NCBI GenBank assembly: GCA_902604065.1
Contig: CACKXF010000003.1
Coordinates: forward strand, 1-63,207
DNA: 63,207 nt
From: an uncultured Pelagibacteraceae bacterium
Lineage (GTDB): Bacteria > Pseudomonadota > Alphaproteobacteria > Pelagibacterales > Pelagibacteraceae
Direction: 5' to 3'
A model generated the notes under the pieces. That model was not told the DNA's origin. It worked only from the letters and a program-made list of their open reading frames with translations, and ran no database searches. Made by a program: the position numbers and the translations under genes. Position 1 is the first letter of the stretch, and each line of letters begins with the position of its first letter. This document shows positions 1 through 63,207 of this stretch, in pieces.

Positions 1-657
1 AGCATGACCTGCTGCATAATCCCATTCATTAGCTCTTTCTCTAGCAGCATAAATATCAAAAGAACCTTTGGCTATAAGACAAAACTTATAAGAACTAGCA
101 ACTTTTGTAACTGATGAAACATTATATTTATTTAATATATTCATTATAAAACTAGATGGTTGTTCCACGCTTGATACTGCTGAAATATTTTTTCTATTAA
201 TTTCTTTTTTGCAATTTATTTTTTTCTCAATACCTGATTCTTTAATAAAACTTTTTCCTGTTCCGTAAGTATAAAATAACTGTTTTTTCTTTGGTACTCC
301 AACCAAACCTAGTACAGGCTTTTTATTAATAATTAAAGCTGCATTTAAAGTATATTCATCTTTTCCAGAAATATACTCTTTAGTACCATCAATAGGATCA
401 ATTAACCAAAATATTGAATTTTGATTTTTTTCTTTTATATTTACTGTTTCTTCAGATATTATAGGAATTTCAGGAGTTAATTCAGAAATCTTTTCACAAA
501 TCATTTTGTCAACTGCTAAATCAGCATTGCTTACTGGAGAGTTATCCTCTTTAATTTCAATCTTTAAACCCTTCTTATATAAATCAATCGATTGTTGCCC
601 AGCAATTTCAAAAGTTGGTATTAATTCCTCAGTAATTTTTTTAAAATCAATATTCAT
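1..657 (-). CDS. cysQ: 3'(2'),5'-bisphosphate nucleotidase CysQ (3' end outside window)
   Basis: I translated this by eye on the minus strand; 219 codons are visible and the frame runs off the left edge. The protein belongs to the inositol-monophosphatase fold. The metal-binding DPIDGTKEY motif lies in the middle and the conserved NEWDYAAGHA segment lies at the window edge, so only a short C-terminus is missing compared with the roughly 250-residue family. CysQ removes the 3' phosphate from 3'-phosphoadenosine 5'-phosphate or PAPS in the cytoplasm. The start ATG (655-657) overlaps the end of the upstream DUF3553 gene by 11 nt, so the two are probably translated together. A related phosphatase (SuhB-like) is less likely given the KEY motif. 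Confidence 0.88.
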   Translation of the reverse strand, partial: MNIDFKKITEELIPTFEIAGQQSIDLYKKGLKIEIKEDNSPVSNADLAVDKMICEKISELTPEIPIISEETVNIKEKNQNSIFWLIDPIDGTKEYISGKDEYTLNAALIINKKPVLGLVGVPKKKQLFYTYGTGKSFIKESGIEKKINCKKEINRKNISAVSSVEQPSSFIMNILNKYNVSSVTKVASSYKFCLIAKGSFDIYAARERANEWDYAAGHA

Positions 658-826
658 TTTTTTTTACTTTCTCTAAATCAACAAAATTTGCATCTAAAAC
701 TTGTTTACCATGGTTTTGAAAATTAACTGTTATTTTATTTTTAATAACTGACTGTATTTGGCCAATTCCCCACTGCTTATTTTTTGGGTTTATAACAAAG
801 TCGCCTGGTTCAAGATCTAATTGCAT
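647..826 (-). CDS. DUF3553 small protein (59 aa)
   Basis: This 59-residue frame starts MQLDLEPGDFVINP and includes WGIGQIQSV and a VNFQNHGKQ stretch, the pattern of DUF3553, a short all-beta domain also found next to UvrD-like helicases. The stop (647-649) lies inside the cysQ start region, an 11-nt overlap that supports cotranscription. It has no signal peptide or membrane segment. Its molecular role is unknown; the SH3-like or CarD-like composition could suit nucleic-acid or protein binding, but that is inference. It is divergent from mnmA, with 37 nt between the two starts. Confidence 0.75.
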   Translation of the reverse strand: MQLDLEPGDFVINPKNKQWGIGQIQSVIKNKITVNFQNHGKQVLDANFVDLEKVKKNEY

Positions 827-863
827 TATGGAAAATGAGTAATATATATATTATATACATTAT

Positions 864-1994
864 ATGATTAATTCTCTAGGAATAAATAAAACTAAAAAAA
901 ATACCAAAGTAGTAGTTGCTATGTCAGGGGGCGTAGATTCTTCTGTAGTAGCTGGCCTCATGAAAGAAGAAGGTTATAATGTCACGGGAATTACTCTTAA
1001 GCTGTATGATGATGCTAAAAGCTCTAAACAAGGAAGACAATGCTGTGCTGGGCAAGATATTTTAGACGCCAAAAGAGTTTCAGAGCAATTAAACATCAAT
1101 CATGAAATACTATATTATCAAAAGAAATTTAAAACTGAGGTAATTGATAATTTTATAGATAGTTATTCAGCTGGAGAAACTCCTATCCCGTGCGTACAAT
1201 GTAATCAAACAGTAAAATTTAGAGACTTATTTAAATATTCAAAAGATCTTAAAGCCGATGTTTTAGTTACAGGTCATTATATAAAAAGAGTACAAAATAA
1301 TGGTAAAAGCTCAATGTATAGAGCTAAAGATTTTAATAGAGATCAAAGCTATTTTTTATTTAGCACTTCTCAAGAACAACTTGATTTTTTAAGATTTCCA
1401 TTGGGAGACATAGAAAAAAACGAAACACGAAACATTGCAAAAAAACTTAATTTAAATGTAGCTGATAAACCAGATAGTCAAGACATCTGTTTTGTTCCTA
1501 ATGGAGATTATAGTTCAGTTATTAAAAAATATAGACCAGAGTCTTTTAACGCTGGGAAAATTTTAGACGTAAAAGGTAATATAATTGGAGATCATGATGG
1601 TATAATTAATTACACGATAGGTCAAAGAAGAGGAATAAAAATAGCTAACAAAGAACCACTTTACGTAATTAAAATTAATAACAAAAATAATACAATAATA
1701 GTAGGTCCTAAAAATTCTTTAATAGTTAATCAAATAACCTTGAGAGATTTAAATATTTTAGGAAGCGTTGACGAATTTAAAAAAGAACTCAAAATCAAAG
1801 TTCGATCTACCGGAAAACTTTTAAGAGCTAATGTAAAAATTAATTCAAAAAAAGGTGAAGTGAGTATTTTAGAAGGAGAAAAAGGAATTTCACCAGGTCA
1901 AGCTTGTGTTTTTTATTTAAAAGATACTATTGGGGATAAAGTTTTAGGTGGGGGTTGGATTGACAAGACACATAATAAAAATTTATCCACTTAA
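864..1994 (+). CDS. mnmA: tRNA-specific 2-thiouridylase MnmA
   Basis: MnmA thiolates U34 of tRNA-Lys, Glu and Gln in the cytoplasm, using ATP and persulfide sulfur. The P-loop SGGVDSS occupies residues 21-27. The catalytic cysteines are in the CVQCN segment (near residue 110) and the QDICFV segment (near 208), and TIGQRRG and SPGQACVFY are typical of the C-terminal domains. At 376 residues it has the family length. The ATG at 864 leaves about 15 residues before the first strand, which is normal. It is followed by the structured RNA on the same strand and has no operon partner. Confidence 0.96.
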
Positions 1995-2039
1995 TTCACA
2001 GCCAAATTTCAGACAACTAATAAGTGATATAATTTTTTT

Positions 2040-2234
2040 TTCATATATGATTTACTTGAATTAATTAAGAGGCAACTCTTAACTGGCCAATTAAGGAAAA
2101 ACCGAGAGGTTCAAGCTTAAAGGGCAGAAAGGTCAACTGAGTAGCGCTAAAATGGTTGATCGGGCAGGTTCGGCGGTAGCGCCTACAACGACGAACCAAA
2201 ACTACTAAATTTCTGGGCGAAAGCCTAGAAATTT
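2040..2234 (+). ncRNA. Candidate structured RNA with three GNRA-capped hairpins
   Basis: No credible reading frame occupies this gap, but it is dense in helices. Three hairpins carry GNRA tetraloops: 2065-2082 (7 bp, GCAA loop), 2100-2111 (4 bp, GAGA loop) and 2207-2234 (12 bp with one G-U pair, GAAA loop). Other pairings are 2055-2060 with 2110-2115, 2131-2137 with 2155-2161, and 2167-2175 with 2180-2197 (partly). A TATAAT lies at 2028-2033, about 8 nt before the proposed 5' end, and the 12-bp hairpin could mark the 3' end. GC content is higher than in the flanks. I could not match it to tmRNA, RNase P RNA, SRP RNA, 6S RNA or a known riboswitch. Strand is inferred from the TATAAT. The last hairpin overlaps the stop codon of the convergent membrane-protein gene. 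Confidence 0.5.
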
Positions 2235-2937
2235 ATGTGGTTCTTTTCCAGAAAAAAAAAGTAAATAAATAAAACAATATTACACCTACAAAATAGTTCC
2301 ACTCAAGTGCATGTTTAAAATGTGTATTTCCTTTACTTATTAAAATCGGCAAACTCGCTATTGCCACAGTAACTAGCACTGAAACTAGTAATATTTTAGC
2401 TATTAGAATTTTACTATTGGTAATTTCTGAAATTTTATTTTTAATATTAAATAAGTAATAAACCAGTATTCCTTGCGCTATTAATTCAAAAATAATAAAC
2501 AACAGCAACACAACTCTTCTAAATAATTTATAAAGCTGAATATCAAATTTAACGCCTAAAAAAATTGAATGAATAATCAAAAATATAGCTGACAAAATAC
2601 CAAATAAACGAAATTTGTATTTAAAGTTTTCTGTATTTCTTAATTTACAGATTAAATTGTTATTATAGTTCCAATAATAAAATAAAAGAATACCAGTAAT
2701 AATCATTGAAGGTTTAAAAATTAAAAATTGAGGAAATGTTCTTGATGCCCTACTAATAGATACACTTCCATCTAGGTATGGGATCGTAAAACCTGATCTG
2801 CCAATTTGATTTACTTGAAAAATTGTATTTTCAAAAAGGTGATAATTTACTGAAATGAATAAACAAAGGTTGATAGCGACTAAAGGTAAAAAAAATATCC
2901 ATAAACTCAGTTTACGAATTTGAACTGTTTCTTTCAT
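2233..2937 (-). CDS. Six-pass membrane protein, possibly Frag1/DRAM/Sfk1-like
   Basis: This 234-residue protein has about six hydrophobic segments (near residues 10-30, 75-90, 108-128, 140-165, 175-198 and 212-230) and a short extracytoplasmic loop after the first. The loop carries IPYLDGSVSISRASRTFP, and HALEW occurs before the last helix, which recalls bacterial relatives of the Frag1/DRAM/Sfk1 family. That assignment rests on pattern memory only. No catalytic motif is evident. It lies 11 nt downstream of the 27-residue basic peptide gene and is probably cotranscribed with it. Its stop overlaps the terminal hairpin of the convergent RNA candidate. Confidence 0.7.
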   Translation of the reverse strand: MKETVQIRKLSLWIFFLPLVAINLCLFISVNYHLFENTIFQVNQIGRSGFTIPYLDGSVSISRASRTFPQFLIFKPSMIITGILLFYYWNYNNNLICKLRNTENFKYKFRLFGILSAIFLIIHSIFLGVKFDIQLYKLFRRVVLLLFIIFELIAQGILVYYLFNIKNKISEITNSKILIAKILLVSVLVTVAIASLPILISKGNTHFKHALEWNYFVGVILFYLFTFFFWKRTT

Positions 2938-2948
2938 ATTGATAAGAT

Positions 2949-3032
2949 TTATTTACGTTTATTTCTTTTTCTTGCTCTTCTTTTTTTTGAACCTATTTTT
3001 CGTCTTCCTCTATGTTTTTTTGGATAACCCAT
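2949..3032 (-). CDS. 27-residue highly basic peptide
   Basis: A short minus-strand frame begins MGYPKKHRGRRKIGSKKRRA and continues with further Arg, Lys and Asn for 27 residues; 18 of the 27 are Lys, Arg or His. It is preceded by a near-perfect ribosome binding site (AAGGAGG, about 7 nt upstream of ATG 3032), stronger than most in this window. This argues that it is a real gene although it is below usual length cut-offs. Composition resembles tiny ribosome-associated proteins such as bTHX or bS22, but I cannot assign a family. It precedes the membrane-protein gene by 11 nt. Confidence 0.65.
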   Translation of the reverse strand: MGYPKKHRGRRKIGSKKRRARKRNKRK

Positions 3033-3097
3033 ATTTTTGCCTCCTTTTTTATATCTAAATTTAATAAACTTATATAAAGTTCACTTATACTCTTTTT

Positions 3098-4273
3098 ATG
3101 AAAAAGTCTATAAACACATTTTTAAAACATACCGCTAAAGATTTTCACAATCAGTCTGTTAATCCACCAGTAGTTAGGGCATCAACAATTATTTTTAAAT
3201 CTTTACAAGACATTAGAAAGATGCAAAAAAAATATAAGAAGGATCCTAGAGGAGGCCACTTTGATTATGGCAGACAAGGAACCTCAACCACTCATATTTT
3301 GCAAAAAATTTTATCAGAATTGGAAGAAAGTTATCACACCTTTTTAACACCAACAGGTTTTGGATCAGTTTTTTTAGCAATTTTTAGTATAGTTCGTCCT
3401 GGTGATGAAGTTTTAGTTGCTGACCCTGTTTATTTACCAACTCGTATTTTCACAGAAACTTTTTTAAAAGATTTTAAAATTAGAACTAAATTTTATAATC
3501 CTCATGACTTAAAGACAATTTCACAAAATATAACTAGTAAAACAAAGCTTATTTTTGTTGAGTCTCCCGGCAGCAATACGTTTGAATTTCAAGACTTATC
3601 AAAAATTATAAAAATTGCGAAAAGTAAAAAAATTTACACAGCCATTGATAATACTTGGGCGACACCTTACTTCTTTAAACCAATAAAACTAGGATTTGAT
3701 ATGTCAATAGTTTCAGCAACAAAATACTACTCTGGACATTCAGATGTAATGGGTGGAAGTTTAGCCGTAAATAAAAAAGTTTTTAAATATGTTGAGCAAA
3801 CAAATAAGATAACAGGTTTAAGATTAAGTCCTGATGATGCATATTTAATTTTAAGAGGTTTAAGAACTCTTGATGTAAGGTTAGAAAAACATCAGGCTAA
3901 TGCAAAAAAAGTTGCTGCATTTCTTTCAAAAAATAAGAAAATTACATTACTTTATCCATATAAAAAAGATTCTTTTAATTTTAGAATGTGGAAAAAATAT
4001 TATAAAGGGGCATCTGGTTTGATGGGTCTAAGAATTAAATCAAAAAATAAAAATTCAATAAAAAAATTTGTCAACTCACTAAAATTATTTGGATATGGTT
4101 ATAGCTGGGGAGGATTTGAAAGCTTGGCACTACATCAAGAGATAGTAGAAAGAGGTTATAGGAGTTATCTTAACCTTAAAAAAGATGAACACATTGTTAG
4201 ACTTCATATTGGTTTAGAAGATGCCAAAGATCTTATCGATGACCTAAAAAATGCGATGAAATATATTAAATAA
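3098..4273 (+). CDS. metC: Cystathionine beta-lyase-type PLP enzyme
   Basis: This is a fold-type I PLP enzyme of the Cys/Met metabolism family (391 residues). It shows YGRQGTSTTH near residue 57, the cofactor-stacking region after PTGFGS, the aspartate in IDNTWATP and the Schiff-base lysine K209 in SATKYYSGHSD, with the C-terminal SWGGFESL. MetC cleaves cystathionine to homocysteine, pyruvate and ammonia in the cytoplasm. Family members also act as gamma-lyases or sulfhydrylases, so the substrate is not certain. The SWGGFES tail and DYGRQGT favour MetC over MetY. The MFS gene starts 1 nt after its stop, indicating one transcript. Confidence 0.87.
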   Translation: MKKSINTFLKHTAKDFHNQSVNPPVVRASTIIFKSLQDIRKMQKKYKKDPRGGHFDYGRQGTSTTHILQKILSELEESYHTFLTPTGFGSVFLAIFSIVRPGDEVLVADPVYLPTRIFTETFLKDFKIRTKFYNPHDLKTISQNITSKTKLIFVESPGSNTFEFQDLSKIIKIAKSKKIYTAIDNTWATPYFFKPIKLGFDMSIVSATKYYSGHSDVMGGSLAVNKKVFKYVEQTNKITGLRLSPDDAYLILRGLRTLDVRLEKHQANAKKVAAFLSKNKKITLLYPYKKDSFNFRMWKKYYKGASGLMGLRIKSKNKNSIKKFVNSLKLFGYGYSWGGFESLALHQEIVERGYRSYLNLKKDEHIVRLHIGLEDAKDLIDDLKNAMKYIK

Positions 4274-4274
4274 A

Positions 4275-5501
4275 ATGTCTGAAAAATTTATTAATAGTAG
4301 ATTAACGCTTATTGTACTTATTTCAGCTTGTTTAGTGATAATGATTTCTATGGGTCTTAGGCAGACTTTTGGTCTCTTCTTTCAATCTTTTGAAGAAGGA
4401 CTTGGATGTACTCGAACAGAGTTTGGTTTAGCAATCGGAATTCAAATGATTTTTTGGGGAATGTTTTCACCTTTGTTTGGATTAATTGCTGATCGGTTTG
4501 GGGGAAATAAAGCGGTTTTTATTGGATTTATAATTTTTGCTGCAGGTATATATATGCTGTACTCAGGACCTAATACAGGTATTTTTTTTCAAATTAGTTT
4601 AGGAGTTTTAATTGGTATAGCTCTAGGAGCTACAGCAATAAGCGTACCAGTTTCTGAAGTAAGCAAACACTTTCCAAATGAAAAGAGAACAATAGCAGCA
4701 GGAATGGTAACTGCAGCAGCCTCATTAGGTTATTTCGTAGCTCCTCTTTTTACAAAATATTCTTTAGGTGAATTTGGTTGGGAAGAAACTTTAAGATTTT
4801 TCCTTTATTTCATTTTAGCGGGATCTATAGTTTCACTTTTTATTTTTGCTCCAAAAAAAATGATCGATAAAAAAAAATTAATAATTAAAAATCAAACTTT
4901 TTTAGAGGCTTTCAAGGAAGCATTTTCTCATAAAGGCTACGTTTTACTTAATGCTGGATTTTTTGTTTGTGGTTTTCAAATCACTTTAGTAGCAACACAC
5001 ATTCCTGGATATATGCAAGAACGAGGTTTGGGCGGCTGGTCTGCAACAATAATTTTAGCACTAATAGGATTATTTAATATTTTTGGAACACTAGGTATGG
5101 GTTATCTAGGAACTAAATATAGAAAAAAAAATCTACTTTGTATTCTTTACGCATTAAGAGCTTTAGCGATAGCTATTTTTATTTTTTCACCCCCTTCAAA
5201 TGTAATGTCTATTGTGTTTGGAATTACTTTTGGTTTACTATGGCTTTCAACTGTTCCACCTACAAATGGTATAGTGGCTCAAGTTTTTGGGACCAAATAT
5301 TTAAGTTCACTTTTTGGCATTGTCTTTTTAAGCCATCAGGTTGGGGCATTTATAGGAGCTTATTTAGGAGGGTATTTTTATGATCAATTTGGTTCTTACG
5401 ATTATGCCTTCTACATGGCGATAGCGCTCTCGATATTTGCAACAATTGTACATTATCCAATAAACGAAGAGCCTATTAAGAGAACTGAAGTAACAATTTA
5501 A
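4275..5501 (+). CDS. Major facilitator superfamily transporter
   Basis: This 408-residue inner-membrane protein has about 12 hydrophobic helices. The MFS signature between helices 2 and 3 is visible (FGLIADRFGGNKAV) and a long basic cytoplasmic loop (residues about 195-210) separates the two halves. It resembles the oxalate/formate antiporter-like and monocarboxylate subgroup of MFS proteins, but the substrate cannot be read from sequence. It starts 1 nt after metC, so it may move a metabolite related to methionine or cystathionine metabolism; this is context inference only. Confidence 0.85.
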   Translation: MSEKFINSRLTLIVLISACLVIMISMGLRQTFGLFFQSFEEGLGCTRTEFGLAIGIQMIFWGMFSPLFGLIADRFGGNKAVFIGFIIFAAGIYMLYSGPNTGIFFQISLGVLIGIALGATAISVPVSEVSKHFPNEKRTIAAGMVTAAASLGYFVAPLFTKYSLGEFGWEETLRFFLYFILAGSIVSLFIFAPKKMIDKKKLIIKNQTFLEAFKEAFSHKGYVLLNAGFFVCGFQITLVATHIPGYMQERGLGGWSATIILALIGLFNIFGTLGMGYLGTKYRKKNLLCILYALRALAIAIFIFSPPSNVMSIVFGITFGLLWLSTVPPTNGIVAQVFGTKYLSSLFGIVFLSHQVGAFIGAYLGGYFYDQFGSYDYAFYMAIALSIFATIVHYPINEEPIKRTEVTI

Positions 5502-5529
5502 GGTTGTATTTTGAGTCTAAATTGGAATC

Positions 5530-5566
5530 AAAGGTGAATCAAAACAAGAACATCGCACCTTTTTTA
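5530..5566 (+). terminator. Possible rho-independent terminator after the MFS gene
   Basis: A 7-bp stem (5530-5536 with 5556-5562) closes a long loop of 19 nt and runs straight into a run of T. The loop is longer than ideal, so efficiency is uncertain. Its position 29 nt after the MFS stop fits the end of the metC-MFS transcript. Confidence 0.4.
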
Positions 5567-5648
5567 CTATACTTAATGTGGATAAAATATTATTCTATTT
5601 TCTAAGTTTAACCAATTTTAATATAGAATTAATTAACCAAGGAGAAAT

Positions 5649-6314
5649 ATGTTTTCACAAGAACTTAATAAAAAATTAGACCAATATCATTTGTTAAATC
5701 ACCCTTTCTATAAGTCGTGGAATGAAGGAAAATTAACTAGAGAAATAATTAAAGATTATGCTGAACAATATTATCAGCATGTAAAGGCGTTTCCAAGATA
5801 CATTAGTGCTACGCATTCAATTTGTGAAGATATTGAAAAAAGAAAAATCCTTTTAGAAAATCTTCAAGACGAAGAAAACCCAAATGCAGATCATCCAAAA
5901 CTTTGGAAAAATTTTGCATTAGCAATGGGAGCAGACTCAGAAAAAATTGAAGATGTTAAAAGAGAATGGTTTACTAATGATATGATTGAAAACTTTTTTC
6001 ATCAAGCTAGAAAATCATACGCTGAAGGACTAGCTTCTCTTTATACTTACGAAAGACAAATCCCAGAAATTGCTGAAACTAAAATAAGAGGATTAAAAAA
6101 CTTTTATGGAGTAACATCAAAAAAAGGTCTTGAATTTTTCGAAGCTCATAAGGCCGCTGATGTTATTCATAGAAAAGAATGCGAAAAACTTTTAGATGCT
6201 TTAACCGAGGAAGAAAAAGTTAAGGCGGAAAAAGCTTCTATGCTGACAGCAAGATATCTTTGGAATTTCCTAAGTGGAATGTCTACTAAACATAAAATAC
6301 AAGCTGCTGCATAA
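5649..6314 (+). CDS. CADD-family di-metal oxygenase, candidate pABA synthase
   Basis: The protein (221 residues) has the TenA/PqqC-like all-helical fold of the CADD family. Metal ligands known from chlamydial CADD can be placed at E75, H82, E135, H167, D171 and H174 with the family spacing (HKAADVIH near the C-terminus). The residues that CADD is reported to sacrifice or use while making p-aminobenzoate, a tyrosine and a lysine, fall at Y21 and K145 by the same offset. The likely role is PABA supply for folate made from the enzyme's own tyrosine, in the cytoplasm. A clear AAGGAG site precedes the ATG. The nucleotidyltransferase gene follows 8 nt later. Confidence 0.75.
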   Translation: MFSQELNKKLDQYHLLNHPFYKSWNEGKLTREIIKDYAEQYYQHVKAFPRYISATHSICEDIEKRKILLENLQDEENPNADHPKLWKNFALAMGADSEKIEDVKREWFTNDMIENFFHQARKSYAEGLASLYTYERQIPEIAETKIRGLKNFYGVTSKKGLEFFEAHKAADVIHRKECEKLLDALTEEEKVKAEKASMLTARYLWNFLSGMSTKHKIQAAA

Positions 6315-6322
6315 AAAATTCT

Positions 6323-6715
6323 ATGACAGACCAAATGAAAAACGATGGTCATGTCTGGGATAACAAAAGTCCTACAGCTCAAATGTTGGGAAGGTGGCAA
6401 CCTTGGCACGACGGTCATCAAAAATTATTTGAGGAAATTTTAAAAAAAACTGGCCAAGTCAATATTATGGTCCGAGATGTTCAAGGTGTAGATGATAACC
6501 CGTTTAATTTTGAAACAGTAAAAAAAAATATTTCAGAAGCACTTAAAGATTATCAAGGCAGAATAAAAATCTCTCTGGTTCCTAACATAACTAATATTTG
6601 TTATGGAAGAGGGGTGGGTTATAAAATAGAAGAAATAGTTTTAGATGAAAAGACACAACAAATATCTGCAACTAAAATTAGGGAGCAAATGAGAAAGGAA
6701 GGAAAGCTTAAATAA
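6323..6715 (+). CDS. Small HxGH-family nucleotidyltransferase
   Basis: This 130-residue protein is a minimal nucleotidyltransferase of the HIGH superfamily. The nucleotide-binding GRWQPWHDGH contains the HxGH motif at H29-H32, and the C-terminal ISATKIR segment matches the second signature, seen as ISSTxIR or SGTxxR in cytidylyl-, adenylyl- and sulfate adenylyltransferases. A CYGRGVGY stretch is distinctive. It is one third the length of a standard ATP sulfurylase. It sits between the CADD gene and aprM, so a role with APS (adenylylsulfate) is attractive but unproven. Other substrates such as a phosphoester headgroup or pantetheine phosphate remain possible. Confidence 0.7.
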   Translation: MTDQMKNDGHVWDNKSPTAQMLGRWQPWHDGHQKLFEEILKKTGQVNIMVRDVQGVDDNPFNFETVKKNISEALKDYQGRIKISLVPNITNICYGRGVGYKIEEIVLDEKTQQISATKIREQMRKEGKLK

Positions 6716-6766
6716 TTGAGAACTGTTCTCACTTGACCTCTATTAATCAAACTACTAAAATTCATT

Positions 6767-7558
6767 ATGTTAATCATAAATCCATTCTCTGAACTGACAA
6801 ATGTAATTCCAGTTTCATTCTTGCAATTTTTTGTTATTGCTATGATCTTATTAATTATCATAGGAACAGGTTTAGATATGCTGCATAAAAAAAATGTAGT
6901 TTATTTTTTTAGAAACGCTCAAAAGGCAAAAAAGTCTGCAAAAACTGAACTAAGCACCGGAAAGAAAACAGCTGTAATTTTAAAAACTGTTGCCAGCGAC
7001 ATTGCTACAACATCAGAACTTGGCTTTGGTAAAAGAAGATTAGCTCATGTTCTTGGAATGTATGGAACAATTATTTTTTGGATAGCTTCAGTGACTTTAA
7101 TATTCAAATATTCTGATGGTGTAGTAGCACCATCTTATATTCCGATTATGTGGCATACAGGAGCAATAATGACTTGTATTGGAGGTTATTGGTTTTGGTT
7201 TTTTTTAAGAGTAGATGTTTCAGCAGAGGCACATCCTTGGTATAGAATCATTACTGCTGATTTATTTGTTTTAGCCTTGCTTGCATGTGCTACTTTTGGA
7301 TTAGCTTGGTCATTTTTACAATCATCAGGAATGATAGGATTAAGTTACTTATTTTTAACTTTATTTATTCTTGCGAATCTTGCTTTATTCGGTGGAGTTT
7401 ATTGGTCTAAATTTGCTCATATGTTTTATAAACCAGGAGCAGCTATTCAAAAAAATTTAGCTGAAGCTGACGGATCCAGAGACAATTTGCCTCCACCAGC
7501 TGATGCACCAGAGCAATTTGGCCTTGGTATTAAAAGAGAACAACCAAAACATTATTAA
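6767..7558 (+). CDS. aprM: AprM, membrane partner of APS reductase
   Basis: The 263-residue protein has about five transmembrane helices (roughly residues 16-36, 98-118, 130-150, 164-186 and 192-215) and a cytoplasmic C-terminal tail rich in Pro and Asp. Several histidines next to helices (for example in AHVLGMYG, MWHTGA and FAHMF) could ligate haem b, as in QmoC or NarI-like subunits. It is directly upstream of aprB and aprA, which is the arrangement named aprMBA in sulfur oxidisers and SAR11. It is expected to pass electrons from AprBA-catalysed sulfite oxidation to the quinone pool. The assignment relies mainly on gene context. Confidence 0.75.
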   Translation: MLIINPFSELTNVIPVSFLQFFVIAMILLIIIGTGLDMLHKKNVVYFFRNAQKAKKSAKTELSTGKKTAVILKTVASDIATTSELGFGKRRLAHVLGMYGTIIFWIASVTLIFKYSDGVVAPSYIPIMWHTGAIMTCIGGYWFWFFLRVDVSAEAHPWYRIITADLFVLALLACATFGLAWSFLQSSGMIGLSYLFLTLFILANLALFGGVYWSKFAHMFYKPGAAIQKNLAEADGSRDNLPPPADAPEQFGLGIKREQPKHY

Positions 7559-7621
7559 CATCATGATTAATAAAACTAGTATATTATTTAAAGCTAATAT
7601 AAAAACTGAGAGGAAATAATT

Positions 7622-8092
7622 ATGTCTACTTTTGTATATATGACGAGATGTGATGGATGCGGACACTGCGTAGACATTTGTCCTTCAGACATTATGCATA
7701 TCGATGAAACCATCCGAAGAGCAAAAAATATTGAACCTAATTTTTGTTGGGAATGTTACTCTTGTGTAAAAGCATGTCCTAATCATGCTATCGATGTTAG
7801 AGGTTATGCAGATTTTGCACCTATGGGCCACAGCGTAAGAGTAAGAAGAGAGGAAGAAAAAGGGACTATATCTTGGAAAATAAAATTCAGAAATGGAACA
7901 GAAAAAGATTTTGTTTCACCTATCACAACTAAACCTTGGGGAAAGTTTATTCCTAAATTAGCAGAGGGAGATAAACCTCGACAAGGAGAAATGAATTCAG
8001 AAGTTTTATATTCAGAACCTGAAGGGTTAGATACAAAAAAAGATTTACCTACTATAAGCAAAAATTCTTTTAAAAAAGGTGTCTATTACTAA
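7622..8092 (+). CDS. aprB: Adenylylsulfate reductase beta subunit AprB
   Basis: AprB is the iron-sulfur subunit of dissimilatory APS reductase. Two [4Fe-4S] cysteine sets are complete: C10, C13, C16, C20 and C42, C45, C48, C52. The C-terminal tail, including MGHSVRVRREE and FRNGTEKDF, wraps around AprA in the family. The length of 156 residues is typical. It is preceded by GAGAGG-type Shine-Dalgarno bases and its stop overlaps the aprA start by 1 nt. It works in the cytoplasm with AprA and probably with AprM. Confidence 0.95.
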   Translation: MSTFVYMTRCDGCGHCVDICPSDIMHIDETIRRAKNIEPNFCWECYSCVKACPNHAIDVRGYADFAPMGHSVRVRREEEKGTISWKIKFRNGTEKDFVSPITTKPWGKFIPKLAEGDKPRQGEMNSEVLYSEPEGLDTKKDLPTISKNSFKKGVYY

Positions 8093-9951
8093 TGCCTAAA
8101 AATAAAACCATACACGAAGATTGCGACGTACTAGTTGTTGGTGGAGGTATGGCTGGGACCGGTGCAACATTTGAAGCAAGGCACTGGGGAAGAGATTTAA
8201 AAATCATCTGTGTAGAAAAAGCAAATATCGACAGAAGCGGAGCGGTAGCTCAAGGTTTATACGCAATCAATTGTTATATGGGTATGAGATGGAATGAAAA
8301 TCAACCAGAAGATCACGTAAGATATGCAAGAAACGATCTTATGGGACTAGTAAGAGAAGATTTAGGTTATGACATGGCTCGTCATGTAGACTCAACAGTT
8401 CATATGTTTGATGAATGGGGCCTTCCAATGATGAAAGATAAAAAAACCGGTAGATATCAACGTGAGGGCAAATGGCAAATAATGATACACGGTGAAAGTT
8501 ATAAACCAATAGTTGCTGAAGCTGCAAAAAAATCAGCTGATAAAATTTATAATAGAATAATGGTTACACATTTACTCATGGATGAAAGCAATGGTAACAG
8601 AGTAGGTGGTGCAGTAGGCTTCAATATGAGAACTGGAGATTACCATGTATTTAGAGCAAAAACTGTAATTGTAGCTGCTGGCGGAGCTTCACATATATTT
8701 AAACCACGATCTGTCGGTGAAGGTATGGGTAGAACTTGGTATGCTCCTTGGAGTAATGGTTCTGCTTACGCTCTACCAATTGCAGCGGGTGCAAAAATGA
8801 CTCAAATGGAAAACAGAATTGTTTTATGTAGATTTAAAGACGGTTATGGTCCGGTAGGCGCATACTTCTTACATTTAAAAACTTATACTCAAAATGCTAA
8901 CGGTGAAAATTATGAAAAGAAATGGTATGAGAAAACCAAAGAACTGGTTGGGGAATATATCGATCATCATCCAACACCAACATGTTTAAGAAATCATGCT
9001 TTCATTCAAGAAGTTATGGCTGGAAACGGTCCAATACACATGGTAACAAAAGAAGCGTTTCAAGACCCACACCTGGAAACAGTAGGTTGGGAAAACTTTT
9101 TAGGAATGACTGTAGGTCAAGCAGTTGTGTGGGCATCACAAAACATTGATCCAAAGTACACAAATCCAGAACTAACCACGTCCGAACCATATGTTATGGG
9201 ATCACACGCTACTTGTTCAGGAGCTTGGGTAAGCGGTCCAGAAGACATTGCTCCACCAGAGTATTTTTGGGGATATAATAGAATGACAACTATAGAAGGT
9301 CTTTTTGGAGCTGGAGATACTGTAGGAGGAAGCGCTCACAAATTCTCATCAGGTTCTTTTACAGAAGGTAGATTAGCAGCTAAAGCAGCTGTTAAATACA
9401 TTCAAGATAAAAAAGCCGAAGATATTAATGTTAGTGAAAAACAATGTGAGAATTTAAAAAATATTATTTTTAAGCCTTTAGATAATTATACCATAGGAAG
9501 AAATGAAATTACAGGAGGAACAGTTTCACCAAGTTATATTTCTCCAATACAAGGCTTACAAAGACTTCAAAAAATAATGGATGAATATGTTGGTGGAATA
9601 ACAGCAAATTATATGACTAATGATAATTTATTAAAAAAAGGATTAGAATTATTAGACTGGCTTCAAGAAGATTTAGAGAATGTTGGAGCTGAAGATTATC
9701 ACCAATTAATGAGAGCTTGGGAATTAAAACACAGAACCCTCACATCACAATGTGTTACTGAGCACACTTTGTTTAGAGAAGAAACTCGTTGGCCAGGATA
9801 CTATTATAGAGGTGACAAACTAAAACTTGATGATGAAAATTGGCATTGTTTAACAGTATCAAGAAGAGACCCTAAAACTGGAAAATTTACTCTAGAGAAG
9901 ATGCCAGTTTATCATATCGTTGGGGACGAAAAGAAGCAGAAAGCCTCCTAA
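8092..9951 (+). CDS. aprA: Adenylylsulfate reductase alpha subunit AprA
   Basis: AprA is the FAD subunit that interconverts sulfite plus AMP and adenosine 5'-phosphosulfate. The N-terminal FAD fold (VVGGGMAGTG, residues 15-24) and the family segments RSGAVAQGLYAINCYMG, WEN-FLGMTVGQAV and GAGDTVGGSAHKFSSGSF are present. The length of 619 residues is that of AprA rather than of fumarate reductase or L-aspartate oxidase. With nearby sulfonate-cleaving enzymes and no reverse sulfite reductase, it most likely runs in the oxidative direction to clear sulfite. Transcribed with aprM, aprB and probably the two following genes. Confidence 0.96.
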   Translation: MPKNKTIHEDCDVLVVGGGMAGTGATFEARHWGRDLKIICVEKANIDRSGAVAQGLYAINCYMGMRWNENQPEDHVRYARNDLMGLVREDLGYDMARHVDSTVHMFDEWGLPMMKDKKTGRYQREGKWQIMIHGESYKPIVAEAAKKSADKIYNRIMVTHLLMDESNGNRVGGAVGFNMRTGDYHVFRAKTVIVAAGGASHIFKPRSVGEGMGRTWYAPWSNGSAYALPIAAGAKMTQMENRIVLCRFKDGYGPVGAYFLHLKTYTQNANGENYEKKWYEKTKELVGEYIDHHPTPTCLRNHAFIQEVMAGNGPIHMVTKEAFQDPHLETVGWENFLGMTVGQAVVWASQNIDPKYTNPELTTSEPYVMGSHATCSGAWVSGPEDIAPPEYFWGYNRMTTIEGLFGAGDTVGGSAHKFSSGSFTEGRLAAKAAVKYIQDKKAEDINVSEKQCENLKNIIFKPLDNYTIGRNEITGGTVSPSYISPIQGLQRLQKIMDEYVGGITANYMTNDNLLKKGLELLDWLQEDLENVGAEDYHQLMRAWELKHRTLTSQCVTEHTLFREETRWPGYYYRGDKLKLDDENWHCLTVSRRDPKTGKFTLEKMPVYHIVGDEKKQKAS

Positions 9952-9960
9952 GTTAATTAA

Positions 9961-10311
9961 ATGAATTTGTTAGAAAAAAGTGATGATGAAATCATTAAGA
10001 TCGCTAGTCCTATTTGGTCTAATCTAGTTAAATCTTCTAACATTAAAGATTATGGCGGTTTTACGAAAGATTTTTCATCACAAATGCTTTATGGAGCAAA
10101 TGAAGTAGAACTAGGAAAACAATGGGCCAGCAATAAACTGCTTACTAGTCTTTCAGAACAACAAGAAGTTTTAGGTTGTATAAGAAGAGACAATTTCATT
10201 ACTGTTTTATATAAGCAAAAAAGCGATACTGTTAATGGAGAATTTCTAGGTAGATTAGTTTTAGGAGTTGAAAGCGAAGCTGTGAAAGTATTCGGAGCAA
10301 CAATTTATTAA
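9961..10311 (+). CDS. Unknown 116-residue cytoplasmic protein in the apr operon
   Basis: I do not recognise a family. The product is soluble (no signal peptide or membrane helix) with an alpha-helical N-terminus and a beta-rich C-terminal half (EFLGRLVLGVESEAVKVFG). One cysteine (LGCIRRDN) is notable. It begins 9 nt after aprA and ends 36 nt before the TauE/SafE gene, so it is embedded in the sulfite-handling operon and likely serves it, for example as an accessory or sensing protein. No function can be read directly. Confidence 0.7.
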   Translation: MNLLEKSDDEIIKIASPIWSNLVKSSNIKDYGGFTKDFSSQMLYGANEVELGKQWASNKLLTSLSEQQEVLGCIRRDNFITVLYKQKSDTVNGEFLGRLVLGVESEAVKVFGATIY

Positions 10312-10347
10312 TATTGACAAGATCTATTTTCAGGCATACTTAGAAGT

Positions 10348-11478
10348 ATGCTGGAAATTTATCTTCCAATTGCACAAGTTAACATAGACATTTTTTTATT
10401 ATTATTTTTAAGTTTAGCTGTTGGAGTATTATCAGGCTTATTTGGTGTAGGCGGAGGTTTTCTAATGACACCGTTTTTAATATTTATGGGAATACCACCA
10501 GTCTATGCTGTACCTAACGAAGTCAATAATATATTGGCTACGTCAGTCTCAGGATCTCTTACTCATTGGTATAAAGACACATTAGATTACAAGATGGGTT
10601 TAATGATTGTCTCTGGCGGTGTAGTAGGAACAGTTTTAGGAATAACTACATTTACTTTTTTTTCTGATATCGGAAAAATAAGTGTAATAATTTCATTATT
10701 ATATATGTACCTACTAGCAATAGTGGGAACTTTAATGTTAATCCAAACTTATAAAGAAAAAACAAATCAAAGCAAAAAAATTATAATTAAACAAAAACTA
10801 CATGATCATAATTGGCTTCAAGGTTTACCAATTAGAATGAGGTTTCCAAAATCCAAACTATATGAAAGCGCAATAACTCCAATTTTGTTAGGTTTAGTAG
10901 TTGGCTTTGTTGCTGCTATGATGGGTATAGGTGGCGCATTCTTAATGGTTCCAGCAATGATTTATATTGTTGGGATGCCAATTAAATTAATACCAGGAAC
11001 TTCATTATTTGTTACCATATTTATAAGCGCAATAGTAACTGTGCTTCACGCATTTAATTATGGTTCAATTGACTTATTTTTAGTTTTACCTTTGATACTT
11101 GGTTCAATTGTTGGAGTTCAACTTGGTCAAAAACTTGGACAGTTCTTAGATAGCACTGAATTAAAATCTTTATTTGCAATGCTTCTTATCTCAGTTGCTA
11201 TTGCAATTGGATACGATTCATTTTTTAGAGACAAATCAGGATTTACTAATGACAAAGTTATTAATACAGATTTAAATGCATTAGCCGAATTTATTGTAAA
11301 ATTTTCCAGTGAAGCACCTTTTTTATATGGGACACTTGCCATTCTATTAGCAGTAGCTCTTGGCGCATTGATTGCGTTTATGAGAAAAATATTAAGTCCT
11401 ATTATTAGAAAAATGTTAAGTGACTTTAGAAAAAAAGAAACAAAAAAAGTAGTAGAAGTAAAATTTCCTGAGAAATAA
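10348..11478 (+). CDS. tauE: TauE/SafE-family exporter, probable sulfite/sulfoacetate exporter
   Basis: This 376-residue membrane protein contains the two family repeats, marked by GLFGVGGGFLMTP (near residue 31) and MMGIGGAFLMVP (near 192), with about eight to nine helices and a basic C-terminal tail. TauE/SafE proteins export sulfite, sulfoacetate or related anions. Placed between aprMBA and suyAB/xsc, export of sulfite formed by sulfonate cleavage is the most economical reading. The gene ends 1 nt before the convergent HIT gene. The annotated symbol reflects the family; the ion is inferred from context. Confidence 0.85.
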   Translation: MLEIYLPIAQVNIDIFLLLFLSLAVGVLSGLFGVGGGFLMTPFLIFMGIPPVYAVPNEVNNILATSVSGSLTHWYKDTLDYKMGLMIVSGGVVGTVLGITTFTFFSDIGKISVIISLLYMYLLAIVGTLMLIQTYKEKTNQSKKIIIKQKLHDHNWLQGLPIRMRFPKSKLYESAITPILLGLVVGFVAAMMGIGGAFLMVPAMIYIVGMPIKLIPGTSLFVTIFISAIVTVLHAFNYGSIDLFLVLPLILGSIVGVQLGQKLGQFLDSTELKSLFAMLLISVAIAIGYDSFFRDKSGFTNDKVINTDLNALAEFIVKFSSEAPFLYGTLAILLAVALGALIAFMRKILSPIIRKMLSDFRKKETKKVVEVKFPEK

Positions 11479-11479
11479 T

Positions 11480-11878
11480 TTATTTCCTTACATATTTTTG
11501 TTTTGATGGAATTACTCCTCTAACTCCACCTTTAGGATCATCAACATCACCTTTTCTTCTTGGGATTAAATGGATATGACAGTGCATAATTGATTGTCCT
11601 GCATCTTTTCCTATATTAACTCCAACATTATAACCGCTAATTGTTGAGTCTAATAATTTTAGTTTTTCTTTTTGTTCCTTTAGTAACTGGTTGAGTTCAT
11701 CAAGTTCTTCGGAAGTCAATTTAAAATAGTCATCAATATGTCTATTAGAAATTATTAGCGTGTGATGTTTTGTTACTGGATAAGCTGTATCTCTTATTAT
11801 AAAAAAAAATTTTTTCTCTTCTATAATTTTACATTTGGATTTATTGCAAAAAATACAGGAATCTTCTGTTTTAGACAT
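11480..11878 (-). CDS. HIT-domain nucleotide hydrolase
   Basis: This is a 132-residue histidine-triad protein. The catalytic HxHxH signature is at H99, H101 and H103 (HCHIHLIPRR), and the N-terminal CIFC pair with C16 may bind zinc. HIT enzymes cleave adenylated compounds, and Hint and Fhit proteins are known to hydrolyse adenosine 5'-phosphosulfate to AMP and sulfate. The start codon overlaps the suyB stop (TAATG), so it is cotranscribed with sulfolactate sulfo-lyase. This makes an adenylylsulfatase role, disposing of AprBA product, worth testing. A general Hint role is the alternative. Confidence 0.9.
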   Translation of the reverse strand: MSKTEDSCIFCNKSKCKIIEEKKFFFIIRDTAYPVTKHHTLIISNRHIDDYFKLTSEELDELNQLLKEQKEKLKLLDSTISGYNVGVNIGKDAGQSIMHCHIHLIPRRKGDVDDPKGGVRGVIPSKQKYVRK

Positions 11879-13047
11879 TAAGCACTTCTATAAAGCTTGG
11901 TCATTACAAACTCTTTATGACCTAAAGCTTCTGCACAAGTCAGTCTTCCGTTAGCTACTCTCAACATAGTCTTAATTAATTCATCACCAGCTTGAGACAA
12001 ATTCATTTCTCTTGATAGAATTTTAGAAACATCACAGTCAACGTGCTCCTTCATTAACTTTGCAGTTAAAGGGTTGGCAGTTAGTTTAACTACTGGTTCA
12101 ATTGGGTTTCCAATAATATTTCCTTGTCCAGTAGGAAATAAGTGAATATTAAAACCTCCAGCAGCTTGTAAAGTCACACATTCGGCTGCAGCAGAAGATG
12201 TGTCCATAAAATATAAGCCTTTTCCTTTTTTAGGTTCTTCAGCAGGTTCTAAAACATCAATAAATTTTAAATTACCTATCTTTTGAAAATTTCCAAAAGC
12301 TTTTTCTTCTATCGTTGTTAAACCCCCAGCTATATTTCCAGCTGTTGGTTGACTTTCAGATAGGTCATCTGTTGCTTCTTTTAAAATAAAATCATTATAA
12401 GCATTCCACGTTTTCATAAACTTATCTTTAGCTTCTGGTGTTGCTCCTCTAGCTGCACAAACTTTTTCAGCTCCTGTTAGTTCTGAAGTTTCTCCAAAAC
12501 ACAGATGTACTCCAAACGGTTCTAATTTTTCCATTAAATTTCCTACAGTAGGATTTGAGGCTAAACCAGATGTTGTATCTGACTCACCGCATTTTACAGA
12601 AATCCATAAATCACTTAAAGGACATTCCTCTCTTTGTTTTTCTGAAGCCCATTGAGAAAATTCTTGAGCTTTTTTAGAAGCTTTCATTATCGTTCCAATA
12701 TCACCTGTTCTTTCAATATGAAAACCTTCTACTGGCTTTCCAGTTTTAGCTATTTCATCTACTATTCTTTTAGTCCACTTAGGTTCAATACCAATTACAA
12801 TAACTGCTGCAACATTTGGATTTTTACCTGTGCCTATCATAGTTCTAAAATGTAATTCCAAATCCGCACCAAATTGTAATCTCCCATAAGAATGCGGTAA
12901 AGCGATTGTACCTTTTATATTGTTTGAAACGGCTTCAGCACAAGCATTCGAAATATCATCAACTGGGAGAATAATGACATGGTTTCTAGTTCCAGCTCTT
13001 CCATTTTCTCTTTTATAGCCTAAAAAACTTTTTGGGATTTCCATCAA
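11878..13047 (-). CDS. suyB: Sulfolactate sulfo-lyase large subunit SuyB
   Basis: SuyB belongs to the UxaA/altronate dehydratase family. It carries [15 protein letters not shown] at the N-terminus, a cysteine-bearing [16 protein letters not shown] segment, [10 protein letters not shown] and a C-terminal [12 protein letters not shown]. The 389-residue length and the split partner (SuyA, separate upstream gene) match (2R)-sulfolactate sulfo-lyase, which eliminates sulfite from sulfolactate to give pyruvate. Neighbouring xsc, aprBA and tauE support that substrate over altronate or galactarate. It starts 1 nt after suyA ends. Confidence 0.85.
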
Positions 13048-13048
13048 A

Positions 13049-13336
13049 TTACCATTTTTTTGTTTTTACATTATGAACATGAACATGTTCACCTTTTTTA
13101 ATAGATTTAACAACTTTGCCAATATCATGACCGTATTTTAAAATAGTGTCACCCTCTTTTAAGTCTTGCAGGGCAATTTTATGACCTAAAGGTACCTCGT
13201 TAATAGAACTAACTTCTACAGTTTTGTCATTTTCCATGATCCAGGCCTTACATTCTTGGCCTTTTTTCGTGGTTTCAATAACGACAACTCCCACATTGTC
13301 TTTTTCATCATGAATAATTAAATCAGGCTGTGACAT
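13049..13336 (-). CDS. suyA: Sulfolactate sulfo-lyase small subunit SuyA
   Basis: The 95-residue SAF-domain protein has the pattern expected of the small subunit: [20 protein letters not shown] followed by [18 protein letters not shown]. This is the N-terminal part of UxaA-type dehydratases encoded separately, the arrangement described for SuyAB. It is 1 nt from suyB and divergent from xsc with 74 nt between the starts, which is a shared regulatory region for C2 and C3 sulfonate cleavage. It acts with SuyB in the cytoplasm. Confidence 0.85.
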
Positions 13337-13410
13337 AAAATATTTAATGGATATAGACTAAATTTTGATATATTGGAAGATAGATTAATTAAATTATTAG
13401 AAAGAATTTT

Positions 13411-15192
13411 ATGGCAAAAATGACCACAGAAGAAGCTTTTGTAAAAGTTTTGCAAATGCATGGTATTGAACATGCTTTTGGGATAATTGGGTCAGCCTTT
13501 ATGCCTATTTCTCATATCTTTCCAGATGCTGGCATAACATTTTGGGATGTTGCTCATGAAACTAATGGTGGATTAATTGCAGATGGATATACAAGATCAA
13601 CTGGAAAAATGTCAATGGTTGTTGCTCAAAACGGGCCAGGTATCACAGGATTAGTAACACCGATTAAAACTGCTTATTGGAATCATACACCACTACTTTT
13701 AGTAACACCTCAAGCAGCAAATAAAACCATGGGACAAGGAGGATTCCAAGAAGTCGAACAAATGAATTTATTTAAAGATATGGTTTGTTATCAAGAAGAA
13801 GTTAGAGATCCTTCAAGAATTGCAGAAGTTTTGAATAGAGTAATTGAAAAAGCAATTAGAGGATCTGCCCCAGCACAAATAAATGTACCAAGAGATTATT
13901 GGACACAAATTATAGATATAGAATTACCACCAATAGTTAGATTAGAAAGACAAGCAGGGGGAGCAGAAGCCATAGATAAAGCTGCAAAATTATTATCCGA
14001 CGCTAAATTTCCAGTGATATTATCTGGGGCAGGAGTAGTTATAGGCGGAGCTATTGAGGAGTGTAAAAAATTAGCTGAAAAATTGGACTCTCCAGTTTGT
14101 TCAGGCTACCAACATAATGATAGTTTCCCTGGAAGCCATCCTTTAGCTGTTGGACCTTTAGGTTATAATGGATCAAAAGCAGCGATGGAGTTAATTTCTA
14201 AAGCAGATGTTGTTTTAGCATTAGGAACAAGATTAAATCCATTTTCTACTTTACCAGGATACGGAATTGATTATTGGCCCAAAAATGCAAAAATTATTCA
14301 AGTTGATATGAATTCAGACAGGATTGGTCTAACAAAAAAAGTAACAGTAGGTATTTGCGGTGATGCAAAATTAGTTGCTCAACAATTATTAAATAAACTC
14401 TCTAAAAATGCGGGTGACACAGATAGACAAAAACGAAAAGATTTAATACATCAAACCAAGTCTGCTTGGCTTCAAAAATTATCAAGTTTAGATCATGAAG
14501 ATGACGACCCAGGAACAGTGTGGAATAAAGAAGCTCGATCTAGAGATAAAGATAGGATGTCACCCCGTCAAGCATGGAGAGCAATACAAGCAGGTATGCC
14601 TGAAGATGTAATTATATCAAGTGATATTGGAAACAATTGTGCTATCGGAAATGCTTATCCAACTTTTGAAAAAGGAAGAAAATATTTAGCACCAGGTTTG
14701 TTTGGCCCTTGTGGTTACGGATTTCCATCTATACTTGGAGCAAAAATTGGTTGTCCAGATGTTCCTGTAATAGGTTTTGCTGGAGATGGAGCTTTTGGTA
14801 TTAGTATGAATGAGATGAGTTCTTGTGCGAGAGAAGAATGGCCTGCTATTACAATGGTAATTTTTAGAAATTACCAGTGGGGTGCAGAAAAAAGAAATAC
14901 AACATTATGGTTTGATAATAACTTCATCGGAACAGAGCTTGACCCAGAATTAAGTTTTGCTAAAGTTGCTGATGCATGCGGCTTGAAAGGTGTAACAGTT
15001 AAATCAATGGAAGATACTACAAAAGCAATTAAACAATCTTGTGAAGATCAAAAAAAAGGGATTACCACTTTTATTGAAGTCATCTTAAACCAAGAATTAG
15101 GTGAGCCGTTTAGAAGAGATGCCATGAAGAAGCCAGTCAGTGTTGCAGGTATAAAAAAATCTGACATGAAACCCCAAAAAAACTTAAATTAA
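13411..15192 (+). CDS. xsc: Sulfoacetaldehyde acetyltransferase Xsc
   Basis: Xsc is a thiamine-diphosphate enzyme that converts sulfoacetaldehyde and phosphate to acetyl phosphate and sulfite. The cofactor-activating glutamate is E50 (DVAHETNG). The ThDP and magnesium motif starts at GDGA (residues 458-461) and continues to RNYQWGAEKRN. The N-terminal GIIGSAFMPISHIFPDAG and the length of 593 residues distinguish it from acetolactate synthase. The start follows a short AT-rich divergent region shared with suyA. The 3' end overlaps the convergent M23 gene by 4 nt. The product fits the nearby phosphotransacetylase. Confidence 0.95.
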   Translation: MAKMTTEEAFVKVLQMHGIEHAFGIIGSAFMPISHIFPDAGITFWDVAHETNGGLIADGYTRSTGKMSMVVAQNGPGITGLVTPIKTAYWNHTPLLLVTPQAANKTMGQGGFQEVEQMNLFKDMVCYQEEVRDPSRIAEVLNRVIEKAIRGSAPAQINVPRDYWTQIIDIELPPIVRLERQAGGAEAIDKAAKLLSDAKFPVILSGAGVVIGGAIEECKKLAEKLDSPVCSGYQHNDSFPGSHPLAVGPLGYNGSKAAMELISKADVVLALGTRLNPFSTLPGYGIDYWPKNAKIIQVDMNSDRIGLTKKVTVGICGDAKLVAQQLLNKLSKNAGDTDRQKRKDLIHQTKSAWLQKLSSLDHEDDDPGTVWNKEARSRDKDRMSPRQAWRAIQAGMPEDVIISSDIGNNCAIGNAYPTFEKGRKYLAPGLFGPCGYGFPSILGAKIGCPDVPVIGFAGDGAFGISMNEMSSCAREEWPAITMVIFRNYQWGAEKRNTTLWFDNNFIGTELDPELSFAKVADACGLKGVTVKSMEDTTKAIKQSCEDQKKGITTFIEVILNQELGEPFRRDAMKKPVSVAGIKKSDMKPQKNLN

Positions 15193-15992
15193 TTTAATTT
15201 TAAAACACTAGCAGGGTCTAATTTAACATCAAACCAATTTAATCTAATATCCAAGTGTGGTCCTGTTGATCTACCAGTTTTTCCTACAGTGCCAATCTTA
15301 TCACCTTGTTTAATTTTTTGACCAACTTTAACATCCACATCCTTTAAATGCATGTATAACGTACTTATACCATGACCATGATCAAAAATAATTGTTCCTC
15401 CTGTAAAATAGAGATCGTTTTCTGCAAGAGTTACTATTCCATCCAACATTGCTTTTATTGGGGTACCTTCAGCAGAAGCAAAATCTAATCCATAATGAGG
15501 CCTTCTAGGTTTTCCGTTTAGTATTCTTTGACTACCGTAGACACCTGTAATAATTGAATTTTTAAGTGGAACTTTAAATTTTTCTTTGAAAAAGGTTAGA
15601 TCACTATTAATAGATCTAGCTTTTCCGATTAAAACATTGTCCGCTTTAATTCTATCATAAACTTCTTTTGGAGGTGTTACTTGCTTCTTAGGCAACCCAT
15701 CAATTCTCTGAATTTTATATTCTTTTTTTAAAACTTTTTTTTCTATTATTTCTGTTTTTCCATCATTGGTGATTTTAATTAAAATGTTATTTTTTCTATC
15801 TCTGCCAATTCCAAACGCAAAATAACCATCTTTAGTAACTCTAACTTTTGTTTTATCTATAAATACTTTTGAAGTTGGAATAGTTTTACCTAAAATAAAA
15901 GATCCTTGTTTAAAACTTCCTTGAAATTCTACAGCATAAGAATTTAAGGGTATGAGAAGAAATAAAATTATTTTTATTATCTTGCTGTCCAT
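15189..15992 (-). CDS. Secreted M23-family peptidase homologue
   Basis: The 267-residue protein has an N-terminal signal peptide (about residues 1-20, ending NSYA), a beta-rich domain and a C-terminal LytM/M23 domain. The zinc motif HYGLD is present. The usual HxH of the active site reads GPHLDIRL, so the second histidine is Asp; this variant occurs in some proteobacterial M23 proteins and may retain or alter zinc binding. The likely role is periplasmic peptidoglycan hydrolysis or regulation of amidases. It is the last gene of a four-gene minus-strand operon and overlaps the SDR gene by 16 nt. Confidence 0.88.
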   Translation of the reverse strand: MDSKIIKIILFLLIPLNSYAVEFQGSFKQGSFILGKTIPTSKVFIDKTKVRVTKDGYFAFGIGRDRKNNILIKITNDGKTEIIEKKVLKKEYKIQRIDGLPKKQVTPPKEVYDRIKADNVLIGKARSINSDLTFFKEKFKVPLKNSIITGVYGSQRILNGKPRRPHYGLDFASAEGTPIKAMLDGIVTLAENDLYFTGGTIIFDHGHGISTLYMHLKDVDVKVGQKIKQGDKIGTVGKTGRSTGPHLDIRLNWFDVKLDPASVLKLN

Positions 15993-16744
15993 CCGCCATC
16001 TACTAATAATGAAGTTCCAGTAATCATTGAGGCTGCATCTGAGGCTAAAAAAACTGCAGCAGATGATACTTCAGATAGTTCAGCATATCTCCCTAGAGGA
16101 ATATTACTTAAAACTTCTTTTCTAAAATTTTTATTTTTAAAAAATTTCTTTGTCATAGGAGTGACTACGAAAGTGGGAGCTATACTATTTACTCTAATAT
16201 TGTATTTGGCTAAGTCTATAGCCATTCCCTTTGTTAATCCTTCAATACCAAATTTTGTCATATTATAAACACTTCTTATCGGCCCACCTACATGACCCAT
16301 TTGAGATGACATATTAATTATAGCTGCACCAATTTTTTTTCTATTCTTTGCTTCAGTCATTTTTAAAGCAACTAAATTTGCTACATTGAATGCTGCGATA
16401 GTATTTATTTTAACAACTTTCTCCATATCTTGTTTTCGAACTTTTAAAAAATGCTCTGGAATGTTTGTTCCAGCATTATTAATTAAAACATCAATTTTTT
16501 GTTGGCTATTTACGATTTGTTTAACCTGAAGATAATTTGTTAAATCACACACATAAGTTTTGCATTTAACTTTGAGTTTTTTTGCTATTTTAGAGACAGA
16601 ATCAAGATCATTTTTTGTTCTACTAATTAATATTAAATTTGATCCAGCTTCAGCTAAAGCTATTGCGCAAGCTCTTCCTAAACCCTTTCCAGCTCCAGTT
16701 ACAAAAGAATATTTTCCTTTTAAATTATATTTTTTTAAATACAT
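15977..16744 (-). CDS. SDR-family oxidoreductase
   Basis: This is a classical short-chain dehydrogenase/reductase of 255 residues. It has the cofactor motif TGAGKGLG (residues 16-23), the NNAG motif, a catalytic serine (INMSSQMG) and the YNMTK active site, ending with TGTSLLVDGGWTAR. It is closest in look to gluconate 5-dehydrogenase or sorbitol dehydrogenase-like SDRs. It lies between TerC and the M23 gene, close to the DHPS and sulfolactate genes, so oxidation of a sulfonated polyol is possible. Substrate cannot be assigned from sequence. Confidence 0.88.
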   Translation of the reverse strand: MYLKKYNLKGKYSFVTGAGKGLGRACAIALAEAGSNLILISRTKNDLDSVSKIAKKLKVKCKTYVCDLTNYLQVKQIVNSQQKIDVLINNAGTNIPEHFLKVRKQDMEKVVKINTIAAFNVANLVALKMTEAKNRKKIGAAIINMSSQMGHVGGPIRSVYNMTKFGIEGLTKGMAIDLAKYNIRVNSIAPTFVVTPMTKKFFKNKNFRKEVLSNIPLGRYAELSEVSSAAVFLASDAASMITGTSLLVDGGWTAR

Positions 16745-16745
16745 T

Positions 16746-17318
16746 TTATAAAATTAATTTTAGATCAGTGTATATTAAATCTATCGCAACTAACAGTATA
16801 GCCAATAAACCTAACCATCCGATCCATTTATATTTTTCAATCCATTTCGCTATAAGATTAGCTGCGAATGCCATCAAAGCAATTGATAAAGCTAATCCGA
16901 ATATTAAAAGCATAAAATGACCTTTTGCTGCTCCTGCTACGCTCAAAACATTATCAAGACTCATAGTGACATCAGCCATAATGATCGTAAAAATTGCCTT
17001 TCCAAAAGAACTATTATCAACTTTAATATCTTTATTTTCTATCTGACCTTTAATCACGTCAAAATATAGTTTGTAACATATATAAAGCAGTAAAATTCCC
17101 CCGATCAATCTTAGACCAGTGATCATTAACAAATAAGTTGTTATTAAAGTGAATAATATCCTTAAAATAACTGCTGCGCTTATACCCCAAAATATTATTT
17201 TTTTTCTTTTATCCTGATCAAACTTTGAAGCAACCATTCCAATTATAATAGCGTTATCACCAGCCAAAATTAAATCAATAAATATTATTTGTGTTAAAAT
17301 TAAAATTTCTTCTGTCAT
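16746..17318 (-). CDS. TerC-family integral membrane protein
   Basis: The 190-residue protein has about six or seven hydrophobic helices with the TerC-type acidic motif [14 protein letters not shown] near the N-terminus and a matching [12 protein letters not shown] segment in the second half. TerC/Alx/YjbE proteins are linked to export or homeostasis of manganese and other metals. The short length matches the YjbE subgroup. It overlaps the GMC oxidoreductase gene by 4 nt and precedes the SDR gene by 1 nt, so it is in their operon, although no shared pathway is evident. Confidence 0.9.
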
Positions 17319-18934
17319 TTTGTTTGATTATTTAAAATAAATTCTGCACCTTTCTCTGCAATCATTATTGTTGGAGCGTTTGTATTTCCCGAGGTAATAT
17401 TTGGCATAATAGAAGCATCGACAACCCTTAAATTTTCAAGTCCATGGGCGTATAATTTATCATTTACAACTGCGTTTTCATCTTTTCCCATTTTACAAGT
17501 ACCTACTGGGTGAAAAATTGTTTGAGTAAAATTACTTCCTGCTTTAACTAATTCTTCATCATCGGTTATATGAATGCCAGGTCTATACTCTTCGGGCTGA
17601 TATTTTTTAAAAGTTTCAGTTTCTAACATAATTTTTCTTACAAGTTTTAATCCTTGTGCTGCAACCATTCTATCATCTTGAGTTGATAGATAATTCATTT
17701 TTATTTTTGGATTAACTCTACTATCTTTATTTACAATCGATATCTCACCTCTACTAGTAGGCCTGACATTAGCAACAGTAGGTGTGATTCCATCAAAATC
17801 ATGTAATTTTGAAGCACCTAAAATGTCAGTGCTAATTGGTTGAACATGAAATTGTAAATTAGGTGTTTCTTTTGAAGGGTCACTTTTAGCAAATCCACAA
17901 ACCTGACTTGCTCCCATAGTCATCGGACCACTTTGTTTTAAAATATACTCTAATCCAATTAAAAAGTTTCCAAATAGACTATTAATCTTTCCATTTAAAG
18001 ATTTTAAGTTTTTTACTTTATAAACTGGTCTAAACATCAAATGATCTTGTAAATTTTGCCCAACACCTTTTAATTCATGAATAACATCTACTCCATTTTT
18101 TTTAATTTTATTTGCATCTCCGATACCCGAAACTTGTAAAATGTGAGGAGACCCAATTGAACCTGCTGATAAAATGATTTCTCGTTTTGTCCGAGTTGTG
18201 ATCACCTTTTCCCCTTGATAATAACTTACACTAACTGCTTTTTTACCTTCAAAATTAATTTTTTGAACATGAGCGTTAGTCACAATTTTTAAGTTTGTTC
18301 TGTTTTTTATCGGATTTAAATATCCTTTAGCAGCGCTACATCTTAATTTTAATAAAGATTTATTGTGATTTGTAGTAAATTGGAAGAATCCAATTCCTGA
18401 GTTGTCTCCTGTATTAAAATCTTCGGTTTTTCGTATTCCACATTCTTCAGCTGCGTTCTGAAATTCATCTAATATTTTTAAATTTATTCTCTTATTTGAA
18501 ACCATTATTGGCCCATCATCGTTGTGAAATTTGCTCTTACCTAATTCATTATTTTCAGATTTTAAAAAATAAGGAAGAACATCGTTCCAACCCCATCCGT
18601 TATTTCCCATCTGTCTCCAGTTGTCATAGTCATTACTTTGACCTCTGATCCATAAAAGTCCATTGATGGATGAACTTCCTCCAAGAGTTTTTCCTCTTGG
18701 ATATCTTATAGATCTGTTATTCATGCTTTCATCTTTTTCTGTATTAAAACACCAGTCTACTTTTGGATTATGCATGGTTTTGTAGTAGCCAACTGGAATA
18801 TGAATCCACGGATAATTATCTTTTCCTCCAGCCTCTAAAAGTAAAACTTTATTTTCTTTTTTAGCGGAGAGCCTATTGGCCAAAACGCATCCTGCTGAGC
18901 CTGCTCCAACTATTATGTAATCAAATTCATCCAT
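17315..18934 (-). CDS. GMC oxidoreductase, choline dehydrogenase-like
   Basis: This 539-residue flavoprotein has the FAD motif [18 protein letters not shown] at residues 4-21, the GMC signature [18 protein letters not shown] and the C-terminal HPVGTCKMG and NPLxT-type segment ([14 protein letters not shown]). GMC enzymes oxidise alcohols such as choline, polyols or polyethylene glycol. Here it is the first gene of the operon with TerC, SDR and M23, and is divergent from the TRAP importer genes (135 nt between starts), so oxidation of an imported polyol or sulfonated alcohol is plausible. BetA itself is possible but not supported by betB next to it. Confidence 0.9.
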
Positions 18935-19009
18935 TATATTTTACTTATAGGGTAGATAATTTATAATTACCAATAAGTCTAGTACAACCGTAGGTTTTAT
19001 GACAAGTAT

Positions 19010-19038
19010 TTGACTCTCTTAATTCAATCAAACATACT
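19010..19038 (+). promoter_or_regulatory. Probable sigma70-type promoter for the TRAP operon
   Basis: TTGACT (19010-19015) and CATACT (19033-19038) are separated by 17 nt, 31 nt upstream of the DctP start. A GGGGG ribosome binding stretch lies just before the ATG. The -10 box matches the consensus at four of six bases. Not experimentally supported. Confidence 0.45.
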
Positions 19039-19069
19039 CTCAAAAAATAATAAACCTAACGGGGGATAA

Positions 19070-20164
19070 ATGAGAAAACTATTATCAATTGTTTTAGGAC
19101 TAGCTGTATTTATAGGTATTTCTGTAACTTCAGCAAACGCTAAAACATTAAAATGTCAGACCGTTCTTAACACTAAAGCTGATGAAGTTAAGATGTTAAA
19201 GGACTTTACTGACACTGTAACAGAACTTACTGATGGTTCATTAAAATTTGAAATTTTACCAGCAGGAGCTGTTGTAGGAGTTAAAGAAACTTTAGACGCA
19301 GTTGATAAAGGATTAATCGATTGTGGTTTCGCTTGGACACACTATTGGTCAGGTGACCATCCAGCAGCTATGTTATTTGGTTCGCCAGTAGCAGGTGGTG
19401 GAGTAGGTATAGACAATTTAGCATTTTTATCATGGTTTCAATACGGTGGTGGAAAAGAATTGTACGACCAATTATGGAAAGAAATGGGAAGAGACATAAA
19501 AGGATTTATGCTTCAACCAGTTGGACCAGAAGCTTTAGGTTGGTTTCCAAAACCAATTAAAGATATGGCTGACTTTAGAAAATATAAATTCAGAACTCCT
19601 CCAGGAATTCCTGGTCAAACATATAAAGATATCGGTATAGCATCTGTAGCAATGGGTGGTGGGGACATTTTACCAGCATTACAAGCAGGAACTATCGATG
19701 CAGCAGAGTGGTGTTGCCCTAAACCAGATTTAACATTTGGTTTCCAAAAGGTATTAAAACACTACTATCTACAAGGCTTACACCAAGTAGTAGTAAATGC
19801 TGACTTTTATATTACTGGAAAAACTTACAAAAAAATGACTGCTCATGAGAAAAAATCTCTTGAAGTAGCTGCAAACGCTTCATTAGCTAAATCTTTAAGC
19901 TACAGAATCTATGAAAATGGAAAAGCTTTAAGAGAATTAACTACTAAGCACGGAGTAATTTTAGAAGATACTCCATCAGACTACTTTAAAGAATATATGG
20001 CAGCAGCAAAGAAAACATTGAATAAAAACGCAGCAGAAAATAAGTTTTTTGCTAAAGTTTATACTTCAATGAAAGAATTTGCTGATATAGCTGTTCCTTT
20101 CTGGAGTGGTGCACAAATGTCAAATGCTAAGCTAGGAATGGCCCACGCAGCGACATTAAAATAG
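19070..20164 (+). CDS. TRAP transporter solute-binding protein (DctP type)
   Basis: This periplasmic binding protein has a signal peptide (residues 1-24, ending NANA), 364 residues in total, and belongs to the DctP family (mannitol/chloroaromatic subgroup by look). It includes the FRTPPGIPGQTYKDIG loop, containing the ligand arginine position, and the AEWCCPKPD segment. It captures an organic anion and delivers it to the DctQM proteins downstream. The context of HpsN and Zn-dehydrogenase points to dihydroxypropanesulfonate or another sulfonate, as in HpsKLM, but the ligand is inferred. It is followed by a strong stem-loop. Confidence 0.9.
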   Translation: MRKLLSIVLGLAVFIGISVTSANAKTLKCQTVLNTKADEVKMLKDFTDTVTELTDGSLKFEILPAGAVVGVKETLDAVDKGLIDCGFAWTHYWSGDHPAAMLFGSPVAGGGVGIDNLAFLSWFQYGGGKELYDQLWKEMGRDIKGFMLQPVGPEALGWFPKPIKDMADFRKYKFRTPPGIPGQTYKDIGIASVAMGGGDILPALQAGTIDAAEWCCPKPDLTFGFQKVLKHYYLQGLHQVVVNADFYITGKTYKKMTAHEKKSLEVAANASLAKSLSYRIYENGKALRELTTKHGVILEDTPSDYFKEYMAAAKKTLNKNAAENKFFAKVYTSMKEFADIAVPFWSGAQMSNAKLGMAHAATLK

Positions 20165-20182
20165 TCATTAAGTAAAGATTAT

Positions 20183-20221
20183 AATAAAGCGGATCAATTA
20201 AATGATCCGCTTTATTTTTTT
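20183..20221 (+). terminator. Stem-loop with T-tract between DctP and DctQ genes
   Basis: A perfect 14-bp stem (20183-20196 with 20203-20216) around a 6-nt loop is followed directly by a run of T (20215-20221). This is an intrinsic terminator placed inside the TRAP operon. It should leave more mRNA for the binding protein than for the membrane subunits. It also excludes the earlier in-frame ATG at 20202 as the DctQ start, since that ATG lies in the loop. Confidence 0.8.
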
Positions 20222-20240
20222 AAACAAAAAAAGGGAGCAA

Positions 20241-20852
20241 ATGCCTTTAAGAACAAAACTAGATAAATCAGATGAAATGATCGCCGAAAGACGTGGTGGC
20301 TCTGGTAAAATGCCTGCTGATATGCCTTCGTGGATGGCAAAAACAATCACATCAATAGATAAATTTAGCAGGAGGGTAGGCAGTGTTGTTTGTTGGATTT
20401 TAATGCCCTTAATTTTTGCAATGACTTATGAAGTGATAATGAGAAAATTTTTTTTAGCGCCTACAATTTGGGCTTACGACATTAGTAGATTTTTATATGG
20501 AGCTTTATTTATGTTAGGAGCAGGTTATGCTCTTTCTAAAGGTGTTCATATTAGAGCAGATTTTTTATACAGAAATTTTAAAACTAAAAATCAAGGACTT
20601 ATAGATTTTTGGTTGTATATTTTATTTTATTTTCCAGGCTTAACAGTTTTTCTTTATATGACCATTGGTTATGTAGGAGAGTCAATTCAAAGAGGAGAGA
20701 GGGGCATGGATACGACATGGATGCCATATATGTGGCCAATTAAATCATGTTTACTTATTGGAATAGTCTTTCTTTTAATTCAAGGTATTGCAGAATTATT
20801 AAAAAGTTACTGGGCCGCTAAAAAAGGTGAATGGCCAGGAGAAACTAAGTGA
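20241..20852 (+). CDS. TRAP transporter small permease (DctQ type)
   Basis: I place the start at ATG 20241, preceded by AGGGAG at 20232-20237, giving 203 residues. A longer frame from 20202 begins inside the terminator hairpin. The protein has four transmembrane helices (from about residue 40 on) with conserved MTYEVIMRKFFLAPTIW, typical of DctQ, and a Gly-Trp-rich C-terminal loop. It pairs with DctM and takes substrate from DctP using the sodium gradient. Its last codon overlaps the GTG of dctM (GTGA). Confidence 0.88.
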   Translation: MPLRTKLDKSDEMIAERRGGSGKMPADMPSWMAKTITSIDKFSRRVGSVVCWILMPLIFAMTYEVIMRKFFLAPTIWAYDISRFLYGALFMLGAGYALSKGVHIRADFLYRNFKTKNQGLIDFWLYILFYFPGLTVFLYMTIGYVGESIQRGERGMDTTWMPYMWPIKSCLLIGIVFLLIQGIAELLKSYWAAKKGEWPGETK

Positions 20853-22183
20853 TTGCTGAGCTAATTGATCCAGCAGTTCTAGGCTTCATTTTAGTTGGAG
20901 TAATGCTTTTTGCTATATTTGTAGGATTTCCTATTTCATTTACTTTAATATTTTTAGGATTTGTATTTGGTTATCTAGGATTTGGAAAACTAGTCTTTTA
21001 CTTAATGACATTACAGTTTTCAATGGTAATGACCGAACAAACCTTAGCCGCCGTCCCGCTCTTTGTCTTTATGGGCATTATGATGGAACAAGCTGGATTA
21101 ATGGAGAGGTTATTCTCAGCATTTCAATTAATGTTAGCTAAAGTTAGAGGATCACTTTATTACGCGGTTTTATTTGTATCAGTTATATTTGCAGCAGCTA
21201 CAGGTATCGTTGGTGCATCAGTAACTATATTAGGAATTATGGCTGCAAAATCTATGAATAGATCAGGTTATAACGTTAGATTGGCAGCTGGAACTATTAC
21301 AGCTGGAGGTACTTTAGGAATATTAATTCCACCGAGTATTATGCTAGTTGTTATGGGACCAATTATGGAAATCCCAGTAATTGATTTATTTGCTGCTGCC
21401 ATTTTTCCAGGAATACTTTTAGCCACTTTATATGCTGCTTACACAACAATTAGATGCATGATGGATCCATCTTTAGGACCTCCGTTACCAGAAGATATGA
21501 GAGCTACAAGTATGACTAAAGTTTGGATTGAATTCTTTTTAGGTTTAGTACCTCCAGCAGCTTTAGTTTTTGCAGCACTTGGAAGTATACTTTTTGGTTT
21601 TGCTACTCCAACAGAGGCAGCGGGCTGTGGTGCAATGGGAGCTCTTCTATTGTCTTTAGCTTACAAAAAATTAACATTACCTAAGTTGCAAGAGGCTTTA
21701 GTTAAAACTTTAGAAATTACTGCACTAATCATGGTTTTAGTTGCGGCATCAAATTTCTTTGGAGCAGTGTTTGCAAGATTAGGAACACCGACACTTCTAA
21801 CTGAATTTTTACTTGGACTTGAAATGAATAGATACCTTATTTTAGCAATGATAATGGTTATGATATTCCTATTGGGCTGGCCATTAGAGTGGGTACCAAT
21901 TGTAATGATTATTATTCCAATTATTTTACCATTAGTAGAGGCACTAGGTTTTAATTTAACTTGGTTTGCTATACTAGTAGCGGTCAATCTCCAAACCGCC
22001 TGGCTATCTCCACCTGTGGCACTTTCAGCCTATTTTTTAAAAGGCGTAGTACCTGAATGGGATTTAAAAGATATTTACTATGGAATGATGCAATTTATGG
22101 TCTTGCAAATTATTGGATTAGTATTAATAGTATTATTTCCACAAATAGCTTTGTGGTTACCAACATTACTTTATGGCAGTTAA
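20849..22183 (+). CDS. TRAP transporter large permease (DctM type)
   Basis: The 444-residue protein has about 12 hydrophobic helices in the two-fold arrangement of DctM. Conserved segments are MVMTEQTLAAVPLFVFMGIMMEQAG, TLGILIPPSIMLVVMG and FATPTEAAGCGAMGAL (each truncated here). It starts with GTG, coupled to the DctQ stop. It is the ion-coupled transport channel of the system. Its C-terminal end overlaps the HpsN start by 11 nt, placing importer and dehydrogenase in one transcript, which strongly suggests that HpsN acts on the imported substrate. Confidence 0.92.
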   Translation: MIAELIDPAVLGFILVGVMLFAIFVGFPISFTLIFLGFVFGYLGFGKLVFYLMTLQFSMVMTEQTLAAVPLFVFMGIMMEQAGLMERLFSAFQLMLAKVRGSLYYAVLFVSVIFAAATGIVGASVTILGIMAAKSMNRSGYNVRLAAGTITAGGTLGILIPPSIMLVVMGPIMEIPVIDLFAAAIFPGILLATLYAAYTTIRCMMDPSLGPPLPEDMRATSMTKVWIEFFLGLVPPAALVFAALGSILFGFATPTEAAGCGAMGALLLSLAYKKLTLPKLQEALVKTLEITALIMVLVAASNFFGAVFARLGTPTLLTEFLLGLEMNRYLILAMIMVMIFLLGWPLEWVPIVMIIIPIILPLVEALGFNLTWFAILVAVNLQTAWLSPPVALSAYFLKGVVPEWDLKDIYYGMMQFMVLQIIGLVLIVLFPQIALWLPTLLYGS

Positions 22184-23459
22184 ATATATAAAAAAAGCAG
22201 CTAAAACTCCGGAGACGGATGATCACAAAACACAGGCAGCTGTGCAAGATATTCTTAATGATATTGCAAAAAGAAAAGAAGTTGCCCTAAAAGAATTAAA
22301 TAAAAAATTCGATAAATATGATGGCGAAGTTATTGTTTCAAAAGAAAAAATTGAAGAAGCTATAAAAAAAGTTGATCAAAAAACTAAAGATGACGTTAAA
22401 TTTGCTCACGAACGAATAAAAAAGTTTGCAGAACATCAATTAAAAAGCATGAATAATAGCTTTGAAGTTGAATTATCTGATGGATTGTTTGCAGGTCAAA
22501 GATTAATCCCAGTAGATACAGCAGGATGTTATATACCTGGAGGGCGTTACGCTCATATATCTTCAGCAGTAATGGCAATTACTCCAGCTAAAGTTGCTGG
22601 CGTTAAAACAATTATCTGTGCTAGCCCACCAAAAGATAAGGACGGCGCAAACCCAGGAATTATTTTTGCTGCCAATCATTGTGGCGCTGATGTAATAATG
22701 AATTTAGGAGGTGTTGCTGCAATAGGTTCTATGACACATGGTTGTTTTGATAACCCTCCTGTTGATTTTTTAGTTGGTGCTGGAAACCAGTATGTAGCTG
22801 AAGCTAAAAGAATTGTTTATGGAAAAGTAGGCATTGACCAATTTGCTGGACCTACTGAAATTGCAATAATTGCAGATAAGACTGCTGATAAAGAAATTGT
22901 TGCGGTTGATTTAGTTGGTCAGATGGAACATGGATACAATTCCCCAGCATGGTTGTTCACCACAGATAAAGAGTTAGCTGACTTTACAATGAAAAGAGTA
23001 CCTGAATTAATAAATGAATTACCTGAATTAGCGAAAGTAAATGCAACAGCAGCTTGGAAAGATTATGGCGAAGTAATTTTATGTGACACTAATGAAGAAA
23101 TGGCTGAAGTAAGTGACAAGTACGCATCAGAACATTTAGAAGTGCATGCAGAAAATTTAGATTGGTGGCTCAAGAGATTAAGAAATTATGGCTCATTATT
23201 TTTAGGAGAAGAAACAACAGTCGCTTACGGAGATAAATGTTCTGGCACAAATCATATTTTACCGACCAAAGGTGGAGGGAGATATACTGGTGGCTTATTT
23301 GTTGGAAAATTTATTAAGACTTTAACTTTTCAAAGAATGTCGAAAGAAGCAACTAAAGTTGTAGGTGCTACTGCAGCTAGACTTGGTAGAGCAGAAGGTA
23401 TGGAAGCACACGCAAGAACAGCAGACATAAGATTAAGGAAATACGGTTTTTCAAATTAA
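22173..23459 (+). CDS. hpsN: Probable sulfopropanediol 3-dehydrogenase HpsN (HisD family)
   Basis: This 428-residue enzyme has the histidinol dehydrogenase fold with all catalytic and zinc residues: Q250 and H253 (QMEHG), E320 and H321 (SEHLE), D354, H361 and H413. Features of HpsN are GYNSPAWL after QMEH, and EGMEAHARTADIRL at the C-terminus. HpsN oxidises (R)-2,3-dihydroxypropane-1-sulfonate to (R)-sulfolactate with NAD in the cytoplasm. Location directly behind a TRAP importer and away from his genes supports this over histidine biosynthesis. Product sulfolactate would be cleaved by SuyAB. HisD-like enzymes acting on other polyols cannot be excluded. Confidence 0.78.
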   Translation: MAVKYIKKAAKTPETDDHKTQAAVQDILNDIAKRKEVALKELNKKFDKYDGEVIVSKEKIEEAIKKVDQKTKDDVKFAHERIKKFAEHQLKSMNNSFEVELSDGLFAGQRLIPVDTAGCYIPGGRYAHISSAVMAITPAKVAGVKTIICASPPKDKDGANPGIIFAANHCGADVIMNLGGVAAIGSMTHGCFDNPPVDFLVGAGNQYVAEAKRIVYGKVGIDQFAGPTEIAIIADKTADKEIVAVDLVGQMEHGYNSPAWLFTTDKELADFTMKRVPELINELPELAKVNATAAWKDYGEVILCDTNEEMAEVSDKYASEHLEVHAENLDWWLKRLRNYGSLFLGEETTVAYGDKCSGTNHILPTKGGGRYTGGLFVGKFIKTLTFQRMSKEATKVVGATAARLGRAEGMEAHARTADIRLRKYGFSN

Positions 23460-24463
23460 TGCATGCATTAGTTTATACTGGCACTCAAAAAATAGATTAT
23501 AGAGAAGAAAAAGACCCAGTCACAAAACCAGGTGAGTCATTAATTAAAGTTCAAGCCTCAGGTATCTGTGGCTCTGATATGCATGCCTATCACGGCAATG
23601 ATGAAAGAAGAATACCTCCACTTATATTAGGACACGAAGTAAGCGGGATTAGTCTTGATGGAAAATATAAAAACAAAAAGGTAGTTGTTAATCCACTTAT
23701 AAGTTGTGAGAACTGCGATTATTGCCAAAAAGAAAGAGAACATCTTTGCCCAAAAAGAACAATGATAGGGATGAGTACACCCATAAAAAGAGACGGTGGT
23801 TTAGCAGAATTAGTATCAGTACCAGAAAAAAATATTTATGAAATTCCTAACAATCTAAGTATTAAAGAAGCCGCTTTGGCAGAACCTACTGCAGTAGCTT
23901 TACACGCAGTATTATTAGCAGAACAGAATTTAAAAAAACCTTTGTCTGAAAGCAAAATTTTAATTCAAGGAGCAGGGGCTATAGGTTTATTATGTGGTTT
24001 AGTTTTAAATAAAGAAAAAAATTCTACAAACATTACAATGTCTGATCCTAACAAAAAAAGATTAGATGAATGCGCCAAGTATTTAAAAGCGAATTTTGTG
24101 TCTCCAAATGATAAATCGATTAAAGAAAATAATTTTGATCTGATATTAGAGTCCGTTGGTCTTGAGGTTACCCGTCATCAAGCCATAAAGTCAATTGCTC
24201 CGGGTGGAACTATTCTTCATATAGGATTAACGCAGCCTTCAGGAACTTTTGACTTTAAAAAATTGACAATTCAAGAAATTACTCTAGTAGGAACTTACTG
24301 TTATACAAATAAAGATTTTAAAAATACTTTAGAAATTCTTAAAGAAAAAAAATTAGGTGATTTGGGTTGGATTGAGTACAGAGATCTAAAAAAAGGTTCT
24401 GAAGCATTCAATGAAATACATAACGGCACTTGTGTGGCCCCTAAAATCATTCTTATTCCATAA
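23459..24463 (+). CDS. Zinc-dependent medium-chain alcohol dehydrogenase
   Basis: This is a 334-residue medium-chain dehydrogenase/reductase. The catalytic zinc region CGSDMHAYHG and GHEVSG, the structural zinc cysteines CENCDYCQKEREHLC and the cofactor motif GAGAIGLLCG are visible. Its start overlaps the HpsN stop (TAATG). In DHPS degradation, HpsO/HpsP-type dehydrogenases interconvert DHPS enantiomers through the 2-keto form, so a similar role is a reasonable inference. The substrate is not readable from sequence, and L-threonine or sorbitol dehydrogenase-like activities remain options. Confidence 0.85.
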   Translation: MHALVYTGTQKIDYREEKDPVTKPGESLIKVQASGICGSDMHAYHGNDERRIPPLILGHEVSGISLDGKYKNKKVVVNPLISCENCDYCQKEREHLCPKRTMIGMSTPIKRDGGLAELVSVPEKNIYEIPNNLSIKEAALAEPTAVALHAVLLAEQNLKKPLSESKILIQGAGAIGLLCGLVLNKEKNSTNITMSDPNKKRLDECAKYLKANFVSPNDKSIKENNFDLILESVGLEVTRHQAIKSIAPGGTILHIGLTQPSGTFDFKKLTIQEITLVGTYCYTNKDFKNTLEILKEKKLGDLGWIEYRDLKKGSEAFNEIHNGTCVAPKIILIP

Positions 24464-24550
24464 ATCAATTTATAGTTGTGCAACAAAATGCATACCTGAA
24501 ATAAATTTTTAACATAGTTAATTTGTGTAAATATTAGCTAAAATTTAACT

Positions 24551-24922
24551 ATGAAAAAAATTATTTTATTACTATCTTTTTTTATCTTCACTTCTGCCAA
24601 TGCAGAAATGAGTGATAAAGATAAATCAAAAGCATGGGATTGCGTTGGGATTTACATGGCTAATTACTTTCTGCCATCAGGAGAAAAATTTGAGTATGGT
24701 ATGAAAGAAAAATCTATTTCAACCACAAAGGTTTTAAAAACATATGCTCTTGAAATAGGAATACCAGAAAAAGAATGGGATGAAGGAGTTAATAAGGCAG
24801 TTGATAAGCATTATGGTTCTAAATACGACAAAGCCAAAACTGAAAAATGTCACTCTTTTGTCGAAGCTTTAGTTCCTAATGGAGCTGAAAGAGTAAAAAA
24901 AGTAGTTCAAACATTATATTAA
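24551..24922 (+). CDS. Small secreted protein, paralogue 1
   Basis: The 123-residue product has a signal peptide (residues about 1-19) and a mature domain with two conserved cysteines (WDCVGIYMANYFLPSG and EKCHSFVEALVP). It is a paralogue of the next gene; both share SDKDxK, a C-x-G-x-Y-x-AN core, a KY/PY-D-x-KT-E-x-C block and a hydrophobic tail ending LY/IY. I recognise no family. It is predicted to be periplasmic, and the cysteine pair could form a disulfide. Confidence 0.75.
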   Translation: MKKIILLLSFFIFTSANAEMSDKDKSKAWDCVGIYMANYFLPSGEKFEYGMKEKSISTTKVLKTYALEIGIPEKEWDEGVNKAVDKHYGSKYDKAKTEKCHSFVEALVPNGAERVKKVVQTLY

Positions 24923-24931
24923 AAGAAATAT

Positions 24932-25309
24932 ATGAAAAAAATATTTATAATTTTTTATTTAGCATTTTTTACTTCAGTTTATGCAACCGGTCATTTAAGC
25001 GATAAGGATAGAAAGGCCACACTTCAGTGTGCTGGTCTCTACTATGCTAACAGTATGATACCTCAGGGATCCTTAGAATTAGATAAGATTGTTTTTTCAA
25101 TTGCTGCTAAAAAATTCCTGACATCATATTTGATTAAAGAGGGAGTGGATGAAAATAACGTAAACACAGAACTAAACAAATCTGTCGATGAATTATATGG
25201 AAAACCATATGATGGAAAAAAAACAGAGGATTGTAATAAATATATTTACAAACTAATTCCAGAGTCCAAAGCAGAAATAGACAAGCTAGTAAAATCTGGA
25301 ATTTATTAA
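24932..25309 (+). CDS. Small secreted protein, paralogue 2
   Basis: The 125-residue product resembles the preceding gene: signal peptide (ending VYA), the HLSDKDRKATLQCAGLYYAN core and a second cysteine at TEDCNKYIYKLIP. The gene begins 9 nt after its paralogue and its stop overlaps the DUF1330 start (TAATG), so five further genes may share this transcript. The two copies are clearly diverged, so the duplication is old. The function is unknown. Confidence 0.75.
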   Translation: MKKIFIIFYLAFFTSVYATGHLSDKDRKATLQCAGLYYANSMIPQGSLELDKIVFSIAAKKFLTSYLIKEGVDENNVNTELNKSVDELYGKPYDGKKTEDCNKYIYKLIPESKAEIDKLVKSGIY

Positions 25310-25596
25310 TGAGTGGATTTGTAATAGCTAATATAGATGTAAAAGACTCAGAAGCTTATAAAGAATACGTAGGTAAAGTTGTTCCTACAGTAAAGAAATT
25401 TGGAGGAGAATACATAGTTAGAGCTGGAGAATATAAAGTTATGGAAGGTGAATGGGAAAATCCTAGAACAGTTATAATTAAGTTTCCAAATTATGAAAAG
25501 GCTTTAGAGTGGTATGACTCTGAAGAATACAAGCCCGTAAAACCAATTCGTTTAAAAAACTCAGTTGGTAATATGATAATAATTAAAGGAGTATAA
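25309..25596 (+). CDS. DUF1330 family protein
   Basis: A 95-residue protein of the dimeric alpha/beta-barrel (ferredoxin-like) superfamily. The DUF1330 pattern is plain: FVIANIDVKDSEAYKEYV, then YIVRAGEYKVMEGEW, then TVIIKFPNYEKALEWYDSEEYKPV. Such proteins are cytoplasmic and mostly uncharacterised. Its neighbours on the same transcript are two other proteins of the same fold and a four-helix membrane protein. Confidence 0.88.
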   Translation: MSGFVIANIDVKDSEAYKEYVGKVVPTVKKFGGEYIVRAGEYKVMEGEWENPRTVIIKFPNYEKALEWYDSEEYKPVKPIRLKNSVGNMIIIKGV

Positions 25597-25597
25597 T

Positions 25598-25888
25598 ATG
25601 ATAGTAAAAATAGAAGGACCAATCGCTACTTTTGCAAAATGGAAAGCAATGGTTCAAAGCAACTCAGAAAAGATCAAAAAATACGGCATGACATTTCTTT
25701 ATGCTGGAACTGAAAAAGATAATGACTCAAAAATCACTACTATTATAAGATTTGATTCAATGGATGGTCTTAAAGCTTTTAAGGCGGACGAACAGCTTCA
25801 TAAAGAAAGAGCAGCAGCTGGAGTAGTCTTAGAGAAATCAGTTACAACTCCAATGGGTGAAGACCTTTTGGAACAATATAAAGGATAA
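25598..25888 (+). CDS. Antibiotic-biosynthesis-monooxygenase-like small protein
   Basis: This 96-residue soluble protein has the alternating strand and helix pattern of small dimeric alpha/beta-barrel proteins (TTIIRFDSMDGLKAFKADE resembles the DUF3764 or ABM type). It lies 1 nt after the DUF1330 gene. No catalytic residue is obvious, and family naming is tentative. The location indicates that it works with the flanking proteins. Confidence 0.7.
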   Translation: MIVKIEGPIATFAKWKAMVQSNSEKIKKYGMTFLYAGTEKDNDSKITTIIRFDSMDGLKAFKADEQLHKERAAAGVVLEKSVTTPMGEDLLEQYKG

Positions 25889-25903
25889 CAAAAAGGAGAA
25901 AAG

Positions 25904-26320
25904 ATGATAGAAAAATTTGGAAATGCATTCTATTTAATAATCTACTTAGCACATTTCATAATAGTAGGCAGTTACGCTTACCAGCTAGTCTTTGATACTA
26001 AAAAATTTCTTAAAGGCAGAGGAGTAGATAAGACAGCCACATTAATAACTAGATTTGCTGGTTCATTTATGGTCGCGATAGTTTTAATGGCGATCTATGT
26101 TGCCTTTGTTAGATCAGGTGGTTTAGATGCTACCTGGGCGTTCTTTAATTTAGTTTTTATAATTAATGTTTCAATATTAGCTGTAAATTTTTATACGTTA
26201 AAAATTGATAAGACAGGTTTAACTAAAAAAACAAAAAACGATGGAATATATGCGCCACTAATTTTAGTAATTATGAGTGCTTTACTTTGTTATGGTCTTG
26301 CAGATAAAATCTACGTTTAA
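25904..26320 (+). CDS. Four-helix membrane protein
   Basis: This 138-residue inner-membrane protein has about four hydrophobic helices (near residues 8-26, 48-68, 78-98 and 114-132) with short basic loops. It is preceded by an AAGGAGA ribosome binding site. I do not recognise the family. Being sandwiched between small dimeric alpha/beta-barrel proteins of one operon, it may anchor them or transport their ligand; this is speculation. Confidence 0.7.
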   Translation: MIEKFGNAFYLIIYLAHFIIVGSYAYQLVFDTKKFLKGRGVDKTATLITRFAGSFMVAIVLMAIYVAFVRSGGLDATWAFFNLVFIINVSILAVNFYTLKIDKTGLTKKTKNDGIYAPLILVIMSALLCYGLADKIYV

Positions 26321-26341
26321 AAATAAGAAAGGAGGGAGAAA

Positions 26342-26665
26342 ATGGCAAAATTTATAACTCTAGGAGTTTATACCGCTAAAGGATTAGGTGGCTTTGTCAA
26401 TAATCCATCTACAGACAGAAAAGCTGCAACATCTGCACTTGCTGCTGCTGGTGGTGCAAAAGTAACTCGTTATGCCGGGTTAAGAGGAAAGTATGATTTT
26501 ATGGCAGAAATCGAAGGTACTTTTGAACAGGCTGCTGCAGCTGCGATGGTAGCAGTGTCAAGCGGCGCGGTATCAGATTTTACTATTCTAGAAGATGTTG
26601 ATCTTAATGGAATAGCAGAAACTGCAAAAAAAATGGCCACGACTTACAAAGAGCCTGGAAAATAA
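26342..26665 (+). CDS. GYD-domain protein
   Basis: The 107-residue product matches the GYD family of small alpha/beta-barrel proteins: MAKFITLGVYTAKGL at the N-terminus, an AGLRGKYDFMAEIEGT strand pair and an alanine-rich helix (EQAAAAAMVAVSSGA). The preceding AGGAGGGAG is a strong ribosome binding site, suggesting abundant expression. It ends directly against the convergent methyltransferase gene with no gap. Function is unknown. Confidence 0.85.
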   Translation: MAKFITLGVYTAKGLGGFVNNPSTDRKAATSALAAAGGAKVTRYAGLRGKYDFMAEIEGTFEQAAAAAMVAVSSGAVSDFTILEDVDLNGIAETAKKMATTYKEPGK

Positions 26666-27373
26666 TTATTTTCTAAAACTTAAGCATTTCAAGGTATCGG
26701 TGAAATTTAATTGATTTTTAAAATTAAAGTTTATTTCATCGATACCTTTATTCAACTCTTTTTTTGATAAGTTTAAAAGACAAGACATATATCTATTTTT
26801 AATCATCGATACATACTTTTTCTTAGAAATTCTTACATTAAAATTGAAATTTACTTCTTTTATTCTTTTTAAATTTTTTTTAATAATTTTAAATAATATT
26901 TCATCCTTTTTAAGACTATAACTGAGTTGTTTTTTCATTTTTTTAAAACAAGGTATTTTATTATTTTTAGTTTTAAGAGAAAAAATTAACAGCGTTCCTT
27001 TTGTATTTAAGTTTTTTTTAGCTAAATTTAACAAAGAAATAATTTTTGTTTTTGAAAAAAAGTGAATTGTTTGTTTGATGATAATAATATCAAATTTGTT
27101 ACCTTTTTTGAGATATTTTATAGCGTCTGACTTTTTAAACAATATGTTTTTCCTGGTATTTTTGTTTCTTAAAATATCTATTCCAACAGCTTTTGTTTCA
27201 AATTTATATTTTTTTTGAAGAAAACTTATTATATAAGCTCTACCACAGCCTATATCTAAAACTCTTGTATTTTTTTTTAATATAACTTTTTTTTTTAAAA
27301 ATTTATGAAATTGATTGATATATTTCTTTGATGATAGCCAAGTTTTATTATCCCAGTTTTTTAAAGGCTTCAT
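26666..27373 (-). CDS. Class I SAM-dependent methyltransferase
   Basis: A 235-residue Rossmann-fold methyltransferase. The SAM-binding motif VLDIGCGRAYIISFLQ (near residue 40), an acidic strand end AVGIDIL and the post-motif region FDIIIIKQTIHFF are visible. The protein is lysine-rich. Its substrate is unknown. It starts 1 nt before the pta stop and is likely the last gene of the transcript comC-pta-methyltransferase. Confidence 0.85.
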   Translation of the reverse strand: MKPLKNWDNKTWLSSKKYINQFHKFLKKKVILKKNTRVLDIGCGRAYIISFLQKKYKFETKAVGIDILRNKNTRKNILFKKSDAIKYLKKGNKFDIIIIKQTIHFFSKTKIISLLNLAKKNLNTKGTLLIFSLKTKNNKIPCFKKMKKQLSYSLKKDEILFKIIKKNLKRIKEVNFNFNVRISKKKYVSMIKNRYMSCLLNLSKKELNKGIDEINFNFKNQLNFTDTLKCLSFRK

Positions 27374-28290
27374 TAGAGTGCAACGACAGCAGCAGCGATT
27401 GAGGCAAGCCTTGCTTGAGTATCATCTGCTCTACTTGTAATAACAACTGGTACTTTGCCACCTACAACTACTCCTGCAGCGCAAGCCCCCATAAAAAAAA
27501 TCATCATTTTAACTAATCCATTACCTGCTTCTACGTTTGGCACTAATAGAATATCTGTTTTACCTGCGACAGCATTTTTTATTCCTTTAATTTGTGCAGC
27601 TTTCTCAGATACTGAATTATCAAAAGCCATAGGACCGTAAACATCAGCTTTAATACCTTCCTCTTTAGCTCTTTTTGTTAAAGCTTTAGCTTCCACAGAA
27701 CTTGGAACACTTTCTAAAACCTCTTCTGTGGCAGATAAAATTGAAACCTTAGGTTTCTCAATACCTATCCTATTTGCAAAGTCTACAGAGTTTTTAAGAA
27801 TATGCATTTTAGTTTCTAATTTAGGAAGCACATTTAAAGCACCATCAGTAATGATAAAAGGTTTATCATTTTTTTCTAGGGTCATATGCCATACATGACT
27901 TAATCTTTTTTTACCTATTAGATTTAAATCTCTTTTTAATACAGCTTTCATTAAAATATCTGTGTGAATGTGACCTTTAACAATTATTTTTACCTTTCCC
28001 TCACTAGCCAATTTTGCAGCGATTGGAGCTGTACTATTTTCATCTGGTTCGTGAATAATTTCATATTTTGAAATATCCCAATTAATTTCTTTTGAAATTT
28101 TTTCGATAATTGACTTATCACCAACAAATATAGGCATAATCAAATTTGCTTCAACTGCTTGCTTAGCAGACTCTATTGCAACTTTTTTAACAGCATTTAC
28201 TATAACTGCCTTGACAGGACCTTTATCTTTAGCAATTTTTAAAAGATTTTCAGGACAAATTATATTTTTATTTGACAACATCGAGTTCAT
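27373..28290 (-). CDS. pta: Phosphate acetyl/butyryltransferase-family protein, candidate Pta
   Basis: This 305-residue protein is a phosphotransacetylase family enzyme, with VFVGDKSIIEKI, LIVKGHIHTD-type and ADVYGPMAFDNSVSEKA motifs, and the conserved DILLVPNVEAGN segment and C-terminal VVITSRADD. It interconverts acetyl phosphate or a related acyl phosphate with the CoA ester. Xsc produces acetyl phosphate nearby, so acetyl-CoA formation from taurine carbon is the likely job. A butyryl-phosphate role is a family alternative. An ATG at 28281 (Met4) is an alternative start; the 5' end overlaps the ComC-like gene. Confidence 0.85.
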   Translation of the reverse strand: MNSMLSNKNIICPENLLKIAKDKGPVKAVIVNAVKKVAIESAKQAVEANLIMPIFVGDKSIIEKISKEINWDISKYEIIHEPDENSTAPIAAKLASEGKVKIIVKGHIHTDILMKAVLKRDLNLIGKKRLSHVWHMTLEKNDKPFIITDGALNVLPKLETKMHILKNSVDFANRIGIEKPKVSILSATEEVLESVPSSVEAKALTKRAKEEGIKADVYGPMAFDNSVSEKAAQIKGIKNAVAGKTDILLVPNVEAGNGLVKMMIFFMGACAAGVVVGGKVPVVITSRADDTQARLASIAAAVVAL

Positions 28291-29278
28291 TTATTTCTTT
28301 AAGTATTTTAGATGATACAAATATATCTTTATTTATATTTTTTTTATATATCTTATTTTTTCTTTCTCCCGGATACATTATAGAGCTAAATCCTTTAGCT
28401 TTTGGAAGTTTTTTTACTAATTTAATATTTTTTTTTATCTCTTTTAAAAAACTATTTCCTGAAAAAACTTTTGGATTAATTGTGATAAATAAATGCCCTA
28501 CATTTTGAGGACCTGAAAAATCATCAAAAGGATCTTTTGTTTTTCCACCATGACTACTTCCCGTCAAAACACCACTTAAGATATCTACCATCCATGCTAA
28601 ACCTGAACCTTTAAATCCTGCTATAGGTAATTGTGTACCAAGCAAAGCTTCTTTCGCGTTAGTTGTTATTTTTCCTTTTTTGTTTAAAGCAACCCCATAA
28701 GGAATTTTTAAGCCTAACTTCTCTGCTCTTCGTATTTTTCCTCTGTTAATCATTGAAGCCGATGAGTCGAATATAAAAGGTGCTTTACCTGTTGGAGCTC
28801 CAAAACAAATAGGATTGGTTCCAAATAAAGCCTTCTTTGTTCCATGAGGCGCTAATGCAGGTGGAGCATTAGTAAAACAAAATACCAATAAATTTTTTTT
28901 TACGGCTTGTTCTGCATAAAAGCTAGATAATCCGTAATGACCACTCTTTTTAATAGCAACAAGACCTATTCCCGTTTTCTTGGCATTCTGAATGGCTATC
29001 TTAATACCTAAGTCGGCTGCAACAAAACCAATACTATTGTCTGCATTAATATGTGAGATAGATGAGCTTATTTTTTTAACCTTTATTTTAGGTTTAGAAC
29101 TTATAAGACCCTTTTTGAGTCTATCACAATACATTTTTAATCTTACTAATCCATGTGATTGTGCGTTTATAAGTTCAGCTTTAAGCAAATAATCTGCGCA
29201 AATTTTAGAATGATTATTTGAAAGATTATGATTCTTAAATATTCGCTTTAGTTTTAAAGCTATTACTTTTTTTTTCAC
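28268..29278 (-). CDS. Malate/L-lactate dehydrogenase-family enzyme, candidate sulfolactate dehydrogenase ComC
   Basis: A 336-residue NAD(P)-dependent enzyme of the Ldh_2/MDH2 family, not the classical LDH fold. Conserved motifs are AQSHGLVRLKMY near residue 40, KKSGHYGLSSFYAEQA, APHGTKKALFGTNP and GFKGSGLAWMVDIL. ComC of this family reduces sulfopyruvate to (R)-sulfolactate. It lies with pta and near suyAB and hpsN, which makes that role likely here; ureidoglycolate or malate dehydrogenase activity is an alternative. It overlaps the small secreted-protein gene by 4 nt. Confidence 0.82.
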   Translation of the reverse strand: MKKKVIALKLKRIFKNHNLSNNHSKICADYLLKAELINAQSHGLVRLKMYCDRLKKGLISSKPKIKVKKISSSISHINADNSIGFVAADLGIKIAIQNAKKTGIGLVAIKKSGHYGLSSFYAEQAVKKNLLVFCFTNAPPALAPHGTKKALFGTNPICFGAPTGKAPFIFDSSASMINRGKIRRAEKLGLKIPYGVALNKKGKITTNAKEALLGTQLPIAGFKGSGLAWMVDILSGVLTGSSHGGKTKDPFDDFSGPQNVGHLFITINPKVFSGNSFLKEIKKNIKLVKKLPKAKGFSSIMYPGERKNKIYKKNINKDIFVSSKILKEINELDVVK

Positions 29279-29712
29279 TTAATTATTTTAGAACCTTTTT
29301 TTTCCCAGTAACTTGTTCTCTCTTTTGGATTTTCAACTAAGTTTTTACAAGTTAGTCCGTATTTTTTAGCTAGAGATGAAAAATCTTTATTGGCTAATTC
29401 TACAAATTTATCTACTTTTTCTCTAGTCATTTCAGCCATAACTTCAGCTTTAAATCCCATAATTTCACCTAAGTCATAATTATATTTTAAAGATGCATCT
29501 GCGCTTTTTTCTAAACTATCGATTAAATTTTTTTCTTTTCCAGCTTTTTTAAAACTTTCTGCAGCTACTTTGTAAAAACTATAGCAATCTAAATAATCTT
29601 TTTGTATATTTTCCATTATATACTTTGCAATTTTTGCCTCTTTAGCCTTATCATCAGCTAAAAGTAAATTTGGAAAAATTGAAAAAATAATAATTATTAG
29701 TAATTTACGCAT
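29275..29712 (-). CDS. Secreted helical protein of unknown function
   Basis: The 145-residue protein has a signal peptide (ending LLLA) and a largely helical, lysine-rich mature domain with two cysteines (DCYSFYKV and LTCKNLVEN). I recognise no family. It is in the operon of tauC (stop 8 nt after) and the ComC-like gene, so it may be a periplasmic companion of sulfonate uptake or metabolism. No specific function can be proposed. Confidence 0.65.
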   Translation of the reverse strand: MRKLLIIIIFSIFPNLLLADDKAKEAKIAKYIMENIQKDYLDCYSFYKVAAESFKKAGKEKNLIDSLEKSADASLKYNYDLGEIMGFKAEVMAEMTREKVDKFVELANKDFSSLAKKYGLTCKNLVENPKERTSYWEKKGSKIIK

Positions 29713-29719
29713 AAAAAAT

Positions 29720-31630
29720 TTAACCTTTGCCTCTCCATGGAATCGTCTTATCTATTATTTTTCTTATTGTTATATCAAATAATAAACCTAACATTCCCAT
29801 AATAAAAATTGTTATCCAAATTACTTCATATTGAAAATATTTTTTTGCGACATTTTCAACAAATCCTATACCTGTTGTTCCTGCTAAAAATTCTGCTGCT
29901 ACCAAGGTTCCCCAACACATTCCTGTTGCAACTCTTATTCCAGTAAGTATTTCAGGAAGTGAATTTGGAAATATTACATGTCTTAATATTTGCCATCTTG
30001 ATGCTCCAAGAGAGTGTGCGGCATGAATTTTAGATAATTGTGTTCCAGATGCACCAGCCCTAGCAGAAATAATCATAATGGATAAGGAGACCATAAATAA
30101 CAAGAACACTTTTCCTAAATTATCAATACCAAGCACAGAAATTACCAGAGGTGCCCAAGCAAGTGGTGGAACAGGTCTATATAATTCAATTAAAGGATCA
30201 AAAAATCCTTTAGCAAATCTATTTAAACCCATAAATAAACCTAATGGAACTCCAACGATTATTCCAAAAACTAAACCAAGCAACACTCTAAGAAAAGAGT
30301 CCCATATATGACCTGTAGGAACTGGTATTTTTAATAAATTAAAGTCACCTGTAACAAAACTTAAAACTTTACTTTTAAAATTTGATTTTATTTCACCTTG
30401 TTCGTTATGCACTGGATAATCGCCAGGCATTATGTCTGCGATCCAGTTAGGAAGAATAAAACCAATAACTTTACTGATATCCATCATCTCATACCAAATT
30501 AAAGGAATTTGTTTAAAACCAACATTTGGATTTAACATTAGAGTAAATTTATTAAGAGTATCAGAAGGTTTTGGAAGCCATCTACCTGATCCTTGTTCAG
30601 TGCAGCTTGGACCACTTGACATTATTGTTCCTGATGGAAACAAAAATATATCAACCCATCTTAATCCACCTTGTTCTTTTTTTTGAGCTTTATCAAAATC
30701 TATAATTGATGTTTGCATGTCGTTTAAAGTATTAGGTGGAAATATACTTGCATATTCAATTCTTCTGGCGATTTTAAGAATATCTTTTGCAAAGGAAGAG
30801 GTAATTTCTTCTGAAGTATCTAGTTTAGATCTGAACTCTTTAATATCTTTTTTAATACTCTCAATTAAAGAGGTATACTGTGAATTATGATTTCTTAGTT
30901 CAAAAAATTCATCGCTTATTGAATTTAATTCATCAGCTGCTGCTTGAAATTTTAAACCTTTTTTTGTTTTAGGTATGTAAGGAATTTCTACTGCATTATC
31001 TATAGAGGTACTTGAAGCTCCCCATTCCCCTTCTTCTTTGGCTGCCTCAATTCTTTTGCGCTCATCAGCAGCACTTTCTTCAGGAAAATCTTTTTTTATA
31101 AAATTTTTTGTTAAGTTATTAATCTTACCAGTTAATAAATCTATTTGTTCTTTAGTATCATTTTCTAAAAGTTTATTATTAGTTAATAATGGAATAGTGC
31201 TTTTTGTTTTTTTAACAAAGTTAAATAAAGTTTGTTTATTTTGATTATTCACTTTGCTAGACTTTTCAATATCTAAGACTATTTTATTTAAATTTTCAGT
31301 TTCTATTTCTATAACAGATGTACTTTTGAATTGTCTTTCTTCTATTGGAAAAAGATATTTAAGTGATAATAGTGACTCATCTACTTTTGCAACTTGGCAA
31401 AGCTCATTTGCTGATTTCGGAAAAAAAGATTTTGCTATATCCCATGAATAATAAAGCCAAACTAATAATAAAAAACTACTTCCTACAATAACCCAGTGTG
31501 TGCCTCCTTGTGCTCTTTCGGGATTTCCAAAAACAGCATCAACTTTTTCTGTCTTAATTAATTTTCTTCCGTATAAAATACAACCAACGATAGCAAAAAA
31601 AAATATGAATGTTAAAAAAGCTGTTATCAT
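29720..31630 (-). CDS. tauC: Taurine ABC transporter permease TauC-like, with large N-terminal extension
   Basis: The C-terminal 250 residues (about 385-636) are a normal BPD_transp_1 permease, with SFLRVLLGLVFGIIVGVPLG, the EAA loop HSLGASRWQILRHVIFP and GTLVAAEFLAGTTGIGF. A typical TauC/SsuC permease is about 270 residues, yet this protein has 636. The extra N-terminus holds two transmembrane helices (near residues 3-22 and 45-65) and a long, charged, partly coiled-coil extracytoplasmic region (about 70-330), ending with SSGPSCTEQGSGRW. Together with tauB and tauA it imports taurine or a similar sulfonate. Confidence 0.85.
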   Translation of the reverse strand: MITAFLTFIFFFAIVGCILYGRKLIKTEKVDAVFGNPERAQGGTHWVIVGSSFLLLVWLYYSWDIAKSFFPKSANELCQVAKVDESLLSLKYLFPIEERQFKSTSVIEIETENLNKIVLDIEKSSKVNNQNKQTLFNFVKKTKSTIPLLTNNKLLENDTKEQIDLLTGKINNLTKNFIKKDFPEESAADERKRIEAAKEEGEWGASSTSIDNAVEIPYIPKTKKGLKFQAAADELNSISDEFFELRNHNSQYTSLIESIKKDIKEFRSKLDTSEEITSSFAKDILKIARRIEYASIFPPNTLNDMQTSIIDFDKAQKKEQGGLRWVDIFLFPSGTIMSSGPSCTEQGSGRWLPKPSDTLNKFTLMLNPNVGFKQIPLIWYEMMDISKVIGFILPNWIADIMPGDYPVHNEQGEIKSNFKSKVLSFVTGDFNLLKIPVPTGHIWDSFLRVLLGLVFGIIVGVPLGLFMGLNRFAKGFFDPLIELYRPVPPLAWAPLVISVLGIDNLGKVFLLFMVSLSIMIISARAGASGTQLSKIHAAHSLGASRWQILRHVIFPNSLPEILTGIRVATGMCWGTLVAAEFLAGTTGIGFVENVAKKYFQYEVIWITIFIMGMLGLLFDITIRKIIDKTIPWRGKG

Positions 31631-32428
31631 TTAAACGTCTTTACCCATAATCTCTTCTTCCATATTCCAAATCATTGAAAGTATTTCCTCACGTTTAGAT
31701 ACGAATTCTTTATTGTTTTTAATTTCTCTTAAATCTCCTTTAAGACCCATTGAAGCAAATGGAAGTCTATATTCTTTATGAATTCTTCCAGGTCGAGGAG
31801 CCATCACATAGCATTTCTCTCCTAACAGCAAAGCTTCTTCTACAGAATGAGTAATAAGGATAATTGTTTTTCCTGTTTCTTTCCAAATTTTAAGCACTAA
31901 TGATTGCATTTTTTCTCTGGTTAAAGCATCAAGAGCTCCTAATGGTTCGTCCATTAAAATTAAATCAGGATCGTTTATTAAACATCTAGCTAAAGCTACT
32001 CTTTGCTGCATACCACCAGATAACTGATAAGTCGGTGTGTTTCCAAAACCTTTTAGACCAACAATATCTAACCATTCTTCTACTTTTTGCTGTGTTTTGA
32101 TTTGATCTTGATCTTTCATTCTTAAACCAAAATTTACATTTTCTGCTACTGTCAGCCATTCAAATAAAGCTCCCTGCTGAAAAACCATTCCTCTATCAAC
32201 ACCAGGGCCATTAATTTCTTTATCACCTAAAGTAATTTTTCCAGAAGTTGGTCTTATAAATCCAGCAGTTATATTTAATAAGGTGGTTTTTCCACATCCA
32301 GAAGGCCCAAGAACTGTAAGCAGCTCTCCTTTTTTTATTGTAAAATTTAAATCTTTTAAAGCATGAACTGTTTCTCCCTTTGGAGTTTTGAAAATCATGT
32401 TTAAATTTTGAGAAATAAGATTACTCAT
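31631..32428 (-). CDS. tauB: Taurine ABC transporter ATPase TauB
   Basis: The 265-residue ATPase carries a Walker A GPSGCGKTT, the signature LSGGMQQRVALARC, Walker B LILMDEPLGALD and the H-loop LITHSVEEA. The NitT/TauT subfamily is indicated by EWLTVAENVNFGLRMK and by LGEKCYVMAPRPGRI. The C-terminal end is acidic and helical. It is directly upstream of tauC with no gap, and downstream of tauA across a terminator-like hairpin. Confidence 0.92.
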   Translation of the reverse strand: MSNLISQNLNMIFKTPKGETVHALKDLNFTIKKGELLTVLGPSGCGKTTLLNITAGFIRPTSGKITLGDKEINGPGVDRGMVFQQGALFEWLTVAENVNFGLRMKDQDQIKTQQKVEEWLDIVGLKGFGNTPTYQLSGGMQQRVALARCLINDPDLILMDEPLGALDALTREKMQSLVLKIWKETGKTIILITHSVEEALLLGEKCYVMAPRPGRIHKEYRLPFASMGLKGDLREIKNNKEFVSKREEILSMIWNMEEEIMGKDV

Positions 32429-32453
32429 AAGATAATTATATTAGATATTTTAA

Positions 32454-32492
32454 GAAAAAAATAGGCACCAATTTATTCAATTGGCGCCTATT
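32454..32492 (-). terminator. Stem-loop with T-tract between tauA and tauB
   Basis: On the minus strand a 14-bp stem with one G-U pair (32492-32479 with 32473-32460) closes a 5-nt loop and is followed by seven T residues (32460-32454). It lies in the 85-nt space between the tauA stop and the tauB start. Like the one after dctP, it should allow partial read-through and thus excess binding protein over ATPase and permease. Confidence 0.8.
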
Positions 32493-32513
32493 AATTTTAT
32501 CTTGCTCTAAAAA

Positions 32514-33452
32514 CTACGGTAAAAACTTAGTTGATACCGTACCTCTAGGAGTGTCAAAACCTTTTAAAAATTTTGCTAGATTTCCACTCTTCATAGATTT
32601 TTTAGTCTCTTTAGGTGTTAAGAATTTAAAGCCACTTAAAGTATCTTTCATGTCTCCAACTTTCATTTCAGATTCTTTAGCCATAGCATTTAGATCACTT
32701 CCACCACTTCTGTATCTATCGTTAGCTTCGTGAGTTAGTTCTACGAAAGATTTTAACATTCCTGGATTTTCTTTCATAAATTTATTTGTAACTGACACGA
32801 TATCTATACCCATGATACCACCGGCTCGCGCTTCATCTACTGTTAAAAGTCTTGTTCCAACAGATGTAGCAGATTTGATAGAGTTACCACCAAATAAACA
32901 TGCCATTACAACATCTCCACTTACTAAAGCAGCTGCACCTTCCTCAGGGTCCATTGCTATAATGTTCATTTTTTTTCTGTCGGCTCCAACTATTTTCATA
33001 CTTTCAGTAAAAACATACTCAGCCATTGTTCCAAGTGGAACTGCAACTTTTTTACCTTCTAGTTCAGAAGCATTAGCTTTTGTTATTCCAGATTTTTTTG
33101 AAGTAACACAAGTTGTTCCTCCCATACCGTATTCCATAGCTACATCTACTAACTTAATAGGTGCTTTAGCCTTAACAGCATTGATGTATGGCATTAAACC
33201 TTGTGAGTAAGAAATATCAATATCTCCTGCTAACATAGCATCCGTCATCGCAACACCATTACTAAAGTTTGTCCATTTTACTGGAACACCTAGTGCTTTA
33301 GAATATGCTTTTTTATTCATGTCCTCAAGATTAGGTGATGGCCATTCTAAAAAGTACGCAACTCTAACTTCTTTAGCAGCAGAGTAAGCTACTGAAGAGT
33401 AAAGAGAAAAAGCCAAAATCATCCCAAGAACTGTGCTTATTATTTTTTTCAT
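32514..33452 (-). CDS. tauA: Taurine ABC transporter substrate-binding protein TauA
   Basis: This is a 312-residue periplasmic protein with a signal peptide (ending VAYSA, about residue 24). It is of the NMT1/TauA class, with VRVAYFLEWPSPN near the N-terminus and a KKVAVPLGTMAEYVF block. Such proteins bind taurine or nitrate-like anions. The neighbours tauB and tauC, and xsc elsewhere in the window, support taurine. The gene is first in its operon and is read from a promoter candidate at 33530-33559. Confidence 0.9.
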   Translation of the reverse strand: MKKIISTVLGMILAFSLYSSVAYSAAKEVRVAYFLEWPSPNLEDMNKKAYSKALGVPVKWTNFSNGVAMTDAMLAGDIDISYSQGLMPYINAVKAKAPIKLVDVAMEYGMGGTTCVTSKKSGITKANASELEGKKVAVPLGTMAEYVFTESMKIVGADRKKMNIIAMDPEEGAAALVSGDVVMACLFGGNSIKSATSVGTRLLTVDEARAGGIMGIDIVSVTNKFMKENPGMLKSFVELTHEANDRYRSGGSDLNAMAKESEMKVGDMKDTLSGFKFLTPKETKKSMKSGNLAKFLKGFDTPRGTVSTKFLP

Positions 33453-33529
33453 AGTTCTCCTATATATAGTTTGTTAATTATAAAGATTTAAAATGAATTT
33501 TAACCGTAAGTAAATAGCTAGAGTGTTCA

Positions 33530-33559
33530 ATAATAGGCGGACTTTAGTCTTATAATCAA
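33530..33559 (-). promoter_or_regulatory. Candidate promoter for tauABC
   Basis: Read on the minus strand, TTGATT and TATTAT are 18 nt apart in the 132-nt gap between tauA and the epimerase gene. The space also holds a long 5' untranslated region of about 75 nt. Plausible but weakly supported. Confidence 0.35.
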
Positions 33560-33584
33560 TTACAGGTTGCAATTAAATAAAATA

Positions 33585-34307
33585 CTATTTTTTAAAAATT
33601 TTTTTAAATTTTTTTAAATTCATAGAAGTATTAGAGGGATAGGAAGCTCCAAAAACTTTTTTACATGAAATTTTCTTAATTTTTGAATTATATTTTTTTG
33701 CAAATTTAAAAACACTTTGTGATTTGCCACCAAAATTTATTATTCCTTTTAAATTTATTAATCTAAAAACTTTTGGAGCAATCTCTTCGTGAAAAATAAA
33801 ATTTGTTAAAAAATCATCAAAAGCAGCTTTATGAATAAATGGTTTTTCGGTCATAGAAGCTCTAACTATCAAAGAATTCTTATACAGTTTTACCGAACAT
33901 TCCCCACCTAATTTAGACCAGGCATAATTGTTAATAGGTAAGATAGGATCATTTTCTTTATAACCTCCTTTTTTGCCAGGATAAACGTAACTAGATGAAA
34001 AATAAATTAATTTAATTTTAAGTTTTTCACAGACTTTTACAATATTCGCTGTACCGATTATATTTAAATCTATACTTCTTTTTATATCAGTATTATGAGC
34101 AGACATTGGTCTAGACAAACCAGCTAAATGAATTAGGTACTTAGGTTTCTTTTTTTTTAAGTAATTAGAAACTGATCTTTCTTTTAATATATTTAAGTGA
34201 GATTTAGAGGGATAATATATTGAATACTTAGTTTTTACTTTTTTTAAAGACGAAGCAAATCTACCTGTTCCACCAGTTATTACTATTCTGTTTTTATAAA
34301 GCAACAT
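33585..34307 (-). CDS. NAD-dependent sugar epimerase/dehydratase (RmlD-like)
   Basis: This short (240-residue) extended SDR has TGGTGRFA at the N-terminus and a YAWSK catalytic pair, with no long C-terminal domain, as in dTDP-4-dehydrorhamnose reductase-like proteins. I use the ATG at 34307, where the Rossmann strand begins at once, rather than an upstream in-frame ATG at 34382 that would overlap the methyltransferase by 89 nt. It is lysine-rich and AT-rich. With rmlC and the methyltransferase upstream, it is likely the last step in making a 6-deoxysugar nucleotide. Confidence 0.8.
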   Translation of the reverse strand: MLLYKNRIVITGGTGRFASSLKKVKTKYSIYYPSKSHLNILKERSVSNYLKKKKPKYLIHLAGLSRPMSAHNTDIKRSIDLNIIGTANIVKVCEKLKIKLIYFSSSYVYPGKKGGYKENDPILPINNYAWSKLGGECSVKLYKNSLIVRASMTEKPFIHKAAFDDFLTNFIFHEEIAPKVFRLINLKGIINFGGKSQSVFKFAKKYNSKIKKISCKKVFGASYPSNTSMNLKKFKKIFKK

Positions 34308-35493
34308 GTGAAAACCAAATTCCTCCATTTTCTTTGAATCTTTTTTCTTTAGCAAATATTTCTTCTTTGTGATTCCAGGCAAATAAAAAAGCTACATTAG
34401 GAATATCTTCATGAAATTTACTAACCGGAACAATTGGTATATGGGTACCTGGTGAAAACTTTCCAATTTTTTCTTTAGTAGTATCACAGATATAATCAAT
34501 TATATCATTTCCGATATTGCAATAATTTAAAACAGTTGTGCTTTTAGCAGTAGCGGCGTAACCACAAATCTTTTTACTTTCTTCTTTAAGCTTTTTTAAT
34601 TTTTTAATTGTCATTTTTTTTGAAATCTCACAAGCTTTTTTAAACTTTAAACAAGACTCAATTGTGTCCAGCTCTTTACTTTGCTCATCATCGATAAGTT
34701 TTGAAATTATATCACTTTTTTTGTGTTTATTTTTTCTTCCAATTACATATCGCATTGAACCACCATGGGTTGTCTGTGGCAAAACATCAATCAACTCAAA
34801 ATCAAATAAATCAAAAATTTTATAAATTGAGCTGATAGAAAACATAAATATATGTTCATCATATATTTGATCATAAGAAACTTTGGAAAACATTGAGCCT
34901 AAGTATGGTTCTTCGAAAATAAGCAGTCCTTTAGACGATAATAATTTGTCTACACTTTTAATAACATCTTTTAGATCCGGTATATGAGCGATTACATTTG
35001 CTGAACAAATTACATCAACTGAAGAATGAAAATGATTTATATCTTGAATATTCTGACTATTAAAAAATTTATTTAATGTCTTTATATTTTTTTTATTTGC
35101 TAGTTCTGCAATAGTTTTTGAAGGTTCATACCCAATAGCTTCAATGTTCATATCTTTAAAATTTTCTAATAAAGTCCCATCATTTGAGCCAACTTCAATA
35201 AGTTTAGATCCATTATCTAAATATTTTTCTTTCAACCAGTGAGCAAAATTTCCGAAGTGTTTTTTCATATTAAGAGAACTACTTGTATAAAAAGGATATC
35301 TTTCATTATGTACCTTTTCAGGATTTGAAAATTCATTTAGTTGTAACAAAGATATTTTTTCGGAGAATCCAACTTCCATATCGTAAAAAAATTCGTTATT
35401 AAAATCTTTTTTTTCTAAAAAACCATTTGCAGATGGCATTTTTCCAAATGACATAAATGGATGTAAATTTTTGTCAGTGATTTTACATTTCAT
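34294..35493 (-). CDS. C-methyltransferase-like sugar-modifying methyltransferase
   Basis: A 399-residue protein with a zinc-binding N-terminal part (two Cys-type segments are weak here), a central SAM-methyltransferase domain (LIEVGSNDGTLLENF) and a C-terminal C-methyltransferase domain (GYAATAKSTTVLNYC and AFLFAWNHKEEI). This layout is typical of NDP-hexose C-3 methyltransferases. It is a distant paralogue of the enzyme at 38977-40194. Adjacent rmlC and the epimerase suggest a branched deoxysugar for surface polysaccharide. Confidence 0.87.
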   Translation of the reverse strand: MKCKITDKNLHPFMSFGKMPSANGFLEKKDFNNEFFYDMEVGFSEKISLLQLNEFSNPEKVHNERYPFYTSSSLNMKKHFGNFAHWLKEKYLDNGSKLIEVGSNDGTLLENFKDMNIEAIGYEPSKTIAELANKKNIKTLNKFFNSQNIQDINHFHSSVDVICSANVIAHIPDLKDVIKSVDKLLSSKGLLIFEEPYLGSMFSKVSYDQIYDEHIFMFSISSIYKIFDLFDFELIDVLPQTTHGGSMRYVIGRKNKHKKSDIISKLIDDEQSKELDTIESCLKFKKACEISKKMTIKKLKKLKEESKKICGYAATAKSTTVLNYCNIGNDIIDYICDTTKEKIGKFSPGTHIPIVPVSKFHEDIPNVAFLFAWNHKEEIFAKEKRFKENGGIWFSHVAL

Positions 35494-35494
35494 C

Positions 35495-36019
35495 TTATTT
35501 TTTAAGAAATTCTTTTAGTGTTAAATTTTGTTTATCCTTTTTTGACAGCAACGGATTTTTAATAGGCCATCTGATTTTTAAAGAAGCATCATTCCATATA
35601 ATTCCAATTTCATGTTTAGAAGACCTATATTTAGTATTATAATAATGAACTATATTTTCTTTTTCTTTTGCTAAAAATCCATGAGCAAATCCAGGTGGAA
35701 TAAAAATTGATTTACCATTTTTATCTGTAAGTTCAATTTTAAAATGTTTGCCAAATGTTTTTGAATTTTTTCTTAAATCTACTACCACGTCAAGAATTGC
35801 CCCCTTTAATACCGATACAAACTTACCTTGTTTATTTTTAGTCTGCATATGAAGACCTCTAAGAACGTTCTTTTTTGATTTAGAGGTGCACGAAAAAATA
35901 AACCTTGCGCCTTTGAAGAAGGAAGACTTAAAATCTTCCTTAAAGTAACCTCTAGAATCCTTGTAGATTTTATTACTGATAACCTGTAAACCTTTAAATT
36001 TAGTTTTTTTAATTTGCAT
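35495..36019 (-). CDS. rmlC: dTDP-4-dehydrorhamnose 3,5-epimerase (RmlC-like)
   Basis: The 174-residue cupin has SRGYFKEDFK near residue 22, the catalytic histidine in RGLHMQTKNKQGKFV, and GFAHGFLA with the second histidine. It acts on dTDP-4-keto-6-deoxyglucose. The length equals the family norm (about 180). It is divergent from the aminotransferase gene (98 nt between). RmlA and RmlB are about 11 kb away at 46.9-48.8 kb. Confidence 0.87.
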   Translation of the reverse strand: MQIKKTKFKGLQVISNKIYKDSRGYFKEDFKSSFFKGARFIFSCTSKSKKNVLRGLHMQTKNKQGKFVSVLKGAILDVVVDLRKNSKTFGKHFKIELTDKNGKSIFIPPGFAHGFLAKEKENIVHYYNTKYRSSKHEIGIIWNDASLKIRWPIKNPLLSKKDKQNLTLKEFLKK

Positions 36020-36046
36020 TATTTTTTATACGATATATATTTTAAA

Positions 36047-36075
36047 ATGAAATACCACTATTAGTTGTGTATAAT
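36047..36075 (+). promoter_or_regulatory. Candidate promoter for the aminotransferase-ald operon
   Basis: A perfect TATAAT (36070-36075) lies 41 nt before the aminotransferase start. The -35 box at 17 nt spacing (ATGAAA, 36047-36052) is weak, matching the consensus at four of six positions. Confidence 0.35.
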
Positions 36076-36116
36076 TTAGTTGTTTTAGTTAAGCAATAGT
36101 CTAGAAATTTTGTATT

Positions 36117-37460
36117 ATGAGTTCACAAAGAACAAACATTCCTAATTCTTTAAATGAGCACTGGATGCCATTTTCAGATAATAAGTCATTTAAAAAGAAT
36201 CCTAGATTAATTACAGATGCAAAAGGAGTTTATTTAACAAACCATCTTGGTAAAAAGATGATAGATGCTAGTTCTGGTTTGTTTTGTAATCCTTTGGGTC
36301 ACGGAAGAAAAGAAATTACAGATGCAGTCTCTAAACAATTAGATAAATTAGATTACTGCCAACCTTTTAACCAAGGTTACGGTGGTTCATTTGAGCTAGC
36401 AACAAGAATAGCCAAAAAAACACCGGAGGGACTTAACAGAATTTTTTATACAATTTGCGGATCAACTGCAGTCGAGACCGCTATAAAAATTGCTATTGCA
36501 TATCATAGAGCAAAAGGTGACTCTAAAAGATTTAGATTTGTTGGACGAGAAAGAGGTTATCATGGAATGAATATAGGAGCTACAACAGTTGGTGGAATGA
36601 TTAATAATGTAAAAACTTTTGCCAGTATTTTAATGCCAGGTGTTCAACATATGAGACATACTCATTTGCCAGAACATAAATTTGTGAAAGGTCAACCAGA
36701 TACCGGAGTTGAAATGGCTGAAGATTTAGAGAGAATAGCGATGAATTTTGGTGGAGAAAACATTGCCGCCTGTATTGTAGAACCAATTGCAGGATCAACT
36801 GGAACTTTGGTTCCTCCAAAAGGTTACCTGAAAAGAATAAGAGAAATTTGTGATAAGCACGGAATCTTGTTAATTTTTGATGAGGTTATTACGGGTTGGG
36901 GCAGAACTGGCTCAGCTTTTGCTGCTCAAGAATTTGATGTAACTCCGGATATGATTACTATGGCTAAAGCAACTACTAACGGGGTTATTCCAATGGGAGT
37001 AGTGGCTGTCAAAGAAGAAATGTATGATGCTGTATTAGATTCTTCATCAACCAATCCTGAAGGAACACCTGAGTTATTTCATGGCTATACATATTCTGGT
37101 ATACCAGCTGCCGTAGCAGCCGGTTTAGCTGTACAAGATATTTTCGACAAAGAAGATATTTTTAAGAGAGCAAAAGAGATGTCACCTTATTTTCAAGACG
37201 GATTGCACACATTAAAAGATCTTAAAGAAGTTGTAAGCATTAGGGGTTATGGAATGATGGGTGGAGTTGAAATGCGCATGAAAGATAAACCAGGTAAATC
37301 AGGCTTTCAAACTTTTAAACACTGTTATGATGCTGGAATAAACTTCAAAAATACTGGAGATACTTTAATAATTGCACCTCAATTTATCTGTGAAAAAAAA
37401 CATATTGATGAAATTATAGAAAAATTAAGAACTGGTATTTCAAACTATTCAAAGTCATAA
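36117..37460 (+). CDS. Class III aminotransferase, candidate taurine:pyruvate aminotransferase
   Basis: A PLP enzyme of the omega-aminotransferase class (447 residues). It has the STAVETAIKIA cofactor-phosphate loop, the D of LLIFDEVITGWGRTG and the Schiff-base lysine in MITMAKATTNG. The N-terminal NEHWMPFSDN segment is typical of omega-amino acid:pyruvate enzymes. Taurine or beta-alanine are family substrates. Alanine dehydrogenase follows directly, as in taurine-degrading bacteria, to recycle the alanine that pyruvate becomes. This supports a Tpa-like role, feeding sulfoacetaldehyde to Xsc. Confidence 0.88.
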   Translation: MSSQRTNIPNSLNEHWMPFSDNKSFKKNPRLITDAKGVYLTNHLGKKMIDASSGLFCNPLGHGRKEITDAVSKQLDKLDYCQPFNQGYGGSFELATRIAKKTPEGLNRIFYTICGSTAVETAIKIAIAYHRAKGDSKRFRFVGRERGYHGMNIGATTVGGMINNVKTFASILMPGVQHMRHTHLPEHKFVKGQPDTGVEMAEDLERIAMNFGGENIAACIVEPIAGSTGTLVPPKGYLKRIREICDKHGILLIFDEVITGWGRTGSAFAAQEFDVTPDMITMAKATTNGVIPMGVVAVKEEMYDAVLDSSSTNPEGTPELFHGYTYSGIPAAVAAGLAVQDIFDKEDIFKRAKEMSPYFQDGLHTLKDLKEVVSIRGYGMMGGVEMRMKDKPGKSGFQTFKHCYDAGINFKNTGDTLIIAPQFICEKKHIDEIIEKLRTGISNYSKS

Positions 37461-38579
37461 ATGATTATCGGAGTTCCTAAAGAAATAAAGCTTCAAGAGC
37501 ATAGAATAGGTTTAACCCCAGAAAGTGTTAAAATACTTGCTGAAAAAAAACACGAAATTTTAGTTGAGAATAACGGTGGATTTGAAGCAGGTTTTACTAA
37601 CGAAGATTATTTAAAATCTGGAGCAAAAATTGTAAAAACACCAGATGAAATTTTTAAAAAATCTGATTTAATTGTTAAAGTTAAAGAACCTCAGATGAAT
37701 GAGGTAAAAATGATTAGAGAGGGCCAGATTATTTATACATATTTACACTTAGCGGCAGCCAAAGAGTTAACCCTTGGTTTAATGAAATCTAATTCAATTT
37801 GTATAGCATATGAAACTGTAACAGATGATAAAGGTCGTTTACCTTTACTTGCGCCTATGAGCGCAGTAGCAGGAAGAATGTCAATTCAAGCAGGTGCGCA
37901 TGCATTAGAAAAAAATCAAAAAGGCAGAGGTTTACTAATTGGAGGAGCGCCAGGAGTAAAATCTGCAAATGTAGTAATTCTTGGTGGAGGGGTTGTAGGT
38001 GAAAATGCTGCAATAATTGCTACAGGAATGCGTGGAAATGTTTTTATAGTAGATAAATCAAAAAAAAGATTAGAAGAGCTACACGAATTATTTGGCGATA
38101 AGATAATACCAACTGAAAGTGAAAAAGTTGATCTAAAGAAACTTATTTCAGAATGTGATTTACTTGTTGGTGGTGTTTTAATTCCAGGCGCTGAAGCTCC
38201 CAAATTAGTGACAAAAGAAATGATCAAGTCTATGAAACGCGGCTCAGTAGTTGTTGATGTAGCGATTGATCAAGGAGGTTGTATAGAAACTAGTAAACCA
38301 ACAACACACGCAAACCCCACTTATATAGTAGATGATGTGGTTCATTATTGTGTTGCAAATATGCCAGGAGGTGTCCCACGGACTTCTACAATGGCACTTA
38401 ATAAGGCAACTTTACCTTTATTAATAAAATTAGCAGATCAAGGATATAAAAAAACATTAAAAGAAAATAAAAATTATTTATCAGGCTTAAATGTATATAA
38501 GGGTAAAATAACCTTTAAAGGTGTGGCTGATGCTTTTAGACTAGAATACTACTCACCTGAAGAAATATTAAATCAATAA
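37461..38579 (+). CDS. ald: Alanine dehydrogenase
   Basis: This 372-residue protein begins MIIGVPKEIKLQEHRIGLTP, the start of the AlaDH/PNT family. It has a substrate-contacting YTYLHLAA, the nucleotide-binding VVILGGGVVGENAAIIATG and a C-terminal MPGGVPRTSTMALNKATLP. The length matches alanine dehydrogenase, not transhydrogenase. It oxidises alanine to pyruvate and ammonia, producing NADH. It starts directly after the aminotransferase, so the pair should be translated together. Confidence 0.95.
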   Translation: MIIGVPKEIKLQEHRIGLTPESVKILAEKKHEILVENNGGFEAGFTNEDYLKSGAKIVKTPDEIFKKSDLIVKVKEPQMNEVKMIREGQIIYTYLHLAAAKELTLGLMKSNSICIAYETVTDDKGRLPLLAPMSAVAGRMSIQAGAHALEKNQKGRGLLIGGAPGVKSANVVILGGGVVGENAAIIATGMRGNVFIVDKSKKRLEELHELFGDKIIPTESEKVDLKKLISECDLLVGGVLIPGAEAPKLVTKEMIKSMKRGSVVVDVAIDQGGCIETSKPTTHANPTYIVDDVVHYCVANMPGGVPRTSTMALNKATLPLLIKLADQGYKKTLKENKNYLSGLNVYKGKITFKGVADAFRLEYYSPEEILNQ

Positions 38580-38599
38580 ACCTAAACTGGTCAGGTTTA
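38577..38599 (+). terminator. Weak stem-loop after ald
   Basis: A 7-bp stem (38577-38583 with 38593-38599) with a 9-nt loop overlaps the ald stop codon. A T-rich stretch follows only about 20 nt later, so it is a poor intrinsic terminator but may stabilise the transcript end. Confidence 0.25.
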
Positions 38600-38691
38600 A
38601 TTACGCTTCTTTATCAGTTTTTTTTGATTAACCCCATAATGAACTAACTTTGTGTATCAATAGTTTCTCCATGTGATTTAATAGACATTGT

Positions 38692-38892
38692 ATGAGTGCA
38701 ACTGATAAAGAAAAAAACCTTAATTACCAAGAAAATTCTGAGGAAATAAGTTTATATAAAAAAAGAGTGAATTTAAATGAACTTATGGCAAGAATGCACA
38801 AAAGCAAAAAAGAAGAAAAGAAAAACAATATAATTCTATCAGCCGCTGCTATATCGGCTGTAACAGTGTTTGGAATTATTTTAACACTCTAA
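38692..38892 (+). CDS. Small membrane-anchored protein (66 aa)
   Basis: A 66-residue frame with an acidic N-terminus, a Lys/Glu-rich middle and one C-terminal hydrophobic helix (IILSAAAISAVTVFGIILTL, positions 46-65). The frame looks codon-biased like its neighbours, but there is no clear Shine-Dalgarno sequence before the ATG. Membrane-tail anchor with a cytoplasmic charged domain is the only readable feature. Family is unknown. Confidence 0.5.
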   Translation: MSATDKEKNLNYQENSEEISLYKKRVNLNELMARMHKSKKEEKKNNIILSAAAISAVTVFGIILTL

Positions 38893-38976
38893 AAATACTA
38901 AAATTCCATATTTTAATACTTATTATCTAGCTTAATTTCAATTTGCTACTAATTAAAGCATTGATATAAAGAATTA

Positions 38977-40194
38977 ATGAAAATTAAAAAATGTAGAATC
39001 TGTAAATCCAAAAAGTTAGAAAAATTATTTTCATTGGGAAATATGTGTTTCACCGGTAAATTTCCAAATGAAAGACAAATTATACAAAAACAACCTATAT
39101 TGTTATTAAAGTGTAAGAACTGCGAATTAGTCCAACTGGGACATAACTTTGATTTAAATTATTTATATGGACCTGATTATGGCTATAGAACAGGCATCAA
39201 TAAGACAATGTTAGATCATGTAAAAAAAGTTGTAAAACATTTGTCAAAAAAAACAAAACTAAAGAAAAAAGAATTTGTTTTGGATATAGCAAGTAATGAC
39301 GGTTCGTTACTCAAAAACTATAAGAAAAATATTACTACTTTTGGAATTGACCCAATACTGAACAAATATATAGATGAATATAGTAATATAAATTTTAAAG
39401 TTTCAAGTTTTTTTTCTGCAGATAAAATTAAAAGTATTGTAAAAAAAAAATTTAAAATTATTACAGCTTTATCAGTATTTTATGACGCTAACGATCCAAA
39501 TAAATTTTTAAAAGATGTAAAAAAAATATTATTAAAAGAGGGAATTTTTTTGTTAGAGTTCGCAGACTTAGCCTCTATAATTCAATATAAAATGTTTGAC
39601 ACAATTTGTCATGAACATCTTGAATATTATAGTAGTAAAGTAATTATAGATTTATGTAAAAGAAATGGTCTAAGAGTATTTGATATTAAAAAAAATAATA
39701 TAAATGGTGCGAGCAAACAATATTATGTATGTCATAATGACTCTCATTATAAAGATAATATTTCAATTATAAAAAAAGAACTTAATTTAGAAAAAAAGTT
39801 GCAATTATCAGACAAAAATACCTATAAAAAATTTATTAATGAAATAAATCAATCAAAATATAAATTGAATAAATTATTAAATAAAATTAATAGAATGGGT
39901 AAAAAAGTTCATTGTTATGGGGCTTCGACTAAAGGTAATGTATTACTTCAATATTATAATATTAATAATAAAACAATTAATTTTGCTGCAGAAAGAAATA
40001 AAAAAAAATATAACTTATATACACCGGGAACAAAAATTAAAATAATCTCTGAAGTTCTTTCACGATTTCACAAACCTGACTATTATTTAGTTTTACCGTG
40101 GCACTTTAAAAAAGAAATATTAATTCGTGAAACAAGTATAAGAAAAAAAGGTACTAAATTTATTTTTCCCCTTCCTAAACTAGAAATTATTTAG
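38977..40194 (+). CDS. C-methyltransferase-type enzyme with N-terminal zinc domain
   Basis: A 405-residue protein with N-terminal CRICKSKK and CKNCELVQLG (zinc-binding domain), a SAM-methyltransferase domain with FVLDIASNDGSLL, and a C-terminal domain containing HCYGASTKGNVLLQYY and DYYLVLPWHFKKEI. This layout is found in sugar C-methyltransferases. It resembles the protein at 34294-35493. The 3' end overlaps the convergent glycosyltransferase gene by 8 nt. Confidence 0.87.
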   Translation: MKIKKCRICKSKKLEKLFSLGNMCFTGKFPNERQIIQKQPILLLKCKNCELVQLGHNFDLNYLYGPDYGYRTGINKTMLDHVKKVVKHLSKKTKLKKKEFVLDIASNDGSLLKNYKKNITTFGIDPILNKYIDEYSNINFKVSSFFSADKIKSIVKKKFKIITALSVFYDANDPNKFLKDVKKILLKEGIFLLEFADLASIIQYKMFDTICHEHLEYYSSKVIIDLCKRNGLRVFDIKKNNINGASKQYYVCHNDSHYKDNISIIKKELNLEKKLQLSDKNTYKKFINEINQSKYKLNKLLNKINRMGKKVHCYGASTKGNVLLQYYNINNKTINFAAERNKKKYNLYTPGTKIKIISEVLSRFHKPDYYLVLPWHFKKEILIRETSIRKKGTKFIFPLPKLEII

Positions 40195-41065
40195 AAAAAG
40201 TTAATTTTTCCACTAATTCTTCAAAATGGCTTTGAAAATAAAAATCAAATGCATTATTTCCATTTGGGTAAACTAGAGGAAAATTAGGACCTGACTCTAA
40301 CAATCTTGGAACTTTAAGAGCTTCTGCCAAAGCATAACCAAAAGATAAATTTCCAATAAATAATCTTGAACCCTTAATTATTGAAGATAATTCCAAAAAG
40401 TCTTTACTATCATAGTATTTCAGACTCGTTATTTCTTTTTTTAAATCTTTATATTCATTCTCTAAACCTACAAAAATAATATTTTTATATGAGCTTAGAA
40501 AAGAGTAATTAATAAATTTATTTTGTCTTCTTAAACTTCTCATTATAACTATAAAATTTTTATAATTTTTATTGCCTTCAACTTCTAAATAATTTTTTGA
40601 TAAATCTGGAAAAATACCTGTTAAATGAAAATACCATCTTACAGAGTCTATATTGAAGTTAATTGGAAGTTCTCTAAAAAAATTTAAATCTATATCAATT
40701 TTTTGACCATCAAAAATATCCACTTTTTTGAGGAACTTTTGATTTCTCAAAAGCGGTAACATTTTAGCAACAGATTTTTCTGATAGATACACTTCTCCAA
40801 ATGGATGATCTCTTGAAGCGACATGTTTGGGAATTTTTTTATTTATTTGTAGATATAAATGACATTCTTTATTTTTAGATAATTCCTTCAATACAGGCAA
40901 ACTGTTAATAATATCACCTAAATGGCCATAATGAAGAAAAGAAATCTTATCATTTTTTATTAAAATATTTCTAAATTCATTTATTTTTGGAACGATAAAA
41001 CTTTTGTAATTATCTTCTCTTATTTTGATTTTTTTTTTAAAAATATTCGAAAAAAAACTTTTCAC
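40187..41065 (-). CDS. Glycosyltransferase of the heptosyltransferase (GT9-like) type
   Basis: This 292-residue protein has a typical GLGD-like segment (HYGHLGDIINSLPVLKEL) and a C-terminal LFIGNLSFGYALAEALKVPRLLESGP reminiscent of heptosyltransferases, in which NDTG or a similar signature lies. Homology is remote, so the donor is unknown. It is upstream of gmd with an 11-nt gap and in the same minus-strand transcript. Confidence 0.65.
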   Translation of the reverse strand: MKSFFSNIFKKKIKIREDNYKSFIVPKINEFRNILIKNDKISFLHYGHLGDIINSLPVLKELSKNKECHLYLQINKKIPKHVASRDHPFGEVYLSEKSVAKMLPLLRNQKFLKKVDIFDGQKIDIDLNFFRELPINFNIDSVRWYFHLTGIFPDLSKNYLEVEGNKNYKNFIVIMRSLRRQNKFINYSFLSSYKNIIFVGLENEYKDLKKEITSLKYYDSKDFLELSSIIKGSRLFIGNLSFGYALAEALKVPRLLESGPNFPLVYPNGNNAFDFYFQSHFEELVEKLTFSK

Positions 41066-41076
41066 AATAAAATAGT

Positions 41077-42060
41077 TTAATAACCTTCTTTTTCAACAAA
41101 CTCTAAATCAGCTCTAACCATATCTTTTACTAGTCTTTTAAAATCATATTTTGGTTTCCATTTAAGCTCGCGCTTAGCTTTTCTGCAATCGCCTAAAAGA
41201 GTCCTAACTTCTGAAGGACGATATAAAGTTTTTTCTATTTTAATATATTTTTTATAATCCAGATCAACTAACTCAAATGCCATCTTTGCAAAATCTTTAA
41301 CTGAATATTGCGTTCCAGTGCTTATAACATAATCATTTGGAACTCGTTTATTAAGCATCAGCCACATTGCTTCAACATAATCTTCCGCGTGGCCCCAGTC
41401 TCTTTTCGCATCCATATTACCTAGTCTTAAATCTTTTTGTAAGCCAAACTTTATTCTTGCTACTGAATGCGTAATTTTTCTTGTTACGAATTCAAAACCT
41501 CTTCTAGGTGACTCATGATTAAATAATATACCACTACAGCAAAACATATTGTAAGCTTCTCGATAGTTTCTTGTTAAATCGTATCCTGCAACCTTAGATA
41601 TTCCATAAACTGACCTAGGATAAAAAGGTGTTTTTTCTGATTGAGGAACTTCTCTTACTTTGCCAAACATCTCTGATGAGCCTGCAAAATAAAATTTAGT
41701 TTTAGGTGAAAATTCTTTCAATGCAGACAGTATATAATGAGTTCCGTTAATATTTGTATTTAAGGTTGAAAATTCATCTTTAAAAGAATAATCAACATAG
41801 CTTTGAGCCCCTAAATGATAAACCTCATCTGGCTTTATTCTCTGTATTATTTTCACTAAACTAGCATAACTTTCTAAAGATGCGGGGTGTAAAGTAATTT
41901 TATTCAATATATGTCTTAATCGCCACAATCTATGATTCCCATCTTCAAGGGCAACTCTTCTAACGAGGCCGTGAACCTTATATTTCTTTTTTAATAAAAA
42001 CTCGGTTAAATAAGAACCATCTTGCCCAGTAATTCCAGTTATTAAAGCTTTTTTATTCAT
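41077..42060 (-). CDS. gmd: GDP-mannose 4,6-dehydratase
   Basis: Extended SDR of 327 residues. The GITGQDGSYLTEFLLKK motif is at the N-terminus. YGISK with the SSEMFG segment supplies the catalytic Ser/Thr, Tyr and Lys, and HESPRRGFEFVTRKI is characteristic of Gmd. It makes GDP-4-keto-6-deoxymannose, precursor of fucose, rhamnose or perosamine. No fcl or perosamine synthase is within the window, so the next step lies elsewhere. Confidence 0.95.
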   Translation of the reverse strand: MNKKALITGITGQDGSYLTEFLLKKKYKVHGLVRRVALEDGNHRLWRLRHILNKITLHPASLESYASLVKIIQRIKPDEVYHLGAQSYVDYSFKDEFSTLNTNINGTHYILSALKEFSPKTKFYFAGSSEMFGKVREVPQSEKTPFYPRSVYGISKVAGYDLTRNYREAYNMFCCSGILFNHESPRRGFEFVTRKITHSVARIKFGLQKDLRLGNMDAKRDWGHAEDYVEAMWLMLNKRVPNDYVISTGTQYSVKDFAKMAFELVDLDYKKYIKIEKTLYRPSEVRTLLGDCRKAKRELKWKPKYDFKRLVKDMVRADLEFVEKEGY

Positions 42061-42109
42061 TATATTTTAGTTATTTAATGTTATTAATTGTTAATTAAAA
42101 TATTTTAAA

Positions 42110-43219
42110 TTGATTTATACTATTAGAAAAAAATTACAATTGCTATTTAAAAAGTTCACTTATGGACTTTTTAAATTATTTTATGGCAAAATTGAGAAAT
42201 CTGAAAAAATAGGAAATAATTCAAATTCTAGTGTAAAAATATCAAAAGTAGATAAAGACTTTGAATATAAAGTTTATGCAATTAAAAATGCCAGGCTATA
42301 CACCGACACAATAAACGACACAGCTATTATTCAAAACAACAAAATTATTGATGGTCCTTCATTTCAAATTAGAAATGTTAAATTTGAAAATGTAGATAAA
42401 AATATAGTTTTTACTAAAGGCACTCCAAGATTTAAAATTAAATTAAAGGGTAATTTATTCTCTTTATTAACCGGTGGTGGAGGAAATTATAATTATTGGC
42501 ACTGGATGTTTGACGTTTTACCAAGGTTAAAAATTTTAATGAATATAATGGATGTTAATGAAATAGATAATTTTTTATTTCCAAATTTAGAAAAAAAATA
42601 TCAAAAAGAGTCATTGGACTTAATCGGAATACCCAAAAAAAAAAGAATTTCGAGTATAAATATTAGACATATTGAATGTAGAGAAATATTTGTTACAGAT
42701 CATCCTTATGTAATTAAGAACCAAGCTTCCGAAGAAATCCAGAATATGCCATTATGGATTATTAATTGGATTAAAGAAAGTCTTTCTCAAAATATAAAAT
42801 ATATCAAAACAATAAATTATCCAAAAAAAATTTATATCGATAGAAGTGATGCGACTTCGAATCAAAGTTCAATGAGAAAGATTATAAACGATAATGAAAT
42901 CAAAGAAACGCTTGAAGAAAAAGGTTTTACAAGTATAAAATTGAGTTTTTTAACTTTAGAAGAACAAATTAAAATTTTTCAAAATGCCGAGATAATAGTT
43001 GGTCTTCACGGCGGTGGATTTGCAAATATGATATTTTGCCAACCTGAAACTAAAATAATCGAATTAAAATCAGTATCAGCTGGCGACGTCATTTTAAATT
43101 TGGCAGAAAAATGTAATTTAAAGTATGATACTATTTCAAAAGTACCAGAACAATTAAATCAAAATAATCAACTTGGATTTATTAGAGTTGAAAAAAACGA
43201 AATATTAAAAAAATTATGA
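42110..43219 (+). CDS. DUF563-type (GT61) glycosyltransferase
   Basis: The 369-residue protein carries the GT61 features: GGGGNYNYWHWMFDVLPRLKIL, KKIYIDRSDATSNQS and the C-terminal IVGLHGGGFANMIFCQPET. It appears cytoplasmic or membrane-associated. No ATG exists near the N-terminus; an in-frame TAA lies upstream at 42092-42094 and the first usable start is TTG at 42110, with no clear ribosome binding site. Its 3' end overlaps the acyltransferase start by 4 nt. Confidence 0.8.
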   Translation: MIYTIRKKLQLLFKKFTYGLFKLFYGKIEKSEKIGNNSNSSVKISKVDKDFEYKVYAIKNARLYTDTINDTAIIQNNKIIDGPSFQIRNVKFENVDKNIVFTKGTPRFKIKLKGNLFSLLTGGGGNYNYWHWMFDVLPRLKILMNIMDVNEIDNFLFPNLEKKYQKESLDLIGIPKKKRISSINIRHIECREIFVTDHPYVIKNQASEEIQNMPLWIINWIKESLSQNIKYIKTINYPKKIYIDRSDATSNQSSMRKIINDNEIKETLEEKGFTSIKLSFLTLEEQIKIFQNAEIIVGLHGGGFANMIFCQPETKIIELKSVSAGDVILNLAEKCNLKYDTISKVPEQLNQNNQLGFIRVEKNEILKKL

Positions 43220-44256
43220 AAAAGTACCACGGAATAGAAATACTTAGATTTTTTACTTCTATTTCAGTATTAATTTATCATTATAGACACTTTTTTGCCC
43301 CTTATAATTCTTCTTCAAATTTAAATTATTTTGATATCTCATCATCTTTGCCATTTTACAATTTTTTAGGTTTAATTTATGAGCACGGTATTTTTGGTGT
43401 ACACGTTTTTTACACTATTTCTGGTTTTGTATTTGCTCATATATATCTTTCAAATCAAGAAAAGATACCTGCAAAAAGTTTTTTTAAAAATAGATTTGCA
43501 AGACTTTACCCTTTACATTTTTTTACTTTAATTCTTGTTTGTATATTGCAATTTTATAGTCATCTTAAATTTGATACTTTTCAAATTATTGAGATTAATG
43601 ATGTTTATCACTTTTTTTTAAATATTTTATTTATCTCTTCCTGGGGATTTGAAAATGGCCACTCCTTTAACGCTCCCATATGGAGTGTATCCGTTGAAAT
43701 TGCAATATATATTTTTTTCTTTTTATTATTATCATTTATTAAAAAGTATAAAATATTTTTTGTAATATTATTGAGTTTACTTCTTCTTATTATTGATAAG
43801 TCTAAAATCTACGATACGTTATTTTTAGAGTGCGCGCGATTGTTTTTCTCTGGAACATTAATTTACTATCTCTTTCATATTAAATTAAACAATTTATATT
43901 ATTTTATAGTTGCATTATTTTTTTTATTAATAGCTTTTATAGGTAATTTTAAAACTTTTATTTTCTGTCCTGCTTTACTTTTATTCTTTGTAAGTATTGA
44001 CACATATATTAAAAGTGAGTCTTATCAATTATTCTTTAAAAAATTGGGTAATCTTACATACTCCCTTTATTTGTTGCATTTACCTGTACAGATCATACTT
44101 TTAATAATGTTTAAGCAACTTCAAATAAGTGAATTGGTGTTTACAAATGTAATATTTTTTATACTATTTTTTGTTTTATTGATATTCATAGCCAATTATT
44201 TCTTTAAATATTATGAAAAACCCCTTAATGAACTCATAAGAAATAAAATTAAATAA
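43216..44256 (+). CDS. Acyltransferase family 3 membrane protein (OafA-like)
   Basis: The 346-residue protein has about ten hydrophobic helices and the Acyl_transf_3 features: GIEILRFFTSISVLIYHYRHFF with the catalytic-histidine region and a FKNRFARLYPLHF segment. PVQIILLIMF is the terminal region. Such proteins O-acetylate polysaccharide. It overlaps the GT61 gene, so surface glycan decoration is likely. Confidence 0.9.
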   Translation: MKKYHGIEILRFFTSISVLIYHYRHFFAPYNSSSNLNYFDISSSLPFYNFLGLIYEHGIFGVHVFYTISGFVFAHIYLSNQEKIPAKSFFKNRFARLYPLHFFTLILVCILQFYSHLKFDTFQIIEINDVYHFFLNILFISSWGFENGHSFNAPIWSVSVEIAIYIFFFLLLSFIKKYKIFFVILLSLLLLIIDKSKIYDTLFLECARLFFSGTLIYYLFHIKLNNLYYFIVALFFLLIAFIGNFKTFIFCPALLLFFVSIDTYIKSESYQLFFKKLGNLTYSLYLLHLPVQIILLIMFKQLQISELVFTNVIFFILFFVLLIFIANYFFKYYEKPLNELIRNKIK

Positions 44257-44263
44257 CATATTT

Positions 44264-45058
44264 ATGGATAAAAAATATAATTTTCTTAGACCAATTAAAA
44301 ATGAAAATCTTGTAAGGCTTGGAAGAGAAGCAGACGGTGGATATGTAGTAGATAAAAAAATTGTTCAAAATACAGATTGTCTAATTACATTTGGCTTAGG
44401 TCCTGACTGGTCCTTCGAATTAGATTACATAAAGTTAAACAATGAAGTAAAAATATTTATGTATGATTATACTGTTAATAGCAAACCATATTTAAAAGAA
44501 ATCTGGAAATACTTAAGAAGATTTTTGACTTTTAGATCAAAAAGAAGAGATGTACAAGATAGAATTAAATACTATCTTAACTATTTAAATTTTTTTAAAT
44601 TAAAAAATGTTAATTTTTTTCCTGAGAGAATTACATTTCCTATCCAAAATAAGATAGATGCCGATTTAGATAAAGTTTTTTCAAGAATTTCAAATGAAAA
44701 AAAAGTAGTTCTTAAAAGCGATATTGAAGGTAGTGAATTTAAAATTATTGATGAAATTTTAAAATATAATTCTAAGATTAATATGCTAATTTTTGAATTT
44801 CATTGGCTTAATATTAATGAAGATAAATTTATTTATTCAATAAATAAGATTAAAGAAAAATTTAATATTATTCATATCCATGGAAATAATCACTGTGAAA
44901 AACTACCTAGTGGTCTACCGATAGCCTTGGAAATGACTTTTGTTAATAAGGAAATACAAAAAGATGAAGGCAATTATATTAAAAGTTTTCCTTTAAAGAA
45001 CTTAGATTTTCCTAATAATCCCTACAAAGAAGATTTATTTTTTTCTTTTTCGGATTAA
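44264..45058 (+). CDS. FkbM-family methyltransferase-like protein
   Basis: A 264-residue protein with READGGYVVDK near residue 22, ITFGLGPDWSFELDY as the SAM-binding region and KSDIEGSEFKIIDEI, the hallmark of FkbM-type methyltransferases. It likely methylates a sugar hydroxyl. It is downstream of the acyltransferase with a 7-nt gap. The tRNA-Met promoter begins just after its stop. Confidence 0.75.
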   Translation: MDKKYNFLRPIKNENLVRLGREADGGYVVDKKIVQNTDCLITFGLGPDWSFELDYIKLNNEVKIFMYDYTVNSKPYLKEIWKYLRRFLTFRSKRRDVQDRIKYYLNYLNFFKLKNVNFFPERITFPIQNKIDADLDKVFSRISNEKKVVLKSDIEGSEFKIIDEILKYNSKINMLIFEFHWLNINEDKFIYSINKIKEKFNIIHIHGNNHCEKLPSGLPIALEMTFVNKEIQKDEGNYIKSFPLKNLDFPNNPYKEDLFFSFSD

Positions 45059-45075
45059 ATACTTTGAAGGTGTTA

Positions 45076-45103
45076 TTGAACAAATTATAGAATATAATAT
45101 AAC
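45076..45103 (+). promoter_or_regulatory. Probable promoter of the tRNA-Met gene
   Basis: TTGAAC (45076-45081) and TATAAC (45098-45103) are 16 nt apart, 14 nt before the tRNA. A TATAAT at 45093-45098 overlaps as an alternative -10. The expected transcription start is close to the tRNA 5' end, which is typical. Confidence 0.5.
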
Positions 45104-45116
45104 CATTTATTGTTTT

Positions 45117-45193
45117 GGCGAGGTAGCTCAGTTGGTTAGAGCACAGGACTCATAAGCCTGGGGTCGGCGGTTCGAATCCGCCCCTCGCTACCA
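45117..45193 (+). tRNA. tRNA-Met (anticodon CAT), elongator type
   Basis: The gene folds as a complete tRNA with encoded CCA (45191-45193). The acceptor stem is 7 bp with one G-U pair at the end, the D-loop AGCTCAGTTGG is standard, the T-loop GGTTCGAATCC is standard, and the anticodon loop is CTCATAA. The anticodon stem carries an A-G mismatch at the loop-closing pair. Similarity to elongator tRNA-Met (GAGCACA, GGGGTC, GTTCGAATCC) favours methionine over lysidine-modified tRNA-Ile2, which also has CAT. The next gene begins 14 nt after CCA. Confidence 0.92.
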
Positions 45194-45207
45194 TCTATTA
45201 ATGTGAT

Positions 45208-46077
45208 ATGAAACTAACTGTTATAATTATCTCTTATAAAAGCGATCATTTGTTGGAAAATATAATTACTAAATTTCCAAAAAATTATGAGATATTAATT
45301 ATTGAAAATTCATTACAAAAAAAAACAAAAATAGAAATAGAGAAAAAATTTAAAAATACAAAAGTTATTATACCAGAAAAAAATTTAGGTTATGCAACTG
45401 CGTTTAATTTAGCCTTTAAAAAAAGTAAGCATAAATTTGTTATTACACTTACTCCCGATGTTTTGATAAATGATAGTCTAATTTCTAATATTGAAAAGGT
45501 AATAAAAAATATGAAAAACTTTTCATTATTAGCTCCCGAGTACAAAAACAAAAAAATTTATCAAAATTATTCTCCAATAAAAAGATTAAATCAAAAAAAA
45601 TTAAAAATAAAAAATTTTAGCATAATAGAAGTTAAAGATATTGATTGGTGTTTTTGTATTCTTAATAAATCAAAATTTAAAAATAAAAGAATATTAGATG
45701 AAAACTATTTCCTTTATTTTGAGACTATGGATTTATGCAGAAAACTTTATAACGAAAAAAAAAAGATGTATGTAGTTTCAAATTTAAAATTTGCTCATTT
45801 AGGAACTAGTTCTTCAAATAAAAAATTTAATGTTGAAATACAAATTAATAGAAATTGGCATTTTAGTTGGTCAAAATTTTATTTTTACAGAAAAAATTAT
45901 AATTATTTTTTTGCTTTAAAGAAAATTATTCCCAATATAATCCAAAGTATTAAAGGAATATTGATATCAGTACTACTTTTAAGATTTACTCACATAAAAC
46001 TTCATTTATCTAGTCTCAAAGGAATTATTAGCAGTATTTTTTTTATGAAATCTTATTTTCGACCTAATATTAATTAA
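45208..46077 (+). CDS. Family 2 glycosyltransferase (copy A)
   Basis: This 289-residue GT2 enzyme has the N-terminal LTVIIISYKSDHLLENI, a KNLGYATAFNLAF motif, a variant DxD-like region (LTPDVLIN) and DWCFCILNKSKF. It resembles the gene at 48871-49716 throughout, including a basic C-terminal tail ending RPNIN. It likely adds a sugar to a surface glycan. It sits 14 nt after the tRNA-Met CCA end, so it may depend on the tRNA promoter. Confidence 0.87.
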   Translation: MKLTVIIISYKSDHLLENIITKFPKNYEILIIENSLQKKTKIEIEKKFKNTKVIIPEKNLGYATAFNLAFKKSKHKFVITLTPDVLINDSLISNIEKVIKNMKNFSLLAPEYKNKKIYQNYSPIKRLNQKKLKIKNFSIIEVKDIDWCFCILNKSKFKNKRILDENYFLYFETMDLCRKLYNEKKKMYVVSNLKFAHLGTSSSNKKFNVEIQINRNWHFSWSKFYFYRKNYNYFFALKKIIPNIIQSIKGILISVLLLRFTHIKLHLSSLKGIISSIFFMKSYFRPNIN

Positions 46078-46089
46078 AGTTAATAAATT

Positions 46090-46905
46090 ATGAAAAACTT
46101 AAAAATGTTTTGTTTAACACTTGAACCATCACACATTAACTTTATTAAAAGTTTAGGATATTTACCAGTAGTTTTAGGTGATAAAAAAGCCAACTCTAAT
46201 TGCCTTAGTGATAAAACAGGTAAAAATATCAGCAATAAAAATAAAAATTATGGAGAATACACGTTTCATTATTGGTTATGGAAAAATTACTTAGATAAAA
46301 TAGAGGATAATGAATGGCTTGGATTTTGCCAATATAGAAAATTTTGGTCTTTAAATCATTATGACAATAAGGAGATTAATATTGGCAATTTAAGTGATAA
46401 GGTTTTAAAAAAAATTCCCCAAAAATATCAAAATTATGAAGTAATACTTGGCAATCCTTTTTTTATAAATCAAAGAAAAATTATGAAATTTTTAAAAAAA
46501 GGCCTACCAATGATAATTAAAAAACCTAAATATTTATATTCCAAAGAGTCTAGAAATATTAAATTTCATTTTGATTTAATGCATGGAAGAAATAATTTAT
46601 CTGAAGCAATCAAACTATTAGACAATAATAATAGGGAAGATTTTAAAGAATTTGTTAATAAAGAAGTTTCTTTTAATCCGCACAACATGTTTATTTGCAG
46701 ATCTAAAAAGATACTAATTAATTACTACAAAGATATTTTTGCTTGGCTCAACTCCTGCGAGAATTTATTTGGGTTTCATAATCTAAAAGGTTATGGCATG
46801 ACAAGAATTTACGGATTTTTAGCAGAAAGATTCATGTCCTATTGGTTTAAAAAGAATACTAATTACGTTGAATTACCTATAATTTTTCATGATATAAATA
46901 AATAA
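46090..46905 (+). CDS. DUF4422-type glycosyltransferase
   Basis: The 271-residue protein has the DUF4422 signature EYTFHYWLWKNYLDKIEDN followed by EWLGFCQYRKFW, as well as SFNPHNMFIC. This family is found in capsule and LPS loci and is thought to be glycosyltransferase-like. It is 12 nt behind copy A of the GT2 gene. Its stop abuts the convergent rmlA stop. Confidence 0.82.
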   Translation: MKNLKMFCLTLEPSHINFIKSLGYLPVVLGDKKANSNCLSDKTGKNISNKNKNYGEYTFHYWLWKNYLDKIEDNEWLGFCQYRKFWSLNHYDNKEINIGNLSDKVLKKIPQKYQNYEVILGNPFFINQRKIMKFLKKGLPMIIKKPKYLYSKESRNIKFHFDLMHGRNNLSEAIKLLDNNNREDFKEFVNKEVSFNPHNMFICRSKKILINYYKDIFAWLNSCENLFGFHNLKGYGMTRIYGFLAERFMSYWFKKNTNYVELPIIFHDINK

Positions 46906-47775
46906 TTAACTAATCAAAAGCTTTAAATATTTTGAGTACTCACAATTACCATAAAATTTAATATTTTCGTAAATTTGTTTTTTATCTATCCATTTTTTTT
47001 TAAGTGAAACCTCTTCTAAACACGCAATTTTAAATCCTTGTCTTTTCTCAATAGTTGAAACAAAAGAAGTAGCATCATAATAATCTTCTATTGACCCAGC
47101 ATCGAGCCATGCCCCACCTCTTCCGAGAAATTCTGCTTTAAGTTTATTTTTAAGTCTATATTTATTTAATAGATCTATAATTTCCAGCTCTTTTCTTTTT
47201 GATGGCTTAAGCTGTTTACTTAGTTTTACTACATTATTATCAAAAAAATATAATCCAGTTACTGCTAGATTAGATTTTGTTTTTTGAGGCTTCTCAATTA
47301 GTTTAATAATTTTATTGTTATTGTTTACTGTAGCTATACCATAAGATTTTGGATTTTTAACAGGATGTAAAAAAACTTTTGCACCATTGTTTAAAGTTAT
47401 AGATTTTTGTAATGTTTTGGTCAAACTTTGGGCGTAAAAAAAATTGTCCCCAAGTATCAATGCAACACTTTGATTATTAATAAATTTTTCACCAATTATA
47501 AAAGCTTCTGGAAGACCTCCAGGTTTGATTTGTTCTTTGTATAAGATCCTTATTCCTAAGTTTTCACCATTTTTTAAAATCTTTTTAAATTGACTTATTT
47601 GACCTTTGTTAACAATTATTAATATTTCTTTAATACCAGCTAACATCATTATAGAAAGAGGATAGAATATCATTGGTTTATCATAAATTGGTAAAAGCTG
47701 TTTATTAACTGATTTAGTTATTGGGCTCATCCTTGTTCCCAAACCACCTGCTAAAATAATTCCTTTTTTTATCAT
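46906..47775 (-). CDS. rmlA: Glucose-1-phosphate thymidylyltransferase
   Basis: The 289-residue enzyme begins KGIILAGGLGTRMSPITKSVNKQ with the nucleotide-binding signature, has ALILGDNFFY and EKPQKTKSNLAVTGLYFFD, and the C-terminal GRGGAWLDAGSIEDYYDA. It converts glucose-1-phosphate and dTTP to dTDP-glucose. It overlaps rmlB by 4 nt (ATGA), in the usual order rmlB-rmlA on this strand. Confidence 0.95.
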   Translation of the reverse strand: MIKKGIILAGGLGTRMSPITKSVNKQLLPIYDKPMIFYPLSIMMLAGIKEILIIVNKGQISQFKKILKNGENLGIRILYKEQIKPGGLPEAFIIGEKFINNQSVALILGDNFFYAQSLTKTLQKSITLNNGAKVFLHPVKNPKSYGIATVNNNNKIIKLIEKPQKTKSNLAVTGLYFFDNNVVKLSKQLKPSKRKELEIIDLLNKYRLKNKLKAEFLGRGGAWLDAGSIEDYYDATSFVSTIEKRQGFKIACLEEVSLKKKWIDKKQIYENIKFYGNCEYSKYLKLLIS

Positions 47776-48794
47776 ATTTTTAATCCAATTCTTTTATTAT
47801 ATAATCTATTTGAGATCGAGTTAATAAATTTACTATTATCAATATACCAATTTACAGTCTTTAATAAACCTTGATCTAATTTAGTTTTTGACTTCCAATT
47901 AATTTCTTTACGAATTTTTTTACTATTCAATGCATACCGAAAATCATGACCCGGTCTATCTTTTACAAATTTAATTTTTACTTTTTTTCCAATTTTATAA
48001 CCTTTTTTCTCGAAAATATTTAAAATGTTTTTAACCATATATATGTTTTTAACATTAGTATTAGAGCCTACGTTATAACTTTCACCAGTTTTACCTTTTT
48101 TATAAATTTTGTATAAAGCTTCACAATGATCATTAACATATATCCATTCCCTCGAGTTTTGACCTTTTGCATAAACCGGTAAGGGTTTATTAGATATAAT
48201 ATTTGAAATTATTTTCGGAATTAGTTTTTCTGGAAATTGGTATGGACCATAATTATTACAGCAGTTTGATATAATTGCAGGCAAATTATAAGTTCTTACA
48301 TAAGATTTAATTAAATGATCTGCACTTGCTTTTGATGCAGAATATGGAGAGCTGGGATTATAAGGAAATTTTTCACTTGATTTCTTTGTCTTTATATCAC
48401 CATAAACTTCATCAGTAGAAATATGTATTAATTTAATTTTTTTATTTTTTTTATTAATGTCTCTAATTACTTCTAGAATATTAAAAACCCCAAGAATATT
48501 TGAAAAAATAAAAGGATGAGGTGAGTCTATAGATCTATCAACATGAGTTTCTGCTGCTAGATTAAATATACACTCAGGTTTATATTTTTTTATCGTTTTT
48601 TTAAGTTTAACTTTATTATTGATATCAAATTTGAGAAATTTGTATTTTTTTTTGGGAAGTTTATTTTTATTATAACTATTAGAGGAATACGTTAATTTAT
48701 CAATATTGATAACAAAATATTTTTTTTTAATTAAATAATTAACTAAATTACTACCTATAAAGCCAGATCCACCAGTAACTATTATTTTTTTCAT
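47772..48794 (-). CDS. rmlB: dTDP-glucose 4,6-dehydratase
   Basis: A 340-residue extended SDR. Features are TGGSGFIGSNLVNYL, HISTDEVYGD (Thr, Asp and Glu of the active site), YSASKASADHL (Tyr and Lys) and NCCNNYGPYQFPEKLIP. It makes dTDP-4-keto-6-deoxyglucose from the RmlA product, the substrate of RmlC at 35.5 kb. Divergent from the second GT2 gene by 76 nt. Confidence 0.96.
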   Translation of the reverse strand: MKKIIVTGGSGFIGSNLVNYLIKKKYFVINIDKLTYSSNSYNKNKLPKKKYKFLKFDINNKVKLKKTIKKYKPECIFNLAAETHVDRSIDSPHPFIFSNILGVFNILEVIRDINKKNKKIKLIHISTDEVYGDIKTKKSSEKFPYNPSSPYSASKASADHLIKSYVRTYNLPAIISNCCNNYGPYQFPEKLIPKIISNIISNKPLPVYAKGQNSREWIYVNDHCEALYKIYKKGKTGESYNVGSNTNVKNIYMVKNILNIFEKKGYKIGKKVKIKFVKDRPGHDFRYALNSKKIRKEINWKSKTKLDQGLLKTVNWYIDNSKFINSISNRLYNKRIGLKI

Positions 48795-48870
48795 AATTGT
48801 ATAAAGAATATTTAGTTTAATTGTGTTAAAATAAAGAATTATTATACAAAATCAATTAATAACACATAAA

Positions 48871-49716
48871 ATGATTAATAAAGATATTACAGCAGTCATT
48901 ACGTCATTTAGGAGTGAAAATAAGATATTAAACTGTATAAAATCTTTAGGTCAGGACATAAAGATTATAGTTGTAGAAAACTCAAATGATAAAAAATTAA
49001 AAGATAAATTAGAAAATGAATATTCTAATCTAAGATGTATTTTATCAGATAAAAACTTAGGTTATGCCAAAGGTAATAATTTAGGTTTATCTATGGTCAA
49101 AACAAAATATGCTTTAATTATAAATCCAGATGCCGAAGTTCAGAAAGAGGCATTAGATAATTTTTTTTCGACTGTCAAAGTAAATCCCAATTTTGCGATA
49201 ATTGGTCCCTATATTCAAGAAACAAAAAATAACATTTCATCAAAAGAAGTAAAGAAGGGTTTATACCCTGTAAAAAATGTTAAAGGTTTTGCAATGTTTT
49301 TAAATTTAAAACAATTTGAAGAACTAGGTTTTTTTGATGAAAATTTTTTTATTTACTTTGAAGAAATTGATTTATGTAAAAGACTAATTAAAAATGATAA
49401 AAAAATTTTTTTAGATACAAATATTAAAATTAATCATTCAGGCGGTACATCGCATGAAGAATCAATAAATTACGAAATGGAAAAGTCGAGAAATTGGCAT
49501 TGGATGTGGTCTACATTTTATTTTAATAAAAAACATTATGGATATATCATTGCATTAATAAAGATTTTGCCAAAATTTTTGTCTGCTATATTAAAAACAA
49601 TTTTTTATAAAATTGTTTCAAATAACCAAAAAAAAGATATTTACTATTGTAGATTTGAAGGGATATTAAATTCAATTTTGATGAGAAAATCATGGTATAG
49701 ACCGAAAATTAATTAA
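48871..49716 (+). CDS. Family 2 glycosyltransferase (copy B)
   Basis: This 281-residue GT2 enzyme has DITAVITSFRSENKI, DKNLGYAKGNNLG and a clear INPDAEV segment for metal binding, then FFDENFFIYFEEIDLC and a C-terminal LMRKSWYRPKIN. The conserved DxD-like and ED motifs are intact, unlike in copy A (TPDV). The two copies flank the DUF4422 and rmlAB genes, as if the block had been inserted or rearranged between them. Confidence 0.9.
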   Translation: MINKDITAVITSFRSENKILNCIKSLGQDIKIIVVENSNDKKLKDKLENEYSNLRCILSDKNLGYAKGNNLGLSMVKTKYALIINPDAEVQKEALDNFFSTVKVNPNFAIIGPYIQETKNNISSKEVKKGLYPVKNVKGFAMFLNLKQFEELGFFDENFFIYFEEIDLCKRLIKNDKKIFLDTNIKINHSGGTSHEESINYEMEKSRNWHWMWSTFYFNKKHYGYIIALIKILPKFLSAILKTIFYKIVSNNQKKDIYYCRFEGILNSILMRKSWYRPKIN

Positions 49717-49754
49717 AGTTGATTTATACTAATTAAAATTATAAATACTTTGCA

Positions 49755-50771
49755 GTGAGTAATAATCAATATAAAATTCTTGTTACAGGCGTTGCTGGTT
49801 TCCTAGGGTCACATTTATCTGAACAGCTGACCAAATTAGGTCATAAAGTAATTGGAATTGATAATATGATTGGTGGTTATAAAGATAACATTCCAAAAGA
49901 AATTGAATTTCATAACATTGACTGTTGTGATTTTAAAAAAATCCAAAACATAATGAAAGGAGTTCAAATAGTTTATCACTGTGCTGCAACAGCACATGAG
50001 GGGTTATCAGTCTTTTCTCCTTACGAGATTACAAAAAATAATTACTTAGCGTCAGTTTCTATTTTTTCAGCTGCTGTAAATGAGAAAGTTAAAAGAATAA
50101 TATTTTGTTCATCTATGGCAAGATATGGTTCACAAGAATACCCATTTACTGAGTCAATGAAACCACAACCCGTAGATCCATATGCCATATCAAAAGTAGC
50201 AGCAGAACAAGTTCTTATTAATTTATGTGAATTGAATAAAATTGAGTGGGTAATAGCAGTTCCTCACAATATAATTGGACCAAGACAAAAATATGATGAT
50301 CCATTTAGAAATGTTGTTTCGATTATGATTAATAGAATGTTACAAGGTAAAGCTCCAATAATTTATGGCGACGGAAAACAAACAAGATGTTTCTCATACA
50401 TTGATGACTGTTTATCTTGTCTGATACCAATGTTAGATGAAAAAAAACTTAATAAACAAATTATTAACATCGGACCCGATGAAGAATTTGTTACAATAAA
50501 TAAGGTAGCTGAACTTTGTTCAAATGTAACAGGTATAAACTTACCTCCGATTTATAAGAAAGATAGACCTCAAGAAGTTAAACATGCAACTTGTTCAGCA
50601 GATAAAGCCCGTCAATTATTAAATTATAAAACTAAAGTCACGCTTAAAGAGGGTATTCAAAAAACATTTGAATATATTAAGAAAAGAGGTGTAAAACCAT
50701 TTGAGTACCATATCAATATAGAGATAAATAATGATTTAACTCCTGAAACATGGACAAAAAAAGAGATTTAG
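49755..50771 (+). CDS. NAD-dependent nucleotide-sugar epimerase/dehydratase
   Basis: A 338-residue extended SDR starting with GTG. It has TGVAGFLGSHLSEQL, FCSSMARYGS and PYAISKVAAEQ, with the Ser/Tyr/Lys triad, and MPHNIIGPRQKYDD-type downstream features. Likely a UDP-glucose 4-epimerase or related family member. It is the last gene of the glycan block. It meets the convergent apt gene with a 4-nt overlap. Confidence 0.87.
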   Translation: MSNNQYKILVTGVAGFLGSHLSEQLTKLGHKVIGIDNMIGGYKDNIPKEIEFHNIDCCDFKKIQNIMKGVQIVYHCAATAHEGLSVFSPYEITKNNYLASVSIFSAAVNEKVKRIIFCSSMARYGSQEYPFTESMKPQPVDPYAISKVAAEQVLINLCELNKIEWVIAVPHNIIGPRQKYDDPFRNVVSIMINRMLQGKAPIIYGDGKQTRCFSYIDDCLSCLIPMLDEKKLNKQIINIGPDEEFVTINKVAELCSNVTGINLPPIYKKDRPQEVKHATCSADKARQLLNYKTKVTLKEGIQKTFEYIKKRGVKPFEYHINIEINNDLTPETWTKKEI

Positions 50772-51307
50772 TGACCAGGAAATTCCATTAAACTTTCTGT
50801 AAAATAAGATTTTTTTTTAAGCAAGTCATTTCCAGGTAAGTCAAACAAATTTATAACAAAAATAAAACCAGCTACAGAACCTCCAGATATTTCGATGAGT
50901 TTTGCTGCAGCTTCGGCTGTTCCTCCCGTTGCTATTAAATCATCTATAATTAAAATTTTCTCTCTTTCATTTATCGAGTCTTTATGAATCTCAATGGTGG
51001 CCTCTCCGTACTCTAATTTAAAATCTACTGAGTGTCTCTCGGCAGGCAATTTATTTTTTTTTCTTAAAAGAATAAGAGGTTTGTTAAGCAAATAGGAGAC
51101 AGCAGAAGCAAAAATAAAACCCCTCGACTCAATAGCTGAAATTTTATCAAATTTTATTTTTTTTGAAATTTTAATAATTTGATCAACCGTGTATTTAAAT
51201 GCCTCAGGATTTTTTATTAAAGTTGTTATATCTCTAAATAATATTCCTTTTTTTGGATAATCAGGGATAGATCTTATATATTTTTTTAAATCCATATTTA
51301 GCTTCAA
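50768..51307 (-). CDS. apt: Adenine phosphoribosyltransferase
   Basis: The 179-residue protein begins with the short N-terminal region DLKKYIRSIPDYPKKGILFRDIT, specific to Apt. The PRPP-binding motif reads ILIIDDLIATGGTAEA. It converts adenine and PRPP to AMP. It is divergent from mtnP with a 31-nt gap. Since MtnP releases adenine from methylthioadenosine, the two enzymes form a salvage route. Confidence 0.95.
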   Translation of the reverse strand: MKLNMDLKKYIRSIPDYPKKGILFRDITTLIKNPEAFKYTVDQIIKISKKIKFDKISAIESRGFIFASAVSYLLNKPLILLRKKNKLPAERHSVDFKLEYGEATIEIHKDSINEREKILIIDDLIATGGTAEAAAKLIEISGGSVAGFIFVINLFDLPGNDLLKKKSYFTESLMEFPGH

Positions 51308-51338
51308 TATCTAACAAAAAAAGGCTAAACATTAAATA

Positions 51339-52211
51339 ATGAAAAAAAGAATTCTTGGGATAATTGGTGGAAGTGGCCTTTATCAAGTAGAAGGCTTAGA
51401 AAATATTAAATGGAGGAAAGTAAGCACTTCCTGGGGCGAACCCTCTGATAGGATTTTATCAGCAACTTTAAATAAAAAAGAAGTTTATTTTATACCGAGG
51501 CATAAAAGAGGTCATAGAATAAATCCATCAAACATAAATTTTAGAGCAAACATTGAAGCGCTTAAAAAAATGGGAGTTACTGACATCGTTTCTGTTTCAG
51601 CTGTGGGATCTCTACAAGAACATTTAACCCCTGGCTCTTTTGTAGTTATCGATCAGTTCATTGACCGAACATTTGCTAGAATTAAAACTTTTTTTGACAA
51701 AGAAATAGTGGCTCATGTTTCAATGGCTAAACCTACTAGCCCTGCTTTAATGAAATGTTGTGAGTCTGCCTTGGTTAAGTGTCAAATACCTCATCAGGTT
51801 GGAGGAACATATCTTGTCATGGAGGGTCCTCAATTTTCTAGCTTAGCTGAGTCAAAAATGTATAGATCATGGAAAGCTGATGTAATTGGAATGACAAATA
51901 TGCCAGAAGCAAAATTAGCAAGAGAAGCTGAAATCAGATATTGCACTGTTGCAATGGTAACAGATTTTGATTGCTGGCATCCAGATCATGACGCGGTGGA
52001 TGTTCCTACTGTTATAAAAACTCTTCAGCAAAATGCTTCTAATGCACAGAATATGATTATTGAAATTATCAAAACTTTTGAGTCTTTCAACACAAAAGGA
52101 GATCCCGCTAATAATTGCCTAGACACTGCGATAATTACACCGCCAAAATATCAAACTAAAAGTACAGTAAAAAAATTAAAACATATCGCAGGTAGAGTAT
52201 TAAAAAAATGA
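51339..52211 (+). CDS. mtnP: S-methyl-5'-thioadenosine phosphorylase
   Basis: This 290-residue enzyme of the PNP/MTAP family begins ILGIIGGSGLYQVEGL, has the phosphate-binding RHKRGHRI segment, the substrate region YLVMEGPQFSSLAES and the specific MTNMPEAKLAREAE with a TDFDCW end. It splits methylthioadenosine (from spermidine synthesis) into adenine and methylthioribose-1-phosphate. The stop overlaps the mtnA start by 4 nt. Confidence 0.95.
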   Translation: MKKRILGIIGGSGLYQVEGLENIKWRKVSTSWGEPSDRILSATLNKKEVYFIPRHKRGHRINPSNINFRANIEALKKMGVTDIVSVSAVGSLQEHLTPGSFVVIDQFIDRTFARIKTFFDKEIVAHVSMAKPTSPALMKCCESALVKCQIPHQVGGTYLVMEGPQFSSLAESKMYRSWKADVIGMTNMPEAKLAREAEIRYCTVAMVTDFDCWHPDHDAVDVPTVIKTLQQNASNAQNMIIEIIKTFESFNTKGDPANNCLDTAIITPPKYQTKSTVKKLKHIAGRVLKK

Positions 52212-53281
52212 AAATTGAAGGTAAGAGTTACCGTACAATTTGGTTTGAAAATAATGAAGTAAAAATTATTGATCAAACTAAACTTCCTCATAACTTTATA
52301 ATAAAGAATTTACGAACTGTTAAAGATGCAATTCAAGCTATTAAAACAATGGAGGTAAGAGGCGCGCCTCTAATTGGTGCTACAGCAGCTTATGGATTAG
52401 TTTTATCTATAATTGAAAAAAATGATTTATCTTTCTTAAAAAAATCAAGTGAGGATTTAATATCTTCTCGACCTACCGCAATAAATTTGAAATGGGCTGT
52501 TGATAGAATGATAAAAAAATTATCAGGAGTTAATGATAAAGATATTTTAAAAATAGCTTTAGCTGAAGCAATTTCCATCGTTGAAGAAGATGTAGTTTTT
52601 TGCAAAAATATTGGTTTAAATGGACTTAAAATTATAGAAGAAATATCAAATAAAAAAGATAAAGAAACAGTAAATATTTTAACCCATTGTAATGCAGGAT
52701 GGTTAGCTACAATAGATTGGGGGACAGCAACTTCTCCAATTTATCATGCTCATCAAAAAGGAATTAAAGTTCATGTTTGGGTCGATGAAACAAGACCTAG
52801 AAATCAAGGAGCAAACTTAACTTCTTATGAATTAAATGAAGAAGGAATACCAAATACAGTTATAACTGATAATGCCGGTGGAATATTAATGCAAAGAGGA
52901 AAGGTTGACATGTGTATAGTAGGAACAGATCGAACTTTATCAAATGGCGATGTATGTAATAAAATTGGAACTTATTTAAAAGCGTTAGCCGCTAAAGATA
53001 ATAATGTTCCGTTTTATGTTGCTTTACCTAGCTCAACTATTGATTGGAATATTAGAGATCACAAACAAATTCCTATAGAAGAAAGACACACAGAAGAGTT
53101 ATCTCACGTAGAAGGAATTGACAAAGACAATCAGATTAGAAGAGTTAGGATCTATCCAAAAAAAAGCAAATCATTAAACTTAGCTTTTGATGTTACCCCT
53201 GCTAAATATGTTTCAGGTTTAATAACTGAGAAAGGGATCTGTGAGGCCTCTGAAAAAGGTTTGAAAGGACTGTTCAAGTGA
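52208..53281 (+). CDS. mtnA: Methylthioribose-1-phosphate isomerase
   Basis: The 357-residue enzyme belongs to the eIF2B-related MtnA family. It has MEVRGAPLIGATAAYG, the catalytic cysteine in LTHCNAGWLATIDWG, the aspartate in VGTDRTLSNGDVCNKIGTY and VWVDETRPRNQGA. It isomerises methylthioribose-1-phosphate to methylthioribulose-1-phosphate. It is followed by a class II aldolase-like enzyme with a 4-nt overlap (GTGA). Confidence 0.96.
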   Translation: MKIEGKSYRTIWFENNEVKIIDQTKLPHNFIIKNLRTVKDAIQAIKTMEVRGAPLIGATAAYGLVLSIIEKNDLSFLKKSSEDLISSRPTAINLKWAVDRMIKKLSGVNDKDILKIALAEAISIVEEDVVFCKNIGLNGLKIIEEISNKKDKETVNILTHCNAGWLATIDWGTATSPIYHAHQKGIKVHVWVDETRPRNQGANLTSYELNEEGIPNTVITDNAGGILMQRGKVDMCIVGTDRTLSNGDVCNKIGTYLKALAAKDNNVPFYVALPSSTIDWNIRDHKQIPIEERHTEELSHVEGIDKDNQIRRVRIYPKKSKSLNLAFDVTPAKYVSGLITEKGICEASEKGLKGLFK

Positions 53282-53922
53282 AGAAGTTTAAGTCTGAAGT
53301 AATAAAGTATTCAAAAAAATTAAATACAACTAATCTATCAGCCTTAAGATCTGGAAATATCTCTATTAGAACAAGAGAAAAGGGAGTAGATGGATTTTAT
53401 ATAACTCCTACAGGAAGAAAGTATTCATCACTAAAAGTTCAGGACATAGTCTTTGTTTCATTAAAAGGAGTATTTGATAAAAAAAAAAGAAAACCATCAT
53501 CAGAATGGAGGTTTCATCAGGATATATATGTGAATAAAAAAGAAGCAAAAGCAATTGTTCATGCGCATTCAACTTGTGCTACAGCAGTGTCTACACATCA
53601 AAAAAATATTCCTGCTTTTCACTATATGGTTGCAGTAGCAGGAGGGGAAGACATTAAATGCACTAAATACGCAACTTTTGGAACCAAACTTCTTTCTAAT
53701 AATATTATCAAAGCTCTTAAAAAGAGATCAGCTTGTCTAATTGCAAACCATGGCCAAGTAACATTTGGAGAAAATTTGGACCAAGCTTTTGAGTTAGCCC
53801 AAGAGATCGAAAATATTTGCCATCAATACATTAATGCCATAAGAATCGGAATGCCTAAGATTCTTTCAAAAAAAGAAATGAAAATAGTTTTAAGTAAATT
53901 TAAAAATTATAAAAAAGGATAG
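53278..53922 (+). CDS. Class II aldolase/adducin-family protein (MtnB-like or shunt aldolase)
   Basis: A 214-residue zinc-dependent aldolase-family protein, starting with GTG overlapping mtnA. The zinc-binding HAHSTCATAVS motif, a downstream LIANHGQVTFGENLDQA and the acidic SEWRFHQDIY segment are clear. It either dehydrates methylthioribulose-1-phosphate (MtnB) or cleaves it to dihydroxyacetone phosphate and methylthioacetaldehyde (DHAP shunt). The absence of MtnC, MtnD or MtnX-like genes next to it favours the latter slightly. The SpeD-SpeE fusion follows 7 nt later. Confidence 0.82.
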   Translation: MKKFKSEVIKYSKKLNTTNLSALRSGNISIRTREKGVDGFYITPTGRKYSSLKVQDIVFVSLKGVFDKKKRKPSSEWRFHQDIYVNKKEAKAIVHAHSTCATAVSTHQKNIPAFHYMVAVAGGEDIKCTKYATFGTKLLSNNIIKALKKRSACLIANHGQVTFGENLDQAFELAQEIENICHQYINAIRIGMPKILSKKEMKIVLSKFKNYKKG

Positions 53923-53929
53923 TTTTTTT

Positions 53930-54970
53930 ATGGTTAAAGTTGGCGATCATATTACGATTGATTTTCTTGGTGTTAAAAAAGATTACACACCTGAATTTTA
54001 CGAAAAAATAATTTATACAATTGCAAAAGCTGCGAAAGTAGAGATTCTAAATGTTGCTTCTCACAGGTTTCAGCCTCAAGGCTTTACTTTAATTGCATTA
54101 CTTGCAGAAAGTCATTTCAGTTTTCATACTTTTCCAGAAAAAGGTGTAATAAGTTTTGATTTTTTTACTTGTGGAAAAGTTAATCCAAAAGTTGCCCTTA
54201 AAATTTTAAGAAAAGAAATTCAACATGAGAGAGTTGTAACGAATGCATTTGATAGAAGCAGCATAGGGCTTTATGATGATATTTATAGTACACCTGGCCA
54301 AAAAAAATATTATGTAGTCAAAAATGTTTTAGAGAAATTTACGTCTAAGGTTGGTCAATTTGTAGAGGTAATGGATTTAGAAGAGTTTGGTAACGCACTA
54401 TTTATTGATCATGAAATTCAAGTATCTGAAAAAGATGAAAAAATTTATAGCTCAAGTTTTTTTAAATCTAGTTATGACTTAAGTAAAAAAAATAACAATG
54501 TAGCTATTATTGGGGGAGGTGATGGAGGTGTTGCTAGAGCCTGTTTGGAAAATAATTCTAATTATATCGATTGGTTTGAACTTGATCCAGAAATAGTTGA
54601 TGCTTGTTTTAAACACCTTCCTAAAGTTTGCTCAAAAGTAAAAAAAAGTAATAAAATTAAAACTTTTTGGGGTGACGCATTTAAAAGCATTAAAGAAATT
54701 GAAAACTCAAAATATGATAAAATTTTTGTAGATTTAAATGATGATCAGTATTGTATTGATTTAGCCAAAAAAAATATGAAAAACTTAAAGAGAATTTTAA
54801 AAAAAGGTGGCGTGATCACTGCTCAAGTAGGCAGTCAAGATAAAAAGCCTAAACAAGTAGAAAATTGGTGTAATGTTTTAGAAAAAAATTTCGGAAATGT
54901 TAATCTTTCAGGAGTATACGTCCCAAGTTTTGACTGTAAATGGAATTTTGCATCATCCATTATGCGTTAA
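53930..54970 (+). CDS. speD-speE: Fused S-adenosylmethionine decarboxylase and spermidine synthase (SpeD-SpeE)
   Basis: Residues 1 to about 120 match prokaryotic class 1b AdoMet decarboxylase. The self-processing ES of AESHFSFHTFPE sets Ser61 as pyruvoyl precursor, with H66 and C81 at the same spacing as Ser, His and Cys in Thermotoga SpeD. Residues about 125-346 are an SpeE-like aminopropyltransferase, with IIGGGDGGVARACLE and FELDPEIVDACF. The usual DSSDP and YHE motifs of SpeE are altered to VDLNDDQY and YSSSF. The fused enzyme would make decarboxylated AdoMet and transfer its aminopropyl group, releasing methylthioadenosine for the genes upstream. Confidence 0.9.
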   Translation: MVKVGDHITIDFLGVKKDYTPEFYEKIIYTIAKAAKVEILNVASHRFQPQGFTLIALLAESHFSFHTFPEKGVISFDFFTCGKVNPKVALKILRKEIQHERVVTNAFDRSSIGLYDDIYSTPGQKKYYVVKNVLEKFTSKVGQFVEVMDLEEFGNALFIDHEIQVSEKDEKIYSSSFFKSSYDLSKKNNNVAIIGGGDGGVARACLENNSNYIDWFELDPEIVDACFKHLPKVCSKVKKSNKIKTFWGDAFKSIKEIENSKYDKIFVDLNDDQYCIDLAKKNMKNLKRILKKGGVITAQVGSQDKKPKQVENWCNVLEKNFGNVNLSGVYVPSFDCKWNFASSIMR

Positions 54971-54996
54971 ACCCTATTTTTCAGCAAATTAAATAC

Positions 54997-55005
54997 TGGT
55001 ATAAT
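54997..55005 (+). promoter_or_regulatory. Extended -10 promoter for the amino-acid ABC genes
   Basis: TGGTATAAT is a consensus extended -10 box 42 nt before the binding-protein ATG. No strong -35 box is seen (TTTTCA at 16 nt spacing). A Shine-Dalgarno AGGAG lies just before the ATG. Confidence 0.5.
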
Positions 55006-55046
55006 TCAATTTTTTTTCTTACAATATTTAAAACAATAGGAGATCT

Positions 55047-55874
55047 ATGAAACAACTAAAACAAACATTAATTACTCTTTTAACACTATTTTTCTTGTCA
55101 GCAAGCAACCTATATTCTGACAATGTGAAAATTGGTACAGAGGGTGCTTACCCTCCCTGGAACGCCAAAGATGCTTCAGGAAAATTAGTAGGATTTGAAG
55201 TCGATTTAGCAATGGAGCTTTGTAAAATCATGAAACATAATTGTACTCTTGTAGAACAGGATTGGGATGGAATGATTCCTGCATTACAATCAGGAAAATT
55301 TGATGCGATTATGGCTGGAATGTCTATTACAGACGAGAGAAAACAAAAAATTAATTTTTCTCAAGGATATGCAGATGAAGTCGCTTCATTTGCAGTTTTA
55401 AAAGGATCAAACATAAAACCTAAAACACCTAAATCAATAAGTTTAAGCGATATTGATTCTAATGATCAAAAAACATTAGCAGCTTTAAAAGATGCTTTTG
55501 AAGGAAAGATTGTCGGTGTTCAATCAGGTACAATTCACCAAAACTTTTTAAAATCAGGATTGATCGGAAAAGTTAATGTATGGACTTATAAAACTCAAGA
55601 CGAGGTAAATCTTGACTTAGCTTCCGGTAGAATCGACGCTGGACTTGCAGCCGCGGTAGCATTTGAAGATTATAATGCTAAAGCTGGTTCAAAACTAAAA
55701 TTAGTTGGACCTACTTTTTCTGGCGGTACATTTGGAAACGGTGTAGGAGTCGGAATTAGAAAAGCTGATAGCGGTTTATTAAGTGATTTTAATTCTGCAA
55801 TAGATACCGCTAGACAAAAAGGCATAATTAAAAAATTAGCAATAAAACATTTTGGCTTTGACGCCTCTATGTAA
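55047..55874 (+). CDS. Polar amino acid ABC transporter, binding protein
   Basis: This periplasmic protein (275 residues; signal peptide about 1-25) is of the SBP_bac_3 family, with IGTEGAYPPWNAKDASGKLVG, LAMELCKIM, IMAGMSITDERKQKINFS and SGTIHQNFL. It resembles lysine/arginine/ornithine or opine-binding proteins. A strong stem-loop follows its stop, before the permease genes. The ligand is likely a basic amino acid or an opine-like molecule, not provable here. Confidence 0.92.
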   Translation: MKQLKQTLITLLTLFFLSASNLYSDNVKIGTEGAYPPWNAKDASGKLVGFEVDLAMELCKIMKHNCTLVEQDWDGMIPALQSGKFDAIMAGMSITDERKQKINFSQGYADEVASFAVLKGSNIKPKTPKSISLSDIDSNDQKTLAALKDAFEGKIVGVQSGTIHQNFLKSGLIGKVNVWTYKTQDEVNLDLASGRIDAGLAAAVAFEDYNAKAGSKLKLVGPTFSGGTFGNGVGVGIRKADSGLLSDFNSAIDTARQKGIIKKLAIKHFGFDASM

Positions 55875-55884
55875 ACTATCTCTA

Positions 55885-55905
55885 GGCGGCAATTATTTTG
55901 CCGCC
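55885..55905 (+). terminator. Stem-loop between binding-protein and permease genes
   Basis: An 8-bp GC-rich stem (55885-55892 with 55898-55905) with a 5-nt loop lies in the 39-nt gap. It is not followed by a T-tract, so it probably protects the upstream message from 3' exonucleases rather than ending transcription. It parallels the stem-loops after dctP and tauA. Confidence 0.6.
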
Positions 55906-55913
55906 AAATCACT

Positions 55914-56606
55914 ATGGAACTATTATCATTTGGAGACACGGGCTGGGGTGATGAATTATTCAAAGCAACTTTTATGACCATATTAGTTGCATTAGTAGCT
56001 TTCTTTTTTGGTTTTTTAATTTCTATTTTTATCGTTCCGTTAAAACTATCAAATAAAAAATTACTGAATTATCTTGGTAATACTTATACGACAATTTTTA
56101 GAGGTGTACCTGAACTATTAGTAATTTATTTACTTTTTTTTGGGGGAAGCAGTGCAGTAATGTTTGTAGCAAAAATATTTGGTTATAAAGAGTTTATAGA
56201 AATCAATGCATTTCTTACAGGGTCCATTTCAATAGGTTTAATTTCTGGGGCTTATACTACTGAAGTATTAAGAGGAGCTATCGAGTCAATAAATAAAGGT
56301 CAATTTGAAGGTGCAAAATCACTTGGTTTAAAAAAAACTACTTATTACGTTTTTGTAATAGCTCCACAAGTTTTAAGACTATCTATACCGAACTTAAGTA
56401 ATGTTTGGCAATTAACACTTAAAGACACTGCTCTTATTTCAGTTACAGGCCTTGTAGAAATTATGAGACAATCATATATAGCTTCAGGAGTTACAAGAAA
56501 TCCTTTACTATTTTACTCTTTTGCTGCTTTCTTGTATTTAATTTTAACAACGATAAGCCTTAAATATTTTAATCAACTAGAAAAAAAATATAACCATCAA
56601 CCTTAA
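55914..56606 (+). CDS. Amino-acid ABC transporter permease (HisQ-like)
   Basis: A 230-residue permease with about five transmembrane helices and the EAA-type loop KGQFEGAKSLGLKKTTYYVFVIAPQ (residues about 135-160). TTIFRGVPELLVIYL is the polar-amino-acid permease signature. The short ORF length and pairing with the next permease are typical of the HisQM pair. It is joined to the next gene with no gap. Confidence 0.92.
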   Translation: MELLSFGDTGWGDELFKATFMTILVALVAFFFGFLISIFIVPLKLSNKKLLNYLGNTYTTIFRGVPELLVIYLLFFGGSSAVMFVAKIFGYKEFIEINAFLTGSISIGLISGAYTTEVLRGAIESINKGQFEGAKSLGLKKTTYYVFVIAPQVLRLSIPNLSNVWQLTLKDTALISVTGLVEIMRQSYIASGVTRNPLLFYSFAAFLYLILTTISLKYFNQLEKKYNHQP

Positions 56607-57275
56607 ATGAAACCATTAATTGATAATTTTCCTGATCTTTTAAAGTCTGCACTTTTAACTTTAGAACTAACAATTTTTTCAATATTAATTGGCTTATTAA
56701 TTGGATTGATTTTTTCTTTAATGAGAATTAGTAAAATCAAAATTCTATATTTCTTTTCTTATTATTATTCATTTGTGTTTAGAGGAACACCTCTTTTCGT
56801 ACAAATCTTCATAATATACTTTGGTCTAGCGCAATTAGAATTCATAAGAGATTCAATTTTATGGGCAGTTCTTAAAAAACCTTATTGGTGTGCGATAATT
56901 GCTTTTGCCTTAAATACTGGAGCATATACTTCTGAAATCTTTAGATCCGGTTTTGAAAAAATAGATAAAAATTTAGTAGAAGCTGCAAATTCACTAGGTT
57001 TAAGTAATTTAAAAACTTTTCTAACAATAACCTTGCCTATTGCCATCAAAAGATCATTACCTGCATATGGGAATGAGATGATATTAATGCTTAAAGGCAC
57101 TTCTTTAGCTAGCACTGTAACACTTCTAGATTTAACTGGAACTGCGAAATATATAATCTCAACACATTTTAATCCTGTTGAAGTATTTATTTTTGTTGGT
57201 TCTATTTACTTGTTTTTCACATTTTTAATACATACTTTTATAAAGTATTTAGAAAGGAAATTCAGGTATTACTAG
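56607..57275 (+). CDS. Amino-acid ABC transporter permease (HisM-like)
   Basis: A 222-residue partner permease, with FVFRGTPLFVQIFIIYFGL and NLVEAANSLGLSNLKTFLTITLPIAIKRSLPAYGNE carrying the EAA loop. It begins directly after its partner. Its TAG stop overlaps the GTG start of the carbon-nitrogen hydrolase. No ATP-binding subunit gene is in the window, so the ATPase must be encoded elsewhere. Confidence 0.92.
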   Translation: MKPLIDNFPDLLKSALLTLELTIFSILIGLLIGLIFSLMRISKIKILYFFSYYYSFVFRGTPLFVQIFIIYFGLAQLEFIRDSILWAVLKKPYWCAIIAFALNTGAYTSEIFRSGFEKIDKNLVEAANSLGLSNLKTFLTITLPIAIKRSLPAYGNEMILMLKGTSLASTVTLLDLTGTAKYIISTHFNPVEVFIFVGSIYLFFTFLIHTFIKYLERKFRYY

Positions 57276-58069
57276 TGTTTAAAGTTTCTTGTATTCAGCT
57301 ATGTTCAACAGATTGTGATAAGAACAATCTTAAAAGAACAACAGCACTTATAAAAAAAGCTATTAAACAAAAAACAGATTTTATAATTACCCCAGAAGTA
57401 TCATCAAAATTCTCATTAGATAAAAAAAAACTACTTTCAACTGCTACCTCTATGCATCAAGATCGTTATTTAAAAGGAATAAAGAATTTAGCAAAAAAAT
57501 ATAAGAAGTGGATTTTGATAGGATCGTTAATTATAAAAGATAAAAATAAACTTGTTAATAGATCCGTATTAATTAATTCAAATGGAAAAATTAAAAGTTA
57601 CTACGACAAAATCCATATGTATGATGCTAAGTTAAGCAAATCTGAGAAATATGCTGAGTCAAAAACTTTTAAGCCAGGAAATAAGATTAAAATTGTAAGT
57701 TTGCCCTGGGGTAAGTTAGGCTTATCTATTTGTTATGATTTAAGATTTCCAAATATGTATAGAAAAATGTCAAAAAAAGGTGCAATTTTTTTAAGCATTC
57801 CCTCAGCCTTTACAGATACCACAGGTAAAAGACATTGGCATACTTTATTAAAGGCAAGAGCAATAGAAAATTTTTCATATGTATTTGCACCAGGACAAGC
57901 TGGCAAACACTGTAACGGACGAAAAACTTATGGACACTCGATGATTGTTTCTCCTGATGGAAAAATTTTGAAAGAATTAGGAAAACGAGAGGGTGTAATT
58001 ACAACTACTGTTGATCCAAAAAAACCCATTGAATTAAGAAAAACTATCCCAAGTATTAATCTTGATTAA
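57275..58069 (+). CDS. Carbon-nitrogen hydrolase (nitrilase superfamily)
   Basis: The 264-residue enzyme starts with GTG and has the Glu-Lys-Cys triad of the nitrilase superfamily: E in ITPEVS, K in YYDKIHMYD and C in LGLSICYDLRFPNMYR. It is closest in look to the Nit1/NIT2 amidase branch, such as omega-amidase or deaminated-glutathione amidase. Cotranscription with the amino-acid importer (1-nt overlap) suggests hydrolysis of an imported amide, but a repair role is equally possible. The 3' end overlaps a convergent gene by 4 nt. Confidence 0.88.
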   Translation: MFKVSCIQLCSTDCDKNNLKRTTALIKKAIKQKTDFIITPEVSSKFSLDKKKLLSTATSMHQDRYLKGIKNLAKKYKKWILIGSLIIKDKNKLVNRSVLINSNGKIKSYYDKIHMYDAKLSKSEKYAESKTFKPGNKIKIVSLPWGKLGLSICYDLRFPNMYRKMSKKGAIFLSIPSAFTDTTGKRHWHTLLKARAIENFSYVFAPGQAGKHCNGRKTYGHSMIVSPDGKILKELGKREGVITTTVDPKKPIELRKTIPSINLD

Positions 58070-58461
58070 TAATGAGATTTTACTTCTTTAATATTAGATC
58101 CTAAAATTTCATTTATTTTTAATTTGATTTTAGCTCTTTCATCGTTGGTTTTATAAACTTCCCTAGAAAGTTTGATAAATTTTTCGTCAAATTTATTATT
58201 TTTTTCTGCAATTCTTTTATTCTCTTCGATATCCCATAGCTTTAAATTTATTTTTTTTAACTTTAAGATAAGCTCTTTAACATTTTCCTTATTTGGAATT
58301 TTTTCGTTTGATGTGATATTTAATGACATTAATTCCTTATTGATATCCTCTAATTTTTCTTTATTTTTAATTTTTTCTTTTTTAATCTCAAGAATAGTAA
58401 TTTTGTCTAGTAATTCACCTGCAGAAATTTCAGCTAATATTTTATCTATTTTTGTATTCAT
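58066..58461 (-). CDS. DUF6165-like coiled-coil protein
   Basis: The 131-residue protein begins with the pattern KILAEISAGELLDKITILEIKKEKI, as in DUF6165 proteins found next to sugar and glycosyltransferase genes. The rest is charged and helical, likely a coiled coil (residues about 30-115). It is divergent from the GT9 gene with a 50-nt gap. Its function is unknown; the association with glycan genes is the only clue. Confidence 0.75.
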   Translation of the reverse strand: MNTKIDKILAEISAGELLDKITILEIKKEKIKNKEKLEDINKELMSLNITSNEKIPNKENVKELILKLKKINLKLWDIEENKRIAEKNNKFDEKFIKLSREVYKTNDERAKIKLKINEILGSNIKEVKSHY

Positions 58462-58511
58462 AATTATAAATTTTGATTATACTTTATAATTCATTATAAT
58501 AAATTAAAATT

Positions 58512-59447
58512 ATGTCAAATATCTTAATAATCAAACATGGATCACTTGGAGACTTAATTCAAGCCAATGGAGCTATACAGGATATTAAAAATTCATTCAA
58601 ATCTTCAAAAGTTTTTCTTTTAACATCTAGACATTATTTAGAATTCATGTCTGGTTGTCCTTATTTAGACGGAGTTTTAATGGATAGAAGGTTACCTAGA
58701 TGGAACCTATTTTATTTGTTAAATTTAAAACAATTATTAATAAAATATGAATTCTCCCATGTTTTTGATTTACAAAACTCTAAAAGAACAAAGTTTTACA
58801 AAAAATTTTTATTAAAAAAACCAATTTGGTCTTCCTCAGAAACCGCTCTAGAGGATGGAGAAAAATTATCAGATTTTAATGAAAGTTCAGTTTTAAATAG
58901 AATGGAAAAACAATTAAAAAAAAGCAATATCTCTATAAAAAATATACATAACATTGATTTAACATGGTGTTTTAACAAAGACATATCTAGAAATTTAAAA
59001 CAGTATACTAATGGAGATTATATATTAATTTTTCCATTCTGTTCAAAAAAACATGTGAAAAAAAAATGGCCTTATTTTTCTGAGTTGATAGTTAAAATTA
59101 AGGAAATATATAAAAACAAATATCCAATTTTAGTTGCTCCAGGACCAGGCGAAATTTCTGAGGCAAAAAATTTTCAAGCAAAAATCGTACTAGAAAGAGA
59201 AAAACCTGTCGACCTTAGCTTCCTTATATCTTTAATAAAATCGGCAAAATACATAGTATCTAATGATACAGGTCCTGCACATATTTGTTCTCATTTAAAT
59301 AAAAAGGGTTTAGCTTTATTTGGAAGTCACACAACTGCGAAAAAGGTAAATATTGGAAATACAAATTTTAAAACTCTTACGGTTAAAAATCTTTCAGACC
59401 TGAAAGTAGAGGATGTAATTGAAAAAATAAAAATGGATTTAAACTAA
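58512..59447 (+). CDS. Family 9 glycosyltransferase (heptosyltransferase-like)
   Basis: This 311-residue enzyme begins ILIIKHGSLGDLIQANGAI, the GT9 phosphate or nucleotide-binding start, and has KYIVSNDTGPAHICSHLNKKGLALFG, the diagnostic C-terminal signature. It adds heptose or a related sugar to LPS core. The 3' end overlaps the convergent GT4 gene by 9 nt. Confidence 0.92.
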   Translation: MSNILIIKHGSLGDLIQANGAIQDIKNSFKSSKVFLLTSRHYLEFMSGCPYLDGVLMDRRLPRWNLFYLLNLKQLLIKYEFSHVFDLQNSKRTKFYKKFLLKKPIWSSSETALEDGEKLSDFNESSVLNRMEKQLKKSNISIKNIHNIDLTWCFNKDISRNLKQYTNGDYILIFPFCSKKHVKKKWPYFSELIVKIKEIYKNKYPILVAPGPGEISEAKNFQAKIVLEREKPVDLSFLISLIKSAKYIVSNDTGPAHICSHLNKKGLALFGSHTTAKKVNIGNTNFKTLTVKNLSDLKVEDVIEKIKMDLN

Positions 59448-60530
59448 TTTTAAATATTTTTTTATAATTTTTTCCCATTGAAAATTTTTAGAAAATTTAA
59501 TAGCATTATCACCTAAATTTTTAAAATTGTCGTTGTCATAAAACTTTACAATCGACTCATAAATATTGTTCAAATCTTCTCCATCACATAAGTATCCAGT
59601 TTCTCCCTCTTTTATAGCATCGGAAGCGCCTCCTGCTTTACCACCTATAGACCCTGTCCCATAAGAAGCAGCTTCTATAAATGATATTCCAAAACCTTCT
59701 ACAGATTTTTTATGAATTATAGACGGCATTAAAAATAGGTCAGATTGATCTAAAAGAGCAACTTTAAGTTGCTCCGTTGATTTTTCTAATAAGGTTACTT
59801 CATTACCAAGACCTAATTCATTTTTTAAATTTTTAAGATTTTCCATTTCTTCCCCGGTTCCTATCGAGACATATTTGATTTTTGGATATCTAGGTTTTAA
59901 ATTTTTTATAGTCATTAAAATATTTCGATGACTTTTTCTTTTGTCCAATCTAGCTACTGTTATAATCCTAGGAAAACAATTTCTGTACAATTCTTTCGCT
60001 AAATCCATATCTTTAATTCCAATTTTGATCGGATAATTGCATCCAGGATGAATGATTTTTATTTTACTGTTTTGCAAACCTTTACTAATTACAAGATTTT
60101 TAGTGAATTCTGAATTAGCAATTACAAAACTAGATTTATTAAGCGCATTCAACATTCTTTTATTGAGCAAAGTTCCTTTATCATGGTTTATCTCTTTAGA
60201 ATGTATTAAGCAAAAAGAAGGTATGTTTTTTAATACTTTGTAATCTATTTTCTCAATACTTTTCCAATGATCAAAGAATAAAGCTCTAACAGAGTTGTTG
60301 ACTGTAAATTCTTTAATTAGATTTGCTTTTCTGTATTTTCTAAAGAATTTAAAACCTGAAATTCTTGTTATGTCTAGATTAGATTTTCTATCATAATTTT
60401 CATCATTAGGATGTTTTTCAGCAAATATTTTAACAGGACCATGTTTTTTTAATGCTAGAGACAAACCTTCCATCAGGTTTTGTATGCCTCCTATATCTGG
60501 AGGAAAATTTCTTGTAGAGACAACAAACAT
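59439..60530 (-). CDS. Family 4 glycosyltransferase
   Basis: A 363-residue GT4 enzyme with FPPDIGGIQNLMEGLSLALKK at the N-terminus, IITVARLDKRKSHRNI and KKSVEGFGISFIEAASYGTGSIGG, where the EX7E glutamates lie. It likely acts on lipid- or LPS-linked sugars. It starts where the downstream thioredoxin-fold gene ends (1-nt overlap) and shares its transcript. Confidence 0.92.
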   Translation of the reverse strand: MFVVSTRNFPPDIGGIQNLMEGLSLALKKHGPVKIFAEKHPNDENYDRKSNLDITRISGFKFFRKYRKANLIKEFTVNNSVRALFFDHWKSIEKIDYKVLKNIPSFCLIHSKEINHDKGTLLNKRMLNALNKSSFVIANSEFTKNLVISKGLQNSKIKIIHPGCNYPIKIGIKDMDLAKELYRNCFPRIITVARLDKRKSHRNILMTIKNLKPRYPKIKYVSIGTGEEMENLKNLKNELGLGNEVTLLEKSTEQLKVALLDQSDLFLMPSIIHKKSVEGFGISFIEAASYGTGSIGGKAGGASDAIKEGETGYLCDGEDLNNIYESIVKFYDNDNFKNLGDNAIKFSKNFQWEKIIKKYLKLV

Positions 60531-61084
60531 TATTTAAACCATTTTATATTGCAGCCCATACTTGGTATTTGTTTTTTTGGACCATTTTGTGTTTTAGAAA
60601 TCATTTTCATAGCAATTTTTAATTCGCTGTCACCTTTTATAATAGGTTTTAAATCTTTCATCTCCATTAATCTCCCCCTGTATTGAAGCTCTGATTTTTT
60701 ATTAAATCCAAAAAAATCTGGCGTGCATACAGCTCCATATTTTTTTGCTACTTCTTGTGTTGCATCTATTAAATATGGAAATGTAAATTTATTTGTTTTT
60801 GAAAATTCTTTCATTTTGTCAAAAGAATCTTCTGGGTAATTTTTTGTATCATTTGACATAATCGCTACAGTTTTGATACCATCTTTTTTTAAGATATTAA
60901 CATCGTTTACTAAGTCTTTAATTATAGCTTTAACATATGGACAATGATTGCAAATAAACATTATTAATGTTCCATTTTCCCCTTGGCAATTTTTTAAATT
61001 ATAGAATTTATCATCTATGCCTTTTAAATAAAAATCATGAGTTTTTTCTCCAAAATTACAAATTGGGGTTTTTGTTAAGACCAT
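60530..61084 (-). CDS. Thioredoxin-fold protein, AhpC/TSA or redoxin-like
   Basis: This 184-residue cytoplasmic protein has the core ICNHCPYVKAIIKDLVNDV, a CxxC redox motif, and PYLIDATQEVAKKYGAVCTPDFFGF with the cis-proline region. It belongs to the thioredoxin-like group found in many bacteria whose partners are unknown. It is divergent from the gamma-carbonic anhydrase gene with a 20-nt gap. Confidence 0.9.
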   Translation of the reverse strand: MVLTKTPICNFGEKTHDFYLKGIDDKFYNLKNCQGENGTLIMFICNHCPYVKAIIKDLVNDVNILKKDGIKTVAIMSNDTKNYPEDSFDKMKEFSKTNKFTFPYLIDATQEVAKKYGAVCTPDFFGFNKKSELQYRGRLMEMKDLKPIIKGDSELKIAMKMISKTQNGPKKQIPSMGCNIKWFK

Positions 61085-61104
61085 AATATATTATAATTAT
61101 ATTA

Positions 61105-61617
61105 ATGATTTATAATTTCAACAATATTAGTCCGAAGATTGACAAAGATAGTTGGTTTGCACCAAACTCTGTTTTAATAGGAAATGTTAATTTAAAAAGG
61201 GACGCAAATGTTTGGTTCAATGTCACATTAAGAGGTGATGTAGAACCGATTATAATTGGAGAGGGTTCAAATATTCAAGATGGAAGTGTCATTCACACTG
61301 ATCCTGGTTGCCCAGCCACAATAGGAAAAAATGTTACTGTTGGACATTTGGTGATGTTACATGGATGTACAATTGAAGACGATTGTTTAATTGGGATTGG
61401 AAGTACAATTCTAAACAAAGCGAAAATAGGAAAAAATTCAATAATAGGGGCTAATGCTTTAATAACAGAAAACAAAGTTATTCCAGAAAGATCTTTAGTT
61501 ATAGGAAGTCCAGGTAAAGTAATTAGACAAGTTACAGATGAAGAAATTAGACATATTAAAGAGAATGCAGAGCATTACGTAAGTAATTACAAGAAATATA
61601 AAAACTTAGGGAACTAA
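61105..61617 (+). CDS. Gamma-carbonic anhydrase-like protein (YrdA/PaaY type)
   Basis: The 170-residue left-handed beta-helix protein shows hexapeptide repeats such as VTLRGDVEPIIIGEGSNIQD. The three zinc histidines appear in VIHTDPG, VTVGHLVMLHGC. YrdA-type proteins may be carbonic anhydrases, ferripyochelin-binding homologues or have other activities. The 3' end overlaps the convergent PNPOx-like gene by 12 nt. Confidence 0.92.
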   Translation: MIYNFNNISPKIDKDSWFAPNSVLIGNVNLKRDANVWFNVTLRGDVEPIIIGEGSNIQDGSVIHTDPGCPATIGKNVTVGHLVMLHGCTIEDDCLIGIGSTILNKAKIGKNSIIGANALITENKVIPERSLVIGSPGKVIRQVTDEEIRHIKENAEHYVSNYKKYKNLGN

Positions 61618-62217
61618 CCAAGTAAATTTTTTTGATTTTTTAAATTCAATTAAAGCTCTTCGATGCCCCTTTGCAGCAAGATATAACCATTCAATGCTTT
61701 TAATTTTACATTTAATAACACAAAAATTTTCGTAGCCTTTCTCGCTCTCTTCTTTAGAAAAATCGAAATTATCAAATTTACTTTCCAATCCTGATGTAGG
61801 TTTTTCTGACTCGGTTCCAGGAGCATTTGTAACCAAATAACATTTTCTACTAATATGCCCTGTTTTATCCCAAGACGTTTTAGTGACATCATCATTATAA
61901 TGTAGTTCACTTTTAACTTTTATTCTGAGTTGTATTTTTTCTTTTTTTCCATAAAACAAAAGAGAACAACTAGGATTTTTTTTTATAATATCTATTTTAG
62001 TCGATCTTAAATCACTATGAAATTGTATAAAATAATTTTTGTCATCTACTTTTCTTATCACAACAACTCTTCCATCTAAATTATCTTTATCTCCACAAAT
62101 GAATACTGGAGTTCTAAACTCTGAATTACGATCATTAACTGCTCTTATTAGCAAAGACCACAATTTTTTTTCAATTTCATTAAAGTCTTCGTAATAGCTG
62201 ACTTGTTCTTGTGACAC
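61606..62217 (-). CDS. Pyridoxamine 5'-phosphate oxidase-family FMN protein
   Basis: The 203-residue protein has a split-barrel FMN-binding region (RTPVFICGDKDNLDGRVVVIRKV, then FHSDLRSTKIDIIKKNPSC) and a C-terminal W-x-P ending where PNPOx ends RLAP. It is likely a PNPOx-like flavoprotein of the Alr4036 type and not necessarily a vitamin B6 oxidase. Its start overlaps the stop of the next gene by 1 nt. Confidence 0.85.
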   Translation of the reverse strand: MSQEQVSYYEDFNEIEKKLWSLLIRAVNDRNSEFRTPVFICGDKDNLDGRVVVIRKVDDKNYFIQFHSDLRSTKIDIIKKNPSCSLLFYGKKEKIQLRIKVKSELHYNDDVTKTSWDKTGHISRKCYLVTNAPGTESEKPTSGLESKFDNFDFSKEESEKGYENFCVIKCKIKSIEWLYLAAKGHRRALIEFKKSKKFTWLVP

Positions 62218-63086
62218 TATTTTCTAAATCTTTTTATTAGGCTAGATGTATCCCATCTTTGTCCACCCATTTTTTGAACTTCAGCGTAATAATCATCTAT
62301 TATTTTTGTTATTGGTAAAGGAGAATTATTTTTGTTCGCTTCTTCGATTGCAATTTTTAAATCTTTTCTCATCCAATCAACTGCAAATCCATAATCAAAT
62401 TTATCTTCAATCATAGTTTTATGCCTATTTTCCATTTGCCAGGACTGAGCTGCACCTTTTGAAATAACTTCAATCACGTCATACATATTCAACCCCGCAT
62501 TCATTCCAAAATTAACCGCTTCAGACAGTCCTTGAACTAAACCCGCTATACAAATTTGATTTACCATCTTAGTTAATTGACCACTTCCAGATGGCCCAAG
62601 CAGCTTAATTTTTTTACTATAGCAATCAATTATCGGTTCGGCCTTTTTAAAAGGTATCTCATCACCTCCAACCATTACTGTTAGTATACCACCTTCAGCA
62701 CCCGCTTGACCTCCTGAAATTGGAGCATCTAGAAAGTCAAAGTTTTTAGATTTAGCTATTTTATAAAGCTCTCTAGCTATATTTGCTGAGGCAGTAGTAT
62801 TATCTATATGTATTGAATTTTTTTTTGCAGTTTTAAATAATCCCTTATCACCTAAAGCAACCTCTTTAAGGTCATTGTCGTTTCCAACACATGTAAATAT
62901 AAAATCACAATCTTTCGCAGCCTCCATTGGTGTATCAGCAGTTTTACCTTTATATTCCTTAATCCATTTATCTGCTTTAGATTTAGTTCTATTATAAACA
63001 GTTACATTGTGACCTGCTTTTGATATATAACCAGCCATGGGATATCCCATAACACCCAAACCTATGAAAGCGACTTTACAACTCAT
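62217..63086 (-). CDS. Beta-hydroxyacid dehydrogenase (GarR/MmsB-like)
   Basis: The 289-residue enzyme begins VAFIGLGVMGYPMAGYISKAGH, has the substrate motif FLDAPISGGQAGAEGGILTVMVGG, and KMVNQI with the catalytic lysine, followed by the KDLKIAIEEANKN segment. Family members reduce or oxidise 3-hydroxyisobutyrate, tartronate semialdehyde or sulfolactaldehyde (YihU). The substrate is undecided. It overlaps the PNPOx-like gene by 1 nt. Confidence 0.9.
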   Translation of the reverse strand: MSCKVAFIGLGVMGYPMAGYISKAGHNVTVYNRTKSKADKWIKEYKGKTADTPMEAAKDCDFIFTCVGNDNDLKEVALGDKGLFKTAKKNSIHIDNTTASANIARELYKIAKSKNFDFLDAPISGGQAGAEGGILTVMVGGDEIPFKKAEPIIDCYSKKIKLLGPSGSGQLTKMVNQICIAGLVQGLSEAVNFGMNAGLNMYDVIEVISKGAAQSWQMENRHKTMIEDKFDYGFAVDWMRKDLKIAIEEANKNNSPLPITKIIDDYYAEVQKMGGQRWDTSSLIKRFRK

Positions 63087-63088
63087 TA

Positions 63089-63207
63089 ATGATTAACCTC
63101 AATTTAAATAAAAAAGTAATTATATTTGGATTTATATTTACATTTTTTTCTAGTTTTGGACAGAGTTTTTTTTTGGGATTGTTTAACGCACCAATAAGAA
63201 ATGAATT
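63089..63207 (+). CDS. MFS transporter, N-terminal fragment (3' end outside window)
   Basis: The first 39 codons of a frame starting at ATG 63089 encode one hydrophobic helix (IFGFIFTFFSSFGQSFFLG) and a post-helix LFNAPIRNE stretch, as in MFS proteins of the kind that carry SSFGQT. It begins 2 nt from the divergent dehydrogenase start. Everything beyond residue 39 is off the window. Confidence 0.55.
   Translation, partial: MINLNLNKKVIIFGFIFTFFSSFGQSFFLGLFNAPIRNE

Follow-up and report, generated by a model that had tools for sequence, protein, structure and literature searches.

Genes of the aprMBA Locus

The locus described here raises the question of which enzyme consumes the APS that AprBA would form from sulfite. 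The window, i.e., the whole stretch of 63,207 nt analyzed (contig CACKXF010000003.1 of GCA_902604065.1, a genome that is 75% complete), contains aprB (7622..8092, + strand; TIGR02060, 187.7 bits, cut-off 135.65) and aprA (8092..9951, +; TIGR02061, 996.2 bits, cut-off 641.75); with both profiles above cut-off, the pair encodes a dissimilatory APS reductase, AprBA. These genes are preceded by aprM (6767..7558, +), encoding a putative AprBA membrane anchor that is assigned by position and was named in a preliminary description of this DNA; its QmoC-like match is weak (E 1.6e-4) and far under the cut-off. Upstream of aprM is a gene (6323..6715, +) encoding a 130-aa nucleotidyltransferase (NTase) with HDGH and ISATKIR motifs, proposed here as a miniature sulfate adenylyltransferase in a kinase-less form, and at the other border is a gene (11480..11878, −) encoding a member of the HIT superfamily (PF01230, 64 bits, cut-off 21.5; HCHIH motif), a putative APS hydrolase or phosphorylase. 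The preliminary description had reported these ORFs as we found them, and had proposed that one of the two bordering proteins closes the AprBA route.

The NTase gene, aprM, aprB, aprA, an ORF encoding a 116-aa protein (9961..10311, +), and a gene encoding a TauE/SafE-family permease (10348..11478, +; PF01925, 161.2 bits) are consecutive and all on the + strand. The 116-aa protein, which has no family assigned, adjoins aprA in both families of the order; its AF2 model had a pLDDT of 79.5 and its NTF2/SnoaL-like matches were weak. The permease is a likely sulfite exporter, a role taken from the family name only. A gene encoding a CADD-family (TENA/PqqC-like) protein (5649..6314, +; TIGR04305, 301.7 bits, cut-off 200) ends 8 bases before the NTase gene and is found immediately 5′ of it in 43 of the 80 nearest named loci. 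Two putative sources of sulfite are encoded downstream, including xsc (13411..15192, +; TIGR03457, 970.9 bits, cut-off 676.4), encoding sulfoacetaldehyde acetyltransferase, and genes for the suyB-like large (11878..13047, −; PF20629, 281.8 bits; PF04295, 115.6 bits) and suyA-like small (13049..13336, −) subunits of a sulfolyase; both suy names follow the preliminary description, and suyA, upstream of suyB, is assigned as an ORF by its position. Sulfite release is established for the Xsc and SuyAB families. The HIT and suyB genes share one base, and this spacing makes the previously suggested cotranscription of the HIT gene with suyAB plausible.

According to two papers, Candidatus Pelagibacter ubique has AprBA but no sat, and AprBA is ascribed to sulfite detoxification (PMC5069961; PMC5864207). 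The preliminary description had seen no canonical sat in the window; a search of the window's genome (75% complete) likewise gave no PF01747 (Sat) match, and Sat was rare in the order (10 of 197 genomes).

Sequence and Fold of the NTase

The NTase has the nucleotidyltransferase fold with HxGH and ISxTxxR motifs; its sequence and its fold both resemble those of NMNAT and PPAT and are not those of Sat. It barely reaches PF01467 (21.3 bits, cut-off 21), and a Pfam profile scan gave no PF01747 match. Its best PDB profile match was 1f9a (2.4e-10), and hhalign gave 98.5% to NMNAT-like proteins versus 9.6% to four Sat sequences. The AF2 model (pLDDT 93.8) matched PPAT best (Z 11.4, rmsd 3.0, 114 aligned residues), followed by NMNAT (Z 10.3, rmsd 2.7, 111 aligned); the best 50 fold matches listed include PPAT and NMNAT but no Sat, which is not evidence against kinship with Sat. 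The reaction proposed for the NTase is that of Sat, and Sat has similar HxxH and ISxTxxR motifs, but the four Sat ORFs have 335–354 aa. The ISATKIR tail, which the preliminary description had likened to that of sulfate adenylyltransferases, was rejected as a sign of Sat kinship: to our knowledge the ISxTxxR tail is common to the entire superfamily, and the argument is not supported because the NTase family is NMNAT/PPAT-like, the NTase being much nearer to NMN adenylyltransferases than to Sat in profile comparisons.

Archaeal NMN adenylyltransferase (NadM) and PPAT share with the NTase the fold and the GRxQPxHxGH ... NPF ... ISxTxIR motifs; however, the solved relatives listed mostly have 146–176 residues (107–115 aligned), and a YGRxVGY motif is almost invariant in the NTase family. 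Invariant core residues in A2 and A3 include P17, G23, R24, Q26, P27, H29, H32, G95, G99, Y100, and S115. With NMNAT profiles the closest and PPAT and NMNAT the best folds, the NTase could be an NMN or other small-molecule adenylyltransferase whose proximity to aprMBA is incidental, but we consider this very unlikely. The NTase scores far below the curated NMNAT cut-offs (28.4 versus 127 bits for NF002243; 23.6 versus 181.2 bits for TIGR01527), it is missing from 28 of the 149 genomes that are at least 90% complete, which would be odd for a housekeeping NMNAT, and its relatives occur in the APS kinase, sulfotransferase, and CysH/sulfite reductase contexts described below.

Genomic Contexts of NTase Relatives

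Many NTase relatives carry an APS-kinase-like domain as a fusion or have one encoded alongside (28 of 80 named loci). In haloarchaea, the fusion partner of the NTase is a complete APS kinase (150.5 bits to APS_kinase in Halocatena), and a sulfotransferase gene is located upstream in 8/8 annotated records of these fusions. The order of kinase followed by adenylyltransferase, beside sulfotransferases in haloarchaea, is that of the bifunctional PAPS synthetase; the adenylyltransferase half is, however, NMNAT/PPAT-like and of about 120 residues here, and the window copy has no kinase. In small alphaproteobacterial genomes (g33), a CysH operon with the kinase-NTase pair was present in 5/5 genomes (cut at the CbiX end in one), in the order CbiX, tetrapyrrole methylase, sulfite reductase, CysH, DUF2061, kinase, and NTase. 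The NTase relatives share with CysDN a place in a CysH/sulfite reductase operon; CysN was above cut-off in none of the six genomes of the family with this operon, and Sat was present in one of the six (four of the five g33 genomes are without Sat). The Sat of the CysH-operon genus is in G219, in an apparent polysaccharide cluster. The window NTase itself differs from CysDN in matching PF01467 only, and the window operon has no GTPase gene.

Among viral loci with an NTase ORF, a sulfotransferase gene was found in 34 of 92, always on the same strand (34/34), with none in view in the other 58, as compared to 0/80 control loci with UvsX. A sulfotransferase was also found in 24 of 71 viral loci without NTase in a 2OG-oxygenase control, a control that is not neutral because its query came from an NTase/sulfotransferase locus. 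Class-survey matches at E 1e-7 to 1e-11 were not counted as members of the NTase family; their ORFs appear to be NMNAT- or nudix-fused. One kinase-NTase fusion has a PK-like gene and a gene for a TauE-like permease as neighbors; a PK-like neighbor was also found in three of the four canonical Sat loci examined.

These independent neighborhoods, with APS kinase, sulfotransferase, or CysH and sulfite reductase, suggest that the NTase acts in sulfate/APS chemistry, and, as the family repeatedly occupies the place expected of an ATP sulfurylase, it may be the missing enzyme for the AprBA product. Judged from sequence and gene context, it is fairly likely that the family represents a third kind of ATP sulfurylase, of about 120 residues, derived from NMNAT/PPAT, unrelated to CysDN and distant from Sat, that operates in both directions, occurs in SAR11, haloarchaea, other alphaproteobacteria, phages, and environmental viruses, and fills the SAR11 sat gap. 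According to PMC6286981, the two ATP sulfurylases, which are non-homologous, are Sat and CysDN. Within the sources accessible to our literature search, whose coverage leaves most subscription journals outside, there was no description of the NTase and no matching novel ATP sulfurylase, and the family thus apparently has not been recognized as ATP sulfurylases in the literature found. If the proposal is true, annotation overlooks sulfate activation wherever members of the NTase family stand in for Sat or CysDN, the sulfation loci of viruses and archaea included.

Co-Occurrence of the NTase and HIT Genes with aprA

A census of 197 genomes of the order (155 with and 42 without aprA) supported the suggested link of both candidates to aprBA. 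The NTase was present in 140/155 aprA-positive versus 11/42 aprA-negative genomes (one of these, G106, counted on a weak NTase match), leaving 15 aprA-positive genomes without it; in the second family of the order, the corresponding numbers were 33/35 and 0/18. The HIT orthologue was present in 110/155 aprA-positive versus 0/42 aprA-negative genomes. Both co-occurrences exceed chance by Fisher tests, which treat genomes as independent and ignore phylogeny. Among the copies listed, the NTase gene is located ≤4 kb from aprA in 11/11 genomes of the window's genus and in 31/32 of the second family. In the genomes looked at of the main SAR11 genus, a kinase-NTase pair is located about 50 kb from aprA; co-occurrence of NTase and aprA in that genus may therefore reflect common ancestry.

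The HIT gene is located ≤6 kb from aprA in 107 of the 110 genomes with the orthologue, directly 5′ of aprM in two loci (L036 and L038), and next to suyB in the window. It shares the HIT family and HxHxH motif with Fhit, Hint4, and DcpS, and its nearest solved chains are HIT proteins; unlike these, its orthologue group occurs only in aprA-positive genomes among the 197, and its APS activity is putative. HIT proteins are promiscuous, so APS is not necessarily the substrate. PMC8704414 describes a reaction of APS and ammonia by Fhit, and its references include a paper whose title presents Hint4 and DcpS as both hydrolases and phosphorylases of APS. On these grounds the HIT protein could account for most of the APS consumption in the window, yielding AMP and sulfate, or ADP with phosphate, with AprBA running without pyrophosphate and the NTase playing a minor part. 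This seems improbable, as the HIT orthologue is absent from all 35 aprA-positive genomes of the second family, though 33 of them have the NTase, and from 5/11 aprA-positive genomes of the window's genus, all 11 of which have the NTase. The same distribution implies that the two need not be alternatives, and the favored view is that the HIT protein would provide an additional way to consume APS, either hydrolytic or phosphorolytic. The earlier proposal that one of the two closes the AprBA route thus stands as regards the co-occurrence and the lack of a sat match in the incomplete genome, loses its argument from a Sat-like tail, and is refined from one protein to possibly both.

Direction of the Proposed Reaction

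The kinase was searched for in 62 genomes of the order. It was found in none of the 11 census genomes of the window's genus with NTase and aprA, including the window's incomplete genome. In 9 of the 11 aprA-negative genomes with NTase, the kinase adjoins or is fused to the NTase; the two without kinase are G038 (98% complete) and G106. In a further sample of the window's genus, 14 of 41 genomes had the kinase, with NTase and aprA status known only for the genomes that overlap with the census. The short SAR11 kinase matches APS_kinase weakly (17.7–45.5 bits, one under the 21.1 cut-off), and AAA_33 competes. The rival readings of the locus are not mutually exclusive, and the window NTase could run forward, converting sulfate to APS for reduction by AprBA or for PAPS. 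Such a direction would suit the CysH operons and sulfotransferase loci, but is unlikely in the window, where the genome and its ten census genus mates lack a detected kinase and sulfite is made and apparently exported (Xsc, SuyAB, TauE); Pelagibacter AprBA also falls in sulfur-oxidizer lineage I according to two papers (PMC2211403; PMC5864207).

The kinase result and the position in the apr operon fit the conversion of APS and pyrophosphate to ATP and sulfate. We therefore propose that the NTase is probably a member of a miniature sulfate adenylyltransferase family from the NMNAT/PPAT branch, with kinase-coupled relatives running forward, the copies of the window's genus running from APS and pyrophosphate to ATP and sulfate, and HIT as the second route. 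Xsc and SuyAB would release sulfite, which AprBA-AprM, by homology, would combine with AMP to form APS; the NTase would convert APS and pyrophosphate to ATP and sulfate; TauE, by its family name only, may export surplus sulfite; and HIT, where present, may convert APS to AMP and sulfate or, with phosphate, to ADP and sulfate, as suggested by the biochemistry of other HIT proteins. Kinase-coupled relatives would instead form APS from ATP and sulfate, giving PAPS or feeding sulfate reduction. SAR11 bacteria rank among the most abundant marine cells; if true, a miniature ATP sulfurylase closes the pathway and allows them to derive ATP from taurine and other sulfonates.

The gene arrangement varies within the order. 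The NTase gene is upstream of aprM and in the same direction as aprMBA in the window's genus and convergent with aprMBA in the second family, and two loci (L076 and L082) have the NTase and TauE genes with aprMBA absent. The apr-linked NTases nest within the kinase-NTase fusions of SAR11 and retain the WDNKKPT linker.

Gene Order in the Window and the Search for a Canonical ATP Sulfurylase

Our reading of open reading frames (ORFs) bore out the gene order around aprMBA given in the preliminary description. On the forward strand, a CADD-like gene comes first in the row, followed by the 130-aa HxGH nucleotidyltransferase (NTase; 6323–6715), which matches PF01467 barely above cut-off (21.3 bits against 21), and by aprM, aprB, aprA, a 116-aa ORF without any family (9961–10311), and a TauE permease; HIT (11480–11878), suyB, and suyA follow on the reverse strand, and xsc on the forward strand. 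Curated models identify aprA, aprB, and xsc securely, and the names aprM, suyA, and suyB were taken from the preliminary description. In both families of Pelagibacterales the 116-aa ORF neighbours aprA; its AF2 model (pLDDT 79.5) runs from helices into four strands and gives weak NTF2/SnoaL-like matches. The window also has an AT-rich stretch at 39001–51000 (GC 0.24–0.26), which contains a tRNA-Met (45117–45193). Its ORFs look like sugar-nucleotide and glycosyltransferase genes, and the stretch may be a variable island for surface polysaccharides.

The window is contig C3 of a genome of 872 kb and 33 contigs, judged 75% complete. The preliminary description saw no canonical ATP sulfurylase (Sat; PF01747) in the window and proposed searching the complete genome; we found no Sat match in the genome as recovered.

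Association of the NTase and HIT Genes with aprBA

Four genes (aprA at E < 1e-20, fragments counted in; the NTase; the HIT orthologue at ≥93.6 bits; and Sat) were sought in one set of 197 Pelagibacterales genomes, many of them incomplete; the Fisher tests ignore shared ancestry. Among the 155 genomes with aprA (152 over the family cut-off), 140 carried the NTase, versus 11 of the 42 without aprA (p = 6e-16, ancestry ignored), and 110 carried the HIT orthologue, versus none of the 42 (p = 8e-19, ancestry ignored); co-occurrence with aprBA, proposed earlier as a check, was thus found for both candidates. Most of these genomes also have another HIT protein that matches weakly (at most about 35 bits, below the orthologue threshold). 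Sat was matched in 10 of the 197 genomes, eight of them with aprA, and showed no association with aprA. The 18 genomes of the window's genus include 11 with aprA, all carrying the NTase, versus 3 of the 7 without aprA; the HIT orthologue was present in 6/11 versus 0/7. A second family had the NTase in 33 of 35 genomes with aprA versus none of 18 without; the HIT orthologue was absent from all 53 of its genomes. Four genomes of the census had aprA and neither candidate.

Position also ties both genes to aprBA. The HIT orthologue lies ≤6 kb from aprA in 107 of the 110 genomes having it; the exceptions are G125, G177 (internal stop in the match), and G195 (aprA position not listed). The NTase lies ≤4 kb from aprA in all 11 listed copies of the window's genus, where it is upstream of aprM on the same strand, and in 31 of 32 of the second family, where an NTase paired with an APS-kinase-like gene (kinase) converges with aprMBA and the 116-aa gene (L031–L034). 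In the main SAR11 genus, at the loci examined, HIT is directly upstream of aprM (L035–L039) and the kinase-NTase pair is not near aprMBA (in G003 the distance is about 50 kb). The best 80 of 582 relatives, picked for likeness to the window NTase, were all from Pelagibacteraceae, Pelagibacterales, or Candidatus Pelagibacter, which places the window in SAR11; the NTase was in an apr cluster with no kinase adjoining in 50 of these loci, a kinase was present in 28 (18 beside the NTase, 10 fused to it), and TauE alone was beside the NTase in two. TauE directly follows the NTase at three loci without aprMBA (L012 of G038, L076, and L082), a layout reflecting either recent aprMBA loss or another NTase role.

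The HIT protein has the motif HCHIH, and its nearest solved relatives are HIT proteins. PMC8704414 describes Fhit as converting APS and ammonia to phosphoramidate, and among its references is a paper whose title has Hint4 and DcpS acting on APS by hydrolysis and phosphorolysis. We read the HIT protein as a candidate second APS route.

Fold and Putative Activity of the NTase

The AF2 model of the NTase (pLDDT 93.8) had archaeal NMNAT 1ej2 as its best Foldseek match (2.7e-4), and VIA-align gave Z 11.4 against PPAT (rmsd 3.0, 114 aligned) and Z 10.3 against NMNAT 1f9a (rmsd 2.7, 111 aligned). A PDB profile search listed NMNATs, and Sat was not among the matches listed. By its fold and profile matches, therefore, the family does not belong to the Sat lineage; its putative Sat-like working rests on gene context.

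Searching 289 genomes of this class for the NTase gave 16 matches, six of them outside SAR11 (E < 1e-40), three of these in genus g33. The family of g33 has the NTase in five of six genomes, and all five carry, on one strand, tetrapyrrole methylase, sulfite reductase, CysH, DUF2061, kinase, and NTase genes (identities from Pfam for L154); CbiX starts this operon in four, and the contig ends there in the fifth. The CysH of L154 has the CC and CxPC motifs, the mark of APS-type reductases. Among the six genomes (54–89% complete), none had CysN over cut-off and one, G219, had Sat, at a locus (L266) that reads as a polysaccharide cluster. In the CysH operon, the NTase fills the slot where an ATP sulfurylase is required. 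Among the remaining three of the six matches, G381 has a Sulfotransfer_3 gene some 3 kb away from its kinase-NTase fusion, G310 has one at a distance of about 9 kb, and none is on the matching contig of G291.

The gene contexts of the family, here and below, are strong indirect evidence for sulfate/APS chemistry of the NTase; the direction of its putative activity in the window is one that we infer. PMC6286981 names two non-homologous kinds of ATP sulfurylase, besides which the NTase would, if this is true, be a third.

Origin, Viral Copies, and Haloarchaeal Relatives

Regarding DISPLACEMENT and origin, the kinase-NTase fusion of G173 (L044) adjoins a pyruvate-kinase-like gene and a TauE-like permease. 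Of the four canonical Sat loci that we examined, three (L046, L048, and L266) likewise have a pyruvate-kinase-like gene adjoining Sat, and two of these three also have the permease; L048 has APS kinase and sulfotransferase as well, and L047 has none of these four genes. In a tree (supports 0.73–0.84), the apr-linked NTases and L040 (G038) nest within SAR11 fusions, and the apr-linked NTases keep the linker WDNKKPT. A PAPS-making fusion may thus have shed its kinase and then been recruited into the apr operon. This agrees with the kinase being found in 0/11 census genomes of the window's genus with NTase and aprA, in neither of the exceptions G038 and G106, and in 9/9 other genomes with the NTase and without aprA; however, 14 of 41 genomes in another sample of the genus, counted for the kinase mostly without NTase or aprA status, have it, which counts against simple kinase loss.

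One pattern in a viral collection gave at least 600 stretches, of which at least 583 code for a relative (E ≤ 1e-3), a loose set that may include NMNATs. We took 100 of these loci (L163–L262), two of which (L218 and L245) lie on a single contig. An NTase ORF was present in 92, reaching the size of a fusion in 31, and a sulfotransferase (one member checked by Pfam) in 35, 34 of these among the 92 and all 34 on the NTase strand; in 21 of the 34 the gap was 349–434 bases, which would fit an intervening kinase gene. Control loci with UvsX had a sulfotransferase in 0/80, and 2OG-oxygenase loci, found with a query itself drawn from an NTase locus, in 33/80 (9/9 with the NTase, 24/71 without). Five sequenced phages carry the fusion, and in the two examined no sulfotransferase is annotated. 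Kinase-NTase genes in environmental viruses, with a same-strand sulfotransferase in about one third of loci, suggest virus-encoded sulfation.

The kinase matches APS_kinase, often weakly (five SAR11 proteins scored 17.7–45.5 bits against a cut-off of 21.1), and the best PDB match of one fusion was 2yvu, a probable adenylyl-sulfate kinase (1.2e-7). The clearest case is a Halocatena fusion, with APS_kinase at 150.5 bits followed by an NTase domain having the same core residues as the family. Nine haloarchaeal plasmid records were matched, one without annotation; in all eight annotated records (L131–L132 and L427–L432) a sulfotransferase precedes the fusion, and a YqcI/YcgG-family protein is encoded near the sulfotransferase and kinase-NTase genes.
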